DNA of 64,000 nucleotides, taken from assembly GCF_025766255.1 (NCBI RefSeq), contig NW_026516696.1, forward strand, positions 310,001-374,000, in the 5' to 3' direction. Below are positions 1 to 64,000 of this stretch, piece by piece. The notes below the pieces were generated by a model. That model was given only the letters and a program-made list of their open reading frames with translations. It did no database searches and was not told where the DNA came from. Made by a program: the position numbers and the translations under genes. The first letter of the stretch is position 1. Each line of letters starts with the position of its first letter. The DNA comes from Zychaea mexicana. Its lineage: Eukaryota > Mucoromycota > Mucoromycetes > Mucorales > Lichtheimiaceae.

Positions 1-3000
1 GGAAGAGTGCTAAGGACGTGTTGTATTTTTTTCTTACGACTGTCGATGAAAGAAAAGAAAAGAGAAAGCAAGTATGCATCTGCACCCGAAATTTGAAGGT
101 CGACAAAAGTGGGTAGTAGGGGCTGAACTCTTATTAGGGCTCCCAGGCGTTTCGCTCTGAGAAACAAAGTTGGTGACACATTGAAAAGATGGTCGCAACC
201 ATATTTAACATAGAAAAAATAGACAATATTACGGTTAGAGCATTTCTCTATATCAAAATAAGAAACATCTTTATCTTATAAATTAATTTTGTGGAATAGA
301 ACACCCGGTCAAAAAAAGCAGATTGGAGATCAGTTTTCTTGCTGTTGCTATGGCAACATAACTCAAAGCAACCCAGCATAGCAATATCACATTACCATGG
401 CAACAGGAACAGGAACAACGAAAATATATGTGCCGTATACAGCAAAATACGTAGCACCGTTGCAACAGGTCGTGTAACACTGAGCCAAAACCATTGTACT
501 GGCGAAAAGCCTCGACCATAACCTGTTTTCGTCTCTTCGCTTGAATAAAAACAAAGAAAGCATGTTGACATCCCCTTTATTAACTGTTTCGGGAAGGTAA
601 CTCAGCTGCTGCTGGTTGCCGCAATGAATACCCTTTTTATTTTTTTATCTCAACTTAATAGCAAAACCAGGGAAATAGGGCACAAAGAAGTCGATTTTTT
701 TATACACTCTCGCTTGTATCATCCTTTTATTTCGCTCCTGATTCTCTCGATCAGCTATTATTACCTATTAGCCCCTCCTATTTCCATTTTTAGCTATTAC
801 CTTTCCTCATTCTCGGTATTCTCTCTGCGTAAACTTTCACCGATGCACTGGCTGTACTAGTTCGATCCTTTGGTGCGCATGTTATGATGTGTGCAAAAGC
901 ACATGTCAACACACACATTGTATATATGCAGTTGCACGATATTCGAGGCCGAGAAAACCCTCATGTTGCACTATTAATTCTGGAAAATTATTAACATGCC
1001 TGCGTGTGAGTAGAAACTCACCGCAATCATCATCAGCACTCACAGTTTTGTTGAGATGATATAGAGAGCGCGGATGTAAGCCAGTCTTCTTTGTGAAAGT
1101 CAAGTGTAAGATAATCAGCCGGGGCTTTTTTAACGACCTAAATATTACGTTCCTTCAGAGCAAAATCACCTTTATTTTATTGCTGTTATGTACCACTGCT
1201 GTCAAAAAAATAAGATATGTGACCTTACTACCTGTCGTCAAAAAAAAGGCTTACATTTAATATACGGTGCCTAAATTTGATATGTTCATATATGTACTAG
1301 TGATTTGCAAAACTTGGCAACCCGATGACATGTGCAAAGATCCACCCTGCTACTATAGTTAGCAATATGAGCGTATGAGGGCCTGTGCGTTGTTGGAGCT
1401 ATTATTGTATACTTGCGTCAATCACACAAGAAACCAACAAAGCAGTGAAGGTTATCAGCTATGATAAACGTAGCTACAACTTTATCTTGCCCATCTCACC
1501 TATTATTCTTTCTTACTCCCTGTTTCTCTTTGCTGCGATATTTTAAAAATATCCGTTGCAACTTTCACAAGCGCTCCCATTTAAACATCGCTCAAACGTC
1601 ACTACACAACTGTACCAAGGTTTTACTAAAAACCATTATATATTGTCTAGCCCCACAAATGTCGTTCCTCTGGCAATCTTCATGATGTAACTCTTAAATT
1701 TGAATATGAATTGTTGACTTACTTGCGATAGTATACCCGCCTCGTGTTTTATAATGTATGGTGTTACCATATATGATGCAGATCATCCAACTATGTGTCA
1801 CTTTTGCTGTAATGATACAAACTATTATAAGCTGCTCATGTTATGTATAGAGAACGCCTCTTTAGGGTCAGCTTCTCGTTCAGTTAAAATGATATCCAGG
1901 TGGTACGAAAGTAAGGCGATACATAAAGCACTCTTTTTTGTATAAGAAACAGTAATCAAGTATGTAGTATATACCATATTGCTCCTCATCATAGCCCTGT
2001 ACCTTTTCCTTTACTACTCTACTGTTTTTTAAATATCATGGTATGTGTCAATAAAAAGCCACTGTTTATACTGGATTAGCTCAGATGAAGCAGATAAAAT
2101 GTATGTAGTAAGAAGAGATTACTGTATTCAAATGAAATAACCTCTATAAAAATTATTTAGTGACCACCACATGGTTCAATGTAATTAATTTTTGAATACG
2201 ATCTATATATCTATATATATATTTATGAAGATCAAAAAAAAAGTCACTGATTTACTTACACAAATAAAAGGATTGGATAGTTTCAAATCCTGTTAGAATA
2301 ACATTGGAGACTTTGACTTCAGCCGTATTAATGCAAATAGCTCCACAACACCGCGATGTTTTGGAAGATACTGTTCTGCATATAAATACAAGGTAATTGA
2401 AGCGGTTTCATATTGTCATGTTAGAGAATACTGTACAGCATATCCTTATCACTCACATTTGCACATTAAAGAACGGCAAGTTTATGGATATGGAAGTACG
2501 TATCTGCTGGCGCTTTTCGCTAATGGTGCGGTCACTGGAGAAAGTTGTCACTCGTATCATGAATGACGATCAGGCCCAGCGACTATTTTGAACAAAATGG
2601 CGTAGATCCCCGCCCCGGATGACAACATGAAGCTGGCATGTTGAGCGAAAGTATCAATGATATTGAGTACACGCAACAATGGCATCCCGGTAGCAATCAA
2701 TATCAGCATATTACGAACTGCCATGCAAATGACACGATCAAGCGAGAAGATGTGTCACTAGAGGTGTGGCGTTGGCAAAGGAACTAGCCATGGCATCCAT
2801 CGTGGTATATCTTCCAAATCTGGTGAGTACTATCCGCGTCAGCGAAGAGAGCTTGAGCGTTGAAAAAAACGTAAGAATGGCGCTGTCGAACAAAGCACCG
2901 CCGTCCAAATCTAGTAACTGAAGTGCTGCTTGATAAACATGTACTCTTGCACTTTATACCCAGATATTCCGTGAAAATTAAATGGATCGTGAATTATAAG

Positions 3001-4516
3001 ATGTTTTACTCCTTAGTTGCTGTCGTTCCTCATCCGTTTGCTTCCTTTTTCCAGTGGGATTATAGTGGGCACTTGCGTGGAACGTAGCTCTCCTGGTCGA
3101 ATGACTCGACGATTGTAAGTTCGGGACGGCACCGCTTTTATACTGCCGGTAATTCAGGGCTAGCAATAGCGATATACGCCACATAAAATTACGTTAGAAC
3201 GAGTCGTTTAAGGTTTGGTGCCACTGCCGAGTACCATTCTATACATAGCGTATTGCGAACCACGCTTATCGTATTGTAATCTGGTACATTACTAACTAGT
3301 AATCAAAGGTGATGAAGAGTTAAGAGTGTCACCCCTAAACGTAAAATACCTTTAATCCAATTCGGATGCCTTTACAATAAATGCATTTGCGGCACCTTAA
3401 AATGTATTTAGATGTATCCAAAGACATGTGAGGACATGTAAAGACATGTAAAGACATGAAAAGCGCTTTGAAGCTTTTTATGTACATGTTAGAACGGTAC
3501 TAAGCTCTGACGCGCTACGCGAGGCTGAAAGTGAGGCGATTGACTGATGAACGAAAGCCGCGTTTGAAAAATCATTCCGGAATCGAAAGCCGTACTGTGA
3601 CACAAGCCGCTCCTTTGTTCTACTTGCTACAAGGCAATCACGGTAATCTGTTGTCAGGTCATCACATAAAAATGAATGTATCCATTTAATAATACTTATA
3701 GCATTTTACTAGTCGTATATTTATAATCACACTTTGCGATGTAGTCCGCCATAATTTCATGGGGTTTGAAGATAAGTAGTTGAGTGTTTAGCTGTTACTA
3801 ATTGTGAGGCTTTCATTTTTGACGTTGCCGTCCAATGACCAGGTCAAGTCGGATGCTTTAGATAAACATCGATTCCAGTTGATCTGCAATCTGATTAGAG
3901 ATGATTTTTACTGAGGTACGCTGTCGAATAATGTCGCTATATAGCCGCTGACGAAGTACCCATGAATTACAAAACGACAACCAGGGACAACAAGGTAGAG
4001 GCTATAATTCTCTAATTATCGGTACAGCAAGCGCAACATATGTATTGTCGATTCTTCTTTACGGTTTTACGTTATTCATCTGCGCCGCTAATGTGCTTTT
4101 TCTCACCAGGTTTTTTAAAAACGTTTTGATCATTCTCAACGTTCTTAAGATATAAGAAATAAAGGTGTCGGTTGAATCGACTATTTACTTGAGGATCTGT
4201 CGTCTGAAGCGCTAGCTTAATGAGCGCTTATTATATGTCGTTTTCTCTACTGCTGCCAAGCGTTATTTCATCAAAGAAAAAAAAAGAAGAGCAAGAGTAA
4301 GTGGAGTGTGCGCGGATTATCGGGAATCTGGGTACAAGTGCGCGGTAGCACGGATGCCGGTTTGGTTCGGCCCGAGTTGACACATCTCTTTCCTTTTTGA
4401 GTCATCGCGGACCCCGGGGTCCCAATCGTTGTTGGGAGTGACTTTAAGTAGGGCACGCATATACAGCGCGTGCCTTTTTCATTGCCTTCTTCCAAACCGC
4501 TTTAATACATACAACT
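1..4516. other. Gene-poor AT-rich stretch
   Basis: I see no coherent gene here. Open frames are short (under 80 codons), lack recognisable motifs and do not join through plausible introns. A short tandem run of an 'agacatgt'-like word occurs near 3420-3460. The last few hundred bases before 4517 would hold the promoter of the TMEM14-like gene. Much of the stretch could be decayed transposon sequence, but nothing in it could be assigned. Confidence 0.5.
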
Positions 4517-5040
4517 ATGTCGCATCATCCTAGCTACACTATGGCCGCTCTTGCCGCTACCGGGTAATCACTGAAAATAAAACTAACGAGATAAAATGAA
4601 AGGAGGTTAGCTGCTCGAAAAAATATATACTAAGCACTTTTCTATAACTAATAGTGGTATTGCTGGTTTCGCACGTACTCGTTCGGTGCCTTCTCTCGCT
4701 GCTGGTTTGGCCGTGGGTTCGATGTATGGCTATGCTGGTTACCTGATCAAGGAAAACAAAGACTATGGTCACGAAACCGCCGTGGCAGCTTCAGTCGTCT
4801 TGGCAGCCGCAATGGTGCCTCGCGCAATCAAGAGTGGATTCAAAAAGCCCGTGCCAGCTGCAATGTCAGTAATTGCCTTAGCATCAGGTTTGTGATTTGT
4901 TTTATTTTGTTCTGTTTTAGCAGTAACTAAAACGACAATGTCAAGATTACGCGCTCACATTAACTTTTCCTATTCGTGTTTTTTTTTCTTCTGGCGGCAC
5001 AGGTGCCTACTATGTCAAAAAAGTGATCGAATACAGTTAA
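4517..5040 (+). CDS. TMEM14-family small membrane protein
   Basis: Three exons (4517-4563, 4655-4887, 5003-5040) give a 105-residue protein starting MSHHPSYTMAALAATGG. The reading phase is kept across both GT..AG introns. The length and composition fit the TMEM14 family (PF03647): small Gly/Ala-rich proteins with three or four short hydrophobic helices, found in mitochondrial or other internal membranes. Family-like features are the Gly-rich helix around SLAAGLAVGSMYGYAGYLI, then a helix around TAVAASVVLAAAM, a basic R/K loop, and a last short helix before the YYVKK tail. Animal TMEM14C is linked to porphyrin transport; the fungal role is not settled, so none is claimed. The start was chosen because it gives the usual family length. 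The ATG eight codons downstream is an alternative. Confidence 0.85.
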
Positions 5041-5932
5041 ATAAAAAAACTACTCCCTCCTCTGATACTCTCCTGCCCGATTTGCCACTATGCATTTCAT
5101 AAAATAATAAAAGAAGTTACGCACCCGCGAATAATAAAGATTCGACTATAAAAATACCAGAAACGCTATCCCACCACAAGCACTAAGAAAGTTTTTTCAA
5201 ACTACATGTTTCTACTGTATCTTAGCTCTTTAGTAAGGATCTTTCAGCTCTTTCTTGAGGATCATACAGCGTCTTTGTGCCTTGGCTGAGATTCAACATT
5301 AGAAAAGATATTTCAATATCCAAATCTTGCTTTGAGATAAACATTTGTTGAGACCCATAAATGCGCCCGCGGGTATCACCCCCTTTCGCTCCTGCTGCGA
5401 ATCCGACAATATAATCAACATCGGCGACTACTGGTCTTGAGCTGCCCAATTCAGTTCAGTATGACCATGGAACATCACTTTGTATAACCTTGAATATCTC
5501 AACAAGAGCAAGCATCCTTTCGTCGCCACCAGACTGATGAGTAAAAGAAAACTTTGTCGTACCAGAATATTAACTTTTCTCGGGCGGTTTCTTCATCTTT
5601 TTGTCCTCTTGATCTATCTACTAATACTCGTATATGTAGCCTGACAAAGGGTTCTTTGGCACTTCCTCCAAAAACAGTCAACGATGGTTTTTTAGTCCGT
5701 TGTTACGACAAAATCAACACCGCAATCTTTCTTTAGGCTAATATTTCGATAGTACAAACTTGCCAAAAATGCGAGGGAAGAACCCTCAACCATGAACAAT
5801 GTAGTACGTTGAGCTGCTTCAATCATTATACCCTTGAGGGACCTCAAGAGCCAGGTGTTAATAAACTGTTTGCAATAGAAGAAGCAATAGTCAATATGTG
5901 TTTCTGTCAAATACTAGAGATCATCCATTCTT
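5041..5932. other. Non-coding stretch downstream of the TMEM14-like gene
   Basis: AT-rich sequence with only short unrelated open frames on both strands. It includes the 3' region of the TMEM14-like gene. On the minus strand it is the region downstream of the decayed MFS transporter. Confidence 0.4.
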
Positions 5933-6870
5933 TTATAAAATCTCTGGATTCTTTACCTTTTCTGCGTAGCTATCATCGATCCTCTGTGATAGCAGCGTTT
6001 TAGGACTGTACTTAATGATTGCTGAAACAGCCCTGTCGCGCCTGTCAAAAAACCAACGTTACATGCCAATAAATATATGGAAATTTCCGTAGCAGCGGCT
6101 AAATAATCAAAAATAAACGGAATGCAAACGATTCGCTACTGAGAGTTGTATCTTACGCGCTAATGATGAGCCACACACGAGAAGAGACAAAAAAGGTGAG
6201 AGAACCCACTTCCTTTAAGTAACGTACGCAAGCAACAATCACAAGAACCATAGAACGTCGAAGCGAAACACCTCCAAAATATATGACAAACGTGCCGACA
6301 CCAAGAGGAACTCTACCTTTTATCTAGAAATACAGGAGTACTATAGACGTTGTGTAAAGTGCAACGATTACATATAAAAATTGTGCAAATGAACTGGTGA
6401 GATCCTTACACGGTCCAGCCACGAAGCAATCAACAGGAACAGCTACGGCTCCGAACAACATCCATATGCTAGCATAAAGTTGTGCTGAACTAAGTACACA
6501 CTATCATTTCGAACAATGGTTCATAAAATTGAAATAAGAAATTCATAAGAATATGCATTTATATTTCGAGCCCATTTGCTTGCCATGATAATTTGAGGTG
6601 TTAACACAAGAGCACCGGATTCACTAATGGAGAAAAACAAGACATTGATGCATGACGGTACAAAGTTGCGATCCACTGCTGCACGAGATTACAATGGATA
6701 CCAAGCCCACTGCCTCTCGTATATATAAAACGAAGCATATGCAATGGGAGTATGATAACGATAAATGCAGTATAAATTAGAGGATTCTTCCAACCATAGA
6801 CTCCACCAAGCAAAAGTACGCATGTAAAGGATACATTCCAATAGAGACCAAGGAAATATCATAGTAACTA
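5933..6870 (-). pseudogene. Decayed MFS transporter, C-terminal half
   Basis: The minus strand shows fragments of a major facilitator superfamily transporter broken over several frames. In order they are a segment around NVSFTCVLLLGGVYGW, a segment FYIYERQWAWYPL followed by an in-frame TAA, a segment DRNFVPSCINVLFF, a segment with GAVAVPVDCFVAG, and a tail with RIDDSYAEKVKNPEIL ending at 5933. Each has a direct counterpart, in the same order, in the MFS gene of the palindrome arms (NTSLTCALLLGG, LIHERRWAVYPL, DRNFTTACVCIFL, AASVPVGTFIAG, RIDGEDAEKV). The N-terminal half is absent. The MULE-like element starts about 70 bp upstream. Frameshifts and stops make this non-functional. Its substrate is unknown. 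Confidence 0.75.
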
Positions 6871-6941
6871 ATATATAGCGACCTGTTGACAAATATGATA
6901 TAGAGATACAACCACACCATAAGTTGTGGGCAGGTCTATTT

Positions 6942-6990
6942 GCACACCCCCAGTTACACCTAGGCAGGATTTCCATTACACGCCCTGCTG
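6942..6990 (+). repeat. Left terminal inverted repeat of MULE-like element 1
   Basis: The reverse complement matches 10605-10653 over 49 bp with a few mismatches. The outer end is C-rich (GCACACCCCCAG). Confidence 0.8.
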
Positions 6991-7285
6991 CACACCCCGC
7001 ACACCCTGTTGAGCAAATTACTTTGGTCATGCACATCCTTTATAAAGTTACAGTAATGCAGCTTATTCCCAAAGCTATGCGAACTTGCAATGAAGAAATC
7101 ATCCAGCGTAACGTATATGCTTAAATAGATTATAAATAAACACGTCTTTACCTTTCATCATTGTATATGGTTATACATATGACGGACAGTTATATTATTT
7201 AAAAATCCAGGAACACTTGAAGTGATACAAACGCGCTTTTATTTATTAAAATTTCTACCTACCTCATTACTGCTCATTAAACGCA

Positions 7286-10200
7286 ATGTCAAAAACAATG
7301 AACTCAATTCCAGAAGAACTTAACACCGCATGGGATGGATTCGATGCCACAAAGACTGCTTGCTATACATGGAGAAAAAAGAATGGTGTCTCGTTGCAAA
7401 CTACTAGAATTAATAAGATGGGAAGTAAGAGGAAGCTCCAGATTGCTTGCAACTATTACGGTGAGCCAGTCAACAAGGGCGTATGTGAAGAGCAGAATAC
7501 CACGACAAGACAAATGGTTATTGTAGATGACAAGGGCGAGGCCATTGCGCCATCTAAGGATAAAAAGATCGACACTCGTCAAAGGGACTCCCAGTGGTTC
7601 GGTTGCAAATTCGAAATGATCCTTCATCCTTTGTACCAGACCAGCAACCAATGGCACATAGTCTCTTTCTATGATGGCAGCCACAACCATGAGATGGCAA
7701 ACTAACTTTCTTCGTACCCAATGCTCCGTCGACTCGATCACGATGAGGAGGTCGTTACGAAGATGGTACAAGCGCATGAAACCAACAAAGCTGTACTGTC
7801 GTATCTTGCCAGCAGGAAAAAGATTGCTCATCCTAAGGACATCAGCACGAATCTTCGTCAGCGCATATATAACAACAACCCAGACCATGTAATGTTACAG
7901 CTGATCAAAAAGCTTCAAGAAAACGATTACGAAGTCCAATGGAAAGCAACACAAGAAGGTGACAAACGCTTTTTGCAGTCTCTCTTCTTTGCGCACAGAT
8001 CGGCAATCGCACTCGCTCACCAATTCCCGGAAGTTGTTACTTTCGACGCCACTTACAAGACAAACAAGCACCGGCTGCCATTTATCAATATTTTTGGAAC
8101 TGGCAATATTGGATATCCCCAACAATTGATGACTTTCTGCATTGCTGGTTGCTGGGTATCAGAGGAAAACAATGACAGCTACGATTGGGTGATTCGCAAG
8201 CTTCAAACTGTCATTTGGCCACTTGATCAGTTGTCGTCCCCTGGTGTGTTTGTAACAGACAGCGAATCAGCTTTGACCGGTGCTCTCGACCGCGTTTTTC
8301 CAACGGCAAAAAAGATTCTATGCAAGATCCATATACGACGTAACTTCAGGGTCAACATACGAAAGCTTTTTGATGTCAAGGACCATTACGAGGAACTCGA
8401 AAAAGCTATTTATTTTTTAATGGCTAGTGAATACCAAGACAAATTTGACGATATACGACCCACGATTTCGAACGATAAGCTCGAAGAAAAGGCAATGAAG
8501 ATGTATGAGGAGGCTGCTGGAAGGCAAAAAGGCCCGACGTTGTCATGGATTATTTGCAAAGGCGTGTAAGATTGAATAAACACGGATTTTTTGACCACAT
8601 GCTATTTGTTGGACTTTAACATGTTTTTCGTTATACAGAAAGCTTGCTTCAAAAGACAAGTGGGTAGGCAATTGCCTCACCGATGTAAAGCATTTCGGAA
8701 ACGACAGCACAAACAGAGTCGAAGGGACGCATGCCAACATGAAAAAGGCAATCATGTCCTCAAGTGGCAATCTCCTAACTGTCTTTACGCAGACTGACGA
8801 AGTTTTATCAATTGAAGGTTTATCTCTTACAGTAATTATATTGACTCGTTAGTGTCGAGGCTCTTATATGCTTTCTTCTTTATATTAGTATTTGAATTGG
8901 AAGCGACAGATTGACAAAAAAAGTTTTGGCGGAAACTCGCATATCCCAGCACAGCAAAAACAGCGTTTGGCAGCTTTGGAACGTAAAATTTCTAAGCTCG
9001 CTTTCTATGCTATCCGTGACGAGCTGACAGTCAACAATGCGTTAAAGACTGATCACTGCCGATGTGCAATCAAGTATCACTATGATATTCCGTGCTGCCA
9101 TATGCTTCCATCACAGGGTGAAATCCCCTTAAACTTTATTCCCAGACGTTGGCACCTTTATCCTGAGAAAATGGCACCTCAAGGTACTCATGGGCTGTCA
9201 TGTAAAAGCTGTTTTTACTTGCCATGTAGCTGATTCTTGTAATTATTAGGAGAACCAAACACAACAAGCAATAGAAATAGCAACATTTTGGCGATGACTG
9301 GTCCATTTACAGCCCCAAGCCTGGACTCGCAAATCGAAGCAGAGCTCACACGCCTCAACAATCTTTTACACCGCTTTCCAGATAACCAACAACGTGCAAC
9401 TCTTCTCGCGCAACTACGATCCATCAATGATGATATGTTCATCGATGCTGAGCAGCTTCAGCAGCCAAAATCTATTCCCAAAAGCACCCAAAAAGCGCCA
9501 AGCAGCAGCAACAAGCGTGAGCTGATCGCTTTAGAGCATCAAGACTCACAAAGCCGAAAGAAAGCAAACACCGGCATTGGTCGTGATGCTGCAGCAATAT
9601 GGTAAGGTTTTATGCATTAAGATGTGTAGCCACCGCTTTATTTTAATTTTCACAATCTATAGGAACGGAAATATGGAGCCAACAACATATGAGGCAAACG
9701 ACACAATACCAACCACCACATCCTCAAACAACATGGCACTCACCATCCCTCCTCCTCCAAAAATTCGCTTTGTACCTAATCTCAACCTTGTTTGCAAATG
9801 GATTCCTCCATCAGCTGTTAAAATGGTGCATAATCCCATGCCAGATGGTACTGTGGTTTTCGAGCCTTAGCTGTTGACCTGTATAACACAGAGGAGCGAT
9901 ATGTCGATGTCAAGACCAAAATGCTCGATCAGTACCTCTCCAACGCCAATACGCTTTACCATTACTATGACAAGGGTCGTTTACTTAAAAGTACTCGATC
10001 CTTATTCAAGTGAATGGTTCGTCTCACTGGAATGCAGTCAAATTGCCGCTGATACGTTCAAAACGCCAATCGTTATATATGGCGCACAATCGCACATTTT
10101 CTTCCCTTTGACAACCAACCCAGTACATGCCAAGCGCACCCACCCGATCGTCCTGCAGCTTATTGGAAACCACTTCATACTCGTTATGACAAACAAAGAC

Positions 10201-10413
10201 GCAGCTATCCAGTGGCCTGAAATATTCCCTGAGGGTCGTGGACCATACAAAAGCATTCGCGATGATCCTTGGTATCCCCTATTTGAAAGTTCTTTTGAAA
10301 GGTCTATTCGACCGTTTCCTAATTTCACAATTTCCAATGACGAAGAAGTGCATCCCATTCACGCATCTGATTCTGAGGGCGAAGACTTAACTACCTGCAA
10401 CAGAAATAATTAG
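7286..10413 (+). pseudogene. MULE-type transposase with SWIM and OTU domains, broken
   Basis: Domains in order: an N-terminal DNA-binding region ending in a WRKY/FAR1-like HNH signature (GSHNHEMAN, about residues 20-140); the MULE DDE domain, with D1 in VVTFDATYKTNKHRLP, D2 in GVFVTDSESALTG and E in RVEGTHANMKK after an intron near 8566-8638; a SWIM zinc finger DHCRCAIKYHYDIPCCH (about 9053-9103); a Gln/Ser-rich linker; then an OTU cysteine-protease-like domain from about 9780. Damage: an in-frame TAA at 7703-7705, and a missing base at about 9849-9852 within the OTU catalytic DGxC motif. The frame reads NPMPDGT instead of running into CGFRAL, which is present in the next frame. A further frame change lies near 9985. 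The OTU His-containing segment GNHFILVM follows at about 10170. It is probably not an active gene. Confidence 0.75.
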
Positions 10414-10604
10414 TCAGCTACTTAACACTTGATCCTCTTATTTTCTCGTACCTTTCTTACTTCCCTTCCACTTTCTCTTTTAAATTTTTTTTTGCTACCA
10501 CCTTAAACTTATATTAATAAACGAATCCTGCATCAGTTTTCTTTATGCATTCTACCATTTCTCTTCGGCCAAAAAAGTGTGAGGGGGTGTGCACGAAAGA
10601 AAGT

Positions 10605-10653
10605 CAGCGGGGTGTGTAACGGAAATCCTGCCTAAGTGTGACTGGGGGTGTCC
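10605..10653 (-). repeat. Right terminal inverted repeat of MULE-like element 1
   Basis: Inverted copy of 6942-6990, ending in a G-rich outer end (CTGGGGGTGTCC). Confidence 0.8.
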
Positions 10654-10745
10654 TGTGATGGTGACGTCTGTCATATGGTAAAAAGTATTACAAGTAAACC
10701 TTGTGTTAAAGAGTTATTATATAACTTTAGGACATAAGGATATTG

Positions 10746-13700
10746 TTTCATTAGGCTTTTACACTGATCGTTCTTTTCTTCTTCTTTTTCTCTTGATGGT
10801 GTGGCAGTTTGATGGCAGTATGGCGGCAGTCCCTAGTGGCTTTCGTTGTGCTTTCATTAGGCTTTTACACTGATCGTTCTTTTCTTCTTCTTTTTCTCTT
10901 GATGGTGTGGCAGTTTGATGGCAGTATGGCGGCAGTCCCTAGTGGCTTTCGTTGTGCTTTCATTAGGCTTTTACACTGATCGTTCTTTTCTTCTTCTTTT
11001 TCTCTTGATGGTGTGGCAGTTTGATGGCAGTATGGCGGCAGTCCCTAGTGGCTTTCGTTGTGCTTTCATTAGGCTTTTACACTGATCGTTCTTTTTTCTT
11101 CTTTTTCTCTTGATGGTGTGGCAGTTTGATGGCAGTATGGCGGCAGTCCTTAGTGGCTTTCGTTGTGCTTTCATTAGGCTTTTACACTGATCGTTCTTTT
11201 CTTCTTCTTTTTCTCTTGATGGTGTGGCAGTTTGATGGCAGTATGGCGGCAGTCCCTAGTGGCTTTCGTTGTGCTTTCATTAGGCTTTTACACTGATCGT
11301 TCTTTTCTTCTTCTTTTTCTCTTGATGGTGTGGCAGTTTGATGGCAGTATGGCGGCAGTCCCTAGTGGCTTTCGTTGTGCTTTCATTAGGCTTTTACACT
11401 GATCGTTCTTTTTTTCTTCTTTTTCTCTTGATGGTGTGGCAGTTTGATGGCAGTATGGCGGCAGTCCTTAGTGGCTTTCGTTGTGCTTTCATTAGGCTTT
11501 TACACTGATCGTTCTTTTCTTCTTCTTTTTCTCTTGATGGTGTGGCAGTTTGATGGCAGTATGGCGGCAGTCCCTAGTGGCTTTCGTTGTGCTTTCATTA
11601 GGCTTTTACACTGATCGTTCTTTTCTTCTTCTTTTTCTCTTGATGGTGTGGCAGTTTGATGGCAGTATGGCGGCAGTCCTTAGTGGCTTTCGTTGTGCTT
11701 TCATTAGGCTTTTACACTGATCGTTCTTTTCTTCTTCTTTTTCTCTTGATGGTGTGGCAGTTTGATGGCAGTATGGCGGCAGTCCCTAGTGGCTTTCGTT
11801 GTGCTTTCATTAGGCTTTTACACTGATCGTTCTTTTTTTCTTCTTTTTCTCTTGATGGTGTGGCAGTTTGATGGCAGTATGGCGGCAGTCCCTAGTGGCT
11901 TTCGTTGTGCTTTCATTAGGCTTTTACACTGATCGTTCTTTTCTTCTTCTTTTTCTCTTGATGGTGTGGCAGTTTGATGGCAGTATGGCGGCAGTCCTTA
12001 GTGGCTTTCGTTGTGCTTTCATTAGGCTTTTACACTGATCGTTCTTTTCTTCTTCTTTTTCTCTTGATGGTGTGGCAGTTTGATGGCAGTATGGCGGCAG
12101 TCCCTAGTGGCTTTCGTTGTGCTTTCATTAGGCTTTTACACTGATCGTTCTTTTCTTCTTCTTTTTCTCTTGATGGTGTGGCAGTTTGATGGCAGTATGG
12201 CGGCAGTCCTTAGTGGCTTTCGTTGTGCTTTCATTAGGCTTTTACACTGATCGTTCTTTTCTTCTTCTTTTTCTCTTGATGGTGTGGCAGTTTGATGGCA
12301 GTATGGCGGCAGTCCCTAGTGGCTTTCGTTGTGCTTTCATTAGGCTTTTACACTGATCGTTCTTTTTTCTTCTTTTTCTCTTGATGGTGTGGCAGTTTGA
12401 TGGCAGTATGGCGGCAGTCCCTAGTGGCTTTCGTTGTGCTTTCATTAGGCTTTTACACTGATCGTTCTTTTCTTCTTCTTTTTCTCTTGATGGTGTGGCA
12501 GTTTGATGGCAGTATGGCGGCAGTCCCTAGTGGCTTTCGTTGTGCTTTCATTAGGCTTTTACACTGATCGTTCTTTTTTCTTCTTTTTCTCTTGATGGTG
12601 TGGCAGTTTGATGGCAGTATGGCGGCAGTCCCTAGTGGCTTTCGTTGTGCTTTCATTAGGCTTTTACACTGATCGTTCTTTTCTTCTTCTTTTTCTCTTG
12701 ATGGTGTGGCAGTTTGATGGCAGTATGGCGGCAGTCCCTAGTGGCTTTCGTTGTGCTTTCATTAGGCTTTTACACTGATCGTTCTTTTTTTCTTCTTTTT
12801 CTCTTGATGGTGTGGCAGTTTGATGGCAGTATGGCGGCAGTCCCTAGTGGCTTTCGTTGTGCTTTCATTAGGCTTTTACACTGATCGTTCTTTTCTTCTT
12901 CTTTTTCTCTTGATGGTGTGGCAGTTTGATGGCAGTATGGCGGCAGTCCCTAGTGGCTTTCGTTGTGCTTTCATTAGGCTTTTACACTGATCGTTCTTTT
13001 TTCTTCTTTTTCTCTTGATGGTGTGGCAGTTTGATGGCAGTATGGCGGCAGTCCCTAGTGGCTTTCGTTGTGCTTTCATTAGGCTTTTACACTGATCGTT
13101 CTTTTCTTCTTCTTCTTCTCTTGATGGTGTGGCAGTTTGATGGCAGTATGGCGGCAGTCCCTAGTGGCTTTCGTTGTGCTTTCATTAGGCTTTTACACTG
13201 ATCGTTCTTTTCTTCTTCTTCTTCTCTTGATGGTGTGGCAGTTTGATGGCAGTATGGCGGCAGTCCCTAGTGGCTTTCGTTGTGCTTTCATTAGGCTTTT
13301 ACACTGATCGTTCTTTTTTTCTTCTTTTTCTCTTGATGGTGTGGCAGTTTGATGGCAGTATGGCGGCAGTCCCTAGTGGCTTTCGTTGTGCTTTCATTAG
13401 GCTTTTACACTGATCGTTCTTTTTTTCTTCTTTTTCTCTTGATGGTGTGGCAGTTTGATGGCAGTATGGCGGCAGTCCCTAGTGGCTTTCGTTGTGCTTT
13501 CATTAGGCTTTTACACTGATCGTTCTTTTTTTCTTCTTTTTCTCTTGATGGTGTGGCAGTTTGATGGCAGTATGGCGGCAGTCCCTAGTGGCTTTCGTTG
13601 TGCTTTCATTAGGCTTTTACACTGATCGTTCTTTTTTTCTTCTTTTTCTCTTGATGGTGTGGCAGTTTGATGGCAGTATGGCGGCAGTCCCTAGTGGCTT

Positions 13701-14040
13701 TCGTTGTGCTTTCATTAGGCTTTTACACTGATCGTTCTTTTTTTCTTCTTCTTCTCTTGATGGTGTGGCAGTTTGACGGCAGTATGGCGGCAGTCCCTAG
13801 TGGCTTTCGTTGTGCTTTCATTAGGCTTTTACACTGATCGTTCTTTTCTTCTTCTTCTTCTCTTGATGGTGTGGCAGTTTGATGGCAGTATGGCGGCAGT
13901 CCCTAGTGGCTTTCGTTGTGCTTTCATTAGGCTTTTACACTGATCGTTCTTTTTTTCTTCTTTTTCTCTTGATGGTGTGGCAGTTTGATGGCAGTATGGC
14001 GGCAGTCCCTAGTGGCTTTCGTTGTGCTTTCATTAGGCTT
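10746..14040. repeat. Minisatellite: about 31 tandem copies of a 106-bp unit
   Basis: A 104-106-bp unit starting TTAGGCTTTTACACTGATCG is repeated head to tail about 31 times, with near identity between copies. Variation is concentrated in a pyrimidine tract (length and C/T pattern of the CTTCTTC run) and in a CCC/CCT alternation before TAGTGGC. Copies of the two classes often alternate, giving a roughly 211-bp higher-order period: identical 204-base open frames recur at 12242, 12453 and 12876. The last copy breaks off at 14040 into unrelated DNA. The minus-strand open frames inside it are repeats of one another and are not considered genes. Confidence 0.95.
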
Positions 14041-14626
14041 TCAGAGGTTGCAAGACCGAGTGTCTGTCACGTCAATGAAAACCTGGGGGTAGCGTTTCGA
14101 CCCTTGTCACTCCAGTGGCAGTTGAGACTTTCCATATATTAATGGCTTTTTTATATAATTTTTATATTAGCGCATATATGGTTTAAATTTGAAGATTGGA
14201 TCTCTCTATGATCGAAAGAAACGTTTGAATGGGTATATATAATTATTTTTGAAATTTTATGTCGAATTGAATGCTGTGAACAAATATCTCACTTTTATTA
14301 TTATTTTTGATATCAAAAACAATAGGTACAAGGCAAGACTATATCACTCTGAATATCAAAGCTCCTAAGATGATGAAAGACATGCCGTGGTCGTTGCCAT
14401 TTTCTTTTCAGGAACTACAGACGATTTGGTAGTGGTGGAGTACATTATATCAGGTACTGAGCGATGCATAAATGGGCGGTTCTCTCATTTTTTACTAATT
14501 GATAGACTTTAAAAATATTTGCATTGGTCCTTGATTGACCAGCCTCGTATGTGTGCCGGTGAACAAAGACGAAATCCATGTATTATCCAAGCAGTATCGG
14601 CGGTTTAGCACTATCCTTCGTGCTCG
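14041..14626. other. Non-coding spacer
   Basis: Lies between the minisatellite and the 27-bp-TIR element. AT-rich; no gene or RNA was recognised. Confidence 0.4.
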
Positions 14627-15171
14627 TAAGGTGGGCGTCAGCTAAAGGGGCCAATTTAAGACCCGATTTCCAGCCTTCATAGAGTTATCTCTGCATGCTT
14701 AATTGCCACAAAAGATAGCAGAATCGATAGCTTTAGAGGAGAGGAACACAACGTACTAAATTTTTTTTCAATGCGCTCACTTGTTGCTGAGCTATGACGT
14801 TTCGAAGTCTACTATTTTTAGTACTTTTAGCTAGGAAACGAACAATTTTTGTACACCATTTCCCCATCATCTATTTTGAATCGCAAATCTTTTTCACGTC
14901 ATCTTTCACCAACTTCATAATTAAATACGCATTTAAATGGCAGGAACCAAAAGAAGAGCTAAAGTTGGTAAAGCCAACTACGAACAAGGAAAAAGATTGA
15001 GACTTGAACGCGAAAAAGCAGAATGCGAAAGAGCAGAACGCGAACAACAAGAGATCGAAGTTCAAGACATTCAACAAGAGGAAGAATCCCCTCTTATTTA
15101 TCACCTGACGCGGGGTTTAAAGTCGATTTGATTTTTGCAAAAAATGGCCCCTTTAGCTGACGCCCACCTTA
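14627..15171. mobile_element. Small element with 27-bp perfect terminal inverted repeats
   Basis: Positions 14627-14653 and 15145-15171 are perfect inverted copies over 27 bp, starting TAAGGTGGGCGTCAGC. If the outer TA is taken as target-site duplication, the element looks like a TA-inserting, non-autonomous (MITE-like) transposon of about 541 bp. A 5-bp direct repeat GCTCG just outside (14622-14626 and 15174-15178) is an alternative duplication. The interior contains one short charged open frame (14937-15131) and no transposase. Confidence 0.75.
14937..15131 (+). CDS. Short Lys/Glu/Arg-rich open frame inside the small element
   Basis: 64 codons, starting MAGTKRRAKVGKANYEQGK, then a strongly charged, probably helical stretch rich in E, R and Q. 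It has no domain I recognise. It lies wholly inside the 27-bp-TIR element. It could be the first exon of a gene captured from an autonomous relative, or chance. The low confidence reflects its length. Confidence 0.3.
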   Translation: MAGTKRRAKVGKANYEQGKRLRLEREKAECERAEREQQEIEVQDIQQEEESPLIYHLTRGLKSI

Positions 15172-15519
15172 GAGCTCGTTTCGGTCTAACGGCCGCTCGA
15201 AGAGCGCACAAACTTTATTTTGTATATATATATTTATAATAAAAATTTTAATATTTCTTCTCTCTTTAGCCGTTTGAAAAGCGCTGCAGACTTAGCACGC
15301 ACAAACATTTGAGTGGATACCAGACTACGTCTTCCCTCATAGCACAATTATTACCATTGCTTCGCGCGTTGTTGTTGTACCGCGATCAACGCGAAAAGCA
15401 CCAATTTGCTGTACCGAAGATGGTCCTGAAACACGTACTTTAATATTCTCCTTTTTCAAGTTCGCACTCTTCATTTTTCTTTGACCATCCTCGGTCGAAT
15501 ATCTTATTGCTATTTTACC

Positions 15520-18012
15520 ATGTTTTACAGCGAGTATAAGCATACCGATGATCGGACGACCAATAATGTAGAGACTGTAATTATTGAAGAAGACAACGTA
15601 TCTTTGAGCTCTTCGTCTCAAAAGTCGCTATTGCTTGCTGGGTCTTCCAAGAGAAAATATGAATCCATTGATATATACGCAGGTGACGACGATGTAAATG
15701 ATTATGAAGATCGCAAGCGGCGAGAAACCGGAGATGACGAGCACGCCAGAATAGGCGAGTCATCTACGACACTCAAAAGCCTTGGACAGCAGCGAAAAGG
15801 ACATGATGACAGTGACCGGCTTGGAAATCTTAGTTTGACGGTGCTGACAACATGGTGAGCTCAGTAATACAAATACGATAGCTGTATTATTGTACTTACA
15901 TATCGTAAACTTGTTTCTCTCAAGTTTGGGCATAGGGGCAGCCCTACCCGGTTTGGATACTTCTATTATATTCACAACGATGACAAAGATCGGAAGCGAA
16001 TTTCAAAGGTAAGTAGCATTAACTACATGGCTGGTTATGTTTCGAAAAAAGATGGTGACCTCTAGACTGGCGTTTTTTTTACAGTGCACAAATGTCAACA
16101 TGTTGCACAGCGCATACGCACTCTGTACTCTTATCACGATGCCGGCAGGTAGTAAAGAGTACTATGCACATACAAAATCAAATCATCAAAACGTACAAAA
16201 ACGTTCTAAACAACAAGCAACCAAATTATAGTTTACATGTAGCGGGTGCGCTGTCAAACGCGTTTGGACGAAAGCCAGTATTGATTACACTCAACATGTT
16301 ATTTCTGATCGGGTCATTTGGATGTGGGTAAGTTGCGACAGGTTCCTTTCACTGTGTATAGGAAACTTTGCCATAGCAATTGAAATCTCACTACTGGTAG
16401 CTTTGCACAATCGTTTGAGCACATTGTTGTAGCCCGAGCAATCGCAGGCTTTGGAGGAGGTGGGATCGCCCTGATGGGTAAAATAATTCTTCATGATATT
16501 GTATCTCGAGATCAACTGGGGTCATATCTAGCTTACCTCAGCATGTCTTCAATGGTAAGTTGTGTTTTCTCCGTATATATCAGGCACCTATGTAGTTGGA
16601 TTATCATTGCTTTATCGTGACAAAGAATCAATATATTGTTTTAGCTCGGGTTCGGCCTTGGTGCACCCATCGGCGGATTTATTACCGACTACTTTGGATG
16701 GCGTTATTGCTTTAAGATCAACATTCTACCAATGACGCTCATCCTTTACATATACACTTTTCACTTGAAAAACTACAGCGTATCTCAAAATTAAAAGGCT
16801 GTTTTGACAAGGGGAAAGCTGAAAACTGTTGATTTCGGTGGAATATTATTGCTTTCCGGAGCGAACACATCCTTGACCTGCGCACTTTTGCTTGGTGGAA
16901 CCTCTTACAGTTGGTGTAGCCCTCAAATTATCCTGGCACTAGTCTCAGCTCTGATTGGGTATATACTGTTCTTAATTCATGAGCGGCGATGGGCAGTGTA
17001 TCCTTTGTTGTCACGCGTAGCTTCACGCGACCGCAATTTCACAACAGCGTGCGTTTGTATCTTTTTACCGGCAGCATGCGAAGGAGCGGCCCTTACTGTT
17101 ATACCGCAATTTCTCATGGCAAGTATACCTGTTACATTTCATTTGCTTTGTTTAAAGAGGTTAATATGCGGCTTTAATACAAAGATGTATTGCTAATTTT
17201 TTTTAGTATATAGGGTGTGCTACATTTCAAGACCTCCAAAGCTGGTTTGTGGGTTATGATGAACGCAGCATCTGTTCCCGTTGGGACATTTATAGCCGGA
17301 CGCTATATGCACTATACTGGCAAATTCAAGCGCTTTGTAGGTGTGGCCATGACATCCTATCTTGTAGCGGTTGCCATATTCTATAGTTGGGCCGGCGGTA
17401 ATGTTTCCAAAAGCCTGGGTATCATGGGGATCTTTTTGGAGGGCGCTTCGTATGGATGTATCAGTGTTTGCATTATTGTCGCCTGTACGAGCACTTATCC
17501 AAAGAGTGTAAGTACGCATGAGCTATCATCTAAATGTTTACTTCAAAATAATATTCACAAACCAGCTATATGAATCGATAACTGAATTTTCGTCATCGTT
17601 TATGTTATTCTATAATTTTTTACGATAGTGGCTGCTATCATACATCTTTATCAATTTGCACACTAGCACGTTTCGTGGGGTATCTAATAGGCGCGGCGGT
17701 CGTATCTTCAATTATTCAATATACTTTGAGAACAGAGCTGCCAACGCGAATTGATGGTGAAGATGCAGAGAAGGTATACCTACAGATGACGACGGACCTC
17801 AACGTAGAAAGCTAAATGCTAGGCACTTTCATTCAACGCTTAAAAAGAGAAGGTTAACCAATGCGCTACGTTCTTTTCGAATTTTATAGCTGATTGAATT
17901 TATCATTAAATCGATCCACAAAGTTGATATACTGGCTCCCGAGATCCAACGAATCGTGGCAGAAGTATTGGCTCTTGGAGTGCAGCGTGCAATAGCAGAT
18001 GGGGGTTTGTGA
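15520..18012 (+). pseudogene. MFS drug/siderophore-type transporter, probably broken (left arm)
   Basis: A spliced major facilitator superfamily gene of the 14-helix type. The first exon gives a long hydrophilic Ser/Asp/Arg-rich N-tail (from MFYSEYKHTDD). Helix 1 follows (LGIGAALPGLDTSIIFTTM, about 15930-15985), then a segment with AYALCTLITMPA, then the loop signature GALSNAFGRKP. Later exons carry VVARAIAGFGGGGIALMG, LGFGLGAPIGGFITDYFGWR, TCALLLGG, RNFTTACVCIFLPAACEG and AASVPVGTFIAGRYM. An in-frame TAA near 16793 (after NYSVSQN), followed directly by more MFS sequence, cannot be spliced out by a normal-sized intron. The C-terminal exons also do not join cleanly (stop at 17813; last MFS-like segment to 18012). 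Function is probably lost. The same damage is present in the right arm. Confidence 0.7.
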
Positions 18013-18149
18013 CGTTTGGCTTTGGGGTGCACACGCCCTTCAATGTCCAAGTCAAATTATTGCAAATATTTGTCGCGTCTTCCAAAAATATCAAAAATCT
18101 TAAACCAGCGCCGCAGTCGCGTTTCATTCTTTCTCTTTACTTTTATAAT

Positions 18150-20956
18150 ATGGGCGATTCCACAGAAAATCATCCTCGCGAATGTACAGGTATAAATTTG
18201 TATTTCTTGACTGCTATGCAACACGTACTAAACTTATTAATATAAGTTTGCTAATTCATTTGTGTGTGTCTCTATTAGACCTTATATATTCATTTATTGA
18301 TAGCAAAGTTAAAATCGGTGTCATTCCCAAATTATCAAACTTTGTACACGATCATTCAACCAGAATTATTAAGCTGGACGAAGAAGTTGTAGCTATAAAC
18401 GAAATTAAAGAACTATGGACCGAACGGTTCTCATTATGTGTTAAAAAGAGAGGCGTGAAACAGGTAATTCTTTATCCAGTTACTGAACTTAGTCATTATA
18501 TTAATATTCTTTTTTTTTCTTCTTCGTTAGTTTGAACTTGATGCCAGTGCTACAAATTGGGAAAAAATAGCTGTTGATAAAGCAAAGGTTTTCATGGGAA
18601 ACTAGAAAACAAGGCATTATTTAGTAATAGTTTTGGCTCATTCTTCTTTTTCTTTTGCTTTAGGTCATGGTTGCGCACGCGAACTTATCTGCTACATTGA
18701 TCCTGGAGAAAACTGTTGTTAGACAAAATCTTTCTGCAATGCGCTTGCTGGAAAAGAATACACAAGTATGGTATCTATAATAATAAGACACATATCTTTT
18801 TCATTCACCACAAAATTATTATATGTGTCGATTTATTAAACACTTGTCCATATATTCATATATACTTTTAGGGAACTACTCATGATACGGGTAGTACATC
18901 TGGTATTATTGCAACTGGTGATGGATTAGGTGCTCCAAGCAGTACGAGCACTATTAAAAATGATCATGTTTCCAAAAGAAAGTCGAAAGAAAATCAAAAT
19001 GATGTATGATAGCATTTTCTTTTTAGATTTACTTATTTACCCCATTGTTTTTACATTAATATTGATGTTTATGATTATAGAAACCAGCCAGTAAAAAAAG
19101 TTGCCATATTGGTGCTTCTGAGGAAGTGGAAGAGGACGGCTTCATCATTCCCGGAAAAGCTGATACGTTGGGCACCATTATCAAGAAGGAAGCGCTAAAA
19201 TTGCATGATCAATTCAAGAAGGGGAAAGTGTTGAGTCCGGCCGATAGAAAAGTGATGAGGTATGAGTAGACACCATGATATTAGTAGCCGTTGTATTATA
19301 ATAACTCGACATTGATATTCAGGATTAATGGACTCAATCCATTTTTATATGATAGCAACGGGTTGTCGTCAATTGTAGATATGGTGGACGAACGAGCCGA
19401 TGGGCAGCGACGCTTTCTTACCGTTGAACAGTGGGACTATGTCAAAAATCTATTCAGTCATTTGAAGATCGCTCCTCCGAACAAAGTCGAATCTGCTGTG
19501 GACATTTGGAAAATAGTCTATAAAGTAATAATAAAAAGGTTTGAACGGGAAAACTACGTAATGATGGTAATAATTTTTGAAACAATTATGTTATATAGAC
19601 ATGCGAGGCAATTGGATCGGTAAAGGTTGGAGAACAGTATTTGTTTAAAATGAGACAACGAGAGGATAGTAGTGAAGAATCAAGATTGATATGCAAAGCC
19701 ATGGAACATATGTGAGTATTATTGCAATTGGTTTTAAAGACAGTTATGTATATCTCTTTTGCCTTTACTGATTTGGATGTTGAAATCTCGATATATAGGT
19801 TAGAATTAGTCGAAACGAAACAAGATATATTATGCCAAAGAGGAAGCAAATATACGGAAAATGACTATCTTCGCATCGTATGGTCACCTATTCTTGAACG
19901 CATATTCTCCTCCCCATTACGGCTGATAAGGTAAAAAAGATAAAGGAGTATAACTTTGAAAAAAATAGTTGTGCTGATACTATATTTTTGTGATTATATA
20001 GCGGCGAAAGTATTTTTAAATACACAACCAAGCAAAAACAGCAGTTATATGATGAATCCAATGACGTGAAGGGCTTCAAAATTGATATCAGATATGTTGT
20101 GGATAAAAATGGCAAAACGTATGATTTGGGCGCAGCTGAGTTGGGTAAAGATGGTGCAAGTTGCAAGATAATACAAGACGAAGGAAAGCTTACACGGGAA
20201 GGCAAAGATGTCGTCGATTCCTTGTTGAAAACGTTACACGAAAGCAACCATCGTCATGTTTTATCTTGGATTATTCAAATTGACGGTATGTATTAAAATG
20301 ACACTATGATGATAAATAATTGACAATGAGATGTGCTCTAAATATACATATATTTCTATTTACAATTAGCATGTGAAGCTGAAATTTCAACGTTGCACAT
20401 TGTTGGTAATGGAGTATATGTTGCGTATCCTCAGTTTAAATTTGAACTGCCCACCACCCTTGATAATCTTTCCAAGTTTGAACAAGCGTTACAAGCATTT
20501 CTTACTATCAAAGTAAGTATTTTAAGGAAATATAAGAAGAAAGCAGGCAACACTGATGTTAACCGATGTTTTTTTTGTGAACAGGAACACATGATGATGA
20601 TCCAAAGTCGTCTTTCCACTGAACAACAACGGGAAGGGGTGATCAGCCAAACATTCAACCGTTCTAATCAAGTAAAATCGGATGATATCAGCACATGGAC
20701 CCGCGCGACTTGGTACACCCCACCAAAACCATCAAAATCAAGGGTGCCTGTGCCATTATTCGGTCAAAAAAGCAAGTTCAACTTTGCAGAACGCCTACTA
20801 GTGGCTCGAAATCAGGACCTTATAGAAAGTGAAGAAGAAAAAGAGAACGTGGACATGTTTGGCTGGACTAAACGGAATGGCAAGTTTTACAATATCCATA
20901 CCCAAAAGTATGCGGACGAACACCCACTTGATAAAGAAAGCCAAGTTATTTTGTAA
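18150..20956 (+). CDS. Multi-exon gene of unknown function (left arm)
   Basis: I do not recognise this family. About eleven exons joined by short GT..AG introns give roughly 650 residues. Exon 1 is 18150-18189 (MGDSTENHPRECT); exon 2 is 18279-18463; exon 3 is 18531-18587; the last exon ends at the TAA at 20956. Visible features are an N-terminal segment with ELWTERFSLCVKKRGVKQ and NWEKIAVDKAK; a Ser/Thr/Lys-rich middle with a KRKSKENQND basic patch; a region with RRFLTVEQWDYVKNLF; a segment DIRYVVDKNGKTYDLGAAEL; and an acidic C-terminus around ESEEEKENVDMFGW. No signal peptide or membrane helix is seen. All frames appear open, unlike the neighbouring MFS gene. It could be a lineage-specific family spread by transposons. 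Its 3' end faces the DIRS-like core. Confidence 0.65.
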
Positions 20957-21499
20957 TAATTCGATCTTTTCAAAAACACACATAAACATCATCTAGCATC
21001 ATTATATCATCATTATATCCATCCCTTTCTTTTTCTTATTTCATCACTAAAACCTTTTAGTAAAAGCCTAAAAAGCTTCATCTTTTATTACTTCACTATT
21101 TTTTCTATTACTTATTCTGTTATAACAAATGATGGAACAACTGCATTTGTATATATTGATCGACAAGAATTGTATCTTATTATTATTAAATTGCTAGAAT
21201 ATCATTGGCCGAGCACAACACTATATGCCTGACACTACTGTACCTATCATCAATAAAATAGCTTTGACTTACCTATAATGTCGTGTATTTACAGAATACA
21301 GATAAACATTCTCTATTTGTAGATTTTCCATAAATCTCTTACACGTAATAAACATTATTCTTCGGCCTGCACTGAAGCTGATTGTGTCATCATTTTTTTC
21401 TTTATTGGCGAAAATACAGAGATAAAAAGGGATAGCGATACATCAAATGAGAGCTATCATTTTTTCTTTCGCTCCGGGAACACATCCGTCGAAGTAGAC

Positions 21500-22006
21500 T
21501 TGATCATGTCCGATGAGCCATTTGATATTCATGCCGCCTTGCAAACCATCACCGATCGTCTTGCTGTCCTCGAGCGTCTACGCAACGAATCACCCATGGA
21601 CGCCGACACCAACGACGATAACACGTCGTCAGATTCGGACGACCCACACGTCAGTGAACAAGCACCAACCACACTGCTCACACCGTATCCTGAGTTCATG
21701 GCGGCGTTACCCAGCTTGGGCAAGGATTTTTTCCGCAACATCATGGACGATGATACTTGGCGCACATTTCTACATGCGTGTCCTCGCAACACGGCGCGCC
21801 AGTATCTTCCTCCACCGCTCAACAACATCGACACAAGTGCTCGAACGCAACGCATCGACAAGCAGTTCCGGGACATTCAATATCGACTTTCAGGCATCAC
21901 ACGACCCATTGATTTTTTTGTGCATGACACTCTGCGCACCAATACTGTGGACGTGGCTGCAGCTCTTCGCTCGCGGAAACAATCCACGCTCTCATTTCTG
22001 ACGTAG
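21500..22006 (+). pseudogene. DIRS-like element, first gag-like frame
   Basis: 168 codons. An acidic N-terminal stretch (DTNDDNTSSDSDD) precedes TPYPEFMAALPSLGKDFF and a basic, proline-rich middle. Assignment as Gag rests on its place upstream of reverse transcriptase and on its composition; no Gag family motif was recognised. It ends at a TAG at 22004. A continuation in another frame (22039-22557) suggests a frameshifted longer protein. The ATG at 21506 is an equally good start. Confidence 0.5.
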
Positions 22007-22038
22007 CTTCAAGCATCACACAAATTAAGAGTGACAAC

Positions 22039-22557
22039 GTGTGCCGTGATACCGGTCTTACCTCCGCACCAATTGGAACACCCGGTCTTGCTAATCCACC
22101 TCTTTTGGATGCAAGCGCTGTGTTGGAACAGACAAATCTCACACAAGCGCTCCGCAAAGCTACCACTCGTCGTAGCAAATTCACTCGTAGACAATCGGGT
22201 GGACGTGCTTCTGAAACAACAACACAACCGTCGGCTGATTCGTCTTCCCACCGTACCCGATCATCAGACCGGTCAAATGATCGACGCCCAGGTGCCACCA
22301 ACAGAAGCCAGTCGGGTTTTCAGCATCGCCGGAAGAATGCCGGCCGCAAACCATCCCACAACACCGACAGCAATCAAAACAACGCGACAACGACCTGTAG
22401 GAGGGCGTTTGCAATATTTTTCTTCCGCCTAGTCGAACCTTTGCAAATCGCCTTGGATCCTTCGCGTCATACAATAAGGATTTTTAATCCCCTTCCACAC
22501 CTTACCCCGTACTCGTCATCAAGCACGCATCACAAGCAACAACCCCGCAGCGACTAG
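22039..22557 (+). pseudogene. DIRS-like element, second gag-like frame
   Basis: 172 codons, rich in Arg, Ser, Thr, Asn and Gln (for example RRSKFTRRQSGGRASETTT), which suits a nucleic-acid-binding Gag C-terminus. It is in a different frame from the upstream piece. It ends 27 bp before the reverse transcriptase frame. Confidence 0.45.
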
Positions 22558-22583
22558 CAACAGACAAGGAAGTCTGATCGCTT

Positions 22584-24065
22584 TTGCAGAAACACGCCAT
22601 CGAAGAAACAACACGCAGCGGCTTTCGTTCCACACTATTCACGATACCGAAAAAGACCGGCGACCTACGTCCAGTACTAAACCTGCGCCCGTTAAATCAA
22701 TTCATCCCACGACGTCCGTTCAAGATGGAGACCATGACGCAAGTATGTCGAATGTTACAGCCAAACGATTGGCTGACCAGCATAGATGTGCAAGATGCGT
22801 TTTTACATATTCTGATACATCCACACTCTCGCCGTTTTCTGCAGTTTCAGTGGAGAAATCGCATGTATCGTTTTCGCACATTGGTGTTCGGTCTGTCACT
22901 GTCACCAATGATCACGAAAATTCTACGACCAGTACTTCGATGGGCTCGCAGTCAGAACATTCCCATATCAGCCTATCAAGACGACCTGCTGATCGCGGCC
23001 AAAAATCAGCAGCAGTCAGTGGCTCAGACACAAGTCATTGCGAAGTTACGCAGCCTTGGTTTTCTACTGAAGGAGTCCAAGTCTCAACTAGTACCATCAC
23101 AGAAAATCGAACATCTGGGCTTCACTATCAACACGTTAACGATGTGCCTATCAGTGTCAACAACGAAGTTGCGCGACTTACGACGCGAAGCGCGCAAACT
23201 TCTCAATCGTCCGACAGTCACTGTACGTCATCTGTCATCCTTCATTGGGAAGGCACAAGCAACAACATTGGCCGTGCTTCCAGCCCGGTTATTCACCCGT
23301 CACCTCATTGCATGCCGCAACCAGACGCTAGCGCAAGGCTCAGATTGGAACGATCAGATGAACATCAGTCCAGCAGCTTGTCAGGAGCTCCAGTGGTGGT
23401 ACAGCCATCTGCAACAATGGAACGGACAGAGTTTCATGCCGTCGGCACCGGACATCGAAGTGTACACCGGTTCGTCGGATCATGGGTGGGGCCTAGTCTT
23501 TGGCAACAAGACGATAGCCGGCAAATGGTCAGCAAAGCATGCAACACAACACGTTATCTACAAAGAACTTTTGACAATACGCCATGCGATACGACATCCG
23601 ACTTTGCGAGGCAGGAAGCTTCGGGTGTATTGCGACAACACAACAACCATAGCGTACGTGAATCACCTCGGTGGGACGAGGTCACCTGCGCTCATGAACC
23701 TGGCAACGTCGATTTGGCAAGAATGTCTCAAGAGCAACACTCGACTTCAGCTGTCCTACGTATCGTCGCAGTTCAACCCAGCGGACCCACCGTCGCGGCA
23801 GTTGCAGCAATAATTGGAATGGAGCATCAAACCGCAGTACTTTCACAAGTTGAACATGGCTTGGGGACCACACGACATCGATTGCTTTGCGACACGGCAG
23901 AACACGAAGCTACCCCAGTTCATGAGCTGGAGATGGGATCCGCAAGCAATAGCGACCAATGCTCTACACCATCCATGGAGGGAATGGAAACGCATATATG
24001 CATGTCTACCGTGGAACCTTCTTCAGCAGGAACAGATCAAAGCAACCATCATCACACCACATTAA
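22584..24065 (+). pseudogene. DIRS-like reverse transcriptase and RNase H
   Basis: The reverse transcriptase has its first motifs in TIPKKTGDLRPVLNLRPLN, the catalytic-Asp motif SIDVQDAFLHI, FGLSLSP and the YQDD box (AYQDDLLIA). The RNase H domain follows, with VYTGSSDHGWG, a central Glu in YKELLTIRHA, YCDNTTTIAYVN, and a last Asp in QFNPADPPSR. The usual first Asp of the TDAS-like RNase H motif is replaced (TGSS). A TAA at 23811-23813 is followed in the same frame by a DIRS-typical segment (GPHDIDCFATRQNTKLPQF) up to 24065. The stop suggests decay, or less probably readthrough. Confidence 0.85.
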
Positions 24066-24099
24066 CCCAGCGCCATTTGGTATCCAACGCTACAACAAC

Positions 24100-25256
24100 T
24101 CAGCAGCAGCAAACCACAACGAGTACCACGAACAGCAGTAATGGCTGCACCCGAACACGATCAGTCACTCCTGAGCAAGAACCCACATTGGTGTTTAGTC
24201 GCATGGAATATAAACGGCGCCGCCTAGCAGATGCTGGCATCGCAACTGAAGCTGAGTCTATCATGATGGGTCCTACGCACAATCAACAACGCGTGCACCA
24301 CTTTGATCGCATTCAACGCAGCTACATCACCTGGGCACGTTCCCACCAGATTGATCCACTAACACCCAATCCAGTACAGTTGGTCAACTATTTGGCGTAT
24401 GGCCGTGTGCATATGGGTTGGTCAACTAGCACCTGCTGCAATTATCGTTCAACAATTCTTGACTTATACACAGATCGCACAACATTCACATCCAACACTA
24501 TGTACCGCGAATTTTTTGTGGCTCTCAACGAACAGACGGTCCGTTCATTTGATCGTCCTCATTGTGACATTCAACCGGTCATTCAACATATAACAAAACT
24601 CGGCAACAACAACCAGATACGCGCAATCGACCTCACTCGCAAGCTCTGCTTTCTGCTTGCAATTACGGGGTTTTTGCGATAATCAGATATCGAGAGAATC
24701 GACGACTCCCGAACGATAGTTTCAACAAAAGGGTTGCGTGTTGTCATTGCGCGACCCAAGGAGAAACGTGGAGGGCAACCGATCGAGAAAGTCATTCACA
24801 TCCGACGTCACACCAACACGCTCCTTTGCCCCGTACAAGCGTATGAAGACTACAAGGCATAGTATGCTCGTACTCCATGTGTTCGTGCTTACCCTGTTCA
24901 CAATGGCCCTCGTACAACCGTTCATCGCTTGATACGCTCTGTACACAACAATTCTCTGCCAATTGGGGCGGAACGAATCAGCAATCATATCAAGAACCTG
25001 CTCGATCTGATCCCACGACCAGAAGGATCTCGTCGACCCAAAGCTCGGGCAATCGGATCGACTGCTGCTGTCCAAGGGGGGCGCTAGTCTCGACGACGTT
25101 CTCATCCACGCGTCCTGGTTGTCTTCTTCAGTATTTGACACCTTCTACCGCTTGTCCTGTGAAACAGCCACGGATTTTACAAGACTGGCTCTTGGCCAAG
25201 CTTCGACGGATTTGCCTCTGGATACACAATCAGCTTCAGTGCAGGCCGAAGAATAA
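24100..25256 (+). pseudogene. DIRS-like tyrosine recombinase
   Basis: The start is approximate. The core begins with a SAM-like N-terminal domain (RIQRSYITWARSHQ, VQLVNYLAYGRVHMGWS) and continues through RKLCFLLAITGFLR, which holds the first catalytic Arg region. Then come SDIERID, GLRVVIARPKEKRGG and LLCPVQAYEDYKA, and the C-terminal block RPKARAIGSTAAVQGG. The block LDDVLIHASWLSS and SVFDTFYRLS, with the nucleophile Tyr, lies at the end. Damage: a TAA at 24680-24682, a TAG near 24860, and an extra G in the G-run at 25076-25081. The frame ends at a TAA at 25254-25256, so its last 11 codons lie inside the right palindrome arm. Confidence 0.8.
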
Positions 25257-25654
25257 TGTTTATTACGTGTAAGAGATTTATGGAAAATCTACAAATAGAG
25301 AATGTTTATCTGTATTCTGTAAATACACGACATTATAGGTAAGTCAAAGCTATTTTATTGATGATAGGTACAGTAGTGTCAGGCATATAGTGTTGTGCTC
25401 GGCCAATGATATTCTAGCAATTTAATAATAATAAGATACAATTCTTGTCGATCAATATATACAAATGCAGTTGTTCCATCATTTGTTATAACAGAATAAG
25501 TAATAGAAAAAATAGTGAAGTAATAAAAGATGAAGCTTTTTAGGCTTTTACTAAAAGGTTTTAGTGATGAAATAAGAAAAAGAAAGGGATGGATATAATG
25601 ATGATATAATGATGCTAGATGATGTTTATGTGTGTTTTTGAAAAGATCGAATTA

Positions 25655-28461
25655 TTACAAAATAACTTGGCTTTCTTTATCAAGTGGGTGTTCGTCCGCA
25701 TACTTTTGGGTATGGATATTGTAAAACTTGCCATTCCGTTTAGTCCAGCCAAACATGTCCACGTTCTCTTTTTCTTCTTCACTTTCTATAAGGTCCTGAT
25801 TTCGAGCCACTAGTAGGCGTTCTGCAAAGTTGAACTTGCTTTTTTGACCGAATAATGGCACAGGCACCCTTGATTTTGATGGTTTTGGTGGGGTGTACCA
25901 AGTCGCGCGGGTCCATGTGCTGATATCATCCGATTTTACTTGATTAGAACGGTTGAATGTTTGGCTGATCACCCCTTCCCGTTGTTGTTCAGTGGAAAGA
26001 CGACTTTGGATCATCATCATGTGTTCCTGTTCACAAAAAAAACATCGGTTAACATCAGTGTTGCCTGCTTTCTTCTTATATTTCCTTAAAATACTTACTT
26101 TGATAGTAAGAAATGCTTGTAACGCTTGTTCAAACTTGGAAAGATTATCAAGGGTGGTGGGCAGTTCAAATTTAAACTGAGGATACGCAACATATACTCC
26201 ATTACCAACAATGTGCAACGTTGAAATTTCAGCTTCACATGCTAATTGTAAATAGAAATATATGTATATTTAGAGCACATCTCATTGTCAATTATTTATC
26301 ATCATAGTGTCATTTTAATACATACCGTCAATTTGAATAATCCAAGATAAAACATGACGATGGTTGCTTTCGTGTAACGTTTTCAACAAGGAATCGACGA
26401 CATCTTTGCCTTCCCGTGTAAGCTTTCCTTCGTCTTGTATTATCTTGCAACTTGCACCATCTTTACCCAACTCAGCTGCGCCCAAATCATACGTTTTGCC
26501 ATTTTTATCCACAACATATCTGATATCAATTTTGAAGCCCTTCACGTCATTGGATTCATCATATAACTGCTGTTTTTGCTTGGTTGTGTATTTAAAAATA
26601 CTTTCGCCGCTATATAATCACAAAAATATAGTATCAGCACAACTATTTTTTTCAAAGTTATACTCCTTTATCTTTTTTACCTTATCAGCCGTAATGGGGA
26701 GGAGAATATGCGTTCAAGAATAGGTGACCATACGATGCGAAGATAGTCATTTTCCGTATATTTGCTTCCTCTTTGGCATAATATATCTTGTTTCGTTTCG
26801 ACTAATTCTAACCTATATATCGAGATTTCAACATCCAAATCAGTAAAGGCAAAAGAGATATACATAACTGTCTTTAAAACCAATTGCAATAATACTCACA
26901 TATGTTCCATGGCTTTGCATATCAATCTTGATTCTTCACTACTATCCTCTCGTTGTCTCATTTTAAACAAATACTGTTCTCCAACCTTTACCGATCCAAT
27001 TGCCTCGCATGTCTATATAACATAATTGTTTCAAAAATTATTACCATCATTACGTAGTTTTCCCGTTCAAACCTTTTTATTATTACTTTATAGACTATTT
27101 TCCAAATGTCCACAGCAGATTCGACTTTGTTCGGAGGAGCGATCTTCAAATGACTGAATAGATTTTTGACATAGTCCCACTGTTCAACGGTAAGAAAGCG
27201 TCGCTGCCCATCGGCTCGTTCGTCCACCATATCTACAATTGACGACAACCCGTTGCTATCATATAAAAATGGATTGAGTCCATTAATCCTGAATATCAAT
27301 GTCGAGTTATTATAATACAACGGCTACTAATATCATGGTGTCTACTCATACCTCATCACTTTTCTATCGGCCGGACTCAACACTTTCCCCTTCTTGAATT
27401 GATCATGCAATTTTAGCGCTTCCTTCTTGATAATGGTGCCCAACGTATCAGCTTTTCCGGGAATGATGAAGCCGTCCTCTTCCACTTCCTCAGAAGCACC
27501 AATATGGCAACTTTTTTTACTGGCTGGTTTCTATAATCATAAACATCAATATTAATGTAAAAACAATGGGGTAAATAAGTAAATCTAAAAAGAAAATGCT
27601 ATCATACATCATTTTGATTTTCTTTCGACTTTCTTTTGGAAACATGATCATTTTTAATAGTGCTCGTACTGCTTGGAGCACCTAATCCATCACCAGTTGC
27701 AATAATACCAGATGTACTACCCGTATCATGAGTAGTTCCCTAAAAGTATATATGAATATATGGACAAGTGTTTAATAAATCGACACATATAATAATTTTG
27801 TGGTGAATGAAAAAGATATGTGTCTTATTATTATAGATACCATACTTGTGTATTCTTTTCCAGCAAGCGCATTGCAGAAAGATTTTGTCTAACAACAGTT
27901 TTCTCCAGGATCAATGTAGCAGATAAGTTCGCGTGCGCAACCATGACCTAAAGCAAAAGAAAAAGAAGAATGAGCCAAAACTATTACTAAATAATGCCTT
28001 GTTTTCTAGTTTCCCATGAAAACCTTTGCTTTATCAACAGCTATTTTTTCCCAATTTGTAGCACTGGCATCAAGTTCAAACTAACGAAGAAGAAAAAAAA
28101 AGAATATTAATATAATGACTAAGTTCAGTAACTGGATAAAGAATTACCTGTTTCACGCCTCTCTTTTTAACACATAATGAGAACCGTTCGGTCCATAGTT
28201 CTTTAATTTCGTTTATAGCTACAACTTCTTCGTCCAGCTTAATAATTCTGGTTGAATGATCGTGTACAAAGTTTGATAATTTGGGAATGACACCGATTTT
28301 AACTTTGCTATCAATAAATGAATATATAAGGTCTAATAGAGACACACACAAATGAATTAGCAAACTTATATTAATAAGTTTAGTACGTGTTGCATAGCAG
28401 TCAAGAAATACAAATTTATACCTGTACATTCGCGAGGATGATTTTCTGTGGAATCGCCCAT
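25655..28461 (-). CDS. Multi-exon gene of unknown function (right arm)
   Basis: Mirror copy of the gene at 18150-20956, with the same exon pattern. The translated fragments are identical as far as I compared them, including the C-terminal exon carrying NFAERLLVARNQDL and the acidic ESEEEKENVDMFGW tail. Its stop is at 25655 and its start ATG at 28461. It reads toward the DIRS-like core, converging on its twin. I cannot say whether either copy is expressed. Confidence 0.65.
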
Positions 28462-28598
28462 ATTATAAAAGTAAAGAGAAAGAATGAAACGCGACTGCGG
28501 CGCTGGTTTAAGATTTTTGATATTTTTGGAAGACGCGACAAATATTTGCAATAATTTGACTTGGACATTGAAGGGCGTGTGCACCCCAAAGCCAAACG

Positions 28599-31091
28599 TC
28601 ACAAACCCCCATCTGCTATTGCACGCTGCACTCCAAGAGCCAATACTTCTGCCACGATTCGTTGGATCTCGGGAGCCAGTATATCAACTTTGTGGATCGA
28701 TTTAATGATAAATTCAATCAGCTATAAAATTCGAAAAGAACGTAGCGCATTGGTTAACCTTCTCTTTTTAAGCGTTGAATGAAAGTGCCTAGCATTTAGC
28801 TTTCTACGTTGAGGTCCGTCGTCATCTGTAGGTATACCTTCTCTGCATCTTCACCATCAATTCGCGTTGGCAGCTCTGTTCTCAAAGTATATTGAATAAT
28901 TGAAGATACGACCGCCGCGCCTATTATATACCCCACGAAACGTGCTAGTGTGCAAATTGATAAAGATGTATGATAGCAGCCACTATCGTAAAAAATTATA
29001 GAATAACATAAACGATGACGAAAATTCAGTTATCGATTCATATAGCTGGTTTGTGAATATTATTTTGAAGTAAACATTTAGATGATAGCTCATGCGTACT
29101 TACACTCTTTGGATAAGTGCTCGTACAGGCGACAATAATGCAAACACTGATACATCCATACGAAGCGCCCTCCAAAAAGATCCCCATGATACCCAGGCTT
29201 TTGGAAACATTACCGCCGGCCCAACTATAGAATATGGCAACCGCTACAAGATAGGATGTCATGGCCACACCTACAAAGCGCTTGAATTTGCCAGTATAGT
29301 GCATATAGCGTCCGGCTATAAATGTCCCAACGGGAACAGATGCTGCGTTCATCATAACCCACAAACCAGCTTTGGAGGTCTTGAAATGTAGCACACCCTA
29401 TATACTAAAAAAAATTAGCAATACATCTTTGTATTAAAGCCGCATATTAACCTCTTTAAACAAAGCAAATGAAATGTAACAGGTATACTTGCCATGAGAA
29501 ATTGCGGTATAACAGTAAGGGCCGCTCCTTCGCATGCTGCCGGTAAAAAGATACAAACGCACGCTGTTGTGAAATTGCGGTCGCGTGAAGCTACGCGTGA
29601 CAACAAAGGATACACTGCCCATCGCCGCTCATGAATTAAGAACAGTATATACCCAATCAGAGCTGAGACTAGTGCCAGGATAATTTGAGGGCTACACCAA
29701 CTGTAAGAGGTTCCACCAAGCAAAAGTGCGCAGGTCAAGGATGTGTTCGCTCCGGAAAGCAATAATATTCCACCGAAATCAACAGTTTTCAGCTTTCCCC
29801 TTGTCAAAACAGCCTTTTAATTTTGAGATACGCTGTAGTTTTTCAAGTGAAAAGTGTATATGTAAAGGATGAGCGTCATTGGTAGAATGTTGATCTTAAA
29901 GCAATAACGCCATCCAAAGTAGTCGGTAATAAATCCGCCGATGGGTGCACCAAGGCCGAACCCGAGCTAAAACAATATATTGATTCTTTGTCACGATAAA
30001 GCAATGATAATCCAACTACATAGGTGCCTGATATATACGGAGAAAACACAACTTACCATTGAAGACATGCTGAGGTAAGCTAGATATGACCCCAGTTGAT
30101 CTCGAGATACAATATCATGAAGAATTATTTTACCCATCAGGGCGATCCCACCTCCTCCAAAGCCTGCGATTGCTCGGGCTACAACAATGTGCTCAAACGA
30201 TTGTGCAAAGCTACCAGTAGTGAGATTTCAATTGCTATGGCAAAGTTTCCTATACACAGTGAAAGGAACCTGTCGCAACTTACCCACATCCAAATGACCC
30301 GATCAGAAATAACATGTTGAGTGTAATCAATACTGGCTTTCGTCCAAACGCGTTTGACAGCGCACCCGCTACATGTAAACTATAATTTGGTTGCTTGTTG
30401 TTTAGAACGTTTTTGTACGTTTTGATGATTTGATTTTGTATGTGCATAGTACTCTTTACTACCTGCCGGCATCGTGATAAGAGTACAGAGTGCGTATGCG
30501 CTGTGCAACATGTTGACATTTGTGCACTGTAAAAAAAACGCCAGTCTAGAGGTCACCATCTTTTTTCGAAACATAACCAGCCATGTAGTTAATGCTACTT
30601 ACCTTTGAAATTCGCTTCCGATCTTTGTCATCGTTGTGAATATAATAGAAGTATCCAAACCGGGTAGGGCTGCCCCTATGCCCAAACTTGAGAGAAACAA
30701 GTTTACGATATGTAAGTACAATAATACAGCTATCGTATTTGTATTACTGAGCTCACCATGTTGTCAGCACCGTCAAACTAAGATTTCCAAGCCGGTCACT
30801 GTCATCATGTCCTTTTCGCTGCTGTCCAAGGCTTTTGAGTGTCGTAGATGACTCGCCTATTCTGGCGTGCTCGTCATCTCCGGTTTCTCGCCGCTTGCGA
30901 TCTTCATAATCATTTACATCGTCGTCACCTGCGTATATATCAATGGATTCATATTTTCTCTTGGAAGACCCAGCAAGCAATAGCGACTTTTGAGACGAAG
31001 AGCTCAAAGATACGTTGTCTTCTTCAATAATTACAGTCTCTACATTATTGGTCGTCCGATCATCGGTATGCTTATACTCGCTGTAAAACAT
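28599..31091 (-). pseudogene. MFS transporter, probably broken (right arm)
   Basis: Mirror copy of the MFS gene at 15520-18012. It carries the same internal TAA (mirror position about 29818) and the same disordered C-terminus. Sharing of these lesions shows that the gene was already damaged when the arms were duplicated or last made identical. Confidence 0.7.
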
Positions 31092-31344
31092 GGTAAAATA
31101 GCAATAAGATATTCGACCGAGGATGGTCAAAGAAAAATGAAGAGTGCGAACTTGAAAAAGGAGAATATTAAAGTACGTGTTTCAGGACCATCTTCGGTGC
31201 AGCAAATTGGTGCTTTTCGCGTTGATCGCGGTACAACAACAACGCCACATACTCACTATACCAAAATTGGCTCGCTTACACCATGTAAATAAAAAGCCTC
31301 GCAAGCGTGTTCTGAGCTGGACCAGATACATAAGGGGTGTCACT

Positions 31345-34300
31345 AAAAATGGTGCACCGAGATTTGTGACTCGGAAAATGTGCCTTTTTCTCTTCGGTTC
31401 CTAAAAGAACGCTTTGAACTACATTTCAAGCAAAATCTACTGTTCACATATAACAATGTCCAAACACATTACCTTTTTTCGAAGAAGATTTTTTAAGGAC
31501 TCCTATGAAGAGGAGGCTCCCGCCTATTTTGACTCCAAAAGCGAAAAGTACTATTTTCGACAAAGCATCTAGTCCTTCACGACGCTCAATTAAACTTACT
31601 CAAAACTTTTCGATTTTTGACAGGTACGTAAAACTGAATTTGGACATTGAATGGTCTATGCGCAAGGTTTATGGTCCTCGAAAACAAAAGCACAATAGCC
31701 ATCGCTACAAGAAGAAATGCAATGGTTTCGTCCGCTGCACTAGAGAGGCCTGCAAATTCTATGGCAAACATTTGCGCCCGCGCTGCGATTTTGAACAAAT
31801 TCATAAACAATGCCAGCTTGGATGTATGCGCTGCGGAGGCGATTTAGAGCACGTTGACACTTGTAAAACAGAGGCGTTCTACTATTTCGACGGCAGTAAA
31901 TGCACTGTTAAGCAGATCGGCACACATGACCACGAACAATATACTGCGAAGCATCTATCGGAAGTAGAGAAGGAAACACTTGCAGAGAGAATTCGAAGTG
32001 ATCCAACGGTGACACCCAAGGCAGCAATTCATGGCAACAACAAGCGAACTGGGGAAATCGTTGAATCGATCATTAGGATCAACCCAATTCTTGGCACGAG
32101 GGACAGAGCCGAGTATGAAATCAACTAAGTACGCGAGGAACGAGATATTCCAAGAAAAGGTGAATTTCTCGGCGGCTTGGGCAAGATTATGAATGAGTTC
32201 CCTGGGTACTTCCTCTACGCCCACGTTCTACCAGGCTCATTCTTTTTGGCGTATCGGTCACCGACTCTTAAAGAATATGTTCACTTTCAAGATTTTCCGG
32301 CTGTTATCGATGTCACTTTCAAGCATTTGAGAAAGGATACTATCTCTGCTCAACAGTGATCTATGTTCCTGAGCTGAAAAGACACACAGTGATATTCCAA
32401 GCTGTCCTGGATGGCCTTTCACAAACCTACTTTGCCCAATACTTTTTTGCATTCTTCACAGAGTACAACGTTAAGTTTGAAGGCAACAATTCCTTTCTCG
32501 GTATGATGATGGATTTCTCTTTGGCACAAAGGAATGGATTTCTGCAAGCCTACACACAGTACACCAGAAAGGATGACGGCATGCGGTTCCTAAAAGGGTG
32601 CTATATGCACTGGATGCAATCTGTTCAACGTCTCAACAGCAATCACAGCATCATTCTACCCGAATCCAGCGAACGATTTCGTGAACTGACCTGCATCATT
32701 CGGACAACTGAAGATGCTGCTGAATTTTGCCGTAGTTGTAAGGAACTGGTGACAAATTTCAAGCATACTTTCAAATGGCTCAAATGGTGGCTACAACCAT
32801 CTATAAGCAGCATGATTTTTCGACATCGCTCCAGCATGAATGACGCCCTCCGCAGCCACCCTTATCGTACCACAAATGTAGTGGAAGCGTTCCATAGAGA
32901 TTTATACCGAGATACTGTACACAACTTGCCTATATCTCTAGCGCTTCCACAAACGTTGAATTATATCCGCTCAGATGAATTGACACTGAAAAACTATGAA
33001 GAAAATGCGGTGCCTGCTTCATACAACAGAGCACCGCGACAAGCTCGAAAACGATCAAAGAAAACTTTGGCAATGATGGACGTGCTCCGGATGTTTTCGG
33101 TAAACTTGTTAATGATGTTACCACCGATCAACAGCCACTGGAGCATTTTCTTTATGACGACCATGCTGAAAGCAAGACACTATCACAAGCAGAAAAAATC
33201 ACCAACAAGAGCACCATGCCGTTCGCCAAAAGACTTTCGAAAGAGGATATCAAAGCAGTATCACAGCAAGATATCTTGAATAAGACTGATGAACGCGCCC
33301 TGCACCTTTTGGATATGAAAGTCGATCCGTTCACGTTGAAAGAAATTGAGACAATGGCTGAGAACTTGGAGACAGGGTCAGAGGAAATGATGCAATATAT
33401 CATGGGTGGCGAGATGAAGAATGAAAAGAAGAAGCAAGAAGTGAAGGAGAAAATTGCAATGAGCAAGACCAAAGAAAAGATGAAGACGGAGAAGAAAACA
33501 GAGAAAATGATGGACAAGAAAACTGAAAACAACCAGAAGAAAAGAAAACAACCGGAAAATCAAGCTGAGGACTTATGGCCGAGTAACAGGAAAAGTCTTC
33601 GAAGAGAACCATGGTAGTTTTAATAGATTATTGGGAGCGATTGACAGTATAACTGAATTTAATACAATAGTTTCGTCCATCGAGAGATCCCGCTCGATTG
33701 CTCGTTTGGAATTAAGCAAATCAAAGCTGACGGATGGTGTGGATATCGTGCCCTTGCTCTCCAACTTCATGGTGACCAAGATCAATATATCAAGGTCAAA
33801 CAAGCAATTCTTGATCAGCATTTTGCGAACTATGATTTCTACCGCGATACTCTATGGAATGGACGTGAGGTCATAATACAAAATGCGATCAAACGAATGG
33901 AATATGGTATCACACCAGAAACAGCACGATACCAGAAGTACACTTGCAATTCGGATTATTGGTTCAATGCGGTAATAGATGCCCAAATTGCTGCAGATGC
34001 ATATACTGTACCGATTGCAGTATATGATGATCGCTTGGATTGGAACAGCGTTTTGTACTTGCCTTTTACTATCCCAAAGGGGACCAATCGACAACCGCAG
34101 CCAATATGTAACTCTTTTTCTTAGCTCAAATCACTTCAACGCAATTGACCTCCATCCAGAGCACGACATATGGAGTGGCCGCCCGTCAGACCTTATCATG
34201 AGATAGGTTGGCATCGTCTTGGACTTAAGGCAGATTACAAGACTACATGGCGGTATCTTCATAGAAGACGCTTGACCGAAAACGAGAAACAATTTTTCAT

Positions 34301-34557
34301 AGACATTGGCACAAGTGTCATATAAAAACAGCAGAATAGAATTTATTAAATATTACTAAATATTATAAATTTCGGTTTACACAGTGTCAGACCTAAAGTA
34401 AAGTTTGGAAGAGAAATTAACGTATGGGATGCATATACGAACGGTAGAAACCGCAGGAGAGAAAGGAATGATGGGTGTACTTTTTTTGTGCGCCTCGAAC
34501 CACCGTCACATCGCTGTCACAAGTCTCGGTGCACCATTTCGGCGGTGCACCATTTTT
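31345..34557 (+). mobile_element. MULE-like DNA transposon 2 (with OTU domain)
   Basis: Short terminal inverted repeats are present: 31345-31370 (AAAAATGGTGCACCGAGA...) and its inverted match at 34515-34539. At the right end the outer motif GGTGCACCATTT is present twice (34529-34539 and 34545-34557), so the outer limit is uncertain. The interior is one damaged plus-strand transposase gene with a C-terminal OTU domain. The left end lies 100 bp outside the palindrome. No clear target-site duplication was seen. Confidence 0.7.
31505..34206 (+). pseudogene. MULE-type transposase (GCM/FLYWCH-like finger) with OTU domain, broken
   Basis: The N-terminal part holds a Cys/His-rich zinc-binding domain of the WRKY-GCM1 class (FVRCTREACKFYG, CQLGCMRCGG, then GTHDHEQY). 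The DDE domain follows: D1 in FPAVIDVTFKHL, D2 in GMMMDFSLAQRNGFLQAY and E in TTNVVEAFHRDLYR. After a Lys/Glu-rich coiled-coil-like linker (about 33220-33600) comes an OTU domain with the motif ADGWCGYRALALQL at 33726-33767 (catalytic Cys at 33738-33740), DAQIAADAYTVPIAVY and, in a shifted frame, the His segment SSNHFNAIDL. Damage: TAA at 32126-32128, frameshifts near 32330, 33060-33220, 33620-33690 and 34110. It is not intact, but the OTU active-site motif is. Confidence 0.75.
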
Positions 34558-36624
34558 CGTATCTCTCTTGTGTTTACTATGGCGGCGGATCACATATGGA
34601 AACAAGCATCGCGGCTCCTCTTCAAGCTGTAAATCGTCTGGCAGCAGATCAAGTTAATCATCACGCGAAATGTCACAAGAGAGATAGAGGTTGTCTGCTT
34701 TAGCGAGACAGGTAAGAATGACTTTACTTGAAATACATACAAGCGCTCGCCAATTTTGGCATGATTTATGTAGGGCGCCGCATGAAAATGACGGGTGATG
34801 GACCGTCCTGCGGGTCATGTCTGTCGCACTTTGGGAAACTGACAAATACGAAATCCCACTGAGCCCTAAAGCAGTTCGTTGCGCGATGCCTTCCGATGTT
34901 CGTGCTATCCATCCAAGTTAAGGTATATAATATACAGCAAGAAAAGGACATGTATTACGCTTCCCAACGACAAAGTAATAAATTATTGTCTTAAAAAAGT
35001 ATCTGATTTGATCGAGCTTTACAAGACAATACCTAAGCGAAAGGCTCAGCTCAAGTCGAAAAGAAGGTTGACCAAGACCAAAGTGTTATTACTTGCCATG
35101 ATCTTTTTAAAGATCGTCACTAGGGCATTCTCTCTTCCTCTGGGCATTAGGAAAAGCTCTATCCTCAGACCTTGACAACTTTTTTACCCGCACCAACAAC
35201 TCGCAAAAGAATTCGCCTGATTCATCAATTTTTTAATTTTCAACAACTCTAGCATCCCCGCATTGTCACAGCCAGCATCCTGCTATAACTTCAGCATCAT
35301 TATCACCGCAATACCTTCATCTTGACTCGACTTATATTAAGTGCACTGTCATCATCATTGCATTGCACCCTCTTGCTATCTTTTTCAGCTCCTCCCAGCA
35401 TTATATCGAGCTGATTTTCCAGTATCATTTAGTATCATTTGTACATAGTGCACCTCAAAATCGTCATCACTACCACGCGTCTCAAGAAAATACTACTCGG
35501 TTATTTGCTTATACTATTTCAAATGTTTCGGGGTTCTGTACACATAGTATTTTATAATATATAAAGCATCGAGCATTTACAGTACAGTCATGACGTGAAT
35601 ATTACTAGTATAAACATATACATTTAGTATCATAGATTGATTTTAACTATAAGTATTGTCAAGAGGGATGTTTGTTGGAACAGAGATTTTTAATTTAAAA
35701 TCAAAACAAAATAACCATTTCACTGTGTAATGTTACTTTGATACATTATCAAATGTACACCACGGGATCGCCTTTCGTCATCCGTACCAAGATAAAGCAA
35801 AATCTGGGTCACCTTTACAACCTATATTACGGACTAAAGTTGCCAGTTATCGTCATATAGAGCTTATAAAGCTTCGCAGAACATAGAGAGGGAGTATGAG
35901 CCTGATACGCTAAAGCTTACACATGCCCACCTGTACATCTATGCCCCACTTGAATGGGGTTTAAGCTGGCCAAAAAAAAAAGACCCTCATGTGAAGAAGA
36001 AAGCAAAGAATGGCATACTACGTCATGTTTGAAATTTTCGGGCTACATTATCACCAGGAACTCCTCCTATTGGACAGCAACGAACGATGCAAGTCTTGAT
36101 CGCAACACCCAATAGAAAGCCAAGTGTCTGAAGCCAAAGACTTTATGCTTTCAATTTTTACAAAAAAGTTCGGTACTGCAGAGCACTTGATCACACAGCA
36201 GATTATGGGTTGAACCATTTTATCAAAATATAGCTTATAAACGAAACAATAAAAAAAATCTTGCGAGTAAAAAATTTAAGGCCGTCGTTACTGCAAAATA
36301 CCGAGCATCCCGGGTCTCCTATGTTTTGTAGAATGCTCAACATATCATTCAAATTATATCTATTTTCAAATGGAACTGTAGCAGGTATTCACATAATATT
36401 GGGAGATGGAAATAGTCTATATAGCTTGACTACAATACATGACTGGAGGTGGCGGCGAGCAATGCATGGCATTGCGATACAGAAAAAAATATAATTTAGC
36501 TGCGCTGCATTATAAAAAAATAAAAGGGAAGGTGCCCGCATAGAAGCTTGCTTTTTCACATTCTTTGTTTTTTTCTTCCTTTTTACCTCCCAACCCTCCA
36601 ACAGCTATAACAAGCAATTCGCCC
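34558..36624. other. Non-coding or degenerate stretch
   Basis: No supported gene. A short plus-strand segment near 34780-34870 has a Cys pair (GDGPSCGSCL), but it neither extends nor joins to other exons. The end of this stretch holds the promoter of the hexosaminidase gene, with an A/T-rich TATAAAAAAATAAAAG at about 36510-36526, roughly 110 bp upstream of its ATG. Confidence 0.4.
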
Positions 36625-39600
36625 ATGACCGCAAAAAGAGCGTTGCTTTTGGCGGCGGTGGCCATACTCCAACCATCCATCACTTGGGCGCTCCAAGGGG
36701 CGTTCTTGTGGCCTATTCCGCAAACTGTCGAATCTGGAAACATCGATATCAACTTGGACGTATGTTGTTCTTTTTTCCCTGCAGCCCTTTTGAAACCAAC
36801 ACGGTGGCAACAGCAGTACGTATTTGAACTCTACTCATATAAATAGCATGGTTTTCAACATAGCCAAGCTTCAAGATCCTTGCACCCAAGGAGTTGGACG
36901 AAGCTGTGTCGCGCTATACTCAAATCATCTCTCAAGAACGATGGGTGCCAGTACGTATCTTTCTTGTATATCATTTTAAGAAAAAAGAGAATCATTCGTG
37001 TAAAACTAAATGCTTGCCACAACTGCATATCTCCTTTTAGGTGCAAACACCCGATCCTTATAGGGACACGGAAGCATATGTTGCCGGTCAACGCAGGGTG
37101 AAGATCGCTGCATCCACTTTGAAATCGCTGCAGGTCACTGTAAAGGATCCTACGGTGGATCTTGCATTTGGTGTCGACGAGTCGTATGTGTTGGATGTGA
37201 ACGGTGTTGGCAACAAGGCTACGCTGCAGTCTCCCACGGTATGGGGTGCCCTGCGCGGTCTCGAGACCTTTTCTCAACTTGTACAAGCGCGTTCTTACGA
37301 CGACATGCCGATCCAAGATTATAGCGATGATGAGGATGATATCGCCAATGACACTATGGCAGCCGATATGTTTATTCCAGAAACACCTATCCATATTGAA
37401 GACGCGCCTATGTTTTCTCATCGTGGATTGATGCTGGGTATGTAAAAAAAAAATAACATGAGTGAGAAAAGAGGGGGGGGGAAATGACGGTGGCGGTTGG
37501 GGCCTCTTGAGGGCCTGATTGCATTTCATCTCACTTTGTTTGTTTGCTTACTCACTGTGCAATCTATACACACCTCCCGCTTTTGGAAACAAAAATAAAT
37601 ACTTATTAGACACGTCAAGAAATTATTTCCCCGTCAAGGACATCCTGAGAACGCTCGATGCTATGGCATACAACAAATTGAATGTACGGGAGGGATGGTT
37701 TAACAAGAAGAGGGGACATCCTTTTTTTCTCTACAGGCAAAAGGTGTAGTTGTTATTCCACATCTTTAAAAATACGTCTATTTCTAGGTTTTCCACTGGC
37801 ATATTACCGATTCACAAAGTTTCCCTCTACGACTGGAGAGTGCACCAGAACTCGCACAGCATGGCGCCTATGTCATGAATAATAGACGATTTGTGTATAC
37901 AAAAAATGATATCAAACGAATCGTACAATATGCACGAGCCAGAGGTATTCGCGTCATTCCCGAGATTGACATGGTAACAAAGGGGCGGTGTAGAAAAAAC
38001 CGCACAGACAGATTCTAAAAGAGACGGTGCACACACTAATTTGAACTTGTACTAACGAACTATGCTATTGTAATGTTGCTAGCCCGCGCATACTGGCTCG
38101 TGGGGTATGGCACACAAAGATATCACGTATGTAAAAAAAAATAGAGCGGTTGGAGGGGGCGGTGCCAAGTTGAGATGATGCCTTTGTGTGGATGTGGTTC
38201 GGCTCAACGTTTTTTGAGAAACACACACATATAGAACATGTCTGGGTCGATTCTTTTTGGACAAGAGCAACAAATGGAGTGACCGCTATGCAGCCGAACC
38301 AACGACCGGTCAACTCAATCCAGTATCCAACAAAACCTATGAAGTGGTCAACAAGGTAATCACAGAAGTATCGACATTGTTCCCCGATGCTTGGTTCCAC
38401 GGTGGCGGCGATGAGCCGATCTACAAGTGTTGGGAAGAAGAAGAGTCAGTGCGTGACTACATGCAAGAACACGGTGCCACCGGGGAAGACTTGCTGCACA
38501 TGTTTTTGGACAAGGAGCTTGGATTTATTCGCAATAACAGCAAGACTGCTATTCTGTGGGAAGGTACACACACTATCTGCTTCATCTTTTCCATCTATTC
38601 AACTATGAGCATACTAAATAGTTATCCCTCTTCACTCAACTGAATAACTCTTTTTTTTTTTTAGATTCTGTTACCAATAACAACTTGCCCATCCCCAAGG
38701 ATGTGGTACTGCAAGTGTGGGTGAATGCAGTGACTGAAGCAGCTAAAAAGGGTTACAAGGTGATTGCTTCGCATGCTAACTTTTGGTATTTGGACTGCGG
38801 TCACGGTGGATGGACGTGAGTATATACGTGTCAAATGGAAACGTGGGGGGCGGGGGATGCGCAGTCCCACTGTAAATTCCTAGTAGTTCAGAGAAGAAAG
38901 AACATGTAGAAGAAACTCACAACATCTGAAAAAAAAATTCACGCACAGTGGCAACGATACGTCCTATGATGAACAAACCCAACCCAAGATTCCAGAGTCA
39001 CTTGCCCAAGAACTGGATAGACATCAGCTCACAGACAATTACCGACCTTCTAACTGGGGAGGATCCGGTGGTGATTGGTGCAGTCCGTTCAAGACCTGGC
39101 AACGTATCTACAGTTATGACATGACTTTTGATCTGACGCCTGAAGAAGCCAAGAATGTATTGGGAGGTGAAGTCGCGTTATGGGCTGAACAAACAGATCG
39201 TGTTGGTCTTGATGGGCGCTTATGGTATGTGTATGCCCGACCTGTTCTAACACATGGGAGAGGAAAAGCAGAGAGAGAAGGAAGAAAATATTCTGTACAT
39301 CTCTCTCTCGCTTTCCCCATATTTCCCATCTTTAACCATCCCCTTTTGCCCAAAGAAAGCATTACTGGGGATTTCGTTTGTTCTCAAGTGTTCTATGCAA
39401 AAAAGAGAAAAAAACTAAAACAAATTACTGTTCTATGGATATTGTTTAGGCCACGGAGCGCAGCCGCGGCAGAGGTCATGTGGTCAGGGCGTCGCGATAA
39501 GAACCAACAGCAGCGTGATCTTGGCGACGCCATGTTGCGAATCTTTGACTGGCGATACCGATTAGTGAAACGAGGCATTCAAGCTGAAGCACTTCAGCCG

Positions 39601-39896
39601 CTTTGGTGGTAATGGTTTACTCTTCTTTCTCTTTTATGCGTGAAAAAAAACAAAACTTGAACCTGTATTGTTCGCTCTCGAGTTAGAGAGAGAGAGAGAG
39701 AGACGAGGAGGAGGAGATGTGTGTTAGTGTGTGTGTTTGGTGGGGAAGAATAGTAATTAGTAACATGACAGCTTTTACACTAACTTTATAATTAATGGTT
39801 TTTCCGTAAACTATCGTTATTATCATTATTATTGACAGTGGCCAAAACCCTTTCATGTGTGATTCCACATATCCGGATGCGTTCAAGGAAGAGTAA
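36625..39896 (+). CDS. Secreted GH20 beta-N-acetylhexosaminidase
   Basis: Eleven exons (36625-36759, 36864-36950, 37041-37437, 37610-37683, 37788-37973, 38083-38126, 38235-38563, 38665-38815, 38949-39224, 39450-39608, 39839-39896) keep phase throughout and give 631 residues. The enzyme removes terminal GlcNAc/GalNAc from chitin oligomers and glycans. The N-terminus is a signal peptide ([18 protein letters not shown]), so it should be secreted or enter the secretory route. The zincin-like N-domain is followed by the GH20 barrel: [47 protein letters not shown], and the catalytic Asp-Glu pair in WFHGGGDEP (about residues 367-368). ANFWYLDCG and [12 protein letters not shown] lie near the end. 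The length fits fungal family members. A likely role is cell-wall turnover or chitin nutrition. Confidence 0.92.
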
Positions 39897-40378
39897 AAGC
39901 CTCTCACTATCTTTGGAGATGTGGGTTTTACCATCATCTTGTTTTTATCGCAGCAATGTTAGATGCAAGGTTACAATAAAGCAACAACAGTCTTAAACAA
40001 TTGGGGGATGCATATCATTAGAAGAGAGAGAGGCGTCACCGTTTATATCTAATAACAATGGAGGGTTCGAGCATAAAGAAATTCTAGGAGCAGCTTAAGA
40101 TAGATTTGCCACGTCGATGGACATGTTATCGCTTATTTGAGCCAAATGTCAAATTGAGACAAGCCCATGAAAAAGAGCGATATACAGTAACTGGCATGAT
40201 GGTTGAATTCTGACGATGATGTGAGAGAGAGGGCTGTGTGACAGCTGCTGCTCTCCCCAGGGTCTGGACCCATCCACACACACAAGAACGTGTATAGTAG
40301 CAATAAGAGAGAGAGAGAAAAAAAATCCCTTTCTTTTTACATCTTCCCCTTCTCTCTCTTTCTTTCTTCTTCTCTTAT

Positions 40379-40410
<32 letters not shown>

Positions 40411-41656
40411 TGTCCATACACCTTTTTATTCCTCATCATCCGAGAAAATGTATGCTTCTAATCCTACCACGGCGCCCATGCTTTGTTGCTATCTTTGCGG
40501 GTCCTGTAAGCAAAAAAAACCCCATTTCTTGTATTCCACATATTTTACTGACCGGAATGGAAACCGTGAGTAGATGCTAACGTATTTGTTATACATACTG
40601 CTTCTATATATATATATATAAAAACCCGCCCCCACGTTGCATGCTTGTATTACCTAATCAAGCCAAGCACAAGTCTAGCGACTGTGTAAGTTTACCCCAC
40701 ACACACACACAACATCTGGCATTTATTTTATTATCAAAGAGTCCAATAGTTCATAGAACGATTGAACTAACAATGATGAAACATTTACTGTATACGTAAT
40801 TAATTAATCGAAAACACACATCGGGTTGTTGCTCCAACACACAAACTCAATATAGCCTTTGTAAGTTCATTTGTAAAAAGGCAGTTTTAAAAACCAAGTC
40901 AATTAAACTCTGTGATGCATCTCCACTCATCTAATATGATAACTATATATCTCGGCAGGTATTGTTTCATGCCTTACCATTGTCACCCGCACGCACGACA
41001 TCCGCAAAAGAAATCTTGTGGCACCACAGACATCACTTTGTAAACGACGGTCCTGAAGTCTCTTTCTATACTCTCCCAAACGATGAACTACCGCGGATTG
41101 CATATCACTGATACAAACACGCACCCCATGACAGCTCGATGAATTGTTTGGTGCAACCATTTTCTTTTTTCCATATTTTGCATACTATCATTTTTTATCA
41201 ACAACCGCCTTCTCACACTCTATAGCAGCTCATTTTCCACTTGAAGAAACAACAACAATCGCACACCACTCAAAACGCAACCCGAAATGTACAAACAATT
41301 ATAATTTAGTAGCATATTACCCTTTCTTTTTTAAATACTTTTTACTCAGCAGTGTTATCCATCATTGTGTCAGCATATAATGCTCTGTATACATACATAT
41401 CAACATAAAATTCTTTCTCTATTATAGCTATCCACTATGCGTAAATAGTCTTGCTTCCATACCATCTCTTTTATGTTCTCAGTATATGCAGGAAACTGTC
41501 ACATAGAAAATAGTGTGTGATATTTGTATTTGGAGAGACGACAAAGTGTGGGTAACTCATTGGCTTAAAGGGTCGGTGTGAAGAGCAAAAAAAAGGAATA
41601 GAAAGGTATATACATGTTTACATGGCAAGTAGGAGAAAAAGAGAACTCTTTGTCTT
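39897..41656. other. Intergenic region with microsatellites
   Basis: No gene recognised. It contains a (CT)n run at about 40385-40411 and a shorter (AG)n run at about 39685-39703, the latter inside the last intron of the hexosaminidase gene. Both flanking genes end here (convergent), so 3' untranslated regions are expected. Confidence 0.5.
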
Positions 41657-43159
41657 TTAAGCGGTGCTCGCAGCATTACGATAAGGAGCAAAGTCTTCTT
41701 CAGTGACAGGAATAGGGTCTTGGGCCGAAGCCATGTTGCATTGTTGAAAGATACGGACATCCGTCTCCTTCAACGAGCCCACCACGGAATGCAAGACGCC
41801 CCGGTTGTGGAAAAAGACCATATCACCATCCTGCCATTCATGCGCATAAACGTTTTCCGGAGAAATAGCAGGCCGTTGCATCTTGTACAACAATTCACGG
41901 ACCTTTTCAAGATCACCCATGGGCTTACCATCAATGATCAAGTCCTGGACGGCCGCAGGATGCACTTGCAGATGGATCTTGTTCGTGACAGGATTCTTCC
42001 ACAGCATGGGGTAGATTTTGATGGCTTCTTCTTCAATCGGCGGCAGTTCTTCTTGAGACAATTCTTTGCCTTCACTGACCATGCCGAGACCCGTCGATCG
42101 AGATCGTGCCTTGGACATCCACAAGTAGGGGTGAGGTGCGTATTTGACCTTGGTACGGAATGCCAACTCCTTCAAGTCCGGTGGCAACAGTTCGAATGCA
42201 TGTTGGCCCGAAATGACTGCATCATCAAAACAATTCTTTTTTTAGTAAACCCACCATGGGCAAAGCCGATGAATCCCCTCTTTTTTCCCCCTCTGTCTAT
42301 CCTCGTCTCTCGAAATACCCCACTCCCCCCCCCCCGGGTTTATGCATCCAAAGTGTGTATGTTCACTTACAAGCAGTGGTACCCAATTGAACATCCAATG
42401 TATCATCAGTGCCATCGTCATATACAACAGTCTGTCGTCGGGGTTCCTAATCAAAGAAAGGGAAACACGTCAATACCTGTCTCGCATTTTATATAAACAC
42501 AAATGCATGATAAACGCCCATTAATCACACTCTTTCTCGGGAGTTACTTACAGGGTTCTTAAAGCCAAACAAGCTCGTCACCTTGGGCGGGTTCAACTTG
42601 TAAAGCGCAGCATCCATATGCCATCGATAAAACCGGGTTTTGCCAGCCTCTTCATCCTCCTTGGCCATGACGGTCTGGTGAAACACCTTGTGATGTGGAT
42701 GGGTCAATTGACGTTCCTCGACGCCTTGGTAGTTCTTGACCAAGCCATGGCCAAGCAATTGGACTTGAGGCACCTCGGGCAAGGGGGACAGATCACGCGC
42801 AATCACAGATTGTTCGGCACGGTGCTGCTTGCCGTGGCCGTAGGTGTCGACCTCGGGTTCGAACCGTTTGGTGATATTGTATTGTGTTTGGGGCTGTACA
42901 TGCAATTGGTTACGGACAACAACGACCTGGTGCGTGTACACAGCTTCTTGTAACTTTTCAAAGTCGTGGTCTGTATAGGGTCATTGTATTTCAAAAAAAG
43001 ATGGGGAGTGTGAATAACCAGAAAGATAAGGAAAAGGTTTTCCTTTTCTTTTTTTTTTTTACCTGTTAACTTTTCGAGATCCAAGTCGTTGATCATGGCA
43101 CCAAAGTCAACACCGCTTTGAGCAGCAGTAGGCTTGATAGGTTCAATAGTGAAAGTCAT
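41657..43159 (-). CDS. xanA: Alpha-ketoglutarate-dependent xanthine dioxygenase (XanA type)
   Basis: Four exons on the minus strand (43159-43063, 42970-42552, 42446-42371, 42216-41657) give 383 residues. The protein belongs to the TauD/TfdA Fe(II)/2-oxoglutarate dioxygenases. Fungal XanA of this group converts xanthine to uric acid, replacing xanthine dehydrogenase. Supporting features: iron ligands in WHMDAALYKL (His about 150, Asp about 152) and in FFHNRGVLHSVVGS (His 340), the XanA-like block TVVYDDGTDDTLDVQLGTTA, and KVKYAPHPYLWMSKARS. The length matches XanA. No targeting signal is seen, so it is probably cytosolic. Upstream DNA has a TATA box and several GATA-factor sites, consistent with nitrogen control. 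A related TauD-type enzyme with another substrate cannot be excluded. Confidence 0.82.
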
Positions 43160-43220
43160 GATATTCAAGTAGAGGAAAGAGCAAAAAGTCGAAAAAAACC
43201 ACCAAGGTGATGGGGTGCCC

Positions 43221-43230
43221 CCTATTTATA
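43221..43230 (-). promoter_or_regulatory. TATA box of the xanthine dioxygenase gene
   Basis: On the minus strand TATAAATAGG lies about 62-71 bp upstream of the ATG at 43159. A CCAAT word is present at 43272-43276. Confidence 0.55.
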
Positions 43231-43289
43231 CGCACATACAAACTGCATTGAGCGTATAACATGACCCTCAGCCAATAGGCGGGCTCATA

Positions 43290-43450
43290 TAGATAATCCG
43301 GCAGCGTGGTTGTAGTCGCTATATTATTGCTTGTCTCCCCGCTTCGGGAAATTCGTCTTTGTCGTTGTTTTGTCCAGCTCCTATCTTTCGTTCATCGTAA
43401 ACTCGATTTTACATATAAAACAAAGAGATAAGACTTTCTATTTATCTAAC
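43290..43450 (-). promoter_or_regulatory. Cluster of GATA-factor sites upstream of the xanthine dioxygenase gene
   Basis: HGATAR-type words: AGATAA at 43291-43296, AGATAG on the minus strand at about 43381-43387, AGATAAG at 43426-43432, and AGATAA on the minus strand at 43442-43447. Nitrogen-metabolite regulators of the AreA type bind such sites. The region also lies 3' of the FANCA-like gene. Confidence 0.4.
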
Positions 43451-43930
43451 TACAATGTATCTCTTTATTTTATCACTTTTTTTGTTGTCGTATGCTTTTC
43501 AGGAATACTTTCTGTACGAAGGCATATATACTTTTGCTGATTTACAGCGTATACCTTCTTTTCTCTCTTGTAAAAGCACATGGATCTAACGCATGAAGAA
43601 AAGAATTATAGAGATTTGCAGTTATACGTTCTATGTTCGATCAGTCGATATTTTTTATGCGTCTTTCCACAAGTGACCCCATCTGGAAAAAAAGCTTCTG
43701 GGTTCCGGGCGTGTGTATAATGGAGCACCAGAAGTCCCTTTTGACAGTGTCCAGCCAATCAACTTGCGTATGTACTGCCTGTACTGGAAACTTTGTAAAA
43801 ACCCAGCATTTTCGGGTTATATACATATTCTAATATTCTTACCAACAGAGAGCAAGCATGATAGGTGAATTGGATAACGTGGGTAGTTGATTGCGCTGTC
43901 ATGTTCTATATAGATGGGAAACCACCCTTT

Positions 43931-46351
43931 TTATTTAATTTGTTGTTGTTGTTGTTGTTTGAGATAGTCATTATATACTTGATCTGAAATCTTTTTGCGC
44001 TCTTTTAAAGCCGCCATCAATTGATCCCGTGCCAAAAGCAAATCACTGTTGCCTTGCCACTGTAGCAGCGCTGGTAAAAAGGTCTTTTTGAACCACAGTG
44101 GACGAAAGATGGCATCTTCCAGTAAACTTTTCGGTATCAATCCGGATTTTTGGAATGACGTCAAGATTGTTTCCACCGTCTTTTCTTGTGTTGCCATGTT
44201 GCCCGCACCATAATGGCTATTCCCATTACCGCTTGCAGCAGCATTTTTACTAATACCGCTACTACTACTACCTCCAATGCCGAGGTGGTGATTATTAGTA
44301 CCTGCTTGATGATGATGATAGCGGTCCTGTTGTTGTTGTTGTTGTTGTGTGATTTGAACCGGCTGGTATATTGATGTTGGATGCGTTCGTAAAGATTGAT
44401 CCAGCTATCATTATTTTCGCAGCACATTGTCAGCACAACCCATTTTACATATACAACGCTTTCTCCTTGATGACACTTTAAAAAAGGATAGAAACTGCTA
44501 CTGATGTCTTACCCCAAGCTCCATCAATCTGGTTTTCACTGCAGATATGAACTTTTGAACAGGTAAATGCCTATCGCCTTGTAATACTTTGCCATGCATC
44601 TATACATACATATATATATATTTAACATTTGAAAAAATAACATCACATATGGATGGTCGATTGTCAGTCAACATGGGGCAGGGGAAAATGGCAAGATAGA
44701 CGTATACCTGTAACACGGCGGGTATATCGCTGCTCACCAGAGATTCCAAGAATTCCAGAAATTGCTGGCCCATGCGGGCGGTATGAAGGTGTGTTGACGC
44801 TGGATCAATAAACATTTGCTACGTTCCCCCCATAATAGTTAAATATTAGAGAAAAAGAAATGCCCCAACCACAAAATCCATCCTCTTTCCATTGACTCTA
44901 TACCTGAAACCATTTTGGATACCGTAATCCCAACATGTGTTCACCTGCATGCAGTAACAAGAACTGAACCATGGTCATGACGATTGCCATTCTTTCCTTG
45001 TCTCGAAATCCGTTGGTGACAATCGCTGTGGCAGCATCGTTTAGTTCTTGGAGCATATCGGTAGCTTTACCAATTTCATAAGCTTCAGACACATCTTGGC
45101 ATATGCACATGTATAATCCAAGCATGAGCCGCAAGTGGATGGATGATAGAGACTATAATGGAACAACAACAAGGGTCAGCCCCGGTGTTTGATTATTACT
45201 ACACAAACATTTTGGTTGTGCTTGCCGTTTCTGGTAATAGTAATGTCGATGGATGGATCCATTCAGTCAAGTGTCGCAATACAGGTCCATGGATCAACAA
45301 GGTTCGTTCATCTTGTGCGTATGTAGAAATGTATTTTTTTTGTCAGTGTCATTCACAATGGATGAATCTTTTTTCTTCCTGTTTTACCTTCTACTGGCAG
45401 CTGTTTTGCTTTCATGCCATCCATCTCTGGGTCAGGAGCAAAGAGTCGATTTAGTACATGTGTTTTCACCATACTGCGCCGTTCATCTTGAGAAAACATC
45501 TTGAGCCGCTGTGGATCGTGCATGATAACAAAGAATTGTTCCATGTGATGACATCTTTTCGCATAAGCTTTCTTGTCGTTCCTGACGAGGATCAGGAGGA
45601 GGGTCAAGAAAAAAGAATGTCAGTTTACTTTAAGGGGGGTCCCTAAGTTGATGGTTGAACAGGTGTGTCACTTACGCTAACGATGATGACCAGACCGAGC
45701 GCATGGTTTCCATTTCTTCGTCAATCAATGCATGGATAGCATCCCATCTTGATTCCACAATCATTGCCTCGACATAGTCTATTTCACACAACACAAAAAA
45801 TAAAGAGTATTGATATTTGTTGGGGAGGGAGGGAGGCTATCACAAAAGACAAAATAGAACGAACCTCGATAGGCTGCTAATGAAGGAGGCACCATGCATA
45901 TCAAGTGTTGACATTGATCCGTCAGCCAGTGTAACTCGGCTCCAACTATCAAGGTGCCAAGCGTCAAACACGTGTCGCGTGCCAATGCGTGATACACAAG
46001 TAACGGAGAGGATAGCGTGGTTGTTGATACCAACAGCTGATCTAACCAAATGTCCACAAACGCCTTTTCAGAGAACCGTAAACTGCGTTTGCACAAGCCT
46101 ATTTGTCGTGCCAGCGCCAGTAGGCAGTCGTCTTGTTCTTCTTTTTTGTTACTGGGCTCAGTGTCCTGATGCATGTGTGTCGTGACATGGACCAGTCGTT
46201 GGGCTAATCCTGCTGTCGTGTCCAAGTCTTTTGTTATCGCATGACACATTGTCGTCGGATTCATACGTTGTTTCTTCAAAGGAGACGTCGATAGTGTTTT
46301 GCGCCGATCGCAATGGGTGGTGCGCGTGGGTGGAATGAGCGACACGTTCAT
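43931..46351 (-). CDS. FANCA-like Fanconi anaemia core-complex protein
   Basis: Seven exons on the minus strand (46351-45865, 45778-45676, 45581-45395, 45152-44904, 44818-44708, 44599-44513, 44404-43931) keep phase and give 565 residues. The C-terminal third resembles the middle of animal FANCA in order: a segment FISAVKTRLMELG, then VETILTSFQKSGLIP with KSLLEDAIFRPLWFKK, then TFLPALL followed by ALKERKKISDQVYNDY. In animals FANCA belongs to the nuclear core complex that ubiquitinates FANCD2/FANCI during interstrand crosslink repair. The N-terminal part (DRRKTLSTSPLKKQR, LLALARQIGLCKRSLRFSEK) is basic and helical. A polyQ run and a Gly/Ser/Asn linker occur before the FANCA-like block, and the protein ends in another polyQ. 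It is much shorter than animal FANCA and lacks the C-terminal half. The donor of exon 3 (CCA|GTAGAA) is weak. Confidence 0.6.
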
Positions 46352-46764
46352 ACAGGCCCCAATTTAAATAAAAAAAGAATCGTGTAAAAAAAGCAGTACA
46401 AAAATTGAAATAGACACTCTCTTGTCAAGACCTATCAATACAAAGAAAACGAATGCTGTTGAAACGTCGGATCAGGATTGACATGGTCTGTATCCTGGAC
46501 ACACACATTAGTGAAGGCTCACCAGGTGTTACAAATCAATGACACCGGTCAAGATATCCATTCTTTTAATCATCTGTTTGTTTTGATTATTATTATGAAG
46601 AGGAAGAGGAAGAGAGAGAGAGAGAGAGAGAGAGCGGGATATGATGATGTAGATAATAGGGTAACAATACAAGATTCCTTTTAAAACAAGTAGTTGGGTT
46701 TCATGAAAGGAAAAAAAAAAAGGAGGGCAGGAGGGTATGTTTCTTTGTTGGTGGTTATCATGAT
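46352..46764. repeat. Intergenic stretch with (AG)n microsatellite
   Basis: Short spacer between the FANCA-like gene and the Vip1-like gene, with a GA-rich run at about 46593-46634. It should contain the promoter of the FANCA-like gene and the 3' end of the Vip1-like gene. Confidence 0.5.
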
Positions 46765-48058
46765 TTAAGCAGCAGTGCTGGTGGTGGTGGTGGTGGTGGT
46801 GGTGGTGGTGGTGGTCTTTTCAGGTTCAGCAGGGGCAGCCGTGTTGGTGTTTGCTGTTGCTTGCTGGATCAGCTTGTCGCTCTGGATCTTTTTGGCTTCA
46901 TAGTGGACAGCAGCAATTTGAGCCAACGTTTGTTGGGCAAAGTCGTGCATCTTTTGACCTGTTGGGGTCTGCAACGCGGTCACAGCACGGGTCTGTGCAG
47001 TCGAAGCAACGGTGTTGACTTTCTCCTGGATCTTGAACTTTTCATTGTATTCCATGGCCTTGTCCCAAATGCGATACTTGTCATCAAACGTCTTCACTGA
47101 TTGATCCCCGCAACAACAACAACAACAACAACAACAAACCACCATGTTAAACCTTTATCCAGAACAAAACAAAAAGACGAAAAAACTTACTGCTGGTTTG
47201 AAGGGTTTGAAGATAGCTAGTCATACGCGTAGACAGGTGGTACTTTGTATCATACTCGAGACCCTTGGCAACAACGTGATCTTGGAGCAGGTAGCCGTTT
47301 GCCAAGATCTCAGCAGCAATACGCGCCTTTGGCTTGGTTTCCTGGGTATTATTGTTTTCGCCATCGTTTTCGGGCTCATCGATGCCGGATGCAGTCGACT
47401 CAAAATATGGGGCTGCGATAATGTGGCGATCACCGATCAAAGCTGTCAAAAAAGGCCCCAAAATGGCACTCCTTGGTAAGTATAAACAGATAGATACGCC
47501 TTTTCAAGAAGCACACGAGACCCTACCATTGCTAAGCAAGGCGGCAGTCTTGGCAGCTGACTCGCGTTCGAAATTGATCAAGGCTGTTTGCTGTTCTTCT
47601 TCCCTGGGAGGTGTTCTGTTTATTTCTCTTGTAACCCCAACAAATCCCCCACATTTCGCAAACCAACACTCGCTCTGTCACACACACACACACACACACA
47701 CACATGATATGAACCCGGCGTTTTAAGTCTCTCTCTAACTTACTTGACCATTTCAAACTCTTTGATTTTGCCGCAAAAGAGAAAGAACTCCTTGACTAAA
47801 CGGAGTAGCGAGTAGGTCTTGGATTAAAGTTTTGGTCTCCTCAATCGCCTTGTTGTTGCGTCAAAACAGACTGAAAAAGTTTACCTGTCTTTTCAGACGA
47901 TTTAGGCGAAATGTTCTTGACAATGACGTAGTTGGGAGACGGAGTCTCGGGAATCTAACAAAAAAATTCATTGCCAAAAAGTTGAATGGGGCGCGTTTTG
48001 TGTGATTCGGGCGGTTGCTGTATAGAAGGCTTACAGGAAGAGTCCAGTTGATAGTCAT
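46765..48058 (-). CDS. Vip1-like RRM RNA-binding protein
   Basis: Six exons on the minus strand (48058-48035, 47954-47885, 47795-47744, 47603-47527, 47442-47191, 47096-46765) give 268 residues in phase. The N-terminal RRM is spread over four short exons: NYVIVKNISPKSSEKTVKEF, then FFLFCGKIKEFEMVK (RNP-type), then QTALINFERESAAKTAALL. After ALIGDRHIIAAPYF come an acidic segment (DEPENDGENNNTQET) and helices around RIAAEILANGYLLQDHVVAK. A C-terminal helical domain and a long poly-Thr tail (encoded by a (GGT)n-like tract at 46780-46813) end the protein. The layout resembles fission-yeast Vip1 and its fungal relatives; their RNA targets are not well known. A (CA)n run at 47679-47704 lies in intron 3. 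Confidence 0.8.
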
Positions 48059-51000
48059 GGTTTTCTGGGTTAAAAAAGCACAAAGTACAAAACAACAAGA
48101 GGCAAAGAAGAAGAAGAAAAAGGAAAAGAGCGGGAAAAAAAGACGTTTCGGGTGGCTGTCTTATATGCTTTTTGTTCGTTCCTTAGCAACCTGTCTCACC
48201 TCCCCCCAAAACACCCAGCAGACCCAACCCAACCCCACCCCCCATCCTTTCGTTTCTAAGATAATTTATGTCCTTGGCAATGACGCGCATGTGAAAAAAA
48301 AATGCAAGAACTTCTCTCTGAAACTTGTTACATCCAAGGTTCTCTGTCTCTCCAACAACAAAGCATGTGGTCTCCCCCCCCCCGATCCGATGCATTTACT
48401 GTCGTATTTTAGACGCTCAGACACATTGACTGCGCTGTATATAAAGCGAGAGTGATTCCATAAGAGAATTTGCGTTTTACGGTCGTACAACAGGGAACTT
48501 TTTTTTTATTACTTTTTTTGTAATGACATACGCTCTCAGCAAAGAAGAAGATTTTTTTTGGTAATCGATCAGTGAACCAGACCCCGGCAGAATTGTCAGG
48601 TTATTGTTTGCTCGGGCCGAGCAGGGATTTTTATACATCAAAGGTCCAGCAGGTACAACAATAACAATAACAACTAAAATGGACAGTTCATGGGAACTTT
48701 GGATTGTATAAAAGATGCGTAATCATCACGTTTCAGACCTTTTTTTGTTTTGCATTTGCATCGGAGCGAAAAAGATGGAATGACATGATGCTTTTCTTCA
48801 ATCGAAGCTACAAGTTCTCTCTCTCTCTCTTTGTACTCCCTCATACCGATAGCACCGGTAAGGATGGACAAAGGGCATCCATCATGATCTTAAATCTATA
48901 GGCGCGTACGAACGACATGATGTTTTTTTACAAATCTGGAATTTTGTGGTCGGTTCCCGCCACTCTATACCTACTATTGACGATCGGTTTATTACATAAG
49001 GGTTTTAATGTCCAGTATGTGATAGCTTTATGCTTGTTTTTGACATATGATTTCAAAGTTCTATCGTCGTACATCCTACAAAACGTGGAATGACAGCCTG
49101 TATCTCAGTGGACACACACACACACACTAAAGGACGCTTTATATCTATTTGTAGACATGCTGTTTTCAAGAACGTTATTGTTTTGGGGTCATTGCTCATT
49201 ATCACATAAGTACCGGAGCAGCTATTTGACCTTAATAATAGCCTATCTGAACACCATGGCAAGGAAACGTAGTACAGCAGATATTTAGCATTGAATATGT
49301 GCGACGATTCCTATATATACAGCTTTATATACCCTTTCTATCATCACCATTACGAGAATGCTTTTACAATATTGAGTAGCCTGTATGGATATGCACATCA
49401 CATCTTTGCTATGTTTGAAATAGTAAGATAAAAAAAGTCTGGTGTCGAGTCTTTCCCAGCTTAAAAAACGATACAGTAATATGCTTTTGGTTTTAACAAG
49501 AAGAGGCAAGTCTATATTGATCTGCATCATTCTTGTACCACCATCCTCAGCCCAAAGACTCTATCCATGTATGTCCCAGTTATATCCCTAATTCAACAAC
49601 AAGACCTGTCTACTTGATGGTTTACGCATGCTTTACACTGTCATCTGTGTGTACCGCAATGCAAACATTCTTCTTGTAGAGTCAGGCATATGTATGTATT
49701 TTTGTAAAGACAAATATAACGTGCAAGAAAACTCCAGTACCACGTCGCACTATACTCTTACACGGAATGCAAGAAAGATGTCCATGCATTGAATTTAAAA
49801 AAAAAAAAGAAACGAGACCTTACTTTTTTTTCTCCATGCGATTGTGCAAACATCCTTTGACAAGCAAAAAAAAAAAAAAAAAAGACCCATCCATATATCA
49901 TACGTTTGACATGTTTGGTACCATAGAGCACTCTCGACAAGTAAATGTACAGCTGTCAATGTAGACGATTGGAGTAAAAAGGATGCCACCAGAGTCTGTG
50001 TGAGCTGTCTAGACTGGGATATGTCAATAAGTGAAAGAAAAAAACAATGACGAGGGTCACGGCTTGTTTTAAACATGTATGAAACCCCCCCCTCTAAGGA
50101 CATTTATATTTCTTGCTATATTAACAGACAGAGAGTGGCTGGTTTCATTTTGGATACCCATCCAGACTTCCCTCTCTGTGTCAGTCTGACCGAGTGGAGC
50201 TATAATCACCGCGATTTCGTGTTTTCCACTCTGGAACACTTGGATACCGGCCATGTTCTACTGAGGCTGGTAAAGTCTCCTCGCGCTACATATAAAAGTG
50301 GGACGTCCCCGTCTTCTTGAAGGTAGACAAAACCTGTTGCCCCCCCCCCCGGTAACCCAGATGGTCAACTACCGAGAAAGCGTACAGCGTTAGTGCAGTA
50401 CTTACTGGTTGACGCTCATATAAATCATTTAGGGCTTCAAATGCGCAAAAAGACATGTGGTATATTTTGCTTCAAGAGATGACAGACATTTATATATTCA
50501 AGGGGGTGGTATGGCACATGTACATTCGCCCCAAATGGGACACATCCAAGTGTATTAGCATTCGATGAAAAGCCATCAATACGATTCTACTTATGAGTGA
50601 TGTGCCTATCGTGTGCGTACTCTGTGAGAAAGTTCAGGTTTAGCACATTTAACTTGATCAACGAGTTCCAAGTCCAAAAGAATTCCTTGCTGTTGCCAAG
50701 ACAACAAGCTCTGTATTTTTTCTGACGTACTCTCAGGATGTACTGATAATAGCTAGGCGACGGGGTGTCACAACAATTTTGCTACATGGTCCGTGCATTG
50801 TGCTTGTGTCAAACAATGAGTTGCCCCAGATAGCATACCATCTTTTAATATCAAGAAGGCATTGCAAAGTGATTGAAGCAACTACGGATGTATCGATTTG
50901 TTTTAATTGTTGAAATATGAAACACCCAAACGCACGTACATAAAAAGAAAAGGCACAGCGACACTTTTGAGTACTCAACATGACGCGCCATTCTATACGA

Positions 51001-52317
51001 TGGATCAGATACTGCAGCAATAACTTTTGTCTCCAATCATACATACTTGCTTTCTAGTACAAGCCCCAGAAGGAGGACACTCACTGTGACAGTGGGAGAA
51101 GACGACGACGACGACGACAATGTCAGCCCCCTCACGTATCTCGTAGCGTCTTTCTAGATAGCAAAGCAAAAATCGACGAGCAGCAACAGATCTTTTTTGT
51201 CGCATCACTGAATTGTGATTTTGGCATTTGTCAGTCCATGAACCAGGGGGCTTATTACAGAAATTTAAGCTAAAACGTGTGCAACTATATAGTGGGGGGG
51301 GGGAATCTGCAGTTTGGAAACAACAAAATAATATCTCCAACAGATATTATACATGTAAGCGAAAAAAAAAAAGGAGACGCCCGATCAAAAAACGAATTGC
51401 TTATCTTGTAACAGGGGAGCAAGCATGGTGTGTTCTTGACGTGTTTGTAACACGACGTATCAATGACATGTATTTTAGCTCGATTTGAATCGGCCGAAAT
51501 GTTGCAGTCGAAGAGAATTAGTCAAGCGCTGCCTTTCGTCACTCCTTGATTTTTGTGGTATCATAACAAAACAAATACGATATGGAGCTGTGATCATCGA
51601 TTAGCTTTGGATGCTGATCGTGATTTCGCAAAAGTCGAAACAGACTCAGTCGTTGTTTCTCTCTCGGTACATAACGTCTAATCGAATCACTTTATTACGA
51701 CTTTGCTGCTCCCAGTTAGTATCTTGCTGGTAAATGACATGACGACATTTTGGATGGAAAACACGGTTTAAAAAAAAAAGATCTATTTTTTTTTGTTATA
51801 CTTGTAAATTGTAATATATATGGGGTGATGAAGTATGTGTATAAATGTTTTTTGATGAGATTAGGGTTGAAAACAAGGCGGGGTTGTGCGTACTTTTTTT
51901 TTTTTTAATGGGGGTCATTGTCAATTTCTTTTTTGTTGTTGTTTGAGAAAAGGTAATGTGTAAAGTGGTTGAATAACAGTGAGTGCGTGAGTGGGGGGGG
52001 GGCGGCGGAGGAGATTACAAATAAACAAGGGCAAATGTACAGGGACAAATCTCTCAACTCGGGATTTCACAACGGAACTTGTTCGCTTCCCCGCTCTCTT
52101 CCAAATTGTGTAAAGTTTTAAAACAAAGGCGGGTGTTAATAAAGAAGGTGGGTAATTGCTTGATTTTAGAGGAGCGTCGTATATTTTTTTTTATGCTGCA
52201 GTGTAGATAATTAGATGCTATGATATTAAAATAACACACATTCAAGGGTTAAAAAATGGTTAGTAACTGACTAAAAAATGTAGATCGACACGTGGCGCAA
52301 ACATAGAGTGTCAATAT
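48059..52317. other. 4.3-kb intergenic stretch
   Basis: No supported gene on either strand. Open frames are short and do not join. It holds many homopolymer and C-rich runs (for example about 48376-48384 and 50341-50351) and A/T-rich tracts. The right end would be the 3' untranslated region of the Nrd1-like gene. An unannotated non-coding RNA is possible but nothing in the sequence shows it. Confidence 0.45.
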
Positions 52318-54549
52318 TTACCCATTCGGCACAAGCACAGACTCTAATGCACTATTGACCGTATCCACATTTGGCACAACGGCATCTTGCGAAGAACAGG
52401 TTGAATGATGTTGGCCTTGGTCGTCCTCTTCTCCTTCAAGCTGCTGGTGCTCGTCCTTTGAGTCCGCCGTAACCGATGACGGCGTCAACAGGGCCGGATC
52501 CATCTTTTGCTGCTGCTGCTGCTGCTGCTGTTGCTGTTGCTGACTCTGACCACCACCCCCCTGACTCTGCTGTGGGTGCCGACCATTGTTATGCATACGA
52601 GGCGGATTACCACACCGATCCTTGCCATAATTGATCCTGAACTTCTTGTACTCCTCCTTGGACCGAATCCCTTCAATCGCTCTGGCTGCAGCAGCAATGC
52701 TCGTGAAATTGACAAACGCACAATTCTTCTCCTTGAGCGTGTTGACCAATTCAATCTCGCCATAGTCCGAAAAGTCCTGCTTGAGCTTTTCCTCCGTGAT
52801 CGTCTCATCAATGTTGCCGAGATAGACATTGCGCGATCCACCGTTCTGGACCGCTGACATGACCATCGGCGACAGGGCCGATGCTTTGCCCCATCCAATC
52901 TTGAGACGCCGGTTCTTGATCACCAGTCCATGGTACAGCGCTTGGTTGTAGAAATGCAGTGCCAATGCTGGATCGACAAACGTCACAAAGGCAATGTGCT
53001 TGTCCGACAAGTACCGGATCTGGCTCAGAATCCCTCCGCGGATCACGTTGCAGATTTCTTCGCATGTCGTGTCCGGGTGGATGTTGCCCAAATAGATGGT
53101 GCGGTTAGCAACGCCCATCAAAGATGCTGTTGCTGAGGGACTGCCTGCTGCCGCAGCGGCTGCAGCGGCTACGCTGGCTGCTGCAACCGGCGATGCTGGA
53201 TACGTTTCGACAGCTGCACCCGTATATGGATCATACGACACGGTCGACGGGAACCGGACTTGGAAGGTATTGGGGTAGCTTGTCGAAGAGGGATATACCT
53301 GGTGATGAGGGTGAGGATGATGATGATGGGGCATATAAGTCGTTGCACCTACTGCGGCTGCAGCTGCTGCGGCTGCCTGAGCTGCCGAAGTTGTTGTCGT
53401 CGCACCACCAGCACCAGCCGTTGCTGTTGTTGTTGTTGTTGTTGTTGTCGTCGAAGAAGAATGGTTCGACGTCGCCGCGGAAGATTTCGACGAAGGAGCA
53501 CACCGATCACGGCCGTAATTGACACGACGAGACCCCCATTCCTTTTCATTGGGCAACGAGGCGACACACTTGATAGCACTCGACGTGCTGAGAAAATGGA
53601 CAAAGGCGATATTCTTATCCTTGATCAGCTTGATATGTTCAATCGGACCAAAGCGTGACAGCTGATCGTCCAGGTATTGTTCTGTGACGATCGTCCCATC
53701 GAGCGAGCCCAAAAAGACGTTTCTGCTTGCGCCGTTTTGCAATGCCACGTGGATCTGAGTCGGGATTGAACTTGGCCGGCCCCACCCAACACGGAGCTCA
53801 GCACCGTTCACGGTCAGCTTCTTGGTCGTCGTGGTTTCGTGGTAGAACTGGGCTGCCGCACTGGCTTCCACAAACGTAATAAACACGCAGTTCTTTTCCG
53901 GAAGTGGCCGGATTGAGTCGACATGACCCGCCTTGACGTGATCGAGAATCTCAGACACAGGCGTGTCGGTGGGAATGTTGCCCACATAGACTGTCCGAGC
54001 AGTCTGGTGCGATGCAGAGGAGAGTTGTTGCGGCGATGGCATCGGATGCGCGTGCGGGTGATGATGAGGATGATGGTGATGATGGTGGGGCGAATAGCCA
54101 GCAGCAGTGGTCGCATTGGTGAATTGTGGCGTCGAAAAGGGAGATACCAGCGCTGCAGCAGGCGAGGGTGGACCCAGGGATGTGCTTTGCACAAATTGTG
54201 GCGTCGGTGGTCCGTTCAGACCAGCAGCTTGTTGGCTGCCATTGCCTGTCGGGTAGTTGGCATACGTCGAAGTGGCGCTGCTGGGATATTGACTAAAGGC
54301 ATTGGAGGCTGTTGTCTGATGGTATGTGCCCGGGCCTGGTGAATAAGCGCTGCTCATCATCATTTGTGCGGACGATGGGGGTGGGTTGCCAGCATACACG
54401 TCGCTAATGGTTTTCTTTTTTTTTTAGCATCCTATCCATCCTGAGATCTGCATAATGTGCAAACATGCTCTTAAAGTGTTGACTTACTAGTAAGACGGAG
54501 AAAAGCGGGACTTTTTTGTGCCTTCAGGTTCTGCGGCAGTGTGTTTCAT
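52318..54549 (-). CDS. Nrd1/Mrn1-like RNA-binding protein with four RRMs
   Basis: Two exons: 54549-54488 (MKHTAAEPEGTKKSRFSPSY) and 54403-52318, giving 715 residues. The ATG in exon 1 was chosen because exon 2 alone has no ATG at its start and the join (TA|C) keeps frame, reading SYYDVYAGNPPP. Four RRMs: RTVYVGNIPTDTP (about residue 158), RNVFLGSLDGTIV (about 250), RTIYLGNIHPDTT (about 455) and RNVYLGNIDETIT (about 535). Each pair is followed by a conserved RVNYGRDRC or RINYGKDRCG end. Low-complexity His-, Thr-, Ala- and Gln-rich stretches link them. This is the architecture of fission-yeast Nrd1/Msa2 and budding-yeast Mrn1, cytoplasmic mRNA-binding proteins that restrain differentiation and associate with stress granules. 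Its target here is inferred only by family. Confidence 0.88.
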
Positions 54550-55948
54550 GATGGTGGAAGTGCTGGTGGTTAAGGAAGCATTGGATGGCGTCATTATACG
54601 TTTCTTGACAAATTATAGTGATGCTAAATTAAGGTTAATCGACTGTGCTTTGACCCTTTCCTCAGTATACACATCCTACGAGACAGCTATATATGCTTGT
54701 ACAAAATCCTTTTCTGTACAACCCCACAACAATTCAGTTACCTTTGGAAGAAAGATTATTTTGTTTGTTGCAAATTACAGATGATGGTGATGATGATGAT
54801 GATGATGATGACGATGGAAGTTGGTGTGATGTGAAACACGTTGATGCTCGTGTAGAGTAAAAGAAGATTGTTATTAACGAATGTCGTCGTGTGCCGTCGT
54901 TACAGTGAATAAACGGCTCTTGTGTAATGAACAGGTAAAGAGAAGGTGGCAACCCCAACTGTAATATATGACCAAACCGATCGATTTCTATTATTGTTAT
55001 AAATATATAACATTGAGTCCATGTGTTGAGCCAAGTTCATCATCAATAAAGCGATCCGAGATCTTTAAAGCAAACTTACGAATCAAGAAAAAAAAAAAGA
55101 TGAAAGGGATGGAGGAGGGAGGAGGGAATTGGGATTGAAAAAAGAAAGAGGGGGTTGTTGGTCAATGGGGAGTGGCCCAACAGAAATAGAAGAAAGGAAG
55201 AAAGAAAGAAAGAGAGACCAAAGATGCTCCGAATTATTAAACTTTTTTATAATATGTTTGATGGAAGAGGAAAATAAGCGTTATACAAAGAGGGGGGGAG
55301 GGGGGCGACCGTCGTTTGCGTCGATTCTTGTTGTCGTTATAGACCCGATTCAAGCTATTGCCGGTGAAGTTGTTAAAAGGGTGAGGGGAGGGTGGGGTAT
55401 CCTCTTGTTCCCGCTTGTTCCGAGATGAAAAGAAAGAGTGGGAAAGAGGGGAGTGTATAGTACGAGAAGAGACACGACGGACGCTGCAATTATAGCAACA
55501 GTATGAATTGGGTTGGGTTGGGGGGGGGGTCCGGCAGACACCACACTCTGGTTTCGCTGTGTGTGATGATCTCTTTCAATACTTTTGGATAGATTGCCTT
55601 AAATGGTATGGGCCATTTTTTTGCTCCACCCTCATCGGAGGTATTAAGCAGCCATTCATAAGTGCTGGTTACCATGTTTACTTATTTAGAGAAACGAGGG
55701 GTGGGGGGGGGAAGAGGGAAATATTTTGCAAAGAAGTGCTGTGTACATGCCTTTTAGAGAGAATGAATGAATGAGTGAGTGAGTATATACGGTGTGTAGG
55801 GATAGTTGGGTGTTCTTTTATCTTTTCGTACAAATGCAAACTGTAGTATGTATAATTGGAGGGGAAAGGAGGTAGTAGTGGGATCGAGAGGGAACGGCTC
55901 CTGTCATCTTGCCCGTCATCGTTATCGTTGTTGTGGTCCATACATAAC
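54550..55948. other. Intergenic region (promoter of Nrd1-like gene; 3' end of G3BP-like gene)
   Basis: No gene supported. It contains a (GAT)n run at about 54781-54812 and G-rich stretches near 55285-55305 and 55520-55530, which read as C-runs on the strand of the flanking genes. Confidence 0.45.
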
Positions 55949-57797
55949 TTATTTCGGACCAGTGCCACTGCCACCACCACCACCACCACCACCTCCTCCT
56001 CCTCCTCCTCCACGCGACTTGCCTCCTCGTGGCGCACCGCCACCACGACGATGACCACCGCCATCCTGCTGGAACCGACGTTCATACGGACGTCCATTCT
56101 GCTGCTGGCGATTATGCTGGTATCTACCACCACCACCACCACCACCACCGGCACCGCCGCCATTGTGACGACGTTCTTCGGCCAGAACAATCTGGTTATT
56201 GACATGCACCTTGTGTTGGCTCAATGCCTTTTGCACCGATTCGGTCGAAGCAAAATCCAAAAACGCACAGTTCCTGGCATGCACAACATTCACGCCCTTG
56301 ACCGTGCCAAACTGTGCGAATGCTGCACGAAGGTTGTCCTCATTGATATGCTGGTTTACATTCTTGATGAAAATTTGTGTTTCTTCTAGAGTAGCAAGTT
56401 AGCTAACCCATCCTTCCTGTGCTCTCCTTTCTTTTTTCTTTACCTCTACGTTGGCCATGACCGTGAGGGTGGCCTTGTTGCTGCTGATGAGAAGGTGCTT
56501 GATGATGATGATGATGATGTTGTTGTTGTTGTTGAGGAGATGGTTGCGCCTGCTGCTGCTGCTGCTGCTGCTGTTGTTGTTGCGCCTGTTGTTGTTGTTG
56601 TTGCTGTGGTTGTTGAGCTTGTGCCTGAGGTTGCAAAGGCGATCCGGGTTGCTTGGGTTGTTGGCCAACGGATGATCCAGTCACGGGTGCCTTGGCATCT
56701 GCCCATTTGTCCGAGTCATTGGCAGCCAAGTTAGCCCATGTTTTTGCAGCGCTTGGCTTGGATGGTTTCGCAGTCGTTGTCTGCTGCTGATGCTTTTTCT
56801 CGGATTCTTGTTTCATCGCCTTTGGTTTTTCCTTGCCATTCGCCTCAGCTGCAGGTACAGCAGTCGCGGTAGTAGATGCACCATTCACTTGAGGTTCTTT
56901 CTTTTCCGCAACCTCCTCCTTGACTTCCACCTGTTCCTTCTTGGGTTCTTCCTTCTTGACCGATTCCACAGCTGCCGCAGGCTCGACAGGCTGCAGTTGG
57001 GGTTGCTCCTTTTCTTCCTTGATGTCACCAACAGCAGCAATGGGTGATGCTTCTACACTAGGTACAGTAGATTCCTTCTTTTGTTGCTGTTGCTGTTGCT
57101 GCTTCTGTTGTTGTAGCTGTTGCTCCTGTTCCCTCTTTTGTTCCAATTCTTGCTGTGCCTTGACCTTTTGCTGATCCAATTGCTGTTCATGTTGAGCCTC
57201 GTCGTCCTCACAGGTGTAGTAGTCAATGTTGACCTCATTCTTTAGGAACCGGAAAATATCATTGAGCACATAATAACCATTGGCTTGCGGGGCAAGGAAA
57301 AACGTCTGACTGAACTTTTGCGAAAGTTCATTCTTGTTGCACATTTCACCCAACACCTGGATGAGGATGCCGTCGTTGGCCGATGAATGGCTGTCCACTT
57401 GAGTGACAAGCACCTTGCAGTCTTCAAATTGCAGTTCTTCGATCTTGCTTTGGATTTCCTGGATAGTAAAAAAAAGTCCATTGTAAGTTTTTTTTTATGA
57501 GACATTCATGCATGATATATGCAGCCTACTCTACCCCGCGCCGCCAAACGAGTCAGCAACAGGCTAGCGAAGGGGCAAAAAGAAACTCTATTTTTTTTTT
57601 ACCTCTTGACCACGGTAAATCTGGGCCGATTCGCCCTCATCGCCTCGCAAAAACAACGAATCCTTGTTATAAAATGCATGCAATCGTTGTGGCTGCTTGT
57701 TCAGAAAGGTATAGTACTCTCGTACAAAGATGAGACCAACGTCCTGCGAAGCAACCTTCGCATCGCTTTTCGTGTCCGCGTGTTGTGTTTGCTGCAT
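55949..57797 (-). CDS. G3BP-like stress-granule protein (NTF2 domain, RRM, RGG)
   Basis: Three exons (57797-57603, 57458-56444, 56385-55949) give 548 residues in phase. The N-terminal NTF2-like domain runs over exons 1 and 2: DVGLIFVREYYTFLNKQP, FYNKDSLFLRGDEG, SKIEELQFEDCKVLVTQVDS, LGEMCNKNELSQKFSQTFFLA and YYVLNDIFRFL. A long low-complexity middle follows, with Gln-rich coiled-coil-like runs, Lys/Glu-rich stretches and polyQ/His. The C-terminal RRM starts EETQIFIKNVNQHINEDNL and contains NCAFLDFASTESVQKAL. It ends with a Gly/Arg-rich tail and a poly-Gly run. This is the G3BP/Bre5/Nxt3 architecture. Relatives act in stress-granule assembly and with a ubiquitin protease. The gene is divergent from the fatty acid hydroxylase gene. 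Confidence 0.88.
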
Positions 57798-58214
57798 GCT
57801 GGGCCTATTGTTTTTTTTTTAAAAAAACCACAGATTAGATCAGTAAAATAATAATGAAAGGGATAATCGTCAAAAGGGGCGTTCACTTTTTCTTTGTTCC
57901 TGTTACCTTTAACAATTTTTAAAAACCGAGGAGGGTGGTGGGGTTAGGGAAGCGTGTGCTGAAGGAGCCAAAAAAAAAAAAAAAAAGAGAAAAAGGAAGA
58001 AGTATTCCCAAACCTGTCGAAACAAAGAGAAGCAACGTAAGTTAGCCAGAGGTCCGAGCTCTCTTTCTTTTTTTTTTGTGGTTGCGGCAATCGAAAACCG
58101 TCCTCTTATAACCGACCTTGGTCTTGGACTTTCTCCACCTCCTCTCTCCCCCCCCCTTTTTTTTTTTGGAGAAAACTACCTTCTTTTTTTTAAGACTCGG
58201 GGAAAAGGAAGAGC
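57798..58214. promoter_or_regulatory. 417-bp divergent promoter region
   Basis: Separates the start codons of the G3BP-like gene (minus) and the fatty acid 2-hydroxylase gene (plus). It holds long pyrimidine and purine tracts (for example 57970-57990 and 58141-58170), typical of fungal promoters and leader regions. No individual factor site is claimed. Confidence 0.5.
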
Positions 58215-59524
58215 ATGGCGACATTTACTGCGAGTCAAGTACTAGAACATCAAAACAGCAAGTCCTGCTGGATAATATACAAGGACAAAGTCTACGACAT
58301 TACAGATTTTGTCGTAGATCATCCTGGCGGACGCGACATTGTGCTCGAGTATGCAGGAACCGACATTACACACGTGCTTGGCGACGCATTGTTGCATACC
58401 CATTCCGATGCTGCCTATGAACTTTTGGAAGAATACTATCTGGGTGAACTTGCGGACAAAGACACCCATGGTTCGAATACCAGCACACCGGCCTTGTCAA
58501 CCAATGGGTCATCCGATGTGGATGACGACCTGCTCCTTTCGACTTCAACAATGACTACAAAAACGCCAAGCGGAGACGACGTTGACAACGACGGCGTGTT
58601 CCCTCCTACCGCAACACGAAAGGACGAAATCATCAACAGTGACACTAATAAACGACGACAACAACAACAACAACAACCCATCCAAACAACAAGAGACCAG
58701 GCTTTTCTCGATCTACACAAGCCGCTCTTCCCGCAACTATGGCACGCAACGTGGTCCAAAGAATACTACCTTGAACAAGTGCATCGACCACGGTTTGTGC
58801 CATGGTACGTCCCTTACTTTAGTCACCCTTGGCTAGACATGCTGTCGCATACCCCGTGGTACGTCGTGCCCATCGTCTGGATCCCGTTTGTTAGCTACCA
58901 ATTGTGGCGATCGGTCAATAGCTATCACGGATCGCCTATCGGAGCATTTGAAGGTTTTGCGGGTGGCGTGTTCTTTTGGACCCTGCTCGAGTATGGCCTG
59001 CACCGTTTCGTTTTCCATCTGGATGATTGGCTGCCAGATCATCCCGTGGCGCTTTTGCTCCATTTCACACTCCATGGTATCCACCACCACATGCCCATGG
59101 ATCGGTACGTTTCCTATATATATTTCTCATATGAAGTTGACGAGGACGATCGAGGGTTATAGAGAGTGTGGTGACACTCTTTCTTGAGTGGGTGGATAAC
59201 AGGTGTTTGTTAACACACATTTTATATAGACTTCGCCTTGTCATGCCTCCAGCACTAGCGGCGCTGATTGGCTTTCCAGTGATTCGAGGGATGCACATGC
59301 TCTTTAACAGCGCCACGGCCCACGCCGTTGTTGCTGGTGCTTACTTTGGCTACATCTGCTACGACTGCATACATTACTATCTGCACCATGCTCAGGTATT
59401 GCGTATTCACTTTAGCGAGATGAAGCGATATCATCTGGCTCACCATTACAAAGACTATGAAGGTGGATACGGAATTACTTCCAAAGTGTGGGATATCGTT
59501 TTTGGTACCACCTTGAAAACCTGA
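58215..59524 (+). CDS. Fatty acid 2-hydroxylase (Scs7/FA2H type)
   Basis: Two exons (58215-59104, 59230-59524) give 394 residues. The enzyme adds a 2-hydroxyl group to very long acyl chains of ceramides in the endoplasmic reticulum. The N-terminal cytochrome b5 domain has the haem-binding DHPGGRD motif (about residues 35-41) and a second His around residue 62. An acidic, Asn/Gln-rich linker follows (about 90-160). The membrane hydroxylase domain has the di-iron His motifs: LHRFVFH, LHGIHHHMP, YYLHH and YHLAHHY. Several hydrophobic segments lie between them. The C-terminus GYGITSKVWDIVFGTTL is typical of the family. The length is near that of yeast Scs7. The intron falls between HMPMDR and LRLVMPP. 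Confidence 0.92.
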
Positions 59525-61152
59525 TCTCTGCCTCTCTCTAGGCAACCAGTTCCCTACGCAACAACGTCAACTGACGAAATTCTACCACACACACACTCCT
59601 CTACTTTCGATATCTAAAATTTACCTGTATATTGTCTTCTTTTTATCGCCTTTCTTTCCCCCCCCCTTCATTCTCTTTTTTCTCTTTCAAAACAAATTCC
59701 CTCCTTCGTTGACCTTTTTGTATAGTCTTTTTATCCATCTTCACTGCATTTTATCTCTCTTACTCCAACTGCTTAATTGTCTCCTGCATACTGTTACTTT
59801 TCTTTCCCACCCCCTACTCTAGCGATTGCGCGACTTTTTACAAATTTAACATGACGCTGTGCATAAAAACAAAACAAAAAATAGCAGATCATACATTGCT
59901 TAACTCTTCTATGAGTTGTGTCCGCAATATTTAGAGGAATCCGATAACGAAACACAACAAAATTTAGACTTGCATATCTGATATTATTCATACCAAATCA
60001 GCTGAACGAGTTGTCCCACCTGACAATGCTCCGGATGTCTCTATTTTGTTTGCGCTAGCCATACGTACTTGTCATTTGCAAACATATAGAGCGAGCTGCA
60101 CACTCATATCATAACGGACGATCATACATCCTCCTTTGCTATATAAATGCACCTCGACTCATTCATAAACGTATTGAGCGTCTTCTGTCAAGTGATCACA
60201 CATCAATAGCATTTTCTGTTACCTGTACCATTCTGTCCTCGTGTGATCCGGCATTACTATGCACTACATACCATCCCAGTTATTACTCATTGCGACTTTT
60301 GCAAAGAGTGTCCTTTACTGCTGCAACAGTTGCAATAAACCCATCATGCGTTATGGATCTCGTTAATGTGCTTCCGTGTCTATCGCTTCGAACGCATCTG
60401 ATGTATTGATAGCTTATGTGTCTCATGAAAAAAGGGCACTCAGTCGTTCGATGTGAAATACTTACGCAATTCATTCTTCGAATTCACAAGGACCCACCAG
60501 CGCACTTTTGACCCGTCGCAGAGGTACACGATCAAAGGCAGGACTTCAGCCAGAGGCTGCCTTAGGCGAAGAGTATGCCGTTCACATGAGGCGTCCGATG
60601 GTAGATAGTACAGAACGGATACTACTAAGCGATACAGGAGATGCAAAGGGGCAGGGACTGTGAGCAAGGAGGGGTGGATAGAGAATACAACGCAAAGGTG
60701 AATAAGCAATAGAAGATGAGGCTTTAGCGAATTCTTCAAGGTCTATATATATGTTTTATCTGACACAGCATACTAGGCGCTACAACTACTATCCTCCTCC
60801 AACCCAAGATCGATCCCACTACACTTTTAGTCCTTTTGTTCTTTAATAACCAGTTTAAAACCAAACAGACCATTGCGTAATTTACCACTTTGTCATTAAG
60901 AATCCGTAAATGGTCAGAAAAAGCTTATGAAAGGGAGTGGTGGGCAAGCTTGTCATTTTGCGGGAGTTTATTTCCAATTTTGGAAAATTCACGCTTACAA
61001 GCGGATTACTCCCACGCATATATCTAGTTTATTGCTGGATGTTGAATCTTGAGAAAACTTCTTATATAACCCATCGGCGAAACAAAAGAGCTTTACTTTC
61101 ATCTTTATTACCCTTGCTACTCTTCTTTTTCCGCACTTGCTTCACAAATACC
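59525..61152. other. Intergenic region
   Basis: No gene recognised. It should include the 3' untranslated region of the hydroxylase gene and, at its right end, the promoter of the flavin monooxygenase gene. Confidence 0.45.
61063..61069 (+). promoter_or_regulatory. TATA box of the flavin monooxygenase gene
   Basis: TATATAA lies 84-90 bp upstream of the ATG at 61153. Confidence 0.45.
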
Positions 61153-64000
61153 ATGCCATTCTTTACCAACAGTAATAATAGCAAAAGGCCACTCACTGCT
61201 GCTGTCATTGGCACAGGGTATATGGAGTTTAATCACGCTTGTTTCTTTCTCGTTACAATAGCCACGGTACTGAGATTATTCTATGATGCACTGTCTTGTG
61301 TGTGTGTGTAGCTTCAGTGGCATCTGTGCTGCCATAAAACTAGAAAAAGAGCTAGGTATCAAGGCACAAGTGTTCGAATTATGGTCAGACGTGGCAGGAA
61401 CATGGTTTGCCAACCGTTATCCGGGCGCAGAATGTGATATTCCATCCCATTTATATTCTTTCAGCTTCGAGCAGAATCCAGGTATACAGCCTCCATGATC
61501 AAGTACAGTAACCCGAACAAAGTGTTGCTGTAAAGCTTACATTTAGACCCTATATTTCGTCAGATTGGTCAAAAAACTATAGCAGTCAGCCAGAAATTTA
61601 TGCCTATTTGCAAGGGGTCGCTAGGAAATATCATCTCTATGACCGTATCAAGTTTGAAACAAAAATTGTTCGTGCTGAATGGAAAGAACAACAGCAGCAA
61701 TGGTGTCTCGTGTGGAGAAATACAAATGATCATCAGCAAACTGCTTCTGCTTATTTCGACGTTGTGTAAGTACATGGCTGTTTTTTATCAACATGTTCGA
61801 AGCGCAGCAGTTGTGGTTGCAGTTGGTAACACTACTCAATGTAAAACGCTGTGATCGATATCGATGAATAACCAGTGGATAAGCTATTGATTTTGACACT
61901 CTATTTTTTTTTGTAAAGAGTGAGCGGTGTGGGTGCTTTGAGGATCCCGAATATACCAAAAGAGTTCTCAGGATTTGAAGGGCCAATAGTCCATACGACG
62001 TTTTGGGACTCAAATCTTGACTATACCAATAAGCGGATTGCTGTCATTGGAAGTGGTGCTTCGTAAGTACATATGAAAAATCTAGCACTAACCAGCCTTA
62101 GCCTATCGTCCTGTTGTTTTTCTTCTCAAATGACATATATATACGATGGACTACGCTATCCAAGTGTAACTGGCTGATAACGATTTCATGGATAGAGCTG
62201 TTCAAGTGATCCCCGAGCTGCAAAAAGTAGCGAGCCATGTTTACAGCTACCAGCGGACGCCTGCATGGGTATTACCTCGAGGTGAGACAATAACCTACTT
62301 TCTATTGTAGAAAGACGAGGAAAGACCATGCAAGCTACACAAACGGAAGCTTTATATAACACGCATTGACATTGTTCCTGCTGCGCATGCATGATTTTAA
62401 TGCTAGATCAATACTTGTACTCACGTACTTGGAAGTTCATCTTTCGTTATGTTCCATTTGTTTTGCGTTTTTATCGTCTACTTATTTTTATTAGGGTAAG
62501 AAAAAGATCATGAGTACTTTTTTGGGTGCAGCCGCTCTATCATCGCCTGATATCAAAAAAAAAAAAGAGTATACTCAAAGACCGATTATTTTGAAATGTA
62601 ACATTTTTTTTTTAGCATGAATTGACGTTTGTCAACTTTGGATATCATAAGCTGCTCGGCAAGGTTGTCAAAAAGAAATTTATTCAAGGCATGGTTGCCC
62701 GTCTCACTGCTGCTGGTCGAGCCGATCTAATTTCCTCCGTTGTTCCAGGTAGAATATGTACATCCAAAAAAAGAACCCATGGTTAGATAGCAGTAGAAGT
62801 AACCATGCACTATTACTCACTATACCGTTGCCAACCAACACCCCATTAAAAACAATGACTACTACAACAAAAACAGGAGTATCATCCATACTAAATCGAA
62901 TACTCAAATGTATGCTATGATAGACTATCCTGTTGGATGCAAGCGTATCACGAAATCCGAACACTATCTTGAAGCGTTAGCAAAAGCGAATGTTACCGTC
63001 ACACGTTCCGGCATCGAGGAAATTCGCGGCCGAACGTTGCTAGATAAAGATGGAAATGAAACAGAAGTAGACATTCTGGTGCTGGCTACTGGTTTTCATG
63101 TGAATGATATGAATGGAAACCTCAAAAGTAAGTTGTTTTAGTCGTCATATCCTTTGCCCTACATTCCCGGGAATTAAGATAAGGGGCTCCCCCCCCCTAC
63201 CTTCTAACGGACGTATCATCTAAATGTTTAGTTTACGGCAGAAACGGAGTGCTGCTCCAAAAAGTATGGGATAAGGAAAACTCAAAATCCTACAAGGTGG
63301 ATATATACACATTCATGAATGGAAAAAGTTCTATGACAGAATGAAGGGAATCGGTCTAACATGATAAACGTACTCTATTAGTCTGTCACCGTACACGGAT
63401 TCCCCAATTTCTTTTTACTTCTTGGCCCTTCATCTGGGCTGGGCCATAACTCTATAGTGACAGTAGGTACATTTTCTTGTCTCTCCCTTTGTTTGCTCCC
63501 CATGTTAAGCCAGAGTTGCAACGTACTAAAAGCGGTCGCTGAATAAATGTTGCTACATTTCTTAGGTGATTGAAGTGTAAGAAGTCATAGCGGTATCATA
63601 CAAACAAAGAAGCGTGCTGCTATATGTATTGGTAGTAACTGGTATTACTATAGACAAACCGATTATACAATACAATGCGTCAAACGACTCGTGAAGAACG
63701 ACCTAGCTGCTATTGAGCCAAAGAAAGCGGCACAAGAAGAATTTGTAGCTAATGTTCAAAAAGGTTTCGAAGGCACTGTATGGAAAGCAGGTACCCCGCA
63801 TAATCCTTTCCACCCTCTCTTTTTCTTTTGTTTACTCACATTCTCTATTTCTGCCTGCGATGCCAATTGTGAACATTTTATGGACAGGCTGCCGCTCTTG
63901 GTACATGAATGACAAAGGAGAGGTAATTTGAGTATTTAGAATATATGAGCCATTGATTTTGTCAGTCAGCTGCCATATCTCAGCGATATCATAACTAGTG
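61153..64000 (+). CDS. Flavin monooxygenase, Baeyer-Villiger type (partial, runs off right edge)
   Basis: Thirteen exons are visible (61153-61217, 61312-61481, 61564-61765, 61919-62062, 62196-62281, 62407-62495, 62616-62748, 62924-63127, 63232-63296, 63382-63462, 63566-63576, 63654-63790, 63888-63922), together 474 codons in phase. The last donor at 63923 leads past the window edge. Motifs: FAD-binding AAVIGTGFSG, the block DVAGTWFANRYPGAECD, the Baeyer-Villiger fingerprint FEGPIVHTTFWD (FxGxxxHxxxWD), NADPH-binding AVIGSGAS, and DILVLATGFHVND. Such enzymes insert oxygen next to a carbonyl, or N/S-oxygenate small molecules; the substrate is unknown. A short upstream TATA box is present. The 11-nt exon at 63566-63576 is unusual. 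Confidence 0.82.

Follow-up and report, generated by a model that had tools for sequence, protein, structure and literature searches.

A palindrome in Zychaea mexicana that probably arose as a DIRS-seeded fold-back duplication of two host genes

Fold-back is already known as a mechanism of inverted duplication. According to the accessible part of one report, the spacer in human fold-back duplications is not itself duplicated (median 3,428 bp among 21 sequenced junctions) and is bounded by inverted homology (PMC3907307). In Candida albicans, inverted repeats drive copy-number change, and the fungal fold-back inversions that arise at them are comparable in that respect to the case described here, whereas the repeats are long there (one with copies of ~3 kb), homologous recombination and repeated breakage cycles are involved, and the available part of the account contains no retrotransposon terminus paired with an internal complementary region (PMC7371428). 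In Dictyostelium Ax4, a large inverted duplication on chromosome 2 ends on its 3' side with a partial DIRS (PMC2643946, PMC11754127), and palindromic gene blocks have been described in a springtail (PMC5490193).

Here, we have analysed a stretch of 64,000 nucleotides of Zychaea mexicana DNA (contig NW_026516696.1; the window) together with the assembly of 50.3 Mb in 305 contigs, and describe a palindrome with a DIRS core. Its three parts are:

15366 to 21387, plus strand: left arm, host DNA except for its inner 34 bp, judged the derived copy (2 mismatches to the right arm; chimeric outer junction)
21388 to 25223, plus strand: single-copy core or spacer, a degenerate DIRS body that would be the fold-back loop
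25224 to 31245, minus strand: right arm, judged the original copy (the flank past 31245 continues the upstream region of an MFS paralog, C233:64473-64555)

The arms are inverse complements of 6,022 bp each that differ at two mismatches (15412/31199 and 17684/28927) and by no indel, and they enclose 3,836 bp; BLAST carries the match 3-4 bp further inward with one gap. A genome-wide search, in which repeat counts are lower bounds, listed two matches to the full-length arm, both at the palindrome. A core query (22500-24500) was found once in the assembly, the other matches being 67% relatives, and no additional genomic copy of arm plus core was among the matches listed. The MFS part of the arm has a 92% relative at C233:61875-64425, which is adjoined by older, partial relatives. 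Outside the palindrome the left and right flanks differ. The genes modelled in the arms are:

15520 to 18012, plus strand: intron-bearing MFS transporter gene, left copy (PF07690, E=5.6e-27; automatic exon model)
28599 to 31091, minus strand: mirror copy of the MFS transporter gene (automatic exon model)
18182 to 20956, plus strand: second intron-bearing gene, no Pfam family, left copy (exon model automatic and approximate)
25655 to 28429, minus strand: mirror copy of the second gene (exon model automatic and approximate)

The first-pass annotation, made from the letters alone, had claimed 6,022-bp arms without net indel around a DIRS-like core, with spliced, host-like genes inside; both claims are borne out, the first by the two mismatches, the lack of indels and a reverse transcriptase in the core, the second by the MFS and second genes with intron models in each. 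The modelled introns occur in each arm, in keeping with copying from DNA. A spliced read-through transcript as the copied template is disfavoured by these retained introns, and an unspliced RNA is still conceivable. MFS paralogs also lie on the palindrome's own contig. A tRNA scan and an Rfam scan of the window at gathering thresholds returned nothing, and the arm DNA had zero matches in a plasmid collection, a result that is uninformative here.

The core carries the following DIRS regions:

22578 to 23813, plus strand: DIRS reverse transcriptase reading frame (PF00078, E=5.5e-19)
23814 to 24065, plus strand: candidate Dam-like methylase domain (PF05869, E=1.4e-4, under Pfam's own cut-off)
24440 to 25256, plus strand: putative tyrosine recombinase region, broken (24440 being a provisional start; three frames read apart; alignment to the C275 copy)

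The last region is interrupted by in-frame stops at 24680 and 24860 and by a frameshift near 25080. It is recognised as a tyrosine recombinase region because three of its four pieces can be aligned with the unbroken frame for this enzyme in a DIRS copy on C275; the fourth cannot. The recombinase pieces that were tried gave no Pfam match, and the C275 reference frame is itself a sub-threshold match to PF00589. RNase H gave no Pfam match in the window frame, and the C275 copy gave a PF00075 match that fell short of the cut-off. The combination of a reverse transcriptase with a candidate Dam-like methylase and a putative tyrosine recombinase region resembles DIRS1-like elements as the accessible parts of the literature present them (PMC3266345, PMC3783388).

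The inner junctions of the palindrome sit on the left terminus of this element and on its internal mirror. In intact DIRS elements the termini are matched inversely by internal complementary regions (ICRs), and one such pair lies at the edges of the spacer:

21354 to 21387, plus strand: last 34 bp at the outer edge of the DIRS left terminus, which starts with ATT, at the inner end of the left arm (alignment to the corresponding terminus of a relative on contig C101)
25224 to 25257, plus strand: left ICR half, the inverse of 21354-21387 (7776-7808 of the C101 copy, L025, pairs alike)

The strong part of the homology to the C101 left terminus begins at the same point as 21354. In the C101 copy the ICR stretch pairs with its own left terminus over 33 bp at 97%, and that copy also has a right ICR half and a right terminus but no long mirrored flanks. 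Since a copy without mirrored flanks has the terminus/ICR pair, the inverted homology at the spacer edges would predate the event. In the palindrome, the left ICR half passes directly into inverted host flank, where the right ICR half and then the right terminus would be expected, and this switch falls exactly at the end of the left terminus. With the corresponding parts of two relatives as queries, searches of the window, of 10 kb leftward and of the remaining contig rightward found neither the right ICR half nor the right terminus; the retained left terminus ranked first (E=9e-7 and 1.6e-9), and nothing else was better than E=0.018. We read the absence of the right terminus as a loss because the C101 relative has both termini. 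The locus shares with DIRS1-like elements the terminus starting with ATT, an ICR half complementary to the left terminus and AAT at the junction, and it differs from those described in the accessible parts of the same papers in that neither a right ICR half nor a right terminus was found and that mirrored host arms stand on both ends (PMC3266345, PMC3783388).

Two other readings of the arms were rejected. That they are long DIRS terminal repeats conflicts with the C101 relative, which places the terminus at 21354, and that a DIRS inserted into an older palindrome conflicts with the mirror symmetry covering 34 bp of the element and with the absent right terminus. The first-pass annotation had also offered a giant DIRS composite, in which captured host genes form long terminal arms and move as a unit. 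The symmetry around a DIRS core would fit such an element, but the full arm copies among the matches listed are these two only; the element end set by the C101 relative lies inside the arm, the right terminus is absent and the recombinase is broken, so that we regard a composite as extremely improbable. Its other proposal, inverted duplication through recombination at the DIRS, is supported by inner junctions that lie exactly on the left terminus and the mirroring ICR half, and the new route for moving or duplicating genes that it envisaged is supported for local duplication and not for movement.

The two outer junctions are of different kinds:

14609 to 14628, plus strand: remnant of a second DIRS (DIRS-B), 20 bp, on the far side of a TIR insertion (20/20 identical to the C296 copy, L044)
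14627 to 15171, no strand assigned: short TIR element inside DIRS-B, with the flanking TA as target duplication
15170 to 15367, plus strand: truncated 5' end of DIRS-B, its final GC overlapping the arm (89% to C296, L044; 82% to C277, L021)
31246 to 31328, minus strand: remainder of the MFS upstream region at the right outer junction (92% over 83 bp to C233:64473-64555)
31347 to 33700, plus strand: right flank, an unrelated repeated element (at 33700 the query ends, not the element)

On the left, the truncated DIRS-B abuts the MFS upstream region, and the two share 2 bp (GC) as microhomology at the join. The relatives of DIRS-B on C296 and C277 both adjoin DIRS-like reverse transcriptase matches, and with these two partial relatives as queries no continuation of DIRS-B was found over the stretches searched for the right terminus. 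Another 10 long copies of the TIR element exist (98-100%), along with a partial one (86%) and shorter fragments, and the right-flank repeat has 7 further copies over nearly the full stretch at 94-98% and 1 partial copy at 93%. On the right, the flank continues the MFS upstream region, and its identity to the C233 paralog (92%) equals that of the arm; from this comparison the right outer junction looks ancestral. The DIRS origin of the inner 34 bp of the arms, the absence of the right end and the truncated second DIRS left of 15366 had been missed in the earlier annotation.

We argue that the palindrome is probably a DIRS-seeded fold-back inverted duplication with the core as its loop. A DIRS element would have inserted next to the two host genes, and a break in or near the ICR would have left an end bearing the left ICR half. 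This broken end could then fold back and pair with its own left terminus (inverse complement, 34 bp), and synthesis would extend across the terminus and on into the flanking host DNA, copying the second gene and then the MFS gene, ~6 kb in all. The new end would have been joined to DIRS-B on the other side through the 2 bp of microhomology, the remaining ICR, the right terminus and anything between them would have been lost from the locus, and the DIRS body would be left as the unduplicated loop. An unduplicated 3,836-bp spacer, inverted homology at its edges and loss past the break are all present, and together with the second junction they match the accessible accounts of human and yeast fold-back duplications with their few-kb spacers (PMC3907307, PMC7467729, PMC10164571). 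In contrast to those cases, the arm here is just 6 kb and interstitial, and the homology is the built-in terminus/ICR pair of a DIRS rather than separate repeats or chance microhomology.

We would point out that the inner and outer junctions indicate different arms as the original unless the core has flipped. The outer junctions mark the right arm as original, yet it is this arm that the chimeric inner junction adjoins; either later recombination of one arm with the other would have flipped the core, or the core stands in the assembly in an arbitrary orientation. A variant of the fold-back without a flip takes the left arm as original and the right arm as the copy, the copied strand having recombined with sequence upstream of a different MFS gene to the right. 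It fits the inner junctions directly and the MFS paralogs lie on the same contig; moreover, the C233 paralog has the left-arm base at both arm mismatches, so that both changes would be on the right and the left arm is weakly favoured as original. However, copying would have to end precisely at the base at which the left copy is cut off by DIRS-B, the body of the paralogous MFS gene on the right must have disappeared, and the right flank has diverged from the paralog as much as the arm has. We consider this variant rather unlikely.

A survey of the DIRS class in this one genome gave 12 assessable copies. Mirrored arms with one native terminus absent occur in two of them, the palindrome and the copy on C275, and the other 10 are without such arms. 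At C275 the arms are at least 3.4 kb long and differ by 48 mismatches over 3,358 aligned positions plus indels. Both C275 termini carry right-type outer sequence, which places the exchange inside the inverted terminal repeat. The pairing of left terminus and left ICR covers 24 bp in C275, 33 bp in C101 and 61-79 bp in nine intact copies. Stretches of the C275 arms have many weaker relatives, and C275 may therefore have another history.

The divergence at C275 bears on whether a chimeric fold-back molecule or a misjoin was built into the contig. The palindrome is known here from the assembled contig alone, its arms are nearly identical and the core orientation misfits the outer junctions without a flip, all of which speak for such an artefact. 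It would nevertheless require four distinct junctions, two of them biologically exact (the ICR/terminus switch and the 2-bp microhomology into another DIRS), the flanks of the two sides differ, and the differences between the C275 arms are not expected from duplicated reads. We judge an artefact unlikely. The C275 exchange, which lay within the inverted terminal repeat rather than at a 3-bp site, also argues against a recombinase joint, in which the DIRS tyrosine recombinase joined the circle-junction site of the ICR (AAT, inverse copy) on one chromatid to the left terminus on the sister and the mirrored chromosome later broke and rejoined. Such a joint would account for a switch within 34 bp ending at the ATT/AAT trinucleotide, and DIRS integration has been proposed, in the part of the report available, to use a 3-bp site (PMC3266345). 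The recombinase frame is broken here, although a copy elsewhere could act in trans, and we find this explanation very doubtful.

The fold-back reading sets the locus apart from the Dictyostelium Ax4 duplication, which is much larger and for which unequal crossing-over between repeats was suggested; as far as is known from the accessible descriptions, a terminus/ICR junction is no part of it (PMC2643946, PMC11754127). In the largely open-access literature, so far as its accessible parts extend, no description was found of mirror duplications seeded by DIRS or of DIRS as a recurrent seed.

With the three inverted pairs of each DIRS (terminus/terminus, left terminus/left ICR and right terminus/right ICR), fold-back would be a ready means of repairing a break inside the element. 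It is possible, though we advance it tentatively and with some doubt, that DIRS elements are built-in palindrome makers that recurrently duplicate neighbouring host genes in mirror image with the element as loop, followed by gene conversion between the arms and flipping of the core. If so, genomes bearing DIRS should contain some copies that lack one native terminus and are flanked by mirrored host DNA, and DIRS-rich lineages (early-diverging fungi, perhaps Dictyostelium) would gain inverted gene duplications in this way. At the level of single bases, the replication signals of a retrotransposon, its terminus and ICR, could provide the inverted homology for duplicating adjacent genes.

The mirrored arms described in the first-pass annotation were confirmed; they are 6,022 bp each and differ at 2 positions, with no indels. 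The palindrome is made up of the following parts (window positions):

15366-21387, left arm
21388-25223, core, a degenerate DIRS retrotransposon
25224-31245, right arm

Two genes lie in each arm, and an automatic exon model gives introns in both: one encodes an MFS transporter (PF07690, E = 5.6e-27), and the other matched no Pfam family. Pfam recovered a reverse transcriptase in the core (E = 5.5e-19) and a weak Dam-like match under its cut-off, and found no integrase in the core pieces tried. The recombinase region is interrupted by two stops and one frameshift; three of its four pieces align with the recombinase frame of a DIRS copy on contig C275, and the fourth does not.

Among the matches listed in a search of the 50.3-Mb assembly (305 contigs), in which repeat counts are lower bounds, two span the full arm and both are at this palindrome. 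That the palindrome could be a new way of moving genes was suggested earlier; with full-length arm matches listed only here, we judge that it does not represent a novel type of mobile element. The window is C233:310001-374000, and the same search revealed a 92% relative of the arm's MFS part elsewhere on that contig (C233:61875-64425), adjoined by partial MFS relatives at 67-68% and two short pieces at 76 and 84%. Our best reading is that the palindrome is a fold-back inverted duplication seeded by the DIRS element, the fold-back mechanism being known and DIRS being a new, well-suited seed.

The closest relative of the core, on contig C101 (L025), has a complete DIRS layout, in which the two halves of the internal complementary region (ICR) mirror the element's own termini. 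Its left ICR half pairs with the left terminus over 33 bp (97%), its right half with the right terminus over 78 bp (96%; missing under one search setting, later confirmed), and its terminal repeat pair spans 94 bp (95%). Alignment to L025 places the start of the left terminus of the window DIRS at 21354 (ATT) and the end of its left ICR half at 25257 (AAT); in a published set, 23 of 28 DIRS elements have NTT at start and end, most commonly ATT (PMC3266345). Because the alignment fixes these ends, the terminus and its ICR mirror account for the inner 34 bp of the left and right arm, respectively. Searches with the right ICR half and right terminus of two relatives did not recover either part here: the top match was the left terminus that the element retains, and every other match had E = 0.018 or worse. 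In their place is the inverted host flank, starting at the exact base after the mirrored terminus.

We argue that a broken DNA end within the ICR would fold back onto the left terminus of the DIRS and be extended. The product would keep the loop unduplicated, mirror the flank and lose the distal part, with a second join afterwards. Fold-back from the ICR yields exactly the structure seen here. Widely spaced inverted repeats are described to fold back in single-stranded DNA in yeast (PMC10164571). The 21 human fold-back junctions sequenced in one study have spacers of 766-70,466 bp (median 3,428 bp), with inverted microhomology of 2-8 bp in 13, homologous repeats in 3 and insertions in 5 (PMC3907307). 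We make no claim that the copying proceeded by break-induced replication.

The palindrome is flanked by the following features:

6944-10651, 47-bp inverted repeat (89%; halves 6944-6990 and 10605-10651) enclosing a MULE-type transposase at 7706-8566 (PF10551, E = 4.3e-21)
10746-14041, just left of the palindrome, 106-bp unit in 31.1 head-to-tail copies (98% matches), + strand strongly T-rich relative to A
14627-15171, short TIR element with TA on either side and 10 further long copies (98-100%), probably belonging to a non-autonomous family that was active recently
15170-15367, DIRS-B, a truncated second DIRS, interrupted by the inserted TIR element
31246-31328, continuation of the MFS upstream region (92% to that of the paralog, C233:64473-64555)
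31347-34124 (queried to 33700), unrelated repeated element beginning near 31347; 7 more copies match almost the whole queried stretch at 94-98%, and 1 partial copy matches at 93%; a weak GCM match, under Pfam's cut-off, comes from its first frame

DIRS-B matches DNA beside two other DIRS-like copies, on contigs C296 (89%) and C277 (82%), near reverse transcriptase matches in both. The other end of the C277 copy (C277:87932-88029) is likewise similar to part of DIRS-B, in inverse orientation (82%), as a terminal repeat should be. The C296 relative diverges past 15367 and the arm starts at 15366, so that two bases (GC) are common to both. Since DIRS-B meets the arm with these two bases and its C296 relative continues otherwise, the left outer junction is chimeric. 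The right outer junction looks ancestral, its flank carrying on the paralog's upstream region. The outer junctions thus designate the right arm as the original, and the chimeric inner joint now adjoins the right arm; one flip of the core through arm-arm recombination, or its arbitrary orientation in the assembly, would reconcile the two. Alternatively, the left arm would be the original and the copy would have terminated at another MFS upstream region, which is weakly favoured by the paralog carrying the left-arm base at both arm mismatches. We give more weight to the right arm as the probable original because the MFS upstream region runs on into its flank without a break.

A search of the assembly gave 98 reverse-transcriptase matches; the weaker ones probably belong to other element types. 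Outside the window, recurrence was assessed at 15 of the 17 best loci, in surroundings of 10 kb for 14 of them and of 8,958 bases for one; for the other two, on C35 and C277, 1.5 kb is known on either side. Both ends are recognisable in 11 of the 15 (the exceptions being L026, L027, L035 and L037). Long mirrored flanks are absent from 10 of these 11, with 1.9-3.9 kb compared per side, and inverse matches there amount to only 25-52 bases, in three copies. One of the ten (L032, C237:66001-76000) is enclosed by a pair of ~2-kb direct repeats (72%; local 390-2449 and ~7107-9149), the second starting right at the DIRS edge. L025 (C101:427001-437000) has a ~0.85 kb inverted repeat (82%; local 1358-2208 and 2493-3332) wholly on one side of the DIRS.

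The remaining copy, on C275, is flanked by mirrored arms (96.8% identity) that reach the edge of the DNA compared and are at least 3.4 kb long. They show no differences in the outer 1 kb, and 6% divergence with indels in a 0.5-kb stretch located 0.5-1 kb from the element. Because the divergence is patchy, it suggests gene conversion between the arms, and its presence speaks against an assembly artefact there. Between C275:172137-175554 and 179643-183000, 39 of 48 arm differences are transitions, a pattern that mutation of methylated cytosines would give. No more than 24 bases of the left terminus that this copy's ICR predicts occur near either end, and both ends are of right type; at C275 too, therefore, a mirror copy of one terminus and its flank seems to have taken the place of the other, apparently via pairing inside the terminal repeats. 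Since stretches of these arms have many weaker relatives, C275 could have another history.

Mirrored flanks are thus found in 2 of 12 assessable copies, the window and C275, in a survey of DIRS copies alone. Two cases in one genome are suggestive, but not proof, that DIRS elements often seed mirror duplications, and such frequent seeding is the most interesting claim to arise from the palindrome.
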